Shown: piece after piece, positions 1-64,000 of the stretch | How the letters are laid out: every line of letters starts with the position of its first letter | Numbering within the stretch: position 1 is the first letter of the stretch | Origin: Combretum micranthum | Lineage: Eukaryota > Streptophyta > Magnoliopsida > Myrtales > Combretaceae | Direction of reading: 5' to 3' | DNA: 64,000 bases | Assembly: GCA_024138025.1 (NCBI GenBank) | Contig: JAMXBD010001378.1 | Span: 248,001-312,000, forward strand | Translations under genes and position numbers: made by a program | Notes under the pieces: generated by a model | The model's database searches: none | The model's input: the letters and a program-made list of their open reading frames with translations, nothing else | Told to the model about the DNA's origin: nothing

Positions 1-1191
1 ATACTTTGTTTTTATTCATAATCACAAATTCTTTTATGTTTTCTTTATGTTTATTACTATCTAAATATCTATATAGCTATATATATTATTTAGAGCATAT
101 AAGCTCAATGTCTTGCAATTTATTTATCTTTCATGCAATTTATTTATTTAATTGCAATTTATTTATTTCAAGTTGATTTTAAGACTAGTCATTCTAGTCT
201 TAGACTTGTCCTTATCAAGTCAAAACAATTTCTTTTTCTTTTCTTTTCGGGACTAGTCTTTTCTTAGTCCCGGGGTACCTTGATGAAGCTAAGGTCCCAA
301 TATTTGATTTACTTTATTATTTACTTAAGCTTTCAAGTTATTATGTTCCTCTATATTTCCATAGTTTATGATTCATATTCATGCATGAACATAATGTTTT
401 TGTCTCAATAAAAATAAATGGGGAAGTGCTATCATAAACTAAAGGTTCTTATTAAATAAAAATAGGAAATAGATTTTCTAAAACCTCATGAACATGCTTG
501 GAAATGGTTTTTCTTACATAGACAAAAGGTTTTATGAAAACTTATTTTTCATCAAGAAATAAAAATTCTTTTGGAATCATTACAAAGAAACAAAAATGTC
601 ATTTTATTACTTTTTGAATCCAAGTTTAGAAAATAAAACCACACTTTAGGAAATTAAAGCAATTACAAGAGATTAAATTTAGAAAAAGAATATTCATCTC
701 CAATAACTCAAGATCTTTCAAAAATAAAATGAATATTTCAATAGAATCTCAGGCTCCAAGTTTTTTAAAACCTTATTTTTCATAAGTTGAGACAACTTCA
801 TTTGCTTCATACATTTGTTATGAGTCATTACATATATGTATATACCTTTGAAAAAGTTTACAAAATACTTGAAATATTCATCTTTTCAAATGAGCTTTAT
901 TTACAAGAAGGAAAACAAGTTTTTGCAAATTCGTGGCAAATCTGGTCGCCGCCTTTTCGAGACCCAAACGACTTAGTTTTATGAAAATAAGCTTAGAAAT
1001 GCGTAGATCTTTTCGAGTAGGTAGAAAACGATATATTATACGCGAAATTCCGAGTTAAAATGAGCAAGTTTTGGCCATTTTAAGTTGGAATTTCCCCTTA
1101 TACGATTTTACCGCGATTTTAAGAAAAGATTAGAATTTTCAAGAAAAGAAGTTTATGAAATACTCATCTTAGGTATTCTTCTTTCTTTTAG

Positions 1192-1289
1192 ATAATCTCG
1201 AGGAGGATTGTTCATATCCCGAAGATTACTACGATTAGTGGAAATCCCGAACAACTCATCCGTTTCAAGAAAGGTGTCATCATGGCTAA
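1192..1289 (+). other. Predicted LTR micro-exon 2
   Basis: The acceptor is a pyrimidine-rich run ending TTTTAG at 1191 and the donor GTGAGT lies at 1290-1295. The exon is 98 nt, the same length as in the A2 LTR at 19381. In phase +2 it reads NLEEDCSYPEDYYD then TAG (1194-1238). An ATG lies just before the donor. Prediction only. Confidence 0.5.
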
Positions 1290-1588
1290 GTGAGTTTATT
1301 CCCCGTTATTTTTCTCATACTCTTGACAAATTAGTTGCACTAGAATTTAGGCAAAATCAAAAGGAAGTGTATGATAATATGTTGAAAGAATACTAAGTAC
1401 ATCAAAACTTGATTTGTTTGCAATAAAGTTGTATGTGCATTAATATCTTGGGGTGTTTGAAATTGGTTGATCACTTGAAAGAAGTTAAATGTAACTACTA
1501 GACCTTAATTAATAAATTATTCATGCACTTCATATGTTGAGTCACATTTCATTCACTACTATATAATTGGTGGGACAAGTGTATAATA

Positions 1589-1730
1589 GTGGTGGTAGGC
1601 AGAACCAGTATATCATGTAAGTGGCGAGTTGGAGCCGGTAAAAACTACAAAATTGGTGGCTAGTAGGAGCCGGTAATAACTACAAGTTTTTGATGGCGTA
1701 TAGGAGCTGGTAAGATCTATAAAAGTGTTT
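1589..1730 (+). repeat. Minisatellite in LTR, about 35 bp x 4
   Basis: Four imperfect units start near 1589, 1621, 1656 and 1693, each carrying a core like GGAGCCGGTAA-N-ACTACAA. It occupies the same place in the LTR as unrelated tandem repeats in other LTR types. Confidence 0.7.
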
Positions 1731-1779
1731 TTAAAAGTTGTGGCTGTAATTGGCCTGAATACCCAACCCGAATGGGCGC

Positions 1780-1815
1780 AATTTATTCAACATATGATTC
1801 CCGGAAAGTCATATG
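1780..1815 (+). other. Conserved stem-loop (CATATGA/TCATATG)
   Basis: Arms CATATGA (1791-1797) and TCATATG (1809-1815) pair over 7 bp with an 11-nt loop holding CCGG. This is one of about ten copies of a structure whose stem covaries between LTR types. Confidence 0.6.
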
Positions 1816-1952
1816 TCTTGTATGCTCACGTGGTTGTTGCATTCCATATGTTTGAATAATAAACTTGGTTGATAATTTACTTTGAGTATGAATTTTGGGA
1901 TTTACTTACTAAGCCCATAAGCTTACACCCCTATAGGTATTTGTATTCTTAG

Positions 1953-1989
1953 GAACACCTATTTTTGTACTCAAAGCCTCCGTATCTGT
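1953..1989 (+). other. Predicted LTR micro-exon 3
   Basis: The acceptor TTGTATTCTTAG ends at 1952 and a perfect donor GTAAGT lies at 1990-1995, leaving 37 nt. Other LTR types have a 38-42 nt equivalent at the same place. Confidence 0.5.
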
Positions 1990-2359
1990 GTAAGTTTTGT
2001 ATATTAAAGCTTTTGGAGGAAATCTACTCGAAGACTTAGATTAGAATTCCTTTGAAATCTTGAATGTGGTATTTTGGATGATGTAAAGATTATCACGATC
2101 ATTGGGATTATCGGGGGTATACCCCTAAGAAGTAATGTAATAAACCTTTGGATATTAATGATATAATATGTTTTATTTATAGATTCTTGTATGTTCATTT
2201 TTACTTACTTAAACTATGCTTCCCAAAAGCGTCTCCTATTACCGTGCTAGACGCCTTACATGTAATACTAAGGCTTCGCATGACTAAGGTAGTCATTCTT
2301 GAGCCTTGATATTATATGTGGCGGGCTGTCACGTTTAGGGTACCCTTCGGGGCGTGACA

Positions 2360-2601
2360 ATGAGCCTAACCGAGTCGAGTGCTATGAGCCGAGGGTTTGG
2401 GGACTAGCAACGGTCATGTAGACTTCAATACCATCCCTAGCCCAAGATACGGAGGGCATAAATTCGTTCTGTATGTGGGTTTCGGATACCCATACATAAT
2501 TGTTTGCTCATGTATTTGTTCATGCATAGCATATGTTTGATTATAACTTGCTTGTTATGGTACGAAACTAAAGGAATTCTCACTAAGCTAGTGTAGCTTA
2601 T
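2360..2601 (+). repeat. C-like host LTR, fragment 1
   Basis: These bases closely match 6962-7200 of the C LTR (the TCGAGTGCTA-GAGCCGAGGG block, the GGAGGGC motif, a stem-loop at 2471-2495 with a one-base bulge, and the TAAGCTA hairpin at 2584-2600). The LTR is broken at 2602 by a second C LTR and resumes at 11123. Confidence 0.85.
2584..2600 (+). other. Invariant TAAGCTA hairpin
   Basis: TAAGCTA (2584-2590), GTG, TAGCTTA (2594-2600) form a perfect 7-bp palindromic stem. The same signal lies at 7181-7197, 16119-16135, 30213-30229 and 47463-47478; A and A2 LTRs keep only TAAGC/GCTTA. It precedes predicted exon 3 in each LTR. The nested C LTR inserted exactly at its 3' arm. Confidence 0.6.
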
Positions 2602-5600
2602 TGTAATCCCCATAAAATTTGAATAAATAATTCCAAAATGATCTTTGAAAATAAACCCTAAAAATCACTCCAAATTAAAACTGAATTTCGACAAGTCTTA
2701 AATCATGAATGAATCCAAAAATTTCTTAATCATGAGAAAATGAAAATCCTTAAAAATAAAATAAGAACTCAGTGGTCTTCAAATTCAAAACCACTACGTA
2801 CGAAAAATTCCATATTTAACTCCGGCTTATAAAAACGGGTAATATAAAACCCAAAAACAAATTATTAAAAGAAAAAATAACGATTGACTTTCAAAAATAT
2901 AACTCAATTCAAAAATTCCAAAAACATTAAAAGATATTAAATACTTACAAAAAAAATGAAATGTAAAATAAATTTATCAAATTAAATATGTTGTATAAAC
3001 ATAAACATAAAATATCAGTTTCCAATTTGGCAAATATCTAAACCGGAAAATCACCCGGAAACCCTAAGTGGAATACAATAGTCTAAGTCCGGCGACCTAG
3101 CTCTTAACCCTAGAGGCCAAGATGTAGTTTAAATGTGTAGAATAGCTCATAGTAAAATAAGTTTGTTTAAAAATATTAGATTGGTAAATTTTTGACCTAA
3201 TTCGAACCCGTTCGGATACAGACTTCGAAAAGCGTGTCCTGGGGCTCGAGATATCAAAACTATACCAATTGTACCGTTAGACTCGCAATTTCATAAGATT
3301 TTCAAATATATCAGTTATATAATTTTTCGGGTTATAAAAGTTACAGTTATAACCTTTTTATTGTATTTCTATTATTACCGGCAATTGATTAGTCTTCTGC
3401 ACTATTCATTTTTATTTCATTACAAAATTTTATTATTCTTTTAAAGTCTTATATTTTTAGATAAATATTTTTTATGTTATAGAAAATTTTGTTTTTCTAA
3501 AATTTAGTTTGTTTCGGGTCTTTACGAGATTAGATTCTGTTTAATACCCGATACTAAAAATAAAATAAATTAATTTAATAATTGGAAAATATTTTTAAAA
3601 TATTTTATTTTATTTTCATAAAATAATTTTTTAGAATTTTTCAGGTTATAAAAATATTATTTATAACCATATTCGCGTATTTTGATCATACCTGTAACAT
3701 ATTTGTTAAAATACTAAAATAATTCAAATAATTATTTAAATTTGATTATGAAAAATATGCTATAAATATTTGGAACAAATTTTCTAATTTTATTTTATTT
3801 TAGTTTATTTTATTAAGAAAGTACTTTTACAACCCATACCTTCAAGTACACCTTACACATATCACTTCCTTTTCACTTCAATCTTTCTACACATTAACCC
3901 ACACTTCATGGCAGATTTTGACCCTCTTTATGGCTGCCATTGTCCTTTATTTACTCCTATTTTCACTAAAATTAATTATATTTCAATCATTCTTCAAAAA
4001 ATTACATTACACATTAATTATACAATTCAATTTTGAGTCAAATTTCAAGAAAATTCACTCTCTCTCCTCCTTATCTTTCACGGCATGGGTCTTCATTGGC
4101 TGACCTTGTTTTATTTTTTTTTTGTCTCATTTATTCAATTAAAACACTCATTTTCTTTCTCTCCTTCATTTACTCACTTTCCCTCTTTCATTCTTTAACC
4201 TTTTCTCTCTCTTTTTCCTCTCTTTTCTTTTTCTTCTTGTTCTTGTTTCCTCAAGAACACAAGCTGCCCCCTTCTTCTTCCATAGCTTCCACACTTCATT
4301 CTTAAAGATATCTAAGCAAATCTTCTTCCCAAAGCTCCATAGGTGATATAGGTAAAGTGTAATGAAGGTTTCATGCATCAAATGACCTTCCATAAGCTTA
4401 AAAGCTTAGGATGATGATGCTAAAAATGAAACACTGCTTTTCTCCACTTTTATTATCTTGTTTAAAGTTGATATATATTGTAGATCTAACTTTTTGTAGC
4501 TTTGATTTTCGTTTATGCCATAGATCTTGTTATTTAAGTTGTTATTTTTGTTATTTCTTATGATTTTACATAGATCCATCATCCACATGTATTAATGCAC
4601 TTATAACTAGTTTAGAAAACTAGATCTAGAGTTTTGAGTTCATAAAATGCATTAGACCTTGTTTTATGTTCATGGATGACTTGTAATAGCATGATAATGG
4701 TAGGATAGTTGTAGGAAACTCAAGATCTATTTTATTTTCAACAAAAACAACTTTTGAAAATTCGGATGAAAATGGAACCATATTTAGAAAAGTGGTTTTT
4801 TAACTTCACAATGTGTATTTTTCATTTGAAATGAAGGGCTTGGGATATAGACAACATAAATGAATGATTTTGATAAGTAAAGTTTAGATCTATGAGTTTA
4901 TAGTTCATTACCATGAGTTTCTTTTAGATGTATGTTCATATTATGTGTAGATTTTAGATTTGAACTTGAACAAAAGTAGTGAAATTCGTATTTTGGCAAG
5001 ACCCATATTTAAAAACCACTTTCCAAGTGTCAAAATATAATTTTTACTTAAAAAAATGAAGGCTTAATATATGTATATCATCAAGACTTCTTTTTACAAG
5101 AATCAAAAGTGATTTTCAAAAGTTATTTTCAAAAATAAAAATTCTATTTTCGGATTTTGGTCAAGACATATTTTAAAAACATGTTTTCCAACTCAAAAAT
5201 GAAGTTTTTATTTAAGAAATAAAAGGCTCATAAGATATGATATGTAAGGAATGGATTTTCATAAGCTTAGATAAATTTTATCAAAAGATATGACCAAAAA
5301 TAAATTTTCTAAATTCGGATCCCAACCAAGAGCAATTTTTAAAACCCATTTATCAACTCCAAAACTCATGTTTTATGTGAAAAATGAAGGGTATAGGTGA
5401 TAGGTATCTTTAAGGAATGATTTTTACAAGTTAAAATGAGTTTAGGCATGAGTAATGTGTAAAACAAGTAATGGAATTAAAATGGAAAATTTTGAGTTAG
5501 TGATCAAATTGTCAAATTCGTAATTTGAGATGATGCATATGTAATCACTTAGTATTTAAGCTGAAATTGCAAGTTTTATGTGTTAAATGAAGTCCTTAGA

Positions 5601-6348
5601 CAATAGATGTAGTAAAGTTTCAAATTTTGATGCATTAAACAAGTTTTCTCATAAAAATGCAAAAACGAAAATTTTCAAAATTCGGATTTTTGTGAAAAGC
5701 TTGTTTAAAAACATATTTGCAAAGTGTAAAATACAATTTTTTGTGTAAGAATGAAGTCCTTAGTGGTTATGTATGATTGAGCCCTAAATTTTCTAAGTAT
5801 CAAATGATTTTTTTAAAGGAATCACTCAAAAACAATTTTTGTAAAATTCGGATTTTGGAATCAACCTCGCTTGAAAACATGTTTACAAAGTGTAAAATGG
5901 AAATTTTTATGTAGAAATGAAGGTCATAAGTAATATATATAATGAAGACTCAATTTTAACAAAAATAATTATATTTTCTTAAGTATTAAATCCATGACAA
6001 ATGGAAATAATAAAAGTTAGGAGACTAGTATTCTTAAAAGTAGTTATCTTTGAAGTCTTGTAATATAAGGAGATATAAAATTTCCTTTTAGAGAAAATCA
6101 TCAAGATCATGCATACATTAAGCTCATCTCATGCCATTCATGTTAGGAAATCATTCATATTGCATGTATAGCTAATTTATATAGTAAAATTACAAACATT
6201 TACAAAACTACTTTTTCGGAATTGGAACTTGTTACTGTTCTAATCTGATCCGACCTTTTCGGAGCTTCAAAGTTTTCAAAACTTGAAAATAATATTAGAA
6301 TTATATAGATATTTCAAACTCGATAGAAATCGATATATAATTTACGAG

Positions 6349-6395
6349 ATTCGAGTTAAAATGACCAAGTTATGGCCGTTTTAAGTTGGAATTCC
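6349..6395 (+). promoter_or_regulatory. Palindromic dyad of LTR (copy in C)
   Basis: TTAAAATG and CGTTTTAA arms (one G-U pair) flank CCAAGTTATGG. This is one of ten copies of the best-conserved block among all A, A2, B and C LTRs. Confidence 0.6.
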
Positions 6396-6487
6396 GCTTA
6401 GGACGAGAATTACGAATTTGATAGTTCTTATAATCGTTTAGATTAGTTTGAGTTGAAATACTTATTAGAGTATTTCTTCCTTTTTAG

Positions 6488-6555
6488 GTGATCCGAAATC
6501 GACGATTCCCTGCCACCGAATTATATTACTAGAAGACCGGTGATCCAATGGCCGA
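6488..6555 (+). other. Predicted LTR micro-exon 2 (C type)
   Basis: The acceptor CTTCCTTTTTAG ends at 6487; donor GTGAGT is at 6556-6561; the exon is 68 nt. ATGGCCGA stands directly before the donor. The acidic tail seen in B and A copies needs a one-base shift here. Confidence 0.45.
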
Positions 6556-7224
6556 GTGAGTTTTCTCCTTGTTTTGTTACCTTGATTGTGCTTGTAGTTA
6601 GTTGCATTAGAATTATAGGAACAAGATAAAAATCGATATGAAGGGGATGGAGATATGATGAGACTGTGATGAATGTATGCCAAAGAATACTAAAGCATAT
6701 CGAAACAGATTTGATTGGATAACTGCACGTTCATATTATTTTGTTATATGTGTGATATTGGTTGGTCACCTAAAGAATGTATAAATATTTTTGACCTAAG
6801 CAAAATTAAATTGGTCATGCATCGCATCGGACATATTGCATTTGGTAGCATGCTACTCCTACGCAGGTCGATCGGTATGGTCCGTGATGCCTCGTTTGGA
6901 TAACGAGCCCGGTGCCAGAGCTCATTCAGGGGTACTAAGGCGCATGTGGATGCATTCCTTGGATGAGCCTAGCCTAGTCGAGTGCTAAGAGCCGAGGGCT
7001 TGGGGACTAGATGCGGTCGTGTAGACTCAATACCATTCCTAACCCAAGATACAGAGGGCGTAAATCCGTTCTGTGTGGGTTCGGATACCCACATAATTGC
7101 TTGCTCATGTGTTTGTTCATGCATAGCATATGATTGATTATAACTTGTTTGTTATGGTACGGAATTAAGGAAATTCTCACTAAGCTAGTGTAGCTTATAC
7201 CCCAATAGTTGTTTAAATGAACAG

Positions 7225-7288
7225 GTTATCTCAAGAATGCAAAGTGGGGACCGAATTGGTTGGAGCCGGGAATGACTCCGGGATTTCG
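7225..7288 (+). other. Predicted LTR micro-exon 3 (C type)
   Basis: The acceptor AAATGAACAG ends at 7224. In the sister copy (11154-11217) the exon ends at a good donor, CCG then GTAAGG at 11218; here that donor is mutated to GGCAGA, so the end is approximate. Confidence 0.35.
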
Positions 7289-7818
7289 GCAGATAATACG
7301 AATGTTTGAAGTTATTAGCTAGTTTATGACTTGTCATGTAATAGTTTATGTAGGGAAGTCTGCGGATGAATGTAATTGGAGTTGAATGATTTGTATTTTG
7401 AAGTGTAGTGATTCGTATATGAAGTATAGTGATTTGTATCGAAAGTATAGTGGATTGTATTTCTATCACGCCCCAGCAGGTACCCTAAACGTGACAGCCC
7501 GTCGTACGCAATATTAAAACTTAAGAATGACTACCTCAGTCACGAAAGCTTCCATATCGGTACAAGGCGTACATTCACAACAAAGGGACACCGGTGGAGT
7601 AATGCATTTTAAGACATTGGCAGCGGAACATGCAAAATAACACTTAATATATTTCGTTGAAATAAAAGTCTTACAGCTTCTAAGGGGCATTCCCCTGATA
7701 ATTCATAATAACATGGTTCTAAATACAACATAACTAAAGCTAGAAGATTTTAGAAGAAATCTACTCTATAACTTCAAAATAGATTGCCTCCAAAAGCTCC
7801 TCAAAAGAAGGATTCTAC

Positions 7819-7856
7819 CCGGGAAATCAAGATGGTCTCGGGTGTAAAAGATAATC
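7819..7856 (-). other. Predicted LTR micro-exon 3 (reverse A)
   Basis: 38 nt between acceptor ..TTGTAG and donor GTAGAA, exactly the length found in the A LTR at 52174-52211. Confidence 0.45.
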
Positions 7857-7992
7857 CTACAATATCAAAAGTCTATAGGAGTATAAGCATGACTAGCTTA
7901 GTGAGATATTCCTTATGCAATAGTACTCATAACAACGATCAAACAAGTTTATTAATGAAGCATATGAATGCAACAACACATGATCAAACATT

Positions 7993-8040
7993 ACATACGA
8001 CTATCCGGTTTCGTATGTTTGATGGATTTACCCCTCCATC
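7993..8040 (-). other. Two adjacent stem-loops (reverse A LTR)
   Basis: ACATACGA (7993-8000) pairs with TCGTATGT (8011-8018), and GATGGA (8021-8026) with TCCATC (8035-8040). The order is reversed because the LTR lies on the minus strand. Confidence 0.65.
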
Positions 8041-8563
8041 GGTGGTTAGGGAATGCTTTGAATTGGGTCCTGAACAACCTCCTTTAAGTTTGCGCGCGTC
8101 TTGGGATTCCAACAAACCGTACTACTAGTCCCCGGGCCTTCTATGCCCAAAGCGATCGATCCGGCTAGGCTACACCTAGAGGCTGTATCCCCCGTACGTC
8201 CTAACCCTCAAGATGTAGCTAGGCAGCTTACCTTTTCGGTCCCACGCTGAGGAGTAGTAGCAAAACTTCGAAATGATATTCTAAGTGATATGCATGAGCA
8301 ATTTATTATATGGGGATTTCAATATGGCATTAAATTATTTAAAGCGATCAAACAATATTTGCACACATAACAATACATACATGGAAACATTTATATTAAT
8401 CACAAATCGGGTTCCGATATACTTATCGTTCATTGGTCGCACACAATGAATCACATACATAATTCCCATAATATCCCACATGCATATCAATTTTATCTTT
8501 TCTACATCTAGTGCTCTATTCTACAAGCACATGCACGAATACATAAGCGTAAAGGAAACTCAC

Positions 8564-8628
8564 TTGTCCATAGCGCTCTAGGAGTCGAAGTAATCCTCGG
8601 GGAAGACGAGATCGTGATCCTCGACACC
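8564..8628 (-). other. Predicted LTR micro-exon 2 with acidic tail
   Basis: The acceptor TTTTGTTTAG precedes 8628; donor GTGAGT follows 8564. It reads VEDHDLVFPEDYFDS and TAG (8626 down to 8579). Against the 51403 copy two codons differ, both synonymous (GAC/GAT, CTT/CTC). Confidence 0.5.
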
Positions 8629-10248
8629 TAAACAAAAGAAATACCCAACATGAGTATTTCATCCAAGATCTATTCAAGTTCTATACTTCTATCTTAAAGA
8701 ATTCGTAAAATCGTATGGAATGGAAATCCCAATTTAAAATGGCCATAACTTGCTCATTTTAACTCGGAATTTTGCATATTATATACCGATTTCTACCTAC
8801 TCGAAAAGATCTATCTATTTCTAAGGTTATTTTCTTCAAAAGAAGTTATTTGGGTCTCGGAATAGTAGCGTACAGATTTGATACGAATTTTCCAAACTTC
8901 AAAACTAGAGTTTTCAAACCTTTCTTCACTCAAGGGCTTTTGTACAAAAATATAGATATATTGCATGATTGAAAAATCCCTCCCTTGAATATATGTATAA
9001 TCTCATACTATATGCATGAATTTGGTGTTGTCTCAACAATGGTTTTGTAAAACAAATGTCTTGAAAGTGAGATAAGCTTAAGGCTTGAAAAGAATTTTAT
9101 TTTTGAAAAATTTCCTAAGTTATCATAAATGAGTATTTCCTCCTTTTAACTCCATTCCTTCAAAAAGTTATTTTAATCTTTCAAGATTTCCATAAATTTA
9201 TTTCTAGCGTTTTGGAAAAAAGTCTTTCTAAATACTTTATGGTTAGTTCCACTTTTAAAAGAAATCATCTTATAAGTTATTTTTGAAAAACTTATCTTAG
9301 ACTTTAGTGTTGGTGGAAAACTTTGACAATTGAATCTAAGAAATCCTTTGTTTAAGTCTAAAGAAACTTTCTTATTTATTTGAAAAGAGAATTTATATTA
9401 ACTTTACTTTATGTATTTCTTGGTAAAAACCATATATTGTTACTATCTTTAGAAGAATATTTGTTTAAGATAAATTTCAAACCTTTAAGGAAAATAACTT
9501 CTTATGTGACAAAATTTATATTTAAAAAGAGTTCTTATTCTTATTTTAAGAAAACTCATTTCTATTATGATTGAGACAATAACAACATATTCATGTATGA
9601 ATGAGAATATGTAACCATGAAAAATATAAAAACAACATAAATAATAAAGAGCATAAAAGTAAAGTCAAGTATTGGGAACCTTAGCTTCATCAAGGTATCC
9701 CGGGACTAAGAATGGACTAGTCCTCAAAAGAAAAGAAAAGCAAAGAAATAAAATTGTTTTGACTTGATATGGACAAGTCTAAGACTAGAAAGACTAGTCT
9801 TAATATTGCATAAAACAAGTAAATAAATAAATTGCAAGACTTGAAAATAAATAAATAACAAGTGAGCTTATATGCTCTAAATAACATATATATATTTAGA
9901 TAATACAAATAATAACAATATCAACATAATAGTAACATAAAGAAAATAAGAACATGAACAAAAACAAAACATGAATAAATTGTTGCTTCTTTAACTCAAT
10001 GAGTCTAAGAAACATACACTAAACTCATGTTAAGTTATATGAACATGATGAGAGTATATGAGAACTTTTACCTAAAGTTTATGTGTGGTTGAAGAAGAAA
10101 AGAATGGGTTGTAGTATTATGTGGGAATGGATTTTCTAAGGAAAAGAGAGAACTTGAGAGAGATGTTGGGAGAGGAATTTTGTGGAGTGATTTTGAGAGA
10201 GTTTTAGTATGAATTTTTGTTGTGTGAAAGAATGGAAGAGGAAGGGGG

Positions 10249-10257
10249 TATTTATAG
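10249..10257 (-). promoter_or_regulatory. LTR promoter TATA box (reverse A)
   Basis: CTATAAATA on the minus strand, 67 bp downstream of a C-tract (GCGCCCCCC) at 10324-10332 and about 180 bp upstream of the leader-exon donor CTTTAG/GTAAAA. The same spacing is seen in the other A and A2 LTRs. Confidence 0.65.
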
Positions 10258-11122
10258 ATTTTTGGAGTGGAAATTAGATGTATTAAAAAAATTGGAAAAG
10301 AAAATAAAATGAGATGGAAGAGAGGGGGGCGCCGGTTTTGACTTGTAGGGGGGAGAAAATTGATTTGTTTTGTTTGTTTTGTATTAAAAGAAGTAATGTG
10401 TAAGGTATGATGTGATTAAAGTTGTATGGGGAAGGTAAATTGTAAGGTATAGGTATGGTAGAGTGTAAGAAAAAGTAGAGATAGGTGAATAGTAATGAAT
10501 AGTAGAAAAGTACTATGAATAGTAGACTAGACAATTAAAATACCGGTAGTAAAGAAAATACGCGTAAAAGGCCTATATCTGTTATTTTTAGATACCGAAA
10601 AATTCTAAAACTGATATTTTTGAAAACCTTATATTTTTACGAATCTATTGGTGTTGTCGGAATATTTTTGCTATCCGGTGCTCCGGGGCACGGTTTTGAA
10701 AACTGATCCCGATCGGATCCAAAGGACACTAGAAAAATTCGAATCTGATATTTTTAGGCTTCCTATATTATTACGAACCATATTCCACAATTATTTCAAT
10801 TTCGTTTTCTAGGGTTTAAGAACACGGGAGTGCCGGATCTAGATCACTAGACTAATCGTATAACTAGGTTAACTTTAGGGTTTCATTTCAACTTCGGTTC
10901 TTAGGGTTTGCTAATATTATCGAAAAATCTAGGGGCTTACAATTTCCTTTACATTGTTTCAACTATATCAATATAAAATGTATCATTCTGATGTGTCTCC
11001 TTTATGTGTTAGACGCCTTGTACATAGTATGAAAGCCTTCGCGTGACTGAGGTGGTCATTCTTAGGCTTTAATATTGTGTATGGCGGATTGCCACGTTTA
11101 AAATACCCTTTGGGGCATGACA

Positions 11123-11530
11123 CTTATACCCCAATAGATGTTTGAATGAACAGGTTATTTCAAGAATGCTAAGTGGGGACCGAGATGGTTGGAGCAGAGA
11201 ATGACTTCGGGATTCCGGTAAGGAATAAGATTGTTCAAAGTTATTAGCTAGGTTTTATGATTTGCCTTGTAATAGCTTTATGTAGTGAAATCTTTTGATG
11301 AACTATACTGGAAGTGTAATGTTGTGTATTTGGAGTATAGTAAATTGAAATTCCTTTACATTGTTACTCAAGTTATATCAACTAAAATGTATTACTCCGA
11401 TGAGTCTCCTCCATGTGTTGACGCCTTATACATAGTATGGAAGTCTTCGCGTGACTGAGATGGTTATTCTTAGGCTTTAATATTGTGTACGGTAGACTGC
11501 CACGTTTAGGATACCCTTCGGGGTGTGACA
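11123..11530 (+). repeat. C-like host LTR, fragment 2 (3' end)
   Basis: This continues fragment 1 (2360-2601) after the nested LTR, starting with the CTTAT duplicate. It holds exon 3 (11154-11217, acceptor ..GAACAG, donor GTAAGG) and ends GGTGTGACA at 11530. The host C-like LTR interrupts a reverse B LTR that resumes at 11531. Confidence 0.85.
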
Positions 11531-13090
11531 CATTAAAATTTAAGGCTTTATTATATCTATCCCTTAAGGACTTCATTTATTAAATAAAACTTTCATTTGA
11601 GTTTGGAAAATAGGTGTTTTTATGGCAATAATCCAAAATTACGAATTTCCTAAATTGAGTAGTAACTCAAAATTTCCTATATTGTTTCTACTCTTTATTT
11701 TGCATACTCCTCTTATCAAATCTCATTCCAACTTATAAAAATCATCACTTAATGATATCTATTACTTATACCCTTCATTTTTCATATAAAACAAAAGATT
11801 TAGAGTTGATAAAAAAGTTTTTAAAGCATGGTTTTGAAGTCATATGAATTTTTCATTTGAATATTTCAACCAAAAACTTTTCCTTTTCAAGTTCCTTGTC
11901 TTATCTACTTAAAGATTTACTAACTACAATATTTATATACACAAGATAAAGCCTTTATGAGCATTAATGCATTAAAACACAAAATATTCATGAGATCATG
12001 AATGTCAAGTATAATATGAGTATCTAAATACTAGATCTACTACTTATGATGAATGAAATGAAGTTTGAAAGCATGAACATGGATTTTTATGCAAGATCTC
12101 TACTTTACTCTACTATTATATGCATGAACATGAATATATTCCAACAAAAACTCATTTAAACACAAGATCTACTCTTGTGATGGCTTGATATTCATGTAGT
12201 AGTATTTTCTTGTCCCTAGCAAGTGCTCATGGGGACTTAAATGTGAAAATACCCATGAATAATCTTGCCATTGCAAGATTTAATGATAAAAGGTTTAGGA
12301 TTTATCACCTAAAGTTTGAAATAGAAGGGAAATGAAGAAGAAAAGAACTCAAGTGAGTGAGTATGGTGTGTGGAAGGGTGCTACAACAAAAGAGGGAGTT
12401 AGAGAGAGAGTTGTGTAATTTTTTTTGAAACAAAAGAAGTAAATGAAGGAGAGAGAATGTAAAAGATTATTTATAGTAAGTAAATTAGGGTTTGTTTAAG
12501 GGAGAGAGTTTGAATTACTTTGTTTTGTAAATTATGTAATAAAAGTCTTAATTTGTAATAATTTTTAGAGACAAATTTTCATTGGAAAGAACATGTAATT
12601 GAGTGTTTGTAAGAATGTAAGAGTAAGAATGGCTTATGAGCGTAGTTGGTTGTACTTGTGAATAGTAATGAATAGTAACAAGATAATTACTTTACCATAG
12701 TAAGGAAAATACGATAAAAGGCTATATCTATATTTTTTATAAACCGAAAAATTATAAAATTTATATTTTTGAAATTTTATTAAATTTTGGTTCTTAAGAG
12801 TATTTGAAATATTTTTCCGAATTTCTAGTTTCGGTGCTTGCTTTTCCGTAATGGATCTCGGGAAGGCCCGGAATAGAAATTTTTCAAAATTAGAACTTTT
12901 ATGGTTTGAAATATACTTTAAAACAATATTCCACATTAAATTATTTTATAAAAGTTCTTTTAATTGGAAACCAAAGGAAAGGCGGATCCAGGGTTCCTAG
13001 GTTTCTCTCACAAGCTTATACTAATCCGGTTTAGGGTTTTAGTTTTCGGTTTCGAAGTTTACTTGATTACTAGGAAAACCGGTGTTTACA
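11531..13090 (-). repeat. Reverse B-type LTR, 5' portion
   Basis: The right edge GGTGTTTACA is the reverse complement of a TGTAAACACC start. Its first 200 bp mirror the B LTR that begins at 13118 (TTACTTGATTACTAGG and the CGGTTT blocks). On the minus strand it carries a TATA box (12467-12476) and a leader donor CTTTAG/GTGATA near 12312. The LTR is cut at 11530 by the forward C-like LTR and its other end is outside the window. Confidence 0.85.
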
Positions 13091-13117
13091 GTGATGCTTC
13101 AAGGAAGGTCTTGGATG
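13091..13117 (+). pseudogene. RNase H fragment of a dead pol, part 1
   Basis: These 27 bases match the A element's RNase H around the catalytic Asp (compare 56369-56395: GATGCATCAAG, GGTCTTGGATG). They are all that remains between two LTRs of opposite orientation; the frame resumes at 16546. Confidence 0.8.
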
Positions 13118-13812
13118 TGTAAACCAAGATTTCCTAGTAATCAAGTAAACTTGAAAACCAAAAACAAAACCCTAAACCAGATTAGTTCAAGCTTTGTGAG
13201 AGAAACCTAGAAACCCTAGATCCGGCTTTCCTTTGGTTTCAAATCAAAAGAACCTTTATAAAATAATTAATGTGAATATTGTTTTAAAGTATATTTCAAA
13301 CCATAGAAAGTTTTGATTTCAAGAAATTTTCTATTCCGGGCTTTCTCGAGCTCCATTACGGAAAAACAAGCCCTGGAACTAGAAATTCATAAAAATATTC
13401 CGGATACTCTTTAGAACCGAAATTTTATAAGGATTTCAAAAATATAAATTTTATAATTTTTCGGGTTATAAAAATTACAGTTATAGCCCTTTTCCATATT
13501 TTATTTACTACCAGTAAAGTAAATGTCTTGTCTACTATTTATTACTATTCACAAGTACAACCTACTATACACACAAGCCATACCTTAGTCTTACATCCTT
13601 ACAAATACTCATTATATTTTCTTTTCCAATGAATTTTTTCTATTAACAAATTATCAATTTAATACTTTTATTACATAAATTATAAATTAAACAATTTCAA
13701 ACCTCTCCTCTCTTCCCTCTTAGCTTAGCCAGCGCACACCCCCCTAATTTGTTTCCAATTTGCTTATTTTTATTTTCTTTTATTAATTAAAAAAAAATCC
13801 TAATTCACTTAA

Positions 13813-13820
13813 TATAAATA
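13813..13820 (+). promoter_or_regulatory. LTR promoter TATA box (B)
   Basis: TATAAATA, followed by a CT-rich leader and a donor 165 bp further on; a C-tract lies 69 bp upstream. Confidence 0.6.
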
Positions 13821-15287
13821 GTCTTTTAATTTTCTCTCTCTTCCATTTTCATTTCATTTCTTTAAATCTTACAAAATCCTCTCTATTCTCCTCTCAATTG
13901 CCGTGACTCCCATCCCCAACACACACACACAAAACAAGCTTCATTCTTCTTCGTTTCTTCACTTAATCCAACTTTAGGTGATGAATCTTAAGCCTTCCTA
14001 CCATTTAATCTTGTAAGGGTAAGATTATTCACGAGTATTTTCACTTTAAGTCCCCATGAGCATTTGCTAGGGAAAAAATGCTAATATATGAATGTTAAGC
14101 CGTCACAAGAGTGGATCTTGTGTTTGAATGAGTTTTTGTTGAAATATTTTCATGTTCATGCATATAAATGTAGAGATCTTGCATAAACGTCCATGATCAA
14201 GCTTTTAAACTCCTTTTCATGCATTATAAGTAGTAGATCTAGCATTTAGATACTCATATTATACTTGACATTCATAATCACATGGATTTTGTGTTTTCAT
14301 GCATTAATGCTCATAAAGATTTGATCTTATATATAAATGTGGTAGCTAGTAGATCTTTAGGTAGATAAGACAAAGAACTTAAAAAGGAAAAAGCTTTTGT
14401 TGGAAATATTCAAAGAAAAATTCGTATGACTTCAAAGCTACATTTTAAAAAGCCTTTGTAACTTTAAAACTCATGTTTAATGTGAAAAATGAAGGGTATA
14501 GGTAATAGATATCATTAAACAGTGATTTGTATAAGTTGAAATGAGTTTTGAAGATTAATGTATTAAACAAGAAGTAGAATCAAGATAGAAAATTTTGAGT
14601 TACTAGTCAACTTGTGAAATTCGTAATTTTGGATGAAGGCCATAAAAACACCTATTATCCAAGCTCAAAATAAAATTTTTATGTAATAAAGGAAGTCCTT
14701 AAGGAATAGGTATCATAAAGTCTTAAATTTTAATGCATTAAACAAGTTTTTCCTAAAAGAATCATTCAAAAAATTGGATTTCTAAAAATTCGGATTTTTG
14801 AGTAAGTCCTATTTGAAAACATATTTGCAAAGTGTAAAATGCAAATTTTTTATGTAAAAATGAAGGTCTTAGGTAGTAAAGGTTAGGAAGACTCAATTTT
14901 AACCAAGATAACTAGAAATTCCTAAGAATTAATCCCCAAACACAAATGAGTTATCAAAGTTAGAAAATTAGATTTCTCATAAGTAGTTATTGTTGAAGTC
15001 TTGTAAAATAAAGAGTTCTAAAATTTTTTTAAAGCAAAAATCATCAAGATCATGCAAAAATTAAATTCATCACATGTCATACATGTTAGGAAATCATTCA
15101 TATTGCATGAATAATTGATTTATCAAGTGGAAACATTTCAAGCAATTACAAAACTTTTTTCGAAATGGAAACCGTTACTGATCGAACTGATCCTTTTGTT
15201 TCGTGACCCAAATATTTTCAAAACTTGAAAATAATTTTAGAAATAGATATATCTTTCGAAGTAGATGGAAATCGATATAAAATTTGC

Positions 15288-15339
15288 GAAATTCCGAGTT
15301 AAAATGACCGAGTTATGGCCTTTTCAAGTTGGGACTTCC
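15288..15339 (+). promoter_or_regulatory. Palindromic dyad (B copy)
   Basis: The most diverged copy: TTAAAATG is kept, but the 3' arm reads CTTTTCAA. Confidence 0.45.
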
Positions 15340-15434
15340 ACGGATAGCGAGAATTGCGAGATTGTTAAGTTTTGATATATAGTTTGGATTAGTTAAGCGA
15401 TGAAATACTTATTAGGGTATTTCTTCCTTTATAG

Positions 15435-15503
15435 GTGATTCCGAAACCGACAATTCTCTACCACCGGACTATTACTACTAAACGATCGGTGAACCAGGGC
15501 CGA
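15435..15503 (+). other. Predicted LTR micro-exon 2 (B)
   Basis: Acceptor TTTATAG ends at 15434, donor GTGAGT at 15504; 69 nt. It reads DSETDNSLPPDYYY then TAA (15437-15481). The ATG seen in other copies is lost here. Confidence 0.5.
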
Positions 15504-15810
15504 GTGAGTATCACTTCTGATTTCAATTATTGTTTGTGATTGTAATGGTAGTTGCACTAGATACTTGGCAAAGATAAAGTGAATATGCATGATGGGGTTG
15601 AACGGGAATTATATATGATTGATGTTGTTATGACAAGTTGAATTTAAAGAATATCGAAGCCAGTTGATTAATCATTACTTGTATATATGAGCTAGGATTG
15701 ACTGTTTGTGGATATTGATTGGTCAGTTAAAAGAATTGGTATAATTGATTATTCGGAATTGAATATGAAATTGAAATCATTATCATAATGGGGATAAAGC
15801 ATTAGCATTT

Positions 15811-15942
15811 GTTGGTTTTCCGTGATCCTAGACGGTGTAAAGGTTGGTTAATCATGATTCATAAAATGAATTATTGAGTTAGTTAATCGTGATCCATAAA
15901 ACGAATTTATAAGTTGGTTGACCATGAGCCTAAATGGCGTCG
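15811..15942 (+). repeat. Minisatellite in B LTR, about 35 bp x 4
   Basis: Units start at 15811, 15843, 15878 and 15913 with a GTTGGTTAAYCRTGATYCATAA core. The reverse B LTR at 47651-47780 has the same repeat. Confidence 0.75.
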
Positions 15943-15974
15943 GTATCGCAGGATTCATTAATCTGCTAACCCGA

Positions 15975-16023
15975 GATAGAGGGCGCAAGTCCATCCACAT
16001 ATGATTTCCGGCTGGTCATATGT
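15975..16023 (+). other. Two adjacent stem-loops (B LTR)
   Basis: First stem GATAGA/TCCATC has one A-C mismatch; second stem ACATATGA (15997-16004)/TCATATGT (16016-16023) is a perfect 8 bp with CCGG in the loop. Confidence 0.6.
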
Positions 16024-16158
16024 TTGTTGAATTCATGTGTTTGATGCATATCATTTGTCTGATTAATCACTTGTTTGATTGATGTGTTATAATTGTGATC
16101 ATGGAAGTTTTCACTCACTAAGCTAGTATAGCTTACGCCCTATTTCTATTTATTATAG

Positions 16159-16200
16159 CACGAGTTTATATGGCTTAGACCAATACAGGCTACAGCTCAG
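16159..16200 (+). other. Predicted LTR micro-exon 3 (B)
   Basis: The acceptor ATTTATTATAG ends at 16158; the donor (CAG, GTATAG) starts at 16201; 42 nt. The reverse B LTR (47394-47435) and the A2 LTR (20153-20194) also give 42 nt. Confidence 0.5.
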
Positions 16201-16540
16201 GTATAGGAGCTAGGCGTTTCCTATAGAAGTTGTATTCAAATTATTTAGACTTCCACAAGAAACAAGAGACTCTGGATGACTGTAATGGACCTTTAAATAT
16301 TCTTTTGCGGGGGAATGCCCCTTAGACTATGTAACGTATTGTTTGTGCGTTTTGATTTATTATCTAATGCTATTGAATGCCGAATTAAACTATTTAACTC
16401 CATTGAATAGAGTATTCTATTGTCGTAAAGGAACGCCTTACATCTATATAAGACCCCCGAAAGACTTGGATAGTAACTCGAGAGTCTTATATGGCATGTG
16501 GTGGACTGTTACATTTAAGATACCCCTATGGGGCGTGACA

Positions 16541-17062
16541 GGATATGTACTAATGCAGGAAGGAAAGTTATTACTTATGCTTCCCGACAGTGAGACCACA
16601 TGAGCAAAACTACCTTACACATAATTTAGAGTTAGCTGCAATTGTTTTTGCTTTGAAGATTTAGAGGCACAACTTATATAGACAAAGGTGTGAAATATAC
16701 ACAGATCATAAAAGCCTTAAGTATCTATTCATGTAGAAGGAACTAAATATGAGGCAAAGAAGACGGTTGGAGTTGATTAAAGATTATGATCTAGGAATTA
16801 ACTATTGTCTAGGAAAGGTAAATGCAGTTGTGGATGCTCTAAGCCAGAAAAATTATGGCAAAGTAGCTGCATTAATTACAAGTCAAAAGGACCTAATAAG
16901 AGAATTCGAGAAATTGAAGATTGAATTTATTGGACAATGTATGGAACTAGAGATAGCCAATTTGGTATTGAACCGACCTTAGTTGAGGAATCAAAGAGGC
17001 TCAACGATATGATGAAGTAATGAAAAAGCTTAAGAAGGAGGTTTAAGAAGGAAAATACTCTA
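16541..17062 (+). pseudogene. RNase H and linker of a dead pol, part 2
   Basis: This continues the 13091 fragment. Translation recovers the chromovirus RNase H hallmarks in broken frames: a VLMQEGK-like start, the acidic LELAAIVFAL helix (stop after it), [10 protein letters not shown], and the open stretch 16749-16982 with [20 protein letters not shown]. The linker towards integrase follows with stops. It ends where an A2 LTR starts at 17063. It is close to 56385-56890 of the A element, so it comes from a related element. It encodes no working enzyme. Confidence 0.85.
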
Positions 17063-17781
17063 TGTAAACCCCCAAATTTTTTTAATCATTTTAGCATAAA
17101 ACCCTAAACCGGAAGTCAACCAGAACCCTAAAAGTCAACAAACCCTAGTGTACCGTAACTGCTTAAGTCTGGCATTGCCGTTTTCTTTGGCCCTAGAAAA
17201 CGAAGTTGAAATAATTAGCTAGAATAGTTCGTAATAACTATAGGTAATATAAAAATATCAGTTTTGCAAATTTTGGGTGTCCTTTGAACCCGATTGGACC
17301 AGTTCTTGAAAAATGTGTCTTAGGGCTCGGAATAGTAAAAATATTCCAAATATACCGTTAGACTCGTAAAAATATAAGATTTCCATAAATATCAATTTCG
17401 TAATTTTTCGGTAAGTAAAAATAGTAGATATAGCTATTATATGTGTATTTTCTTACTATCGGTACTTTATTAGTCATATATACTGTCATTACTCTATTCA
17501 TTCTTATTTTACATTATTCTTTCTCTCTACTTTTTCTTACACCTACTCTTACAAGCACCATAACCTATAACCTTTACTTGTTACCTTTCCCATAACTTTA
17601 TTTCACATCTACCTTACATATTACTTCTTTTAATTAACAAAAAGCAAAAATTAAATCACTCCCTCTCTATTATATGTATGGCCGTGCCCTATGCGCCTCC
17701 CTCCTCCCCCCCCCCCACTCTTCCTCAATTTTGTTTCAATTTTTATTTATTTTAATCATACAAAAATCCCTCCACATTTTC

Positions 17782-17790
17782 CTATAAATA
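17782..17790 (+). promoter_or_regulatory. LTR promoter TATA box (A2, 5' LTR)
   Basis: CTATAAATA with a poly-C stretch 65 bp upstream and an ATG-free, CA-rich leader downstream that ends at the donor CTTTAG/GTAACC (17972/17973). It would drive the genomic RNA. Confidence 0.7.
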
Positions 17791-19237
17791 CCCCCTCCTC
17801 TTTCATTTCATTCACACAATTACTACCCACAAATTCATACAAAAACTCTCCCAAAATCTCTTCCCAAAACTCTCTCAAAATACCATCCCAAAACTCTCTC
17901 AAAATAATTCCACAACAACTTCTACCAACAACTAAAACCCATAACCATATAACAATACCAAGTCTTCTTTAGGTAACCACTTCATATTATTTTCTTCTTC
18001 TTCATGTCATGTAACTTTATATGACCATAGTGTGAGTTTCCAAAGACTACAAGTTATGGAAGCTACATTATGTTCATGTATTATTCTTGTTCATGAAAAA
18101 TCTATTTATGTTCATGTTATTATTTTGTTTAAATTATTGTTACTATATCTAAGTATTATTATATATATATATATTCTTTAGAGTATATAAGCTCACTTGC
18201 AATTTATTTACTTTATGCAATGCAATTTATTTACTTATTCCTTGTTATATTAAGACTAGTCTTAGTCTTAGACTTGTCCTCATCAAGTCAAAAAAAATTT
18301 TCTTTCTTTCATTTTAATTTTATTTTGGGACTAGTCTACTTCTTAGTCCCGGGAGCCTTGAAAAAGCTAAGACTCTAATACTTGACTTTATTATTATGTT
18401 GTTTTTGTTTACTATTATTTCTCATAAATCATGTTCATTTAGATTGTTGTCCAAAATTTTCAATTTCTAAAAATAATAAACAAAAGAAGATTTTGTCACT
18501 TAGAAATAAGTTTATGTAAAGAATAAAATCTATATTCTAAAATAAAATCAATTCTTTTCAAGTTACAAAAAGAACCCACTACAAATTTTAGAAACTACTT
18601 TTACTATAAGAAGCTTCTTGAATCCTTTATTATTCCACTTTGTTTTTCAAAAGAAAATAATGGTTGGTACAAGAATACTTTTTATGAAAAAGATAGAAAA
18701 AAATGAAAGGCTAAGGAATTTTTTTAAATAAAGACTTTTACAAACAAATAGGCAAAGGAAATTGTATAGGAAAAGTAGTACTAATATAAGAGAACTTAGA
18801 AAATAAAAAAAATTTCTTTCCAAAAAGTTATTTGGGAAAAATAATAACAAAAAAAACATAAAACCCTTTTGGAAAACAAAAGAAACAAGATATTCATTTC
18901 AAGAGAATTACAAAATCAATTTTTGTAATCTATATTTTTCTAAAAACTTCAAACCGACATTGTTTTACTCAAGAAATATAATTGGACAACAAAACACTTG
19001 AGCATGCTTAAATATGAGTTATATAGCTATAAAAAGAGAATTTTTCAACTATATAGATAACTAAGTATTTATCAAGCAAGTTTTGAATGAATGAACCAAA
19101 GTTGTTTTTCAATTAGAAAATTCGTGGTGGATTTCGTCACCACTGTTTCGGGGCCTAAATAGGGTAGTTTGAAAAAAATAGTTTGAGAAATGAATAGATC
19201 TTTTCGAGTAGGTAGAAATCGGTATATTATATACGCG

Positions 19238-19282
19238 ATTCCGAGTTAAAATGACCACGTTATGGCCATTTTAAATTGGAAC
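19238..19282 (+). promoter_or_regulatory. Palindromic dyad (A2, 5' LTR)
   Basis: TTAAAATG and CATTTTAA arms flank CCACGTTATGG. The 3' LTR copy is at 27796-27840. Confidence 0.6.
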
Positions 19283-19380
19283 TTTCCTTTATACGAACTT
19301 TAACGTTATTTTGACATTGTTTTGTCAAAATTCAAGAAAATCATCAAGGAATGCTCATTGTGGGTATTTTCTTTGGCTAG

Positions 19381-19478
19381 GGGACCACGAGGAAGGATTC
19401 CTTTATCCTGAAGATTATTACGATTAAGTGAAGTGTGTAAACGACTCACCCGCATAGAGGAATAGTCAACATGGCATC
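19381..19478 (+). other. Predicted LTR micro-exon 2 (A2)
   Basis: Acceptor TTGGCTAG ends at 19380; donor GTGAGT at 19479. It reads DHEEGFLYPEDYYD and TAA (19383-19427). In the 3' LTR copy (from 27940) one T is lost and the stop with it. Confidence 0.5.
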
Positions 19479-19786
19479 GTGAGTTTATTTCCTTAAAATG
19501 CTATACTTGTTGTGCTTGTAAATTAGTTGCATTAGAATTAGGAAAAGACAAATCGATATGTATGTAAAATAATTTTTGAAAGAATCCTAAGAATATCGGA
19601 GCCGAAATTGATTTAAATGCTTGTTTTAGTATAACCTTTGATTTGTATGAAATTCCTTGATCGCCTTAAATTCAATAATAATTATGCTATGACATCATAA
19701 ATAAATGAATTCATGCATACCACGAAGTGAGTCACATTGCATATGGGTTATTATCCTTGGGTGAGAAGGATAGTAGGCTCATGTCG

Positions 19787-19858
19787 AAAGCAACACTTGG
19801 CGGAGTATCCAAAGAGATTGCTTGGCGGCTAAAGGGAAATGCTTGGCGGAAAATCCGA
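19787..19858 (+). repeat. Short tandem repeat in A2 LTR
   Basis: Three units of about 24 bp centred on GCTTGGCGG. The 3' LTR copy (28345-28455) has a further unit. Confidence 0.65.
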
Positions 19859-19968
19859 AAGCAAGGTCAATTCAAGTAGATTTGGAATGCATGGTGATGA
19901 GTGCTCGTGAGCATAATTTTTTTTTTCACTAAAACTACTTGATTTGAGGTTAAGTATCACCAAACCCC

Positions 19969-20015
19969 GAATGGAGGGCGCAAATCCATTCAATATAGTT
20001 CCCGAAAAGCTATAT
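19969..20015 (+). other. Two adjacent stem-loops (A2, 5' LTR)
   Basis: GAATGGA (19969-19975)/TCCATTC (19985-19991) with loop GGGCGCAAA, then ATATAG (19993-19998)/CTATAT (20010-20015). Confidence 0.65.
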
Positions 20016-20152
20016 GCTTGTTTGCCCACGTGTATGTTACATCACATTTGATTGCTTAAACAACTTGTTTGAAATTTTGTTACAAGAAGTTATTTATGGA
20101 AATAGTTCTCACTAAGCCTGTTAGCTTATACCCTCATAGATATCTTTTGCAG

Positions 20153-20194
20153 TTTCCCTATTTATGGTTAAGGCCACGAGGACCCTGCGGTCAG
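20153..20194 (+). other. Predicted LTR micro-exon 3 (A2)
   Basis: The acceptor ATCTTTTGCAG ends at 20152 and the donor (TCAG, GTAATT) starts at 20195; 42 nt. Confidence 0.5.
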
Positions 20195-20535
20195 GTAATT
20201 TCTTTTTGGGTAAAGGAAATTTAGATGAAATATAGTATTAGTATTAATGTACAAATATTCTTGTAATAGATTAGTAATCACGGGGAAGTATCCCTAAGCT
20301 TGTAAAGATCATTGTTATAAGTGAATGATTATTATGAATCCTCTTTTCTTAATGTGTTATTTATATCTTCTTAAGCTTCATAATTCCATATATGGTCCTC
20401 TAAAGTTGTGAAAGCACACCTTACACTTAATATAAAAGCTGTTGGGAATGGCTAAGGTTGTCATACTTAAGCTTTAATATTGAGTGTGGCGGACTGTCAC
20501 GTTTAGGGTACCTGTTGGGGCGTGACAGTTTAAGT

Positions 20536-20547
20536 TGGTATCAGAGC
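20536..20547 (+). other. Primer binding site, initiator tRNA-Met
   Basis: TGGTATCAGAGC, eight bases after the LTR end, is complementary to the 3' end of plant initiator tRNA-Met, as usual in this class. Confidence 0.92.
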
Positions 20548-20655
20548 ATGGTTAAGAATCCAGAAATCATAAGTATAGAATTGGACTTAAGAAGAATTGA
20601 ATAGAAATAAGGAAGACTTAGATGAAATAGAATGGGTAGAATAAGTCTTCTAATC

Positions 20656-20671
20656 TCTCTCTTTTACATAG
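20656..20671 (+). other. Candidate splice acceptor before extra ORF
   Basis: A pyrimidine run ending CATAG at 20671. Joined to the exon 3 donor at 20195 it would remove LTR end and primer site (477 nt) and place the extra ORF near the 5' end of a spliced RNA. Inference. Confidence 0.35.
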
Positions 20672-20685
20672 ATCACCATAGATGA

Positions 20686-21681
20686 GGCTCGTCTTCAAGC
20701 CAAGAACTTCGAAAAGGACCTTTCGAAAAACCAGAGAATTACCGATTGAGACTTAGAGTTTTATGCGAGGAGTTTGCCCTAGCAGGACAACCTAAGACCG
20801 TTCGGGAAATGTTCCTAATCTGGAAGAGGGGAATGATGCAAACCGAATGGAAGGGAGTAGTATGAACTATTCACAACTGCCCTATAGGTAAGAAAATGAC
20901 TGAGTTTGAGATAATATACGCTGTGGAACGAATCATTGCCATGGACCACCGACCAATGCTGAAAGAAGCAACTTTTGTCCTTAGAGAAGATGGAGGTCGA
21001 ACTTCACCAGATTTTCGAACTTGGACCCGGATTGGACCAATGTTTGTTTACGCCCATGATAACCTGATGGATCATCTCGAATGGATGAGGGCTGACATCA
21101 ACAATATATTCGACTAGCATGGAGTATATCAGGAAATGCTACGACCCCCAACTCAAGTATCTATTAAGCCGCCTGCTTTCATAGGAATCCAACTAGGGAG
21201 GAACGAGGCCCTACGTCTTCAAGAGGATGGATCAGTGATAAGAGACGAACCAATGCAAGGGATGAGTGATAATTCGGATGATGAATCCGATGAGGACCCA
21301 GAGGAAAGTCAAGAAGAAAGACCAGCGCATGAGGTAAGGGATCAAGCCACAGTGGGAGTTGAGGAACCTTGGACTAGTGATGAATTAAGAATCATCCGCT
21401 ATCTAGAAGGACGACAGACTCGAGGATGACAAGGAATAGACTCCACGATGAACACAGAAAATGCTCCAACTAACGAAAACGATAGTATGGAGACTAAAGG
21501 AACAGTCACTTGGAAGACCATTGATGAGATAGCGCCAGTGATGACAGGGGAAGAACTAATCGACTACCACGAGAGAACAAGGGATAGAGAACGGAAGAGA
21601 AGGAAATACTTTGATCAAATCATGAGGAGTTTGAACCCAGGATCATCCAGCAGCAATCCGGGAGATGCACCCAAAGAATGA
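20686..21681 (+). pseudogene. Additional ORF upstream of gag, unknown function
   Basis: One frame runs about 331 codons from 20686 to the TGA at 21679-21681 and is interrupted only by TGA (20863), TAG (21115) and TGA (21427). Each stop can arise from a single C-to-T or G-to-A change. The first 145 codons contain a basic, possibly globular part (stretches GPFEKPENYRLRLRVLCEEF and EIIYAVERIIAMDHRPMLKE). The middle (codons about 200-230) is very acidic (DNSDDESDEDPEESQEE) and the end is lysine/arginine-rich. I recognise no domain. The start is unclear: an ATG at 20682 is one frame off. The A element has no counterpart in its 790 bp between primer site and gag. Extra ORFs before gag are known in Ogre/Tat-group elements but would be unusual in a chromovirus. 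Confidence 0.6.
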
Positions 21682-22010
21682 AGAAAGGAGGGTAGGACGA
21701 CGGAGCATATCCCTAGAAGTCCAGCTTGAATTTTTGTAATCATAAACTAGATTCACAATCTTAGTCTATCTTTTAATTTCTAGAACAATGTTTATTATTT
21801 TTCTATATAATTTCCTTTTGTGATTTGCCTTGTAGAAGATTTCTAATTTCATGTATGAATTTTTTTTTATTTCTACGATGATGCTTTAAGTTTGATTTCA
21901 GAAATTGTCTTGATTTAAATTTTATTAGCTTTTATGTATATTAAAGTTTCCGTTGCATCCACCAATTTCTAATGAAAATTCAATTAAGTATCAAAAACTT
22001 CTAAAACCTA
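21682..22010 (+). other. AT-rich spacer before gag
   Basis: No gene is visible. A stretch near 21910-21950 (CTTGATTTAAATTTTATTAG) parallels CTTGATTTAAATTTCTAG at 53301-53316 in the A element and may be a conserved acceptor for a spliced gag RNA. Confidence 0.4.
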
Positions 22011-23330
22011 ACTTAGAAAAGTTTAAAACAGCCGAAATAGGAGTAGACGAAGAGAGGAACAAAGCGCCTCTAACCAATCGGACGTTGAAGTGGAACAACC
22101 TGCTATTCAAGGAGCCGCCGCACCTCAGATGACTTACACGCCACGTTAGGACATTTGACCTATGTTAGAAGCAATTAGGCAAAACATGCCAGCACAAGCA
22201 CCCGTACCTGAAACTGCACCAACAACAGCACTGGCACCTGTACCAACACCGCCGCCACAACAAGCATCAGCGAAGGCATCTGTGCATAGGAACATGCACA
22301 CTCGAAGTGCACCACTACCTCCACCACCACCACTAAGGCCATATAAGATTATGTTACCTGATTTCATCAAAAGCAACCGCTACTTTGAAGGAGCTTATGA
22401 TAAGCCGGAGGAGGCCGAAGATTGGCTGGCTCAAATTGAAATGTCTTTTGATGCATATGAAGTTCCGCACCACCTGCAAATCAAGTATGGAACATTCATG
22501 CTTCGTCTAAACGCTAGGATATGGTGGGAGTCAAAGAAAAGAGATCTAATGACTCCAATCACTTGGGAAGTTTTTAGACATGAGTTTTTGGAAAATTATT
22601 TCCCAGGAAGTTTACGAATAAAGTATAGCGCAGAATTCTTACAAATTGCTCAAAAAGGGAGAACTATCGAGCAATACGAGACTGAGTTCAGTAGATTGCT
22701 GCAATATGCCCCCGATTCCTATAAGTACAGCGAGGAGTTAAAAAGACAAGTCTTTATAAGAGGATTGGATGGAGATTTGAGAATGAGGTTGGAAGATTTG
22801 ACATAAGAAACTATCGAGAATTGGTGGAAAGAGCTTGAATTGTAGAAGGAGCAAGAAAAAGGAGAGAAAGGAAAGAAGAAGAGGAAACCCTGATCATTAA
22901 GGAGAAGCTTCATGATAGAACCAGTTTCATACCCCCACAAAAGAAACTCAAGTTTTCCAACCACCATAAGAATAAAGATGATAGTGGGGGAATCGGATCA
23001 AAAGACGTCAAGTGCTGGAAGTGCAATGGAGCACACTACCCTAAGAAGTGCCCTCAGTTATTTGGGAAATGTTTCTTCTATGGAAATGCAGACCATAAGA
23101 TGTTGAAATGTCCAAGGAAAGAAAATGATACTTGTCGTGTCCAAAGACAAAATGGGCAACTCACCAACAATTGCTCGCAAGGGAGAAATATTCTGACGAG
23201 ATCCTTAGGAGGAATTGTTCCTATAAGAATTGGGAAAGGAAATGAAAGTGGAAGTGAAAGCAGACCAGGATCTACTACTTCGAAATTTGAATCTACAACT
23301 TGGAGGGACAATGGATAAGTGAAGAGGTAA
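22010..23330 (+). pseudogene. gag: gag (capsid/nucleocapsid) of A2, degraded
   Basis: The long open part 22162-22806 holds a proline-rich N-terminal segment and then a Retrotrans_gag capsid domain (DFIKSNRYFEGAYDKPEEAE, WWESKKRD, EFLENYFPGSLR, FSRLLQYAPDSY), very close to the A element's Gag. After the TAA at 22804 the frame shifts and a TGA follows. The nucleocapsid is damaged: the first CCHC knuckle (CWKCNGAHYPKKC) is intact, the second has lost its second Cys (CFFY), and the third has lost its CxxC and His. The C-terminal tail (EGQWISEE.. at 23300) is shared with the A element. Capsid assembly may have been kept longer than RNA binding. Confidence 0.85.
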
Positions 23331-23396
23331 ACGAAGAAGATGGAAACTTGGCTACCTTGGAGTGCATAAGAGGCTATAATAGCGACGTAGGAACCG

Positions 23397-23402
23397 GTAA
23401 GC
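23397..23402 (+). other. Candidate gag/pol splice donor (A2)
   Basis: GTAAGC after ACCG, at the place where the A element shows its predicted gag/pol intron donor (54751). No good acceptor at a plausible distance is left. Confidence 0.3.
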
Positions 23403-25600
23403 CTCCAACCCTCTTTATTGTTGTTGTTCCTTTATTTCAAGAAACACGAAAGTTTAAAGTTTTTCTTTATATGGATGAATAAGAGAATAGGAGTAATAAT
23501 CCCCTATCGAGTACGTAAGAGGCTTTCAGTTAGTAAATCACGATGTTTTGCTCTCTTGGAATTCAAAGTGACACATTCTTTTGATATATCTAGTCTAGAC
23601 AACCGTTAACAAACAATCAATCTCTAGTTTTAAGATTTAAAATCCCCACGAAAGGATGATGAAACCCAAGAAAGTGTTGGTCGATCATTTAATAATGACG
23701 TAAGGACATGCAGTCGCTTGCGACTCTAAGGAATAATGGAGTTAAGTAATCCTTGGGATAAGATGTATACCTCCCAAGTAGGACCCCAATAAAAAGTCAC
23801 AAGGAGAACATAGAACTCATAAACCAATAAGACGAAAAGGTAATATTGGTAGAGGACTTGTTATCACAAGAAAAGAAGAGACACATTCTTTCGAGTTGAT
23901 AAAGGAGAATGAATGACTATCTCAATAATACGAAAGGGAAGAAACCGACCTTTGGAGATATTCATAAATTTCAATAGAAGCTTTAAGAAGAACTTTGGAT
24001 AAATGACTCAGATTACATCCAAAGAAAAATACCAGCTTGGTAACTTGACTAATAACCTATAAGGAAGACGGAGAAACAACAACAGGAAACTCTAGATCCA
24101 GACCTTATGCAATGAAGTATACCAGCACGAAATATACCCGTTCAGCTTATAATGGAAGAAAAAGGATAAACCCCTAAGCCAATGTGTTAATTTTCGGAAA
24201 GGAACAAAGTGAACATCCACTCCTTGGAAGTGAAAATCTTTTGACCAATTATAAGGAGCGAACTCGTTTTCTCAAGGTTTAAGATCGCAATACTACCAAC
24301 TAAGCACCAAATCAAGGAGAAATGACCCTCGGACTCTTTATAGACCCCACAAGTTCTAGTAACGCTTTTTGGACTCGAACCAAGAATATAAGACCCTTTG
24401 GAAGAAGTGAATAATTGATGAAAATCGTGGTATATCTAAAGGAGAAAAAGAGATAATCAAAGAAATGTAATCTTAAGTATAGGAAGTTAATAAAAGGAAT
24501 TGAGAAGCTGAACATCGAAATTCCAAAACAAGGCTTAAAGGAGGAAACAGTCGATAGGATATTAAAACCAACCGTGTAGAAAGAATAAAAGAGTTTAGAT
24601 GAGAAGATACAAAGGATAAAGAGGAAATATAGGAAGAAAGGTGTATTGAAGGAAACTGAAGGACGATTTAGCATAACTAAGGACAAGGAAGTTAGTAAGA
24701 AAGAATCATGAATACGGTTCATATATTGAGACCAATGGCATATTCAAGGAGAACTCAGATGTGCCAAAGTTCAAAGGGCATTAGAAGAAATGAAGTATTG
24801 ATAAAGAAGTAGAAACACCAAAGGATGGAAGGATCTATAAAGACCCAATGATACCAGGATGGAAACAAAATTAACCTTCTCGAGATTTTGGATTTCTCAC
24901 ATTGTTAGCAAGAAGGCAAGGACGATTATAGTATAAGATGATCGACTGACAAAGATGGTTCGTTTCATAGTCGGTCAATATAACGTTCTCTATGTACAAC
25001 CCAACAAAGCTTTATAAAGGAAGATAATATGAAAGCAAAGAGTTTTAGTCAGAGTCATGACAAACCAGGACATGAGAATGAAGCAACGAAGAGGAACTAA
25101 TAATGAATTTTGGAGAAAAAGAGACCCCTTGATGCTACATAACAAACATCAAGAAGAACAATTCAAGACCTTGGAGGAACAATCAAGTGTCTCATGAAAT
25201 GAGAAAGGCACAAGATAGACAAAGAAATAAGACTGATAAAAAGAAGAGACCTTAGAAATTTCAAAATGGAAATCATGTGCTTAAGGATAAAAAGTGATTA
25301 TCATATGATCTTTTGGGAAATGATAAAATAAGTTGGAAGACTAGCTTGTCATCTAAATGTGTTGAAAACATACGACATATTCCAAATCCCTGTATAATGA
25401 TTGGTCAAGGAATCAAGTTACAGAGACAAAAGATAGTGTTTTAAAGGAGGACTTAATACAAATGTTCACCCCGAAAAGTTCAAGAGAAATGAAGAAGTTA
25501 ATTAATAGGAACCTTTTTCAAGCAACTTGAGAAGATATGAATAAAGTATCCGTGTTCATTTGAAGTCGCCGTTAGGAATTTCAAGTTTTGAGGACAAAAC
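23403..25600 (+). pseudogene. pol: Heavily decayed pol of A2
   Basis: No frame stays open for long. Protease remains align around 23463-23540, but the catalytic Asp-Thr-Gly is gone. About 23640-24880 should be RT and RNase H; I cannot recognise a motif there and describe it only as pol by position. Integrase core is recognisable at about 24880-25020 (GATCGACTGACAAAG against GATCGCTTGACTAAATCG of the A element, DRLTK motif). A chromodomain trace (GCAACTTGAGAAGA) is at about 25525-25565, followed by the element end FEDKTFF. The 136-aa minus-strand frame at 24312-24722 is a shadow. Confidence 0.7.
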
Positions 25601-25607
25601 TTTCTTT

Positions 25608-25620
25608 AAGGGGGGTAGGT
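25608..25620 (+). other. Polypurine tract of A2
   Basis: AAGGGGGGTAGGT directly before the 3' LTR: the plus-strand primer. Same type as in the A element (58270-58282). Confidence 0.85.
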
Positions 25621-26345
25621 TGTAAACCCCAAATTTTTGGAATCAGTTTAGCATAAAACCCTAAACCGGAAGCCAACCAGAACCCTAAAAGTCAACAAAA
25701 CCCTAGTGTACCGTAACAGCTTAAATCCGGCATTGCCGTTTTCTTTGGTCCTAGAAAACGAAGTTGGAATAATTAGCTAGAATAGTTCGTAATAACTATA
25801 GTTATATAAAAATATCAGTTTTGCAAATTTCGGGTGTCCTTTGAACCCGATCGGACATAATTCTGGAAAAACATGTCCCGGGGCCTGGAATAGTAAAAAT
25901 ATTCCGAATATACCGTTAGACTCGTAAAAATATAAGATTTCCAAAAATATCAATTTCGTAATTTTTCGGTAAGTAAAAATAGCAGATATAGCTATTATAC
26001 GCGTATTTTCTTACTATCGGTACTTTATTAGTCATATTACTTTACAGTACATTATTCATTACTATTCTACACTATTCTTTCTCTACTTTTTCTTACACCT
26101 ACTCTTATAAGCACCATAACCTATAACCTTTACTTTTTACCTTTCCCATAACTTTATTTCACATCTACCTTACATATTACTTCTTCTAATTAACAAAAAG
26201 CAAAAATTAAATCACTCTCTCCCTATACATGTATGGCCGGCACCCGTGCGCCCCATCCCACCCCTTCCCCCCCCCCCCCCCCTCTTCCTCAATTTTGTTT
26301 TAATTTTTATTTATTTTAATCATACAAAAATCCCTCCACATTTTC

Positions 26346-26354
26346 CTATAAATA
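26346..26354 (+). promoter_or_regulatory. LTR promoter TATA box (A2, 3' LTR)
   Basis: CTATAAATA about 64 bp after a poly-C stretch; could drive transcription into the right flank. Confidence 0.6.
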
Positions 26355-28527
26355 CCTCTCCCCCTCCCCCTCTTTCACTTCTTTCACACAATTACTACCC
26401 ACAAAGTCATACAAGAACTCTCCCAAAATCTCTCCCAAAACTCTCTCAAAATAATTCCACAACAAACTTCTACCAACAACTAAAACCCATAACCACATAA
26501 TAATACCAAGTCTTCTTTAGGTAACCACTTCATATTATTTTCTTCTTCTTCATCATGTAGCTTTACATGACCATAGTGTGAGTTTCCAAAGACTACAAGT
26601 TATGGAAGCTACATTATGTTCATGTATTGTTCTTGTTCATGAAAAATCTATTTATGTCATGTTATTATTTTATTTATAATATTGTTACTATATCTAAGTA
26701 TTATTATATTTATACATATTCTTTAGAGCATATAAGCTCACTTGCAATTTATTTACTTTATGCAATGCAATTTATTTATTATTCCATTGCAATTTATTTA
26801 CTTGTTCCTTGTTATATTAAGACTAGTCTCTAGTCTTAGACTTGTCCTCATCAAGTCAAAACAAATTTTTCTTTCTTTCATTTTAATTTTATTTTGGGAC
26901 TAGTCTACTTCTTAGTCTCGGGAGCCTTGAAAAAGCTAAGACTCCAATACTTGACTTTATTATTATGTTGTTTTTGTTTACTATTATTTCTCATAAATCA
27001 TGTTCATTTAGATTGTTGTCCAAAATTTTCAATTTCTAAAAATAATAAACAAAAGAAGATTTTTTCACTTAGAAATAAATTTATGTAAAGAATAAAATCT
27101 ATATTCTAAAATAAAATCAATTCTTTTCAAGTTACAAAAAGAACCCACTACAAATTTTAGAAACTACTTTTACTATAAGAAGATTCTTGAATCCTTTATT
27201 ATTCCACTTTGTTTTTCAAAAGAAAATAATGGTTGGTACAAGAATACTTTTTATGGAAAAATAGACAAAATGAAAGGCTAAGGAATTTTTTTAAATAAAG
27301 ACCTTTACAAACAAATAGGCAAAGAAAATTGTATAGGAAAAGTAGTACTAATATAAGAACTTAGAAAATAAAAAAATTTCTTTCAAAAAAGTTACTTGGG
27401 AAAAAAAAAAAAACAAACATAAAACCCTTTTGGAAAACAAAAGAAACAAGATATTCATTTCAAGAGAATTACAAAATCAATTTTTGTAATCTATATTTTT
27501 CTAAAAACTTCAAACCGACATTGTTTTACTCAAAAATATAATTGGACAACAAAACACTTGGGCATGCTTAAATATGAGTTATATAGCTATAAAAAGAGAA
27601 TTTTCAACTATATAGATAACTAAGTATTTATCAAGCAAGTTTTGAATGAATGAACCAAAGTTGTTTTTGAATTAGAAAATTCGTGGTGGATTTTGTCACC
27701 ACTGTTTTGTGGCCCAAATGGGGTAGTTTGACAAAAATAGTTTTAGAAATGAATAAATCTTTTCGAATAGGTAGAAATCAGTATAATATATGTGCGATTC
27801 CAAGTTAAAATGACCAAGTTATGGCCATTTTAAATTGGAACTTTCCTTTATACGAACTTTAACGTTCTTTTGACATTGTTTTGTCAAAATTACAGAAAAT
27901 CATCAAGGAATGCTCATTGTGGGTATTTTCTTTGGCTAGGTGACCCCGAGGAAGGATTCCTTTATCTCGAAGATTATTACGATAAGTGGAGTGTGTGAAC
28001 GACTCACCCATAGAGGAATCGTCGACATGACATCGTGAGTTTATTTCCTTAAAATGCTATACTTGTTGTGCTTGTAAATTAGTTGCATTAGAATTAGGAA
28101 AAGACAAATCGATATGTATGTAAAATAATTCTTTGAAAGAATCCTAAGAATATCGGAGCCGAAATTGATTTGAATGCTTGTTTTAGTATAACCTTTGATT
28201 TGTATGAAGTTCCTTGATCGCCTTAAATTCAATAATAATTATGCTATGACATCATAAATAAATGAATTCATGCATACTATGAAGTGAGTCACATTGCATA
28301 TGGGTTATTATCCTTGGGTGAGAAGGATAGTAGGCTCATATCGAAAGCAATACTTGGCGGAGTATCCAAAGCATTGCTTGGCGGCTTAAGAGAAATGCTT
28401 GGCGGAAAATCCGAAAGCAAGGTCAATTCAAGTAGATTCGGAATGCTTGGCGATGAGTGCTCGTGAGCATAATTTTTTTTTTTTTTTCTAAAACTACTTG
28501 ATTTGAGGTTAAGTATCACCAAACCCC

Positions 28528-28577
28528 GAATGGAGGGCGCAAATCCATTCAACATATAGTTTTTGGAAAGCTATATG
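28528..28577 (+). other. Two adjacent stem-loops (A2, 3' LTR)
   Basis: GAATGGA (28528-28534)/TCCATTC (28544-28550) and CATATAG (28553-28559)/CTATATG (28571-28577), both perfect 7-bp stems. Confidence 0.65.
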
Positions 28578-29087
28578 CTTGTTTGCCCACGTGTATGTTG
28601 CATCACATTTGATTGCTTAAACAACTTGTTTGAAATCTTGTTACAAGAAGTTATTTATGGAAATAGTTCTCACTAAGCCTGTTAGCTTATACCCCCATAG
28701 ATATCTTTTGCAGTTTCCTTATTTTTGGTTAAGGCCACGAGGACCCTGCGGTCAGGTAATTTCTTTTTGGATAAAGGAAATTTTAGATGAAGTATATATT
28801 AGTATTAATGTACAAATATTCTTGTAATATATTAGTAATTACGGGGAAGTATCTCTAAGCTTGTAAGATCATTGTTATAAGTGAATGATTATTATGAATC
28901 CTCTTTTCTTAATGTGTTATTTATATCTTCTTGAGCTTCATAATTCCATATATGGTCCTCTAAATTTGTGAAAGCACGCCTTACACTTAATATAAAAGCT
29001 TTTGGGAATGGCTAAGGTTATCATATTTAAGCTTTTATATTGAGTGTGGCGGACTGTCACGTTTAGGGTACCTGTTGGGGCATGACA

Positions 29088-29327
29088 CTATTAACTTAGT
29101 TCATTTGTTTATCAACCAAAAGTTTTGTAAAATTTTCTATTTAAATAAAAACTTCATGCCCACTTAAATAAGATAATTAGCTTCTTTGAGTTTTTGGTTA
29201 TCATTAAAACTTAATTGATAGAGAATCAACATTCTCTTCCTTTTTGATGATAACAAAACAACCTTTCTCATGAGAAATTTTCAAGAATCATTCAATGATC
29301 ACATCACACATATATCATCACACACAT
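29088..29327. other. Unassigned AT-rich spacer
   Basis: 240 bp between the A2 element and a reverse D-like LTR. It does not continue the dead pol on the other side of A2 and matches no other part of the window that I can see. Confidence 0.5.
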
Positions 29328-29789
29328 TGTGAGGACCCTAAATCCACCACATATCTAAAAACAGGTGAATTCAGTTCCCCAACCATATATAACCCATGGA
29401 AATTATATGTAAGGTTGTCTACAAAGAATGTTTTGGATAATTATTTGCGAAAAGCCCAGGTTGTAGACAATTTCAAGAACTTTTCCTTTGTAAAAACTTC
29501 ATAAAAATTTAATAAATTTTCTTTAAATGGCCTTTAAGGCATAAAACATAGTTCACACACTTATACACATACATAATAATTAAATACAAACATGGGCTTG
29601 TAAACAAGCCAATAACAAAAACATATAGAGTTATTACAACTTTATACAAAATACAACAAAAGCTTTAACAAAAATTCTATCATAATCTATTACAAAACTC
29701 CCATCAAAGCCATCGTTAAGTCCCTAGTCCTCAAAATTGGTTTCATATCTTAAACTGGTATAGAACCCATCATCTTCAAAACCTGAAAG
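29328..29789 (-). repeat. Reverse D-like LTR, 3' part, fragment 1
   Basis: The minus strand resembles the last 470 bp of the D LTR (40285-40749): same terminal exon, the GACAACCTTACATATAAT and TTATATATGGTTGGGGAA blocks, and a terminus GGGTCCTCACA against GGGTCCTTACA. Clearly diverged, so an older or separate subfamily. It has no primer site beyond its end. Broken at 29790 by a chimeric LTR; resumes at 34168. Confidence 0.8.
29724..29782 (-). other. Predicted terminal coding exon in D-like LTR
   Basis: After acceptor TTTATCTTTCAG the minus strand reads FEDDGFYTSLRYETNFED then TAG. It aligns with DDSDEFYTSMGYGTDFED of the D LTR (40288). Several of the differences between matching codons are synonymous (ACC/ACG, TAT/TAC, GAG/GAA, GAC/GAT). 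Confidence 0.45.
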
Positions 29790-30326
29790 TGTCACGCCCC
29801 GAAGGGTACCCTAAACGTGGCAGTCCCGTACACAATATTAAAGCCTAAGAATAACCACCTCAGTCACGCGAAGGCTTCCATACTATGTATAAGGCGTCTA
29901 ACATAAAGGAGATACATCGGAATGATACATTTTATGTTGATACAAATAAGTAACAATGTAAAGGAAATACAAATTTACTATACTCCAAATACAAAACCAT
30001 ATACTTCAAAATACAATTCATCAAACTTCAACTACATTCATCCCAAGACTTCACTATATAAAGCTATTACAAAGCAAATCGTAAAGCTTAGCCAAAAACT
30101 TCAAGCATTCTTATATCTTGCCGGAATCTCGGAATCATTCTCGGCTTCAACCAACTAGGTCCCCACTTAGCATTCTTGGAGTAACCTACTCATTTAAACA
30201 TCTATTGGGGTATAAGCTACACTAGCTTAGTGAGATTCATTTTCGCAATAATATACTCAATTGTAAAATATACAAACAAGTTTATTTAAACAATCATATG
30301 AATGCACAAGCACGTGAACATAAAAT

Positions 30327-30375
30327 CATATGACTTTCCGGTAGCCATATGTGAATGGATTTACGCCCTCCATTC
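30327..30375 (-). other. Two adjacent stem-loops (chimeric LTR)
   Basis: CATATG (30327-30332)/CATATG (30346-30351) with CCGG in the loop, and GAATGGA (30353-30359)/TCCATTC (30369-30375). Confidence 0.6.
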
Positions 30376-30430
30376 GGGGTTTGGGGTGGTCCATGAACAT
30401 GCGACCACAATTCCAATATTTTCTCTTGTG

Positions 30431-30600
30431 GTTTATAGTGTCTACTCCACTGCCCATTAACATAAGCGACCTCATAGGCCCTTGATGTTAACGAAGGTGG
30501 TCCTCCACCTGTTTATATGTATTGGTTTATAGTGTCTACTCCATGCCCGTTAACTTAAGTGATCCTGCAGATCCTTAATGTTAACGAAGACCGCTGCCTC
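30431..30600 (-). repeat. Tandem duplication, period 94 bp
   Basis: GTTTATAGTGTCTACTCCA recurs at 30431 and 30525, and ATGTTAACGAAG ends both units. It fills the same LTR position as the minisatellites of A2 and B. Confidence 0.7.
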
Positions 30601-30916
30601 CCGATCATACTTTTGTTCCCACCAAAAGCATTCTCATAATGCAATGTGACTCACTAAATGATATGCATGTACAGTTTATTTATAGAATCATAGCAAGTTC
30701 ATTATGTAATTTAAGAGCGATCATAGAGCATTTCAAACAATCCAAGTCTATACTAACTCATACAACATTATTTCAACAAGTCTCGTCTCGATATACTTAT
30801 CATTCATTCAACAGGAAAAGTTCATTTCTCATCAACAATTTTATCTTTACCTAAGTCTAGTAGTACTACAATTACAAGCACACTCAATGAGCATAGTACT
30901 TAGGAAATGAACTCAC

Positions 30917-30982
30917 TCGGCATTGGATCACCGGTCTTCTAGTAATAATAATCCGGTGGTAGGGAATCAAACTCGGGATCAC
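30917..30982 (-). other. Predicted LTR micro-exon 2 (chimeric LTR)
   Basis: Acceptor CCCTTTTTAG, donor GTGAGT; 66 nt. Minus strand reads DPEFDSLPPDYYY and TAG (30980 down to 30939). Confidence 0.5.
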
Positions 30983-31080
30983 CTAAAAAGGGAAGAAATA
31001 CTATAATAAGTATTTCAACTCAAACTAATCCAAGGACTTCATACGAACTATCAAATTCGTAATTCACGTCCTAAGCGGGA

Positions 31081-31125
31081 ATTCCAACTTAAAACGGCCA
31101 TAACTTGGTCATTTTAACTCGGAAT
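31081..31125 (-). promoter_or_regulatory. Palindromic dyad (chimeric LTR)
   Basis: TTAAAATG and CGTTTTAA arms around CCAAGTTATGG on the minus strand. Confidence 0.55.
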
Positions 31126-34100
31126 CTCGCAAATTTTATATTGATTTCTATCTTCTTCGGAAGAGCTTTCTAAATATGAGTTTAAATCAAGTTTTGAAAA
31201 TACCTAAGCCTCGGAAATGAGGGATCAGATCTGTATAGCGGGTATATTGATTCCGAAAATGTGGTTTTCATGAATGCACTTGAGATTCCTAAATACAAAA
31301 TGAAACTAAATGCCATGGTAATGATTTTCCCTATCATGAATGTCATGATATGAACTCTAATGAGCCTAATTTCTTATAACTTTTTAGACTTAAAGAATTT
31401 AAATAATCTTTTTCTTAAAAAAACCATTTTATGCTATTGTTTAACAAGTGAGTTTACTACACTTGGTCACACCTACATATTACAAGGATTTTCTTTAGGA
31501 AAACTCCACTTTGTTTAAAGAAATTTTGACCCTTACATTAGTTATATCCTAAGGCATTTATTTCTTTAATAAAATCTTCATTTATAAACTTTTAAGTGGG
31601 TCTTTTACTAGGGTGGTTTCAAAAATCCGAATTTAGAAAATTTCATTTTCAAGTTGATTCCTTTAAGAAAAATGTATTTTATACTTAAAACTTTAAGTAT
31701 TTATTTTACCTATACCCTAAGGACTTCATTTATTTAAGAAAATATCATTTTTGAAGTTGGAAAAATAGTGTTTTCTAACCATCTATCCATTATTACGAAT
31801 TTTGCCTACAAGACTTTTAGCTCAAAACTTCTATTGAACTTCATCTCTCGTTTCCAACATTTTATTTAATAAAAACTCATTTAGACTCATGAAAAATATT
31901 ACCAAACATTATCTATCACCTATAGGCTTCATTTTTCTTGAGAAATATATGTTTAGAAGTTGATAAATGTGTTTCTAACCTAGGTTTCTAAAGTCATCCG
32001 AATTTACACAAGTTCATTTCTTGAAAAGTGTTTTCCTTTTTGACTTTATTAACTCATCCACCTATAGATCTATATACTAGGAAGGTTATTTACTAAGGAC
32101 AAAAACATTAAAGACCATTAATGCACATAAACTTAAAATAATGATGAGATCTTAAATGCCTACATGAATAGAGTAGTAAAATGATAGATCTACTATATCA
32201 AGTGCTTAAATGAGTTTTAAAAACATAAAACTATATTTTTATAAAGATCTTTTGTTCAAAATACTTTTTGATGAAAAATCTTAAAGCTTTTGGCATGAAA
32301 GCTCCTTTAAATGTTAGATCTACATTGTAATGGTTCGGTATTCTTGTTTTGACATTTCCTTGTCCCTAGCAAAAGATCATGGGGACATTTAGTTGAAATA
32401 TCCAAGAATATCCTTGCCATAACAAGGATCTATGAGTGAAGGAGTAAAAGTTTACTTACTTGGAGTAAAATAGAAGATGAAAAGAAGAAAATGGAAAGTT
32501 GTGTGTGTGGGGGAGCTCAAAGCTCACGGCAAGGAGAGTGTGGGGGAGAGGATTTTGAGAGCTTTTCAACTTTGCAAATCTTGGAAAGTGAAAGAATGAA
32601 GAGAGAGAGAGAAAAAGTAGTTTATATAGCATTTGAATTTAGGTTAAATGGAGTAAAATAAATAAAAAAAAAATTGCAATTTGGAGCTTGGAAGGGGGGC
32701 CATCACGCCAGCACTATTCACCAAAAAGGGGGAAGAAGTTTGATTTAATTTTTGTTTTGATTGATTTAACTTGATGTTTAACTTGTCATAACTTGTATTG
32801 AAAGTTAAGGGACAAAAAGTATTTAGAAAAGAGATTGATTTGAGTGATGGTAAGGGTTGAAATTATAGAGTGTATCTATAGGTAGTCGTAGGTTGTACTT
32901 GTGAATAGTAGTGAATAGTAATCAAGACAACTTAATTACGGTAGTAAGAAAAATACGAATAAGAAGGTTATAACTGTATTTTTCATAAACTGAAAAATTA
33001 TAAAATTTATATTTTTGAAATCCTTATTTTTTTCGATTCAAATGAGTATTCACAAGTAAATTTTTGAAATTTTAGTTCCGAGGCACGCTTTTCTATAATG
33101 GGTTCGGGATGACCCGGAATTGAAATTTTCTTAAAATCTGATCTTTTCTTGTTTAAAATATAATCAAGAACTATATTCAAAATTAATTTTGCTTATAAAA
33201 TTTTCTTATTTAGAAACCGAGGAAAAGCCGGAATTAGTTTCTAGGTCTTTCTCACAAAGCTTGAACTAAACCGGTTTAGGGTTTCATTTTCGGTTTTCGA
33301 AGTTTACTTGATTACTAGGAAACCCGGGGTATACATTATAAAAATAATAAAATTGAGTAATGAAATAAAATGAATAGTGAAAAAGACAAATCAATTACTG
33401 GTAGAAATGAAAATACGACAAAAAAGTTATAACTCTAACTTTTATAACCCGAAAAATTATATAACTAATATATTTAGAAATCTTATAAAATTACGAGTCT
33501 AATGGTACCAATGGTATATTTTTGATATCTCGAGCCCCGAGACACACTTTTCAAAGTCTGTATCCGAACGGGTTCGAGATAGGTAAAAAATTTACTAATC
33601 TTATATTTTTAAATAAACCTGTATTACTACGAGCTATTCTACATATTTAAACTACATCTTGGTCTCTAGGGTTAGGGCGCTAGATTGCCGACTTACACTA
33701 TTGTATTCCATTAGGGTTTCCGGGGATTTTTCCGGTTTAGACCTTTGCTAATTTGGAAACTGATATTTGTTTATATAACATATTTAATTTGAGAGATTTA
33801 TTTTAAATTTTATTTTTGTAAGTATTTAATAACTCTTAATGTTTTCGGAATTCTTGAATTGGGTTTCATTTCCGAAAGTGAATCATTATTTACTTTTTAA
33901 TAATTTGTTTTTGGGCTTTATATTACCCGATTTTATAAATCGGAGTTAAATATGGAATTTTTCGTACGTCGTGGTTTTGAATTTGAAAACCACTGAGTTC
34001 TTATTTTATTGTTTAAAGATTTTCATTTTCTCAAGATTGAGAAGTTTCTGAATTCGTTCGTGATTTAGGACTTGTCAAAATTCGGTTTTAATTTGGAGTG

Positions 34101-34167
34101 ATTTTTTTTAGGGTTTATTTTCGAAGTTCATTCTGAAATTATTTATTGAAAATTTCCGAGGCTTACA

Positions 34168-34294
34168 GAAAGATAAAATAATGAGCCAAAGGCTCAGTAC
34201 ACAGTATAAAAACAAATGCGAAGTGGCACACATACTTAAGCTAAATGCAAATACGACAACCATTAGGTTATTATATAATTTTAGTTAGCCAAAT
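34168..34294 (-). repeat. Reverse D-like LTR, fragment 2
   Basis: Starts with the GAAAG duplicate and continues fragment 1: GAGCCAAAGGCTCAGTACA mirrors TACTGGGCCTTTGGCTC at 40251-40267 of the D LTR. Cut at 34295 by another reverse LTR. Confidence 0.8.
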
Positions 34295-34824
34295 TGTCAC
34301 GCCCCGAGGGGTACCCTAAACGTGGTAGTCTGCTGTATATAATACTAAAGCTTAAGAATAACTACCTCGGTCACGTAGAGGCTTCCATATCATGTGCAAG
34401 GCGTACATCACAACTAAGGGAACGCATTGGAGTAGTGCAATTTACATTGATAATAGTTAAGTAACAAGGAAAAGGAAATACTTATCATAAAACATAAACA
34501 TGTTAAATTACAATTCTTAGGAGCATATCCCTCTATTGTCTTCAAATAAATATACATCTTAGAATTTCCAAAACGCTAACAAGGAATATATTACATATAA
34601 AGAACCTTATAAAATAACTTCCTCTTATGTTTCCATCGTCTTCATAAAAGCTTAACATCCTTCCATGACTTCGTTAACCTCATGATCCTCAATGTAAGCC
34701 ATAGGTATACCTGTTTCAACAAAATCTATAGGGGTATAAGCTACAACTAGCTTAGTGAGATATTCCTTTTCATTCGCACCATGTTTTCAAACAAGTTCAT
34801 TTAAATTTTCACACATATGCTATG
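34295..34824 (-). repeat. Reverse LTR 3' end, truncated by insertion
   Basis: TGTCACGCCCCGAGGGG start, then the CTACCTCGGTCACG block found at every A/B/C LTR end, and the TAAGCTA hairpin at about 34737-34753. Interrupted at 34825 by a forward C LTR; the rest is outside the window. Confidence 0.8.
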
Positions 34825-37800
34825 TGTAAGCCTCAGAAAATTTCAGTAAATAATTCCAAGATGAACTTCGAAAATAAACCCTAAAAATCACTCCAAATTG
34901 AAACTGAACTTCAACTAGTCCTAAAACATGAGTGAATCCAGAAATTTTCGAATCTTGAGAAAAATAAGAATCCTTAAAAATAAAATAAGAACTCAACATA
35001 CTTTAATTCCAAAACCACTACGTACGAAAAATTCTATACGTAACTCCAACTTATAAAATCGAGTAATATAGAACCCAAAAAACAAATTATTAAAAAGTAA
35101 ATAACGATTAACTTTCGAAAATGAAACCCAATTCAAGAATTCCGAAAAACGTTAAGAGATATTAAATACTTATAAAAATCAAATTTAAAAGAAATTTCTC
35201 AAATCAAATATGTTGTATAAACATAAAATATCAGTTTTCAAATTGGTAAAGACCTAAACTGGAAAATCACCTGGAAACCCTAATTGGAATACAGTAGTTT
35301 AAGTCCGGCAATCTAGCGCCCTTAACCCTAGAGGCCGAGGTGCAGTTTAAATGTGTAGAATAGCTCGTAGTAATATAAGTTCGCTTAAAAATATCAGATT
35401 GGTAAATTTTTTATTTATTTCGAACCCATTTGGATACAGACTTGGAAAAGCATGTCCTGATGCTCGAGATATAAAAAATATACCATTAGTACCGTTAGAC
35501 TCGTAATTTCATAAGATTTTCAAATATATCAATTATATAATTTTTCGGGTTATAAAAGTTACAGTTATAACATTTTATCATATTTTCATTACTACTGGTA
35601 ATTAATTAGTCTTTTGCACTATTCAATTTTATTTCATTACACAATTTTATTATTATTTTAAAGCCTTATATTTTTAGATAAAATATTTTATATATTATAG
35701 AAAATTTTGTTTTTCCAAAATTTAGTTCGTTTCGGGTTTATACGGGATCAGATTCTATTTAAGACCCGATACTAAAAATAAAATAAATTAATTTAATAAT
35801 TGAAAAATATTAGAAAATATTTATATTTTCATAAAATAATTTTTAGAACTTTTTGGGTTATAAAAATATCATTTATAGCCCATATTCGCGTATTTTGGTC
35901 ATACCGGTAACTTATTTGATAATTCACTAAAATAAATTAATTAATTATGTTATTTTTATTATGAAAAATATGCTAAAAATATTTGGAATGAATTTCCTAT
36001 TTTTATTTTATTTTATTTTATTTTATTTTATTAAGAAAGTACTCTTACAATCCATACTTTCAAGTATATCTTTCACACATCACTTCTTTTTCACTTCAAT
36101 CTTTCTACACTTCATTATCAATTCTTGGTAGATTTTTTCCTCCTTTATGGCTGCCATTGTCCTTTAATTTAATCCTATTTTGACTAAAATAAATATATTT
36201 CAATCCTTTTTCAAAAAGCTACATATACCATTAATTACACAATTCAATTTCAAGTCAAAATTCAACAAAATCCCTCTCTCTCCCTCTCTCTTTCACATGA
36301 ACTCCCCCCCAAATTTTCTACCTTGTTTTATTTTTTTTCTTTCTTTCATTCATTTAATATACTCCTTTTCTCTCTCTCTTTCATTTACTAATTTTTCCTT
36401 TTTCATTCCTTAACTTTTCTCTCTCTTTTTCTCTCTTTTCTTCTTCATTTTGTTCTTATTCTTGCAAAAACACAAGCTATCCTCATTCCATTTTTGAGCT
36501 CCCACACATATTTCTTCAAGATTTTTGAATAAAACTCTTGTCCAAAGCTTCCATAGGTGATATAGGTAAAGTATAATGAGAGTTTCATGCATCAAATGAC
36601 ATTCCATTAGCTTAAAAGCTAAGGATGATGATGCCAAAATGAAACACTCCACTTCTCTATGATTATTCTCTTGTATCATTCTTATTTTCTTGTTAAAAGT
36701 AGTTATATTTTATAGATCTAACTTTTTGTAGCTTTGATTTTTGTTTATGCTATAGATCTTGTTATTTGAGTTATTATTTTTATTATTGCTTATGATTTAT
36801 GCATATATTCCTCATTCACATGTATTCATGCATTTGTAACTAGTGTACTAAACTAGATCTAGTGTTTTAAGTTCATAAAATGCATTAGACTTTTGTTTTA
36901 TGCTCATAAACAACTTGTAGTAGCATGATAATAGTAGGAATGTTTTATAAAACTCAAGATCTATTTTATTTTCAACAAAAATCATTTTTAAAAATTCGGA
37001 TGAAAAATGAACCATATTTAGAAAAGTTATTTTTCAACTTCAAAATGTGTATTTTTCATTTAAAATGAAGGGCTTAGGGTATAGATAACATAAATGAGTG
37101 ATTTTGATGAGCAAAGTTTAGATCTATGAGTTTATAGTTTACTACCATGGGTTTCTTTTATATTTATGTTCTTATTATGAGTAGATCTTGGTTTTGAGCT
37201 TAAACAAAAATTGTAAAATTCGTATTTTGGCAAGACCCCTATTTAAAACCACTTTCCAAAGGTCAAAATGAAATATTTACTTGAAATAATATAGGCTTAA
37301 TATATGTATATCATTAGGACTTCTTTTTACAAGAATCAAAGGTGATTTTCAAAAGTTATTTTCAAAATAAAAATCTCATTTTCAGATTTTGGCCAAGGCA
37401 TATTTTAAAAACATGTTTTCTAACTCAAAAATGAAGTTTTTATTCGAGATATGGAAGGCTCTTAAGATAAGATATGTAAGGAATGGATTTTCATAAATTT
37501 AGATAGATTTTATCAAAAGATATGTCCAAAACTAAATTTTGTAAATTCGGATCCCAACCAAGACTAATTTTGAAAACCCATTTTTCAATTTCAAAACAAG
37601 ACTTTTATTAAAGAAATGGAAGCCTTAAAGGGTAGGTTTGATTAGGAAATGGTTTTTGAAAGACTAAATGAGTTTTACAAAGAAAACAAGCTCAAATAAA
37701 TTCCTCAAAATTCGGATTTGAAAATAGTCGCAATTTAAACACCTATTTTCAAATGCCAAAATGATAATTTTGATAGGAAAATGGAAGTCCTAGGGTATAT

Positions 37801-38157
37801 ATATAACAAAGACCAAGTTTTGATAAGCATAAAAGGAGTTTATCAAAATATAACCTTAGAACAACAAATGGTTTCCAAGAATAGGTTAAATAATGTTTTC
37901 ATCCTTCAAAATTTTGTAAAATTCGTATTTAGGCAAACCACCTATTTAAACATCTACTTTCTAACCCAAAGTGAAGGTTTTTATTGAAACAATGAAGGTG
38001 ATGGTTATATAGATCATCAAGGTTGAGTTTTGATAAAAGAAAGTATGATTTTACAAGAAGAAAAACTATTTTTCTTAAGTCTAGTATAATTCAAGGTTTT
38101 ACAAAGTAAAGGTTTTCAAAAAGAATTCTTGATAATATATGTATACATATAGGTAGA
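34825..38157 (+). repeat. C-type LTR, 5' portion
   Basis: Starts TGTAAGCCTCAG with left flank CTATG (34820-34824). Collinear with 2602-5960 of the other C LTR, including the doubled U3 module, a (TTTTA)n run at 36000-36033 and a CT-rich leader with a GTGATATAG/GTAAAG donor region near 36556. Broken by the D element at 38158. The ORFs at 36180-36413 and 36410-36679 are composition artefacts. Confidence 0.85.
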
Positions 38158-39119
38158 TGAAATAGCCATGAATTCCTTAAATTACATATTAATGTGTTAT
38201 TGGAATGAAATATATATATATATATATATGTGTGTGTGCTTGGATAATAAAATTAGTGAATGTGTTAGACATATGTTATTTTGTATGTGTATAGTATTAT
38301 GAAATTAATATTATTGTTTGATATGTATAAATGTGTGCATAGTGTAATGAATAAATGTGTCTTTTGCAAATTATTATGCATGTGTTATGTTTAGAATTTA
38401 GTAAATTTACTTTTGAATTGTTTAGATTAATGACAGAATTTAGTAAACTTTAAGTCCACTTTTTAAGCCTAAATACAACTCAAATGCATTTGAAATTTAC
38501 CCAAATTAATCCTAGGACAAATATACCCTTAATGGCAAAATTTGGATGAGAATTGACTTCAATTGGACAAGTTTTGGACTCTTTTTGCAGCCCTATTTTC
38601 CCCATACGAATTTTCTTTCTTTTCTTTCTTTCTTTCTTTCTTTTTCCAACCCTAAAATCTTAAACCCTAAGTCAAGATTAACTATAATTTTTTGGATTTA
38701 AACAACATTCCAAGCCAAGATTTAGTTATGTAAGTTGAATGCAAACTTTATCTTTTTACTATATGTTCTATATTGTGTTTGTTTGTAAATGTTAGATAAA
38801 AATTAATTTTATGTAATAATTTGTGTGGGATTGATTTGGTGCATTGATGATAGTTTGAATGGGATTATATGGCTAAAGGAATGGTAGTGTATATCTTATA
38901 TGAGTGTTGATGTGTGGGGATGAGTGTTTTGGAGGATTGAAGAATTGAGAAGTTGAGGAGTAGATTGAAGTGTGATTAGTGTTTTGATGATTAGAAGTAG
39001 AATTCATGTTGTTAGGATAGTGTTTGGATCATATAACAAGCTTTGGAAAGTTTGGGAATTTTTTTGAAAGTGAACAAAGTTGTAATAAACCAGGGAAAAT
39101 CAAAAACATTTTCGTATAG

Positions 39120-39520
39120 GCTAAAATTTGGTCGTATGCCGGCATCTGGGGCTTCTACGCCGCCGGCTTATAGGCGGTGTTGGAAGCGAACATAATCAAA
39201 TTTCTTAAAGCCGTTCGAATGCCGCCGGCTTTCACTGGAAAAGTCAGCCAGCGTTCATTTTCAAATTGTACACCGGCTACTGGGATTCCAAAGCCGCCAG
39301 CATAGAGTGAAAAGCTACCAGCGTACATGGATACGCTGCCGGTATGTACCTCTCGGCAAATTTTGAAATTTGGATTTGCATTCTATACAGGCTCAAAGCT
39401 ACCGACATAGAATGAAGGCCTCCGGCGTACCCTTGAACGCTGCCAGTGTTGGCAGTGTTGATTTTCAGAGTGTTGAACATCGGTTCAAAGTCACCGGCTT
39501 TGAATGCCGGCATATCCCTG
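39120..39520 (+). repeat. GC-rich imperfect repeats around GCCGGC
   Basis: Six or more degenerate blocks built on GCCGGC/GCCRGC and GTACGCTG motifs in an otherwise AT-rich LTR. The copy in the 3' LTR (46735-47055) is more eroded, with CG sites lost. Both strands give spurious ORFs here. Confidence 0.6.
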
Positions 39521-39732
39521 CGCTTTTGAATTTTAAAAACTTTCTTCAAAATTTTTCGAAGTTTGATATATAATCAATTAAGTATTTGTTAAGTGTCCTA
39601 TGATATAATAGGATGTTTGAATACTTTATTATGACTTTGTATTAATTTATTTGGATTTCTTTGATTTATTATATTTTCAACTAGTTAATTAGTGCTTAAG
39701 CTAAGTGTGAAATTTAATATTGTTTTAAACAG

Positions 39733-39779
39733 TGATAGATCCTCGCTCGACCAACCCCATTAGTTCCGTGCTATATCAG
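39733..39779 (+). other. Predicted micro-exon in D LTR
   Basis: Acceptor TGTTTTAAACAG ends at 39732; the donor (ATATCAG, GTACGC) starts at 39780; 47 nt. One frame is open. Confidence 0.35.
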
Positions 39780-40285
39780 GTACGCAGTAACTTGCTTGTT
39801 TCTTTGTTAGGATAGGCATCACAACAAAATTACTTTAAATTAAGAAAACTTTATTAATTGATGAGTGTTGCTTGTCCTTGTTTGCCATTGAATCTGGTTC
39901 AGAGAGCGGCACCCTGCTTAGATTGGGGGTAGGTACTATCTCGTTAATATATTGAATTATTTAGGAGATATGAGTATCCGAGCTACTCATATCAACCCCC
40001 TGAGCATCGTGATGCGTTACTCAGGATCCTCTAATATTACGGGCTACGCCGAAAGGTGGGGCTGCCTAGTCTGTATGAATAGTAGGGACCACTCAGGGAG
40101 GCGGACGTAATACTAGATCCTTGTTGTCCGGAGTTTGAATACTACCGTGTTGTTTTACTAACTAAAGACTTAACAATAAACCATTGATTGCTGCATAATG
40201 CATTAGTCTAAAATGTGCGATCCACTTTGCATTTGTATTCGTTACTTATGTACTGGGCCTTTGGCTCATAATTTATCCATTTCAG

Positions 40286-40365
40286 GTGATGACTCCGATG
40301 AGTTCTATACGAGTATGGGGTACGGAACCGACTTTGAAGATTTTCTTGATGGGTTGGAGGATTAG
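40286..40365 (+). other. Predicted terminal coding exon in D LTR
   Basis: The acceptor TCCATTTCAG ends at 40285. In phase +2 it reads DDSDEFYTSMGYGTDFED and eight further residues to TAG (40363-40365), acidic and aromatic. Its phase and its GT-GAY start agree with micro-exon 2 of the A/B/C LTRs, and a diverged D-like LTR keeps the frame (29724-29782). Confidence 0.45.
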
Positions 40366-40751
40366 AGATAACCATGGACTCAATGGAACCCTATGAATGT
40401 AATAGATTAGATGTGATTCCTTTTGATTGATAATGTAATTTAGTGTTAGTGGGTTGTGTTTTGAAGATTTTGTTAAGGCTTGTAAGAAGCCTTTGGATGT
40501 AATATGTATATATATATATGTACTTAGCTATTTGAAGTTAAGTTGTACTCCTTTGCAAAATGTGTTGTGTGTAGTAGTATAGCTTCACTTAAGGTTTTAA
40601 AAAAATATATATATATATGATTCTATTATATTATCTATATGGAATTAGATAAACAATTCTTTGACAACCTTACATATAATCTTATAGGTTATATGTGGTT
40701 GGGGAATGTTATCGCCTATTTCAAATATGGGTGATAGCGGGTCCTTACAGT

Positions 40752-40763
40752 TGGTATCAGAGC
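40752..40763 (+). other. Primer binding site of D, tRNA-Met
   Basis: TGGTATCAGAGC two bases after the LTR end. Confidence 0.92.
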
Positions 40764-41065
40764 GAGTTTGATTAATTGTTTATCTAATTGTAATAATTAT
40801 TTAAGACTTGACCTAGACACAATTAAGTAGTATAGAAAAGAGTTAAGTTATCCAAATAGTTGTGTATAATTTCCTTCTTGCTTGTTTCATATACTTGTTA
40901 TTTGTTTTCTTGTTTACTAATTGCTTATTGTTTGTTTGATGACTTGTTGAATTGTTTGTTCATTTATATATGAATGTGAATGTTAACTTGATAAGTTTTG
41001 CATGTGATTAGGGATGGATATACATGTGTGAATGTGTGTTGAATATATGTATACAATTGTAAAGA

Positions 41066-42374
41066 TGGACAGGTTGAGGAGGTCTACAGGCAACATTCTG
41101 ATAGAGAAAGTATGCCACCACCACCACAGTCATCGTCTACATTTGCTCCTACTTCATCTTCTACACCGAGCAGTGAGACTACTCCATCGCCTGCATCGGC
41201 TTCAGCTTCACAAGTTCCTCCACCGACTCAGATTCCTCCACCTCCACCTATGCCACCCATTCCTCCTATGTCACAAATACCCACTGGTGATCCAAATTCG
41301 ATGTATAGTATGATGAGGGACATGATGGCAATGATGCAGCAGTATCAGATGATGATGTATCAACAAACTCAGCATCTCATGCAGCAAGGTAACCAACAGG
41401 GAATGAGATCAAGTGAGGCTGCTCCTGTAAATGATCAATCCAACCAAATCAAGTTACATGATTTTAGCAAGATGGTTCCAGATTTGATGGCACTAGTACG
41501 ATCCTACAGTAGCTGAAGGTTGGATAGAGGACTTGAGAAAACATTTGCAGCTAGTAGAACACCGGAAGATAATAAAGTGGATTTAGCGGTTTACATGATG
41601 AAGAAAGAGGCTTACAATTGGTGGAGATTAACTAGTGGAAATCTACAACAACCCATATCATGGAATGCATTCAAGGATATATTTTTCACCAAGTATTTTC
41701 CAAATTCAGTGAGAGAAAGGATGATAGCCGATTGGTTGAACTTGAGACAAGGGAGCAAGACTATAGATGAATACTATGGTGAATTTTGTAGACTGTTGCG
41801 CTTTGCTGGAGGTGATTACCGGGATGAAAGAATGAAAGTTCAGAAATTTCAGAATGGACTGAATGAAGAAATCCAAAGTGAAGTGAAGAAATTTGAGTTG
41901 CATACCCTATCAGATACTGTGGCCAAAGCTTTGCTAATGGAGCAAATTCAGAATGATAGTAGAATTAGAAGAGCAAAGAGAGCTGCATTTCTGGGAAAGA
42001 GACCCGCTTCCACTTCATCCTATGATAATTATCGGGGTGTTGGTAAAGGAAAGAAGCCATTTATGGGACGACAAGGAAATCAAAAGCCGACATATAAAGC
42101 TCCTACACTTGCATTTGAAAAGAAATGTTTTAGGTGTTATGGTCCTCATGAGTTGTCCGATTGTAAGTGGACTCCCAATGCATGTTTTTCATGTGGTCAA
42201 GTTGGGCATAAGTCTAAAGAGTGCAAGAATCCGAAACTACCACCGGTCTTCTGTGCATATTGCAAGCAGAGAGGTCATCATATTGCTAATTGCAAGGATC
42301 GACCTAATGTTAAGAGTGGAGTTGATATAGAGAAGGGAAAGACAAATGCAAGGGTTTTTGCTTACAGCAATTGA
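41066..42374 (+). pseudogene. gag: gag of D element, one or two frameshifts
   Basis: A proline/serine-rich and Met/Gln-rich N-terminus (41112-41516) ends at a TGA; the capsid domain continues in another frame from 41520 (WWRLTSGNLQQPISWNAF, FFTKYFPNSVRERM, FCRLLRFAGGDY). The nucleocapsid has three CCHC knuckles: CFRCYGPHELSDC, CFSCGQVGHKSKEC and CAYCKQRGHHIANC, all with complete ligands. The start is either the ATG at 41066, one frame off from the proline-rich part, or 41112. A single TGA (42372-42374) separates it from the protease in the same frame. Gag forms the virus-like particle and packages element RNA. Confidence 0.88.
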
Positions 42375-45300
42375 GGATACTCCTCAGTAGACACTTTGGC
42401 AGGTATACTGAGTGTTGCTAATAGGGATGCATATGTGCTGATTGATACTGGAGCAACTCATGCTTGTATTTCTGAAAATTTTATGAATGATTGTGAGCTT
42501 GTTCTGAAATGTTGATTGATCGTGTTATGTGTGTGACTACTCCGTTGGTGATTGAAAATAGGCATCCTTGTGTGTGTAAAAATATAAGTGTTGTGATTTC
42601 AAATGTGAACATGCCTATTGATATGATAGTATTGCCTTTATCTGATTTTGATGTGATTTTGGGAATGAATTGGCTAAATCATTATAAGGTTACGATTGAT
42701 TGTAGTAAGGCGGAGTTAAGTTTTGGCTTGATTGAAGGGAGTTTCACATATAAATTGGAGAGGCTAAGACCTGGAAGTATGAAGTTTATGGAGCTATGGG
42801 AAAAACCAGTTGTGGCAGCTAATATATTGAAGAAGTGGATATCAAAATGACGCCAATTGTGAATGAGTTTGTGGATGTATTTCCCGAGAAGTTACCTGGA
42901 TTACCACCGGATCGGGAGATAGAGTTTGGAATTGAAGTATTGCCTGGAACAGTACCTATCTCTAAAGCTCCATATAGAATGGCTCCAGCTGAATTGAAAG
43001 AGTTGAAGTTACAATTGCAAGAGTTACAAGATTTGGGCTTTATCAGACCGAGTATATCGCCCTGGGGTGCTCCTGTGCTGTTTGTCAAGAAGAAAGATGA
43101 AAGTTTACGCATGTGTATTGATTACAGGGAATTGAACCGAGTTACTATTAAGAACAAATACCCTTTACCTAGGATCGATGATTTATTCGATCAGTTGAAG
43201 GGAGCCACAGTGTTTTCTAAGATCGACTTGAGATCAGGATATTATCAACTCAAGATCAAATCGCAAGATATTCAGAAGACAGCTTTAGAACTCGGTATGG
43301 ACACTTCGAGTTTTTGGTGATGCCTTTTGGGTTAACCAATGCTCCAGCCGCATTCATGGATTTGATGAATAGAGTCTTCAAGGATTATCTGGATTCATTT
43401 GTCATAGTATTCATTGATGATATTCTGATATATTCTCGGAACAAGGAAGAGCATCGAGACATTTAAGACTTGTGTTACAAAAACTCGGGAAGAAACTCTA
43501 TGCGAAATTTAACAAGTGTCAGTTTTGGTTGGAAGAAATATCCTTTCTTGGACATATTATTTCAAAGAAGGTATTTCAGTTGATCCAATGAAGATTGAAG
43601 CCATTTTGAAATGGGCAAGACCTACTAATGTGAGTGAGATTAGAAGTTTCCTTGGATTAGCTGGATACTACCGAAGGTTTGTTGAAGGATTTTCGAAACT
43701 TGCATCCCCATTAACAAAGTTGACACGGAAGAATACTAAGTATGTGTGGGATGACAAGTGTGAGAGGAGTTTTGAAGAGTTGAAAGAAAGATTGATATCA
43801 GCTCCTATTTGGCACTGCCTGTTAGTGGAAAGGAATTTGAGTTTTTAGTGATGCGTCTATCCAAGGACTCGGTTGTGTTCTCATGCAAGATGGAAAAGTT
43901 ATAGCTTATGCATCAAGGCAACTAAAACCCCATGAGAAGAATTATCCGGTGCATGATCTTGAGTTGGCAGCAGTGTAATTCTCGCATTGAAACTTTGGAG
44001 ACATTATTTGTTTGGAGAGAAATGCAAGATCTACACGGATCACAAAAGTTTGAAATACATATTCACAAGAAGGAGCTTAATATGAGGCAAAGAAGATGGC
44101 TTGAGTTGATTAAAGATTATGATGTGGAAATACTTTATCATCCTGGAAAAGCTAATGTAGTAGCAGATGCACTCAGTAGGAAGAGCAAATGAATGATGTG
44201 ACTTTGATTTCTAGTCAAAGAGAGATTCAGATGGATTTCATGAAGTTAGAACTTGAAGTTACATTAGAGCAAGTTGATGTGATATTGGCTCAATTATCCT
44301 TGCAACCGACAATTTTGGAAAGGATTAAACAAGTTCAAAAGGAAGATGATGAAGTTAAAAGAATAAAGATAGCCATTGGTGAAGGGAAGAGAAAAGAGTT
44401 GAGGATTGATGAGGATGAAGTTATTAGATATGGGAATCGACTTTTTGTGCCATATGAGTTGAGAGAAGAAATCCTGAAGGAAGCTCATTCATCTTCATAT
44501 TCGATCCACCGGGAACCACCAAAATGTATAGAGATTTGAAGAAAAATTTATGGTGGGAAGGTTTGAAGAGAGATATTGCTCAATATGTTTCCAAGTGTTT
44601 GACTTGTCAACAAATAAAAATCGAGCATCAACGACCTGGAGGAGAACTTCAACCTTTATCCATACCTGAATGGAAATGGGATGATATCACTATGGATTTC
44701 ATATCGGCTTTACCCAAGACTATTGCCAAACATGAAGTTATTTGGGTAATCGTGGATAGATTAACGAAATCGGCTCATTTCATACCTTTGAGGGTTGGAG
44801 ATTCCTTAGAAAGAATGGCACATATCTATATCAAAGAAATAGTGAGATTACATGGATTCCGAAGACAATTACTTCTGATCGAGATTCTCGCTTTGTCAGC
44901 CGGTTTTGGAAAAGTCTACATGTGCTTTAGGTACTCAACTTCAGTTTAGTACTGCATTTCATCCACAGACAGACGGGCAATCGGAAAGAACGATTCAAAT
45001 CTTGGAAGATATGCTTAGAGCATGTGCTCTAGATTTTGGCAATAAGTGGGATACTTATTTGCCACTTGTTGAATTTGCCTACAACAATAGTTTCCAAGTA
45101 ACAATTCAATGGCACCCTATGAAGCACTTTATGGTAGGAAATGCAGATCTCCAATACACTGGGATGAAGTTGGGGAAAGAGTTATTTTGGGTCCAGAATT
45201 GGTACAACAAGCAGTGGAAAATCCAAGTAGTTAAGCAAAGGATGAAAACGGCTCAAGATCGGTATAAAAGCTATGCTGACAGGAGAAGAACCATTGGAGT

Positions 45301-45721
45301 TTGAAGTTGGCGATCATGTGTTTCTTAAAATTTCTCCAACAAAAGGGATTATTAGATTTGGAGCTAGAGGCAAATTGAATCCAAGGTACATTGGTCCATA
45401 TGAGATTCTAGAAAGAATTGGACCATTAGCTTATCGATTGGCTCTACCACCAAATTTGTCGGAAGTGCATGATGTATTCCATGTGTCACAACTTCGAAAA
45501 TGTATATCAGATCCCGAAGCTATCATTTCTACACATCAACCAGAGGTTCAACCGAATTTGAGCACAGTGAGAAACCGATCAAAGTCTTGGATAGAATTGA
45601 TAAAGTGTTGAGGAGAAAAATAATTCCTTATGTGAAGGTTTTGTGGACTGGACAAACCGAGAGAAGCAGACGTGGGAGCCCGAGGATGAAATGAAGCAAA
45701 AGTACCCTGAGTTATTTGAAT
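42375..45721 (+). pseudogene. pol: pol of D element (PR-RT-RH-IN-CHD), frameshifted
   Basis: Domains in order: protease with DTGATHACI (catalytic D at 42444), frame broken near 42512. RT from 42835 with [20 protein letters not shown], frameshift near 43290, catalytic FIDD at 43410-43421. RT connection with [11 protein letters not shown]. RNase H with SDAS (D at 43852), LELAAV, then a stop, and TDHKS. Integrase zinc region (CLTCQQ at about 44600), core WDDITMDFIS, DRLTKSAHFIP, broken at the second Asp, then [17 protein letters not shown] (PRYIGPYEILERIG) and a chromodomain (YVKVLW, then TWEPEDE after a shift). At least eight breaks, mostly one-base losses, so no working polyprotein as it stands. 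The chromodomain places it among chromoviruses. Confidence 0.9.
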
Positions 45722-45761
45722 AGTGTTTAAGGTAAGCTAAGTTTCGAGGACGAAACTTTTT

Positions 45762-45775
45762 GAAGGAGGAGAGAA
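45762..45775 (+). other. Polypurine tract of D
   Basis: GAAGGAGGAGAGAA immediately before TGAAATAGCC. Confidence 0.85.
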
Positions 45776-47055
45776 TGAAATAGCCATGAATTCCTTAAAT
45801 TACATATTAATGTGTTATTGAATGAAATATATATATATATATATATGTGTGTGTGTTAATATAATTAGTGAATGTTAGACATGTGTATTTTGTATGTGTA
45901 TAGTATTATGAAATTAATATTATTGTTTGATATGTATAAATGTGTGATAGTGTAATGAATATGTGTTTTTGCAAATTAATATGCATGTGTTATGTTTAGA
46001 ATTTAATAAAATTACTTTTGAATTGTTTAGATTAATGACAGAAATTTGGTAAACTTTAAGTCCACTTTTTAAGCCTAAATACAACTCAAATGCATTTGAA
46101 ATTTACCCAAATTAATCCTAGGACAAATATACCCCTAATGGCAAATTTTGGATGAGAATTGACTTTAATTGGACAAGTTTTGGACCTCTTTTTGCAGCCC
46201 TATTTCCCCATACGAATTTTCTTTTCTTTTCTTTCTTTCTTTCCTTTTCTCACCCAAAATCTTAAACCCTAAGCCAAATTAACTATAAGCTTTTGGATTT
46301 AAACACATTCCAAGCCAAGATTTAGTCATGTAAGTTAAATGCAAACTTTATCTTTTTACTTTATGTTCTATATTGTGTTTGTTTGTAAATGTTAGATAGA
46401 AATGAATTTTATGTAATAATTGTGTGGGATTGATTTGGTGCATTGATGATAGTTTGAAGATTATATGGCTAAGGAGTGGTAGTGTATATCTTATATGAGT
46501 GTTGATGTGTGGGATGAGTGTTTTGGAAGATTGAAGATTGAGTTGAGGAGTAGATTGAAGTGTGATTAGTGTTTTGATGATTAGAAGTAGAATTCATGTT
46601 GTTAGGATAGTGTTTGGTCATATAACAAGCTTTGGAAAGTTTAGATTAAGTTTGGGAATTTTTGAAAGTGAACAAAGTTGTAATAAAACAGGGAAATCAA
46701 AACATTTTCGTATAGGCTAAAATTTGGTCGTACGCCGGCATCTGGGGCTCTATGCCGTCGCTTATAGGCGGTGTTGGAAGCGAACAAATCAAATTTCTTA
46801 AAGCATTCGAACGCTATCAGCTTTCACTGGAAAAGTCAGCCAGCGTTCATTTTTCAAATTGTACGCCGGCTACTGGGATTCCAAGCAAGCGTGCGCCGAG
46901 TAGAGTGAAAAGCTACTCGATACATGGATACGCTGCGCGTATGTAACCTCTCGGCCAATTTTAGAAATTTGGATTTGCATTCTACACCGGCTCAAAGCCT
47001 TCGACATAGAATGAAGGCCTCCGATGTACCCTTGAACGCTGCCAGTGTTGGCAGC
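45776..47055 (+). repeat. 3' LTR of D element, first 1280 bp
   Basis: Collinear with 38158-39455. Interrupted after GGCAG, within the GC-rich repeats, by the reverse B LTR. Many small deletions relative to the 5' LTR. Confidence 0.93.
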
Positions 47056-47393
47056 TGTCACGCCTCATAGGGTATCCTAAACGTAACAGCCCGCCACATA
47101 CTAAATAAGACTCTCGAGATCCCTACCCGAGCCCTTCGGGAGTCTTAAGTAGATGTAAAGCGTTCCTTTACGACAATAGAATACTTCGACAAATGGAGTT
47201 AAACAGTTTAACGTGGCATTCATTAGCCATAGATAATAAATCAAAACGCATAATTATAGTTTACAAAATCTAAGGAGCATTCCTCGCAAAATAATAACTA
47301 GTCCATTACAGTCATCCAGAGTCCTTAGTTTCCAATGGAAGTCTATACAAAAGAAATGAAGTAAACTTCTATGGGAAACTCTATCTCCGGTAC

Positions 47394-47435
47394 CTGTGCT
47401 GTGGCTTGCCTCGGTGTAAGCCATATAAACTCGTG
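47394..47435 (-). other. Predicted LTR micro-exon 3 (reverse B)
   Basis: Acceptor ATCTATTGCAG, donor (CACAG, GTACCG); 42 nt as in 16159-16200. Confidence 0.5.
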
Positions 47436-47572
47436 CTGCAATAGATAAAAACTATGGGGGCGTAAGCTAACTAGCTTAGTGAGTAATAACTTCCATAACA
47501 CAATTATGTACAATTCATTCAAACAAGTGATTATCCAAGCAAGTGTATGCATCAAATAGATGAGTTCAACAA

Positions 47573-47622
47573 ACATATGACCAACCGGAAATCATATGTG
47601 GATGGACTTGCGCCCTCCATCC
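47573..47622 (-). other. Two adjacent stem-loops (reverse B)
   Basis: ACATATGA (47573-47580)/TCATATGT (47592-47599) with CCGG in the loop; GGATGGA (47600-47606)/TCCATCC (47616-47622). Confidence 0.65.
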
Positions 47623-47650
47623 CCGGTTAGTAGATTAACGAATCCTGCGG

Positions 47651-47780
47651 TACGACGCCGTTTAACCTCACGGTCAACTAACAATATTTCGTTTTATGGA
47701 TCACAATTAACTAACAAATTCGTTTTATGGATCACGATTAACCAACATATTTGTTTTATGGATCACGAAAAACCAACCAA
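47651..47780 (-). repeat. Minisatellite in reverse B LTR
   Basis: Three to four units of about 35 bp with TTCGTTTTATGGATCACRATTAA; the same repeat as 15811-15942 in reverse. Confidence 0.75.
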
Positions 47781-48093
47781 TGCGAATGCTCCAACCCCAT
47801 CGTGATATGAATGAATCCAATTACAATTGAGTCGAATATGCATTAATTCAATTCTTTTAGGTGGCCAGCAATTATTCGTAGACATTCAATATAAAGTACT
47901 AGCTAATCAATCAATAGCTTAACACCCGGTTTCGATATTTCTTAAGTTTCATTCCACACATCAACAGCAGACCAATACACATATAATTCCCATATACCCC
48001 ATCATGCATATTCAAATTTTTCTCTTTGCCTACACCACTAGTGCCACTATAATACAATCACAACCATTAATTGAGAGTGGAAGTAAAACTCAC

Positions 48094-48163
48094 TCGGCCA
48101 TTGGACGTCGGTCTTTCTAGTAGTAGTAGTCGGGAGGTAGGGTGTCGTCCTGCTCGGGATCAC
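48094..48163 (-). other. Predicted LTR micro-exon 2 (reverse B)
   Basis: Acceptor TTGCTTGGTAG, donor GTGAGT; 70 nt. Minus strand reads DPEQDDTLPPDYYY and TAG (48161 down to 48117); ATGGCCGA precedes the donor. Confidence 0.5.
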
Positions 48164-48262
48164 CTACCAAGCAAGAATAATCCTAATGAGACTCTCATTA
48201 TGTAACTAAATCAAGCTATACATCTAAACTAGATGAATTCGGATTTCTCGCTATTTGCGGAA

Positions 48263-48309
48263 GTTCCGACTTAAAACGGCCATAACTTGGTCATTTTAAC
48301 TCGGAATTT
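48263..48309 (-). promoter_or_regulatory. Palindromic dyad (reverse B)
   Basis: TTAAAATG and CGTTTTAA around CCAAGTTATGG on the minus strand. Confidence 0.55.
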
Positions 48310-49782
48310 CGTAAATTTTATATCGATCTCTATCTAATTCGAAAGATCTATCTATTTATAATATTAAATTCAAGTTTTGAAAACATTAAGGTCACGGAAC
48401 AGTAGGATCAGATCTGTTCCATGATTTCTCCAATTCCGAAAATTTGTTTTGCTTTTGATAAGAAATGTTCCTAGTTGATGATTCATGCATGAATGGTACA
48501 GGAATGAATTACTAACATGAATGCCATGTAATGAACTCAATATATGCATGGTCATGATGATTTTGTGATAATAAACTCTTATGAACTCCTAAGTATTAGA
48601 AAATTCCATAAAGGTTATTTCTTAAGAAGCTATTCTTCCACTTTACACTCCTTTAGGGTTTCTTTGACTTGTAATCTTGTAATTCACTTGTTATCTAGAT
48701 GAAAATAAGTTCTTAAAGTCTATATTAATCATGGCCTTCATTCATGCATAAAAATTCCCATTTTTCATTTGGTAAACATGTTTTTAAACAAGCCTTTTGT
48801 AAAATCCGAATTTTTAAAATTTCATTTTCTTGCATTTTTCTTATGGAAAAACTTGTCTAATGAAGTAAAAATTGAAGCTCCAATATATATACTATCCAAG
48901 GACTTCATTTAGCTTATAAAACATCCAATTTAGACTTAGATACTAAGAGTTCTTGTAGGCATGAACCTAAGTTACGAATTTGACTATTGATCCACATATC
49001 AATATTTTTCATTCTAACTCCACCACTTGTTTTACATTCCTATCATGCCTAAACTCATCAAACTTATGAAAATCATTCTTTCAAGATATCTATTACATAT
49101 TGTAAGCCCCTAGATTTTTCGATAATATTAGGAAACCCTAAGAACCGGAAGTTGAAACGAAACCCTAAAATTAACCTAGTTCTATGATTAGTCTAGTGAA
49201 TCTAGATCCGGCAATCCCGTGTTCTTAAACCCTAGAAAACGAAATTGAGATAATTGTGGAAAACGGTTCGTAATAACATAGGGAAGCCTAAAAATATCAG
49301 ATTCGAATTTTTCTAGTGTCCTTCGGATCCGATCGGGATCAGTTTTCGAAACGTGCCCCGAGCACCGGATAGCAAAAATATTCCGACAACACCAATAGTC
49401 TAAAAATAAAGGTTTTCAAAAATCAGTTTTAGAATTTTTCGGTATCTAAAATAACAGATATAGGCCTTTTACGCGTATTTTCTTTACTACCGGTATTTTA
49501 ATTGTCTAGTCTACTATTCATAGTACTTTTCTACCATTCATTACTATTCACCTATCTCTACTTTTTCTTACACTCTACCATACCTATATCTTACAATTTA
49601 CCTTCCCCATACAACTTTAATCACATCATATCTTACACATTACTTCTTTTAATACAAAACAAACAAAAATAATTAATTCTCCTACTCTATACACTCCAAA
49701 ACCGGCGCCACTTTTGCCCTCTCCCATCTATTTTTATTCAATTTCATTTAATTTAAATCACACAAATTTCCACTCCAAAAAT

Positions 49783-49791
49783 CTATAAATA
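49783..49791 (+). promoter_or_regulatory. LTR promoter TATA box (A, 5' LTR)
   Basis: CTATAAATA; a GGCGCC/C-rich stretch lies about 75 bp upstream. Leader downstream is CA/CT-rich and lacks ATG up to the exon 1 donor. Confidence 0.7.
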
Positions 49792-50161
49792 CCCCTTCCT
49801 TCCTCCATTCTTTCACACAACAAAAATTCATACTAAAACTCTCTCAAATTCACTCCACAAAATCCTCTCCCAACATCTCTCTCAAGTCTCCTCTTTCTTT
49901 AGAAAACCAAGTCTCACATAACAACAACCCATTCTTTTCTTCTTCATCAAACATAAGCTTTAGTAAAAGATCTCATATTCTCTTCTCATGTTCATATAAC
50001 TTAACATGAGTTTAGTGTATGTTTCTTAGACTCATTGAGTTAAAGAAGCAACAATTTATTCATGTTTTGTTTTGTTCATGTTCTTATTTTCTTTATGTTA
50101 CTATTATGTTGATATTGTTATTATTTGTATTATCCATATATATATATATATATGTTTATTT

Positions 50162-50358
50162 AGAGCATATAAGCTCACTTGTTATTTATTTATTTCAAGT
50201 CTTGCAATTTATTTAATTTCAAGTTGTTCTTAAGACTAGTCTCTAGTCTTAGACTTGTCCATATCAAGTCAAAACAATTTTATTTCCTTGCTTTTCTTTT
50301 CTTTTAAGGACTAGTCTATTCTTAGTCCCGGGATTCCTTGATGAAGCTAAGGTTCCCA
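50162..50358 (+). other. Cluster of consecutive hairpins in LTR
   Basis: GAGC/GCTC at about 50162-50177; AAGACTA (50232-50238)/TAGTCTT (50044+200 = 50244-50250); GACTTG (50252-50257)/CAAGTC (50265-50270); GGACTA (50308-50313)/TAGTCC (50323-50328); CCTT (50336-50339)/AAGG (50349-50352), the last inside GGG/CCC. Copies: 93-294, 9676-9880 (reverse), 18179-18372, 26726-26950, 59357-59560. Absent from B and C. Confidence 0.6.
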
Positions 50359-51257
50359 ATACTTGACTTTACCTTTATGCTCTTATTTATTTTATTTATG
50401 TTGTTACATATTCTCATTCATACATGAATATGTTGTTATTGTCTCAATCATAATAGGAATGAGTTTTCTCCAAAAATAAGAATAAGAACTCTTCATAAAA
50501 ATAAATTTTGTCACATAAGAAGTTATTTTCCTTAAAGATTTGAAATTCATCTTAAAACAAATATTCTTCTAAAGTTAGATAAGCTAGCTCAAGTTTTAGT
50601 AATAATATATGGTTTTCACCAAGAAATACATAAAGTAAAGTTATTCTCTTTTCAAATATATAAGAAAGTTTCTTTAGACTTAAACAAAGGATTTCTTAGA
50701 TTCAATTGTCAAATTTTCCCACCTACGCTAAAGTCTAAAATAAGTTTTTCCAAAATTTACTTATAAGATGATTTCTTTCAAAAGTGGATATAACCATGAA
50801 GTATTTAGAAAAGAGTATGTTTTTCAAAACATTAGAAATAAGGAAATAGAAATTTGAAAGAGATTAAATCCACTTTTATTTAAGAAATGGAGTTAAAAGG
50901 AGGAGATATTTACTTTAGTAAAATAACAAAACTAATTTCTTTACAAAAATTAAGCTTATCTCACTTTCAAAGCATATTGTATTACTAGAATATTGTTGAG
51001 ACAACACTACTAAATTCATGCATATGGTTTGAGTATATATACGTATTCAAGGGGTTTTTCAACCATACAATATATCTATATTTTTGTACAAAAGCCCTTG
51101 AGTGAAGTAATGTTTGAAAACTCTAGTTTTGAAGTTTGGAAAATTCGTATCAAATCTGTACGCTACTATTCCGAGACCCAAATAACTTCTTTTGATGAAA
51201 TAACCTTAGAAATAGATAGATCTTTTCGAGTAGGTAGAAATCGGTATATAATATGCG

Positions 51258-51307
51258 GAATTCCGAGTTAAAATGAGCAAGTTATGGCCATTTTAAATTG
51301 GAATTTC
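51258..51307 (+). promoter_or_regulatory. Palindromic dyad (A, 5' LTR)
   Basis: AATTCC and GGAATT outer arms, TTAAAATG and CATTTTAA inner arms, centred on GCAAGTTATGGC. 3' LTR copy at 60445-60494. Confidence 0.65.
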
Positions 51308-51402
51308 CATTCCATACGATTTTACAAATTCTTTAAGATAGAAGTATAGATCTTGAATAGATCTTGGATGAAATACTCATGTTGGGTATTTCTTTTGTTT
51401 AG

Positions 51403-51466
51403 GTGTCGAGGATCACGACCTTGTCTTCCCCGAGGATTACTTCGACTCCTAGAGCGCTATGGACGA
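51403..51466 (+). other. Predicted LTR micro-exon 2 with acidic tail
   Basis: Acceptor TTTTGTTTAG ends at 51402; donor GTGAGT at 51467-51472; 64 nt. Reads VEDHDLVFPEDYFDS then TAG (51405-51452). ATG at 51459, eight bases before the donor. Confidence 0.55.
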
Positions 51467-51989
51467 GTGAGTTTCCTTTACGCTTACGTATTCGCGCATG
51501 TGCTTGTAGAATAGAGCACTAGATGTTAGGAAAAATAAAATTGATATGCATGTGGGATATTATGGGAATTATGTATGTGATTCGTTGTGTGCGATCAATG
51601 AACGATAAGTATATCGAAACCCGATTTGTGATTGATATAAATGTTTCCATGTATGTATTTTATGTGTGCAAATATTGTTTGATCGCTTTAAATGATTTAA
51701 TGTCATATTGAAATCCTCATATAATAAATTGCTCATGCATATCACTTAGTATATCATTTCGAAGTTTTGCTACTACTCCTCAGCGTGGGACCGGAATGGT
51801 AAGCTGCCTAGCTACATCTTGAGGGTTAGGACGTACGGGGAATACGGCCTCAAGGTGTAGCCGAGCCGGATCGATCGCTTTGGGCATGGAAGGCCCGGGG
51901 ACTAGTAGTACGGTTCGTTGGAACCCCAAGACGCGCGCAAACTTTGAGGAGGTTGTTCGGGACCCAGTTCAAAGCATTCCCTAACCACC

Positions 51990-52037
51990 GATGGAGGGGT
52001 AAATCCATCAAACATACGAAACCGGATAGTCGTATGT
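51990..52037 (+). other. Two adjacent stem-loops (A, 5' LTR)
   Basis: GATGGA (51990-51995)/TCCATC (52004-52009), then ACATACGA (52012-52019)/TCGTATGT (52030-52037) with CCGG in a 10-nt loop. 3' LTR copy at 61184-61231. Confidence 0.7.
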
Positions 52038-52173
52038 AATGTTTGATCATATGGTTGTTGCATTCATATGCTTGATTAATAAACTTGTTTGATTGTTTTA
52101 TGAGTACTATTGCGTAAGGAATATCTCACTAAGCTAGTCATGCTTATACTCCTATAGACTTTTGATATTGCAG

Positions 52174-52211
52174 GATTATCTTTTGCACCCGAGACCCTCT
52201 TGATTTCCCGG
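52174..52211 (+). other. Predicted LTR micro-exon 3 (A)
   Basis: Acceptor TTGATATTGCAG ends at 52173; donor GTAGAA starts at 52212; 38 nt. Confidence 0.5.
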
Positions 52212-52574
52212 GTAGAATCCTTATTTTGAGAAGCTTTTGGAGGCAATCTATTTTGAAGTTATAGAGTAGATTTCTTCTAAAATCTTCTAGCTTTAGTTAT
52301 GTATATTTAGAACCATGTTATTATGAATTATCGGGGGAATGCCCCTTAGAAGTGTAAGACTTTTATTTCAATGAAATATATTAAGTGTTATTTTGCATGT
52401 TCCGCTGCCAATGTCTTAAAATGCATTACTCCACCGGTCTCCCTTTGTTGTGAATGTACGCCTTGTACCGATATGGAAGCTTTCGAGTGACTGAGGTAGT
52501 CATTCTTAAGTTTTAATATTGCGTACGGCGGGCTGTCACGTTTAGGGTACCCGCTGGGGCGTGACAGTTTAAGT

Positions 52575-52586
52575 TGGTATCAGAGC
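52575..52586 (+). other. Primer binding site of A, tRNA-Met
   Basis: TGGTATCAGAGC, eight bases after the LTR. Confidence 0.93.
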
Positions 52587-53356
52587 ATCAAGATTAGGGA
52601 AAGAAACAGTAAGTTAGAAATAGAAGTCTTAAGATAGGATAAGTTTAAGATTAAGCCATAAGAGTTTTAGGAAGAATCCTAGAATTATAGTGGGGATTTA
52701 TGGGAAACACATGTTCTATGACCATACCTAAGATATGTAAGTGGCCCTAGGACTAGTTTATACCCTTAAGAAGAATAGGAGGATTTCCAAACCGTTTTAA
52801 GCTTTAAGAAAACACAAAACCTTGTAATTGTAGTTACTAAAGGATAGAATAATCTTGCTTTCTAAAACAAAAGGAAAATACGTTTACAACTAAACCTTAG
52901 GTAACGCCGGAAACGAGTCACGCAGACGCCATCAACGGATCGAAGGTGACAAGAAGGTGAAACCAACCCCAGATTCCCTCAAGTCTCAACAAAAGGATCG
53001 AGAGAAGTAAGGAGCCATGATGAGAAGAAGACGTCGTATTCACCCAAGACGCAACGCCTTAGTATTAAATCGCAATAATCAAAAGATGTAGTTAAGTTTT
53101 AACAAATAAAAGTAACCTAATGATTTCTTGATAATAGATTCCTTTGTTTTAGTTTTATTATATTATTCTTTTTGTGATTAACATGCATGATTTTGATTTC
53201 TTACTTGTAATTTCTTTGAATTGTATTTGAATTTCATAATTTCTTATTAAACTCCTATCAATCCCTATTTTGTCAATTTATTTCCTTAAGTTTTGTACCT
53301 TGATTTAAATTTCTAGTCTTTATATTTGAGATTTCCGTGATTTCGTAAACGTTAGT
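52587..53356 (+). other. Untranslated leader between primer site and gag
   Basis: AT-rich, no convincing gene. A 24-codon arginine-rich ORF (53017-53091, starts MMRRRRRIHPRR) is noted without function. A splice-acceptor-like CTTGATTTAAATTTCTAG ends at 53316, 40 bases before the gag ATG. Confidence 0.5.
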
Positions 53357-54755
53357 ATGGAGCGTAAAGAAACTAAAATCTAAACGATTAAACAGCCGTC
53401 CAAGAAGACGTAGGAATAGAGAACAAAGAGATTCCAACAACGTACCAGCTGAACGCGGAGTACCCCCGCGTAACCAACCAGAGAATAACCCTGCTCCTGC
53501 TCCGAACCAGCAAAACGACTTTGCAGCTGCCATTGGACAGATGAACCAGTTATTAGCTATTTTGATTCAGCAACAAAATCAAAATAACCCAGCTCCTGCT
53601 CCACCTCAGAATGCTCCTGAAGCTACGGTAGAAGCACCCGGCGAACAGTCACATGCTGCACCATTTCCACCACCACCACCGCCAGATCACATCAAAACTT
53701 GCTCGCCAATTTCATCAAAAGTAATACCTACTTTGATGGAACCTTCGGAAAACCAGCTGAGGCCGAAGATTGGTTGGCCCAGATTGAGAGATCATTTGAT
53801 GGTTATGAAGTACCCCACCACCTAAGAGTCAGTTTTGGGACATTCATGTTGAAGTTCAATGCTCGCATATGGTGGGAATCGAAGAAGCGAGAATTGCCTG
53901 CTCCAGTTACGTGGGATATGTTTCGAGAAGAGTTCTTGGAGAACTACTTTCCAGGGAGCCTTAGAGTTCGGTACAGTGCTGAGTTCTTTAATATACTCAG
54001 AAGGGAGAACCATCGAGCAGTACGAAACCGAATTCAGTCGCTTGTTGCAGTATGCTCCTGATCCTATAAGCACAGCGAGGAGCTAAAGAGACAAGTTTTC
54101 TTGAATGGGTTAGATGAAGACCTAAAATTCGTCTGGTGGAATTTGATGTTAAGAGTTTTAAGGGGCTAGTGGAAAAGGCTAGAATTATTGAAGAAGCCAA
54201 AAAGATGAAAAAAAAGCTCCGGAGAAGAAGGTATTTGTGTTTGGAAGGAAGCCATATGAAGGACCAAGTTCTGGGTTCAAAAACAATAAGAGGTTTAAGA
54301 CCTTTGGGTTTCAAAGGAAGTGGAAGCAATCAGAGGGAGGTGACCAAGGTAGATGTCACATGCTGGAAATGCCGAGGGAAGCATTATCCAAAGTCCTGCC
54401 CACAATTGCAAAACAAGTGCTTCTTTTGTGGCAGCCCGGATCATAAAATCTTGGAGTGTCCCAAGAAGAACACCAGTGTCTGCTATGTGTGCAAGCAGCC
54501 AGGGCACTTTGCAAATGAATGCCCAAAGAGGAAAAATGCTCTTGTGAGGTCATCCAACACCTCGGGAGGATCTGCCCTTGTCAGAACCAACAATGGCAAT
54601 GGAATGGGAACCGCTCTGGCACCTCGATGCATGGAATGAGAGTCTACAACCTGGAGGGCCAGTGGATGTGCGAGGAAGCAGATGATGAGGAGGAAGGATG
54701 TGAGTTTGCTGCCTTAGAGGAAGAAGGCTATGATCATGGACTCGTTGCAGGTTAG
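53357..54755 (+). pseudogene. gag: gag of A element, several one-base shifts
   Basis: Probable start ATG 53357; after one shift a basic segment (RPRRRRNREQRD), a Gln/Pro-rich linker and the capsid domain follow (YFDGTFGKPAEAEDWLAQIE, WWESKKREL, EFLENYFPGSLRVR, YETEF, LLQYAPD). Breaks near 53690, 53995, 54060 and in the A-run at 54210. The nucleocapsid has three intact CCHC knuckles, CWKCRGKHYPKSC, CFFCGSPDHKILEC and CYVCKQPGHFANEC. The C-terminal acidic tail (EGQWMCEEADDEEEG) ends at TAG 54753-54755, which lies inside a predicted intron. Closest to the A2 gag in this window. Confidence 0.88.
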
Positions 54756-54896
54756 CCTTAACCTTAAGCTTTTTTTGTTTATAGTATCTTTTACGCTATT
54801 AATCTGTCGCAATAGAATCCCTATACCTCTTTAGCCTAAAGCTTTAGAAAGTTAGATAAGTATAGTATGGTTAGTAACTAGTGCGTGTTAAACGCA
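54751..54896 (+). other. Predicted gag/pol intron, 146 nt
   Basis: Donor GCAG/GTTAGC at 54751, acceptor AAACGCAG at 54896, interior T-rich. It contains the gag stop. Splicing would keep the frame: Gly codon GGT becomes GGA, followed by SIRVANETAYALFDTGATH of the protease. Prediction from frame and splice signals only. Confidence 0.45.
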
Positions 54897-57800
54897 GGAA
54901 GTATACGAGTAGCTAACGAGACCGCTTACGCCTTGTTTGATACCGGAGCCACCCATTCGTTTATCACCCCCAACCTTGCTAAGAAGAGTGGATTACCTAT
55001 AGTCACCACCGCTACCAGCTTCAAGATAAAGACACCCACGGTGTCGTAACCACCCAAGAGATGTTGAAGGAATGCCCTTTAGAGATCCAAGGTCACCATA
55101 CGACAAGTGATTTGATCGTGTTGGAGATGAATAAGTATGAAGTAATTCTTGGAATGAGTTGGTTGACCCATGTTAAAGCCACGGTAGATTGTCGAGGAAG
55201 AAGGTGAATTTTAAGGATGTAATGGGAAGGATATTGAGTTTAAAGGAGAATCCACGGTCGTAAGGAGGCAAGGATTAAGTTCGCTTGAGTTGGTGACGGA
55301 TGAGGAGGAGATTGACCAACAAATCAATGCTATAGAAGAAGAAGGTGGAAACCAAAGGTGGAGATATACCCATAGTCAATGAGTTTCCTGACGTTTTTCC
55401 TAAGGAATTACCTGGATTGCCACCAAAGAGGGAGATCGATTTTGAGATTAGCTTGATGCCAAATACCGAGCCGATATCAAAAGCTCCATACCGCATGGCA
55501 CCGGTAGAGTTGAAAGAACTCAAGAAGCAATTACAAGAGCTTCTGGATCAAGGATTTATACGCCCAAGTGTATCACCATGGGGAGCACCAGTTTTGTTCG
55601 TTAAGAAGAAGGATGGATCCATGAGGTTATGTGTTGATTACCGGGAGTTGAATAAGGTTACAATCAAGAATAAGTATCCATTGCCCCGGATTGATGATCT
55701 CTTTGATCAGTTGCAAGGAGCAAGCGTGTTTTCACGCATCGACTTGAGATCTGGATACCATCAGTTAAGAGTAAGGCCGGAGGATGTACCAAAGACTGCT
55801 TTTCGAACTCGATATGGACATTATGAGTTCTTAGTAATGTCTTTTGGATTGACAAATGCACCTGCTGCTTTCATGGACTTGATGAATCGAATCTATAAGC
55901 CCTTGTTGGATAAGTGCGTTATAGTTTTCATCGACGACATTTTGGTCTACTCAACCACACGAGAGGAACATGAGGAACACCTCCGTATGGCGCTTCGGAC
56001 GTTAGAGAACATAAGTTGTATGCCAAATTGTCAAAGTGTGACTTTTGGTTGGATAAGATTCCTTTTTAGGACATGTTGTTTCAGGAAGTGGCATATCGGT
56101 TGATCCCGAAAAGATTAAGGCAGTGATGGAGTGGAAGCAACCAAAGACGGTAACGGAAGTAGAAGCTTTCTTGGACTAGCTGGCTATTATCGAAAGTTTG
56201 TAAAGAATTTCTCGACTATAGCCAAGCCATTAACACAACTTACTCAAAAGAATGAGAAGTTCATCTGGACCGATAAAAGAGAAAGGAGTTTCCAAGAGCT
56301 CAAGCAAAAGCTTGTATCCGCACCGATACTCGTTTTGCCAAACCCTGAGAAGCCTTACACGGTGCATAGCGATGCATCAAGAAATGGTCTTGGATGTGTG
56401 CTAATGCAAGAAGGAAAAGTGATTGCTTATGCTTCGCGACAGTTGAGACCACACGAGCAAAATCCGACGCATGACTTGGAACTAGCTGCCGTTGTTTTCG
56501 CACTCAAGATATGGAGGCACCACTTGTATGGACAAAGATGCGAAATATATACGGATCACAAAAGCCTCAAGTATCTATTCACTCAGAAGGAGTTGAATAT
56601 GAGACAACGGAGATGGTTAGAGCTTATAAAGGACTATGATCTTGGAATCAACTATTGTCCAGGAAAAGTTAATGCCGTCGCGGATGCCTTAAGTCGGAAG
56701 AATCATGAGGAAGTTGCCGCCTTATTGACTGACCAAAAGGAGTTGGTAAGAATTCGAAAGCTAAGTATTGAATTCATTAGAGATGTGGAGGTGGAAATAT
56801 CTAGCTTGGTGATGGAACCAACCCTTGTGGAACGAATTAAAGAAGCTCAACGATATGATGAAGTCATACAAAGGATCAAACGGGAAGTGCAAGCAGAGAA
56901 GTATACTGATTTCACCGTAGATGACGAGGATGTAGTGAGGATGAAGGGAAGGTTATGTGTGCCAGATGATGAGGATATGAGAAAGGAAATCATGAGTGAG
57001 CACATAACTCAGGATACACAGTACATCCGGAGGAACTAAGATGTATCAAGATCTTAAGAGCCACTTTTGGTGGAATGGATGAAACGGGATGTAGCTGATT
57101 ATGTGATGAAGTGCCCAACTTGCAACAAGTAAAGGTGGAACATCAAAGGCCGGAGGATTGCTAAAGCCTTTGCCGATACCCGAGGGAAGTGGGATCAAAT
57201 CTCGATGGATTTCGTGTGTGGACTACCAAGGACATCGGCAGGATAATGCCATATGGGTCGTGGTAGATCGCTTGACTAAATCGGCTCATTTCATACCAAT
57301 CAACATGACGTACTCATGGACAAGCTAGCCAAGCTTTACATAAGAGAAATAGTACGATTACATGGAGTACCTGCCGGATTGTGTCAGACCGAGATCCCAG
57401 ATTCGTGTCTAAGTTTTGGACAAGTTTACAAAAGTGTATGGGGACAAAGTTGCACTTTAGCACAGCTTATCACCCCCAAACGATGGACAATCGGAACGGA
57501 CGATCCAAACCTTGGAAGACATGTTGCGTGCCTGTGTTATGGAATTTAAAGGAAGCTGGGATGCTCATTTGCCGCTCATAGAGTTTGCCTACAACAACAG
57601 CTATCACTCGACCATACAAATGCCGCCATATGAAGCTTTGTACGGACGACGCTGTAGATCACTCTGTTTTGGGATGATGTGAAAAGCTCGCTATTGGACC
57701 GGATTTGGTACAGATGCAGCAGACAAAGTGAGGATAATCCGACAGCGAATGAAAGAGGCCCAAGATAGACAGAAAAGTGGGCAGATATGAAAAGGCGAGT

Positions 57801-58285
57801 TCTCGAATTTCAAGTGGGAGACCATGTATACTTAAAGATAAATCCAATCAAGAGTATACATCGAGTACGCTCACAAGGAAAGTTGAGCCCACGGTATATT
57901 GGACCTTTTGAAGTGCTTGAACGAGTGGGAGATCTAGCTTATCGCCTAGCCTTGCCGCCAAACCTGTCAGGTGTACATAACGTGTTTCATGTATCAGTCT
58001 TGCGCAAGCATGTCGCGATCCAGAACGAGTGTAGAGTTGGAGCCAGTGTTGTAAAGGAGAACCTCACTTATGAGGAACACCCGGTACAGATTTTGGATAG
58101 AAAAGTCCAAAAGCTTCGGAACAAAGAGATCAAATATGTCAAAGTCCTCTGGAGGAATCACACCCATGAGGAGGCAACTTGGGAAGCCGAGGATGAGATC
58201 CGACGCAAATATCCGAATCTTTTCGAGGAATCAGGTACGATAGCAAGTTTTGAGGACAAAACTTTCTTTAAGGAGGGTAGGTTGT
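54897..58285 (+). pseudogene. pol: pol of A element (PR-RT-RH-IN-CHD), frameshifted
   Basis: Protease DTGATHSFI (catalytic D at 54939). RT: open 55345-56103 with [20 protein letters not shown] and catalytic FIDD at 55927-55938; breaks near 56007, 56065 and 56160. RNase H: open 56131-57039 with catalytic D 56371, E 56479 and D 56554. Integrase: zinc region about 56990-57125, core D at 57208 (SMDF), D at 57387 (SDRDPRF) and E at 57493 (SERT), with about six shifts between. Then the open stretch 57787-58287: GPY/F (PRYIGPFEVLERVG) and chromodomain (YVKVLWRNHTHEEATWEAED). Every catalytic residue I looked for is present; only the frame is damaged. Final stop is TAA within the first bases of the 3' LTR. 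Confidence 0.92.
58270..58282 (+). other. Polypurine tract of A
   Basis: AAGGAGGGTAGGT directly before the 3' LTR; inside the last codons of pol. Confidence 0.88.
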
Positions 58286-58974
58286 AAGCCCCTAGATTTT
58301 TCGATAATATTAGCAAACCCTAAGAACCGGAAGTTGAAACGAAACCCTAAAATTAACCTAGTTCTATGATTAGTCTAGTGAATCTAGATCCGGCAATCCC
58401 GTGTTCTTAAACCCTAGAAAACGAAATTGAATAATTGTGGAAAACGGTTCGTAATAACATAGGGAAGCCTAAAAATATCAGATTCGAATTTTTCTAGTGT
58501 CCTTCGGATCCGATCGGGATCAGTTTTCGAAAACCGTGCCCCGAGCACCGGATAGCAAAAATATTCCGACAACACCAATAGATTCGTAAAAATATAAGGT
58601 TTTCAAAAATATCAGTTTTAGAATTTTTCGGTATCTAAAAATAACAGATATAGGCCTTTTACGCGTATTTTCTTTACTACCGGTATTTTAATTGTCTAGT
58701 CTACTATTCATAGTACTTTTCTAATTCATTACTATTCACCTATCTCTACTTTTTCTTACACTCTATTCTTACACTCTACCATACCTATATCTTACAATTT
58801 ACCTTCCCCATACAACTTTAATCACATCACACTTACACATTACTTCTTTTAATACAAAACAAACAAAAATAATTATTCTCCCTCTATACACTCAAAACCG
58901 GCGCCATGCCCTCTCCATCTATTTTTATTTCAATTTCATTTAATTTTAATCACACAAATTTCCACTCCAAAAAT

Positions 58975-58983
58975 CTATAAATA
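58975..58983 (+). promoter_or_regulatory. LTR promoter TATA box (A, 3' LTR)
   Basis: CTATAAATA; 183 bp before the leader donor. Confidence 0.65.
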
Positions 58984-60591
58984 CCCCCTTCCTCTTCCAT
59001 TCTTTCACACAACAAAAATTCATACTAAAACTCTCTCAAAATCACTCCACAAAATTCCTCTCCCAACATCTCTCTCAAGTCTCTCTTTTCTTTAGAAAAC
59101 CAAGTCTCCATAATACAACAACCCATTCTTTCTCTTCTTCAAACCCATAAACTTTAGGTAAAACTTCTCATATTCTCTCATGTTCATATAACTTAACATG
59201 AGTTTAGTGTATGTTTCTTAGACTCATTGAGTTAAAGAAGCAACAATTTATTCATGTTTTGTTTTTGTTCATGTTCTTATTTTCTTTATGTTACTATTAT
59301 GTTGATATTGTTATTATTTGTATTATCTATATATATATATATATATATGTTTATTTAGAGCATATAAGCTCACTTGTTATTTATTTATTTCAAGTCTTGC
59401 AATTTATTTAATTTCAAGTTGTTCTTAAGACTTGTCTCTTTAGTCTTAGACTTGTCCATATCAAGTCAAAACAATTTTATTTCCTTGCTTTTCTTTTCTT
59501 TTAAGGACTAGTCTATTCTTAGTCCCGGGATTCCTTGATGAAGCTAAGGTTCCCAATACTTGACTTTACTTTATGCTCTTATTTATTTTATTTATGTATG
59601 TTACATATTCTCATTCATACATGAATATGTTGTTATTGTCTCAATCATAATAGAATGAGTTTTCTTAAAAATAAGAATAAGAACTCTTTTTAAAAATAAA
59701 TTTTGTCACATAAGAAGTTATTTTCCTTAAAGATTTGAAATTCATCTTAAAAAATATTCTTCTAAAGTTAGATAAGCTAGCTCAAGTTTTAGTAATAATA
59801 TATGGTTTTCACCAAGAAATACATAAAGTAAAGTTATTCTCTTTTCAAATAAATAAGAAAGTTTCTTTAGACTTAAACAAAGGATTTCTTAGATTCAATT
59901 GTCAAATTTTCCCACCTACGCTAAAGTCTAAATAAGTTTTTCCAAAATTTACTTATAAGATGATTTCTTTTAAAAGTGGATATAACCATGAAGTATTTAG
60001 AAAAGAGTATGTTTTTCAAAACATTAGAAATAAGGAAATAGAAATTTGAAAGAGATTAAATCCACTTTATTTAAGAAATGGAGTTAAAAGGAGGAGATAT
60101 TTACTTTCATTAACAAAACTAATTTCTTTACAAAAATTAAGCTTATCTCACTTTCAAAGCATATTGTATTACTAGAATATTGTTGAGACAACACTACTAA
60201 ATTCATGCATATGGTTTGAGTATATATACGTATTCAAGGGGTTTTTCAACCATACAATATATCTATATTTTTGTACAAAAGCCCTTGAGTGAAGTAATGT
60301 TTGAAAACTCTAGTTTTGAAGTTTGGAAAATTCGTATCAAATCTGTACGCTACTATTCCGAGACCCAAATAACTTCTTTTGATGGAAATAACCTTAGAAA
60401 TAGATAGATCTTTTCGAGTAGGTAGAAACCGGTATATAATATGCGGAATTCCGAGTTAAAATGAGCAAGTTATGGCCATTTTAAATTGGAATTTCCATTC
60501 CATACGATTTTTACAAATTCTTTAAGATAGAAGTATAGATCTTGAATAGATCTTGGATGAAATACTCATGTTGGGTATTTCTTTTGTTTAG

Positions 60592-60655
60592 GTATTGAGG
60601 ATCACGACCTTGTCTTCCCCGAGGATTACTTCGACTCCTAGAGCACTATGGACGA
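60592..60655 (+). other. Predicted LTR micro-exon 2 (A, 3' LTR)
   Basis: 64 nt between TTTTGTTTAG and GTGAGT; the acidic tail is kept to TAG (60594-60641). Confidence 0.5.
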
Positions 60656-61183
60656 GTGAGTTTCCTTTACGTTTACGTATTCGCGCATGTGCTTGTAGAA
60701 TAGAGCACTAGATGTTAGGAAGAAGATAAAAAAATTGATATGCATGTGGGATATTATGGGAACTATGTATGTGATTCGTTGTGTGCGATCAATGAACGAT
60801 AAGTATATCGAAACCCGATTTGTGATTGATATAAATGTTTCCATGTATGTATTATTATGTGTGCAAATATTGTTTGATCGCTTTAAATAATTTAATGTCA
60901 TATTGAAATCCTCATATAATAAATTGCTCATGCATATCACTTAGTATATCATTTCGAAGTTTTGCTACTACTCCTCAGCGTGGGACCGGAATGGTAAGCT
61001 ACCTAGCTACATCTTGAGGGTTAGGACGTACGGGGAATACGGCCTCAAGGTGTAGCCGAGCCGGATCGATCGCTTTGGGCATGGAAGGCCCGGGACTAGT
61101 AGTACGGTTCGTTGGAACCCCAAGACGCGCGCAAACTTTGAGGAGGTTGTTCGGGACCCAGTTCAAAGCATTCCCTAACCACC

Positions 61184-61231
61184 GATGGAGGGGTAAATCC
61201 ATCAAACATACGAAACCGGATAGTCGTATGT
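61184..61231 (+). other. Two adjacent stem-loops (A, 3' LTR)
   Basis: GATGGA (61184-61189)/TCCATC (61198-61203) and ACATACGA (61206-61213)/TCGTATGT (61224-61231). Confidence 0.65.
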
Positions 61232-61368
61232 AATGTTTGATCATATGGTTGTTGCATTCATATGCTTGATTAATAAACTTGTTTGATTGTTCTTATGAGT
61301 ACTATTGCGTAAGGAATATCTCACTAAGCTAGTCATGCTTATACTCCTATAGACTTTTGATATTGCAG

Positions 61369-61406
61369 GATTATCTTTTGCACCCGCGAGACCTCTTGAT
61401 TTCCCG
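61369..61406 (+). other. Predicted LTR micro-exon 3 (A, 3' LTR)
   Basis: 38 nt between ATATTGCAG and GTAGAA. Confidence 0.45.
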
Positions 61407-61757
61407 GTAGAATCCTTATTTTGAGAAGCTTTTGGAGGCAATCTATTTTGAAGTTATAGAGTAGATTTCTTCTAAAATCTTCTAGCTTAGTTTGATATAT
61501 TTAGAACCATGTATTATGAATTATCGGGGAATGCCCCTTAGAAGCTGTAAGACTTTTATTTCAATGAAATATATTGATGCTATTTTGCATGTTCCGCTGC
61601 CAATGCCTTAAAATGCATTACTCCACCGGTCTCCCTTTGTTGTGAATGTACGCCTTGTACCGATAGGAAGCTTTCGAGTGACTGAGGTAGTCATTCTTAA
61701 GTTTTAATATTGCGTACGGCGGGCTGTCACGTTTAGGGTACCCGCTGGGGCGTGACA

Positions 61758-63153
61758 CATATACCCTTCATTTTTCTTATGAAATGAGTTAGAAAATGAT
61801 TTTGGTGGCTTTTAAGGCAGGGTTTCACTTTCATCCGAATTTCCAACATTGCATATTTAACAAAACCTTTCCTTTTCAATATTCTTGCTTCCTATATGTG
61901 AAGATCTACTATCTAACATCTCTATACATGAACAAGACTACATTTTTATGATCATCAATGCATAGAAAACAAAATAAACCTATGATCATGCATGTACATG
62001 AATGTGGATGTCTAAACTTTAGATCTACTATATATATATGCATGAATCATGGATCTCATGGCATGAACAACAATATATATGCAAGATCTCTACTTCACAT
62101 GCATGAACAAGATGATATTCAACCAAAACTCTTCCAAATACTAGATCCACTTCTTGTGATGGCTTGAGATTCTTGTAGTAATGTTTTCATGTCCCTTGCT
62201 CATGCTCATTGGGATTTAAATGAGAAAACACATAAGAATGATCTTGCCATTACAAGATTTGGGATGAATAAGATCTAAAATCAACATACCAAAGGAGTTT
62301 TGGAGTAGAAAAAGGAGTAAATGAGTTGAACTTGTGAGAGGGGGAGGGGCAAAGCTCACGGCACCAAGGGGGAAAAAGAGAAGGTTTTTACTCCTTTGTA
62401 AAATTGAAACAAGAAGAAATGAGAGAGAAGAGAAAAAATATGTTTATATATGAAGGCATTAGGGTTTATTAATGAATAAAAATTGTAAAAATGAATCAAA
62501 TGAGGAAACTAAAAGGGAAGGGGGGGAGGGGGGGAGGGGTGCGCGCCTGCCACATCCGTGTGTGTGTGTGTGTGTGTTAAAATTTGATATTTGTAATTTA
62601 GTAAATTAAAATGTAGTAATGTGATAATTATTTAAGAGACAAAATTTCTTGGAAAAGAAAATTGAAATGAGTAGTTGTAAGGATATAAGAATAGGGTATG
62701 GGTAGTGTGTAGTGTAGGTTGTACTTGTGAATAGTAGACAAGACATCTACTTTACCGGTTGTACCAAAAACACGGGAAAAGCTATAACTGTAATTTTTAT
62801 AGCTCGAAAAATTATAAAAATTGATATTTTTGGAATCCTTATAAAATTACGGTTCTAATGAATATTCCGGAACATTTTTCTGAATCCGTGGTCCGGGGCA
62901 CGCTTTTTCGTAATTGAGCTCGGGAAGGCCCGGAAATGAAAATTCTCGAATTTAAAACTTTCGAAGGTTTAAAATGTACTTTGGAACAATAATTCAAATT
63001 CATTTACTTTATAAAATTTCTTTTATTATGAAACCGAAGGAAAGCCGGATTTAGGGTTTCTAGGCTTCTTCCACTGGACTCAAACTGGACCGGATTAGGG
63101 TTTCGCTTCCAACTTCTGGGGTTTCTTAACTACTGAGAATACCGGGGTTTACA
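61758..63153 (-). repeat. 3' LTR of minus-strand B element, part 2
   Basis: Starts with the CATAT duplicate (61758-61762) and continues part 1 (47056-49100). Minus strand: LTR start TGTAAACCCCGG at 63153, (AC)n and C-tract (62515-62578), TATA-like TATATAAAC (62439-62450), exon 1 donor (CTTTG, GTATGT) near 62288. No gene. Confidence 0.92.
62515..62578 (-). repeat. G-run and (GT)n microsatellite
   Basis: Plus strand shows runs of 8, 7 and 4 G, then GCGCGCC and about eleven TG units. On the LTR's sense strand it is a C-tract about 70 bp upstream of the TATA-like site, matching the C-tracts of other LTRs. G-quadruplex potential on the plus strand. Confidence 0.7.
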
Positions 63154-63168
63154 ACCTTCCCACCTCAA
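63154..63168 (-). other. Polypurine tract of minus-strand B element
   Basis: Minus strand TTGAGGTGGGAAGGT directly before the LTR start. Confidence 0.8.
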
Positions 63169-63182
63169 ATAAATTTTTGTCC

Positions 63183-64000
63183 TCAAAACGAAATTGACGT
63201 ACCTTGTCCCTCAAATATCTCGGGGTACTTCCTCCAGATTTCATCTTCAGCTTCCCAGGTTGCTTCCTCAAAGGCATGATTCCTCCATAACACTTTAACG
63301 TAGTGAATGTCTTTGTTTCGTAGCCTTTGAGTTTTCTTATCCAATATCTTCACTTGGTGTTCCTCATATGTCGGGTTTTCCTTCAACTGAATTGGTTCCA
63401 ATTCCAGAATCCTTTCCGGGTCGGCAACATATCTTCTCAAAACTGACACATGGAATACGTTGTGGATCCCGGACAAATTTGGTGGCAGGGCAAGCCGATA
63501 TGCTAGATCTCCGACCCTTTCTAAGATTTCAAAAGGTCCAATGTATCTCGGGCTTAACTTTCTCTGTGTACGCATCCTCTTAATACTTTTAATCGGGTTT
63601 ATCTTTAGGTACACATGATCACCTACCTTGAACTCAAGTTCTCTTCTTTTCAAATCTGCCCAGCTCTTTTGCCGGTCCTGAGCTTCTTTCATTTTCCGCT
63701 GAATCAACCTCACTTTATCCGCGGCTTCTTGTACCAATTCCGGCCCAATTGCTACCTTTTCCACTTCATCCCAAAACAAAGGGGATCTACAACGCTCCAT
63801 ACAAAGCTTCATACGGTGGCATCTGGATGGTGGAGTGATAGCTGTTATTGTAGGCAAACTCGATTAGGTGTACATGACTATCCCAATTCCCTTTGAATTC
63901 CAAGGCACACGCTCTCAACATGTCTTCTAGGGTTTGGATCGTCCGCTCAGACTGTCCATCGGTCTGAGGGTGATAAGCCGTGCTAAAATGCAATTTGGTG
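63183..64000 (-). pseudogene. pol: pol 3' end of minus-strand B element (IN-CHD)
   Basis: Runs off the right edge. The outer frame (63993 down to 63787) gives the integrase core end with [19 protein letters not shown] and [21 protein letters not shown] loss of about two bases near 63796 shifts it into the long open frame 63857-63183: FWDEVEKVAIGPELV, a coiled linker, HVYLKINPIKSIKRM, GPY/F (PRYIGPFEILERVGDLAYR), NVFHVSVLRRYV, and the chromodomain (YVKVLWRNHAFEEATWEAED). It integrates element cDNA, and the chromodomain is thought to guide it to marked chromatin. Best-preserved pol segment here: one break in 800 bp. Confidence 0.9.

Follow-up and report, generated by a model that had tools for sequence, protein, structure and literature searches.

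Hairpins and host element

Two hairpins, HP1 and HP2, lie back to back in the 5' LTR of a retrotransposon on the forward strand of the window (the whole stretch of 64,000 nucleotides that was analysed). This pair, described in a first-pass annotation of the DNA, was confirmed at 51990-52036, where both stems and both loops were read in the sequence. HP1 at 51990 has the stem GATGGA/TCCATC and the loop GGGGTAAA, and begins 577 nt before the LTR end; HP2 at 52013 has the stem CATACGA/TCGTATG and the loop AACCGGATAG. The features of the element around the pair are:

49101..52566, forward strand: 5' LTR of the element with the 51990 hairpins, beginning TGTAAGCCCC and ending GGGGCGTGACA
51990..52009, forward strand: HP1, stem of 6-7 bp with a conserved, GGGCGYAAR-like loop
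52013..52036, forward strand: HP2, covarying stem of 7-8 bp, CCGG in most loops
52533..52567, forward strand: LTR-end hairpin, perfect over 8 bp (CTGTCACG/CGTGACAG), adjoining the primer binding site (found by eye)
52575..52586, forward strand: primer binding site TGGTATCAGAGC
about 58283-61760, forward strand: 3' LTR partnering 49101..52566

We take the primer binding site TGGTATCAGAGC to be of the initiator-Met tRNA type, and the LTR-end hairpin resembles the retroviral U5 stem.

Pfam domains PF00078 (RVT_1) and PF17917/PF17919 (RNase H) were found within the element that carries the 51990 hairpins, and the Gag domains PF03732 and PF19259 in neighbouring elements; the Ty3/gypsy domain set (RVT_1, RNase H and Ty3-type Gag) is found across this and the neighbouring elements. 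A match to the chromodomain PF00385 (E 1.1e-4, 22.5 bits, below the cut-off of 25.1) follows an SH3_Tf2-1 domain in the neighbouring ORF 63186-63863 (reverse strand). The LTR is 3.47 kb long, somewhat longer than the LTRs of beet Tekay elements (up to 3.0 kb in the available part of PMC3605345). The host element is probably a plant Ty3/gypsy retrotransposon, a chromovirus of Tekay type, the Tekay-like label being used because the LTR is long and a neighbouring element has the chromodomain match.

Two other stretches of the LTR (forward strand) are conserved. That at 50128-50378 matches a copy at 55-317 at 79% and, by eye, holds four or five more hairpins in a row (GAGC..GCTC, TAAGACTAG..CTAGTCTTA, GACTTG..CAAGTC and GGGACTA..TAGTCCC). 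At about 51190-51310 there is a block around GAGTTAAAATGAGCAAGTTATGGCC with up to 89% identity between families.

Copies of the hairpin pair

A covariance model built from nine distinct window copies identified, besides the 51990 pair, the following copies of HP1-HP2:

1766..1820, forward strand
2443..2502, forward strand (no donor found upstream)
7045..7099, forward strand
7989..8045, reverse strand
15970..16026, forward strand
19965..20020, forward strand, 5' LTR of the 17063-29091 element
28524..28581, forward strand, 3' LTR of the 17063-29091 element
30323..30379, reverse strand
47570..47626, reverse strand
61179..61235, forward strand, 3' LTR of the 49101 element

The 11 window copies match the model at E 3.3e-11 or better. 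The next ten matches in the window have E-values of 0.009 to 1.6, and nine of these are the reverse strand of the same copies. The variant stems reported earlier are present: GAATGGA/TCCATTC together with CATATAG/CTATATG at 28524-28581, GGATGGA/TCCATCC at 47570-47626 (reverse), CATATGA/TCATATG at 1766-1820 and TGTGGGT/ACCCACA at 7045-7099. The claim that every LTR has the pair holds for 11 of the 12 flanking-block copies in the window and fails at 34763 (reverse), a copy of the block around the third hairpin (HP3, see below) whose two upstream hairpins are lost, the sole such case among the 12. Tandem hairpins whose Watson-Crick stems reach at least 6 and at least 7 bp fall into 19 bins of 60 nt, compared to 0.8 expected from 10 dinucleotide shuffles; both strands are included, so one copy can count twice.

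Within the first 200 kb of the same contig there are 24 further model matches (E up to 0.0015). Alignment A4 consists of 64 copies at E up to 1e-4 (59 of them distinct), namely the 11 window copies, 21 of these 24 (three weaker copies fell outside by the E limit) and 32 copies of loci L021-L050. HP1-HP2 are thereby documented in the 11 window LTR copies and in 53 more from the same 1.86-Gb genome. One of the four stem forms, counted genome-wide, gave 3335 + 3310 matches (control, 0).

Covariation of the stems

Both arms of the stems change together, as the first-pass annotation had claimed, and they do so beyond phylogenetic expectation. Compensatory double changes were found on 15 branches, compared to a mean of 1.47 and a maximum of 7 under a tree-aware null, for which the tree was made from the flanks alone and each column's parsimony number of changes was placed randomly on the branches (1000 simulations). 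Pairing is 91.6%, compared to 67.5% simulated (maximum 81.6), and none of the 1000 simulations reaches any observed measure, in a test that still relies on the columns of A4.

Shuffling gives a similar picture for the stronger measures. Among the nine distinct window copies, 92.3% of cells are paired (shuffled, 83.8 +- 1.6) and 15 cells are changed on both sides (shuffled, 4.8 +- 1.9); seven pairs have a both-sided change (shuffled, 3.7; reached by 9 of 500 shuffles), and there is no excess of further pair types (14 vs 15.2). For the 59 distinct copies of A4, which was fitted to the covariance model and is biased towards the structure, 91.4% of 873 cells are paired (shuffled, 81.4 +- 0.7), 114 cells are changed on both sides (35.2 +- 7.2) and the covariation score is 0.431 (0.240 +- 0.011), and none of 500 shuffles reaches any of the three. 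Sliding the partner columns by 1-3 gives scores of 0.014-0.148. Two weaker measures are closer to the shuffles: 12 pairs have a both-sided change (shuffled, 8.7; reached by 9 of 500), and there are 29 further pair types (shuffled, 26.0; reached by 23 of 500). The outer two pairs of HP1 are broken in 28 and 20 of the 59 copies.

A check with RNAalifold, proposed in the first-pass annotation, was run on a structure-blind alignment (MAFFT, 25 chosen diverse copies, 285 columns) without any hint of the fold. The consensus folds into HP1, HP2 and HP3 and nothing else, and 9 of its 20 pairs have compensatory changes.

Strand and loops

Under a constraint on DNA, G-U and A-C cells are expected to be about equally frequent, by the symmetry of transitions. 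HP2 without its innermost pair has 36 G-U cells vs 7 A-C cells (counts of mutually dependent cells rather than independent events), and this excess points to a sense-strand RNA. There is no such excess in HP1, which has 10 of each in the inner five pairs and, as a whole, 11 G-U vs 36 A-C cells (the outermost pair is A-C in 22 copies). Thus, the strand argument rests on HP2.

These counts bear on an explanation that requires no RNA function, in which inverted repeats are kept symmetric by template switching in reverse transcription or the pair is a DNA-level site. By copying one arm onto the other, reverse transcriptase can alter both at once (quasi-palindrome correction), and HP1-HP2 do sit at the same place in all copies compared. 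Such a process is difficult to reconcile with the G-U intermediates of HP2, with single compensatory changes in otherwise conserved arms, with the conserved loops and with HP3, likewise an inverted repeat, which hardly varies. We regard this explanation as highly improbable.

The loops of HP1-HP2 are conserved in sequence while the stems vary. In most copies loop 1 is GGGCGYAAR or closely similar to it, as noted before. CCGG, which had been called usual in loop 2, occurs in 38 of the 59 distinct copies; most of the 21 loops without it differ by C-to-T or G-to-A changes, and only one has another 4-nt palindrome (CTAG). Because 20 of 21 losses of CCGG occurred without a new palindrome, the palindrome is not kept by compensation, which counts against the dimer idea. 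The earlier interpretation thus stands in part: covariation, fold and G-U counts argue for a conserved structured RNA of the sense strand, and the proposal of dimerisation or packaging stays conjectural, with its dimer part weakened by the loss of CCGG.

Pairing between the two loops (GGG/CCC) was considered by eye and dropped, being broken in copies with ACC or TTC. A search of Rfam 15 with 51000-53000, at a limit of E 5, returned six matches, the best of them at E 0.21 and each far below its gathering score; no known ribozyme or other Rfam RNA was thus matched in that stretch.

HP3 and abundance in the genome

Downstream of the pair are two further conserved features:

52130..52146, forward strand: HP3, nearly invariant stem TAAGC/GCTTA within CTCACTAAGC..GCTTA
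52172..52173, forward strand: AG of a conserved acceptor-like YAG, 21-27 nt past the HP3 match in 56 of 64 copies

In 34 of 35 copies, CTCACTAAGC..GCTTA, with up to two substitutions, lies at +134 to +158 relative to the HP1 start. A single cell of the HP3 arms varies in the 25-copy alignment; covariation therefore says nothing on this hairpin. Two exact forms of the HP3 block have 9,330 and 4,502 occurrences in the genome (partly the same places), and the reversed patterns have none. The 30 loci retrieved with only the HP3 block as query, which are the first 30 of the 9,330 places and lie on two contigs, all carry HP1-HP2 at the same offset. The first-pass annotation mentions neither HP3 nor the signals for splicing nor the likely start codon of Gag within the LTR (see below).

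The exact HP3 pattern had no match in the viral contig and genome contig collections, and an RT-based scan of viral contigs gave 88 stretches with a pattern, none confirmed as relatives. Because these searches for relatives elsewhere gave none, all copies compared are from one genome. A protein search with part of Gag gave four matches with 65-72% identity.

Predicted promoter and exons in the LTR

Upstream of the hairpins the LTR appears to be organized like a gene, predicted as follows (a slash within a motif here and below marks the splice junction):

49783..49793, forward strand: TATA box CTATAAATACC, the same in all eight LTR heads aligned
49815..49962, forward strand: predicted exon 1, CT-rich, ending TTTA/GTAA (by conservation; no ATG by eye)
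49963..51402, forward strand: predicted intron 1, 26.5% GC, 39% T
51403..51466, forward strand: predicted exon 2, following TTTAG, with its only ATG at 51459-51461
51459..51461, forward strand: predicted Gag start codon, 8 nt before the GTGAGT donor
51467..51472, forward strand: donor GTGAGT of predicted intron 2, the most widespread hexamer

The eight LTR heads were picked by BLAST to the 49101 element. A scan of 35 copies found the TATA pattern in 12, and the TATA box (one mismatch allowed) together with donor 2 in only 11; families without this TATA box may have another promoter or be truncated. The start of exon 1 is assumed to be 32 nt after the TATA box. Donor 1 reads TTAG/GTAA in seven of the eight heads; the 49101 element lacks one G and was skipped in the count of exon 1 ATGs. 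Exon 2 begins at the junction of a pyrimidine-rich TAG/GTG and is 64-99 nt long across copies. GTGAGT tops all hexamers of the -720..-380 stretch, occurring in 56 of 63 copies (the next, TAAAAT, in 53), and 49 of these 56 have an ATG exactly 8 nt before it.

Eight copies could be delimited among the 11 with TATA box and donor 2 (about four families, mostly pairs). In these, ATGs number 2 in 1,319 nt of predicted exon 1 (1.5/kb; both in one family, two of the eight copies), compared to 246 in 12,354 nt of intron 1 (19.9/kb) and 101 in 4,158 nt of the initial part of intron 2 (24.3/kb). Exon 2, delimited in 39 copies, has one ATG in 33, two in five and none in one, and its first ATG is the one at 8 nt in 29 of 39. 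Read without splicing, the ATG at 51459 meets a TGA, within GTGAGT, as codon 4. Predicted exons have a T content of 25-30% vs 33-39% in introns for the 51990 element (F5), and 23-24% vs 29-37% for F4. No intron-less (spliced) copy was found in the 355 kb of sequence searched.

One frame of exon 2 (51403-51450, forward strand) reads GDPExDxxLPPDYYY and a stop, or a more distant form, with no ATG before it and with apparent synonymous changes between families. A protein encoded by the LTR and ending in ..DYYD and a stop in exon 2 was considered and dropped, since six of the eight delimited copies have no ATG ahead of it in exon 1.

Start of Gag and predicted intron 2

53394..53395, forward strand: AG of the predicted Gag acceptor, AAACAG/CCG; Gag body from 53396, phase 2, without an ATG of its own

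Predicted intron 2 of F5 spans 51467-53395 and includes HP1, HP2, HP3, the LTR end and the primer binding site. In six of the eight Gag copies examined (four families), the Gag frame starts right after a YAG: F5 at 53396, F4 at 22032 and four in a neighbouring stretch. The codons after YAG are in the phase required by the 8 nt of exon 2 (phase 2) in all six, there is no ATG between YAG and the preceding stop (2-16 codons upstream), and the first residues are mostly basic. The open codons after YAG number 432, 142, 100, 38, 35 and 17, and the first ATG of the 432-codon frame is codon 84; one of the six thus reads as a long open frame, the other five as apparently decayed further on. The scan found no such acceptor in the two other Gag copies. 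A related public Gag protein also reads ..NSR.., which F4 and F5 encode as AACAG/CCN. We infer with good support that Gag is made from a spliced RNA whose start codon lies in exon 2 of the LTR, and that the predicted intron removed holds the hairpins and the primer binding site.

The predicted Gag intron also contains an extra ORF (window 20686-21678, forward), which follows the primer binding site, precedes Gag and is broken by stops in the copies read. Further pieces are at L004 (about 5822-6544, forward), L006 (about 7442-7788, forward) and L018 (about 5750-6151, reverse), with 48-88% protein identity between families. The three pieces scanned had no Pfam family (best E 0.14), and there was no match within the F5 element. 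The acceptor-like YAG after HP3 may serve another spliced RNA, perhaps for this extra ORF before Gag.

Proposed role of HP1-HP2

HP1-HP2 form a paired, covarying structure at a fixed position between the donor-like GTGAGT and two acceptor-like sites. The LTR stretch with the conserved stem-loops appears to be transcribed as a leader, and conserved RNA stem-loops in the leader, a property used to recognize packaging signals, are found here, given that predicted transcription. We give roughly even weight to the reading that HP1-HP2 act in cis as a conserved RNA element of the long leader in a plant Ty3/gypsy retrotransposon. The most likely role would be packaging or dimerisation, followed by export or splicing control.

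We predict that transcription starts within the LTR and that part of the RNA is spliced to a Gag mRNA, in which the early AUG of a short leader would be the start. This mRNA would lack the primer binding site and the hairpins, and for that reason could not be a template. The remaining RNA would stay whole, keep HP1-HP2 and be unable to start Gag at the AUG of exon 2. Since only unspliced RNA keeps them, if splicing is as predicted, we infer with moderate support that HP1-HP2 mark the unspliced RNA as genome. Gag would most likely bind HP1-HP2, with the conserved GGGCGYAAR loop, for packaging, and the CCGG loop could possibly mediate RNA dimerisation. A structure kept only in the genome-type RNA is what is expected of a packaging or an export signal.

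The position of the pair between donor-like and acceptor-like sites would also suit a control of splicing, in which HP1-HP2, together with HP3 close to the intron's 3' end, slow the splicing of their own intron so that some RNA stays unspliced. HP3 precedes the conserved YAG by 21-27 nt, and the GYAAR of the HP1 loop, by reading of the sequence, resembles a weak donor. The donor reading fails in copies with GC or AT for GT, and splicing silencers need no structure with free stem sequence; we consider this alternative rather unlikely. As an actual splice donor the HP1 loop was ruled out, since its GT is GC or AT in many copies and a fixed GTGAGT sits 401-576 nt upstream instead.

An equally doubtful alternative to packaging is that HP1-HP2 are a nuclear export element. 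Unspliced RNA needs an export route that is independent of splicing, and the CTE of simian retroviruses is an export element of this kind. Mouse retrotransposons also have export elements, the MTE of MusD and the RTE of IAP, according to sections of a 2025 review which state that export of plant-element RNA has not been studied directly (PMC12786077). HP1-HP2 would be like MTE and RTE in being an RNA structure of an LTR retroelement, but the host differs. No described element was matched (the Rfam matches in 51000-53000 were all below the gathering score), and plant elements without known introns must export their RNA too.

Relation to known systems

In HIV-1, MMTV and MLV, hairpins for packaging (Psi) and dimer initiation are located in the leader, and only unspliced RNA carries them. 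HP1-HP2 share with Psi the stem-loops in a leader near the primer binding site and the confinement, here predicted, to unspliced RNA. Psi lies downstream of the major splice donor, and we propose the same logic for HP1-HP2. They differ in belonging to a plant element and in lying within the LTR, on the upstream side of the primer binding site. In retroviruses, Gag is translated from the unspliced RNA, which serves both translation and replication; here Gag apparently comes from spliced RNA, and its binding to the hairpins is putative.

CRR is a centromeric chromovirus of rice. Like the element described here it is a plant Gypsy element with spliced RNA, as are Bagy2 and Ogre in the available part of PMC3735527; splicing of CRR differs in removing the rt part, and makes two ORFs. 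The same source describes how two promoters and a 104-nt intron at the gag end separate the RNA pools of BARE, a Ty1/copia element of barley (PMC3735527). BARE is comparable in that templates for translation and replication are apart and splicing favours Gag; the intron predicted here differs in that its donor is in the LTR, 8 nt downstream of the first base of the start codon, and in that the primer binding site is spliced out with it. Plant LTR elements are generally without introns, with Ogre and EVADE as notable exceptions, according to the portion of the 2025 review at hand (PMC12786077). These two resemble our element in being plant LTR retrotransposons with functional introns (PMC12786077, PMC3735527), but as described in those excerpts the intron removes the protease part in EVADE and lies between ORFs in Ogre, and neither spans the LTR end and primer binding site. 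Two sunflower elements have spliced isoforms with truncated Gag (PMC7730604, in part), and a survey reports, in the text available, that length variation prevented LTR models of plant Metaviridae (PMC3601003). The words spliced, splicing, intron and start codon are absent from the available text of a paper on centromeric chromoviruses (PMC3059260). Among the matches listed in open-licence literature (often the best 10-12 of many more), judged from titles and openings, none described covarying hairpins in plant LTRs or a plant chromovirus whose LTR holds the Gag start codon.

Implications

How the RNA of LTR elements is split between translation and packaging is an open question. We tentatively propose, with somewhat less than even confidence, that in a very abundant group of plant chromoviruses the start codon of Gag lies in the 5' LTR and spliced RNA is the sole source of Gag, with the primer binding site and covarying packaging hairpins in the intron removed and the unspliced RNA serving as replication template only. 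With thousands of copies in one genome, the power of comparison is strong, and the predictions of the model are simple: one junction, one start codon and one 60-nt element. A Gag start in the LTR might explain why ORF callers can misplace the start of Gag in elements of this kind (P0001 is a possible example). If true, one splice would separate translation from replication, the reverse of the retroviral arrangement.
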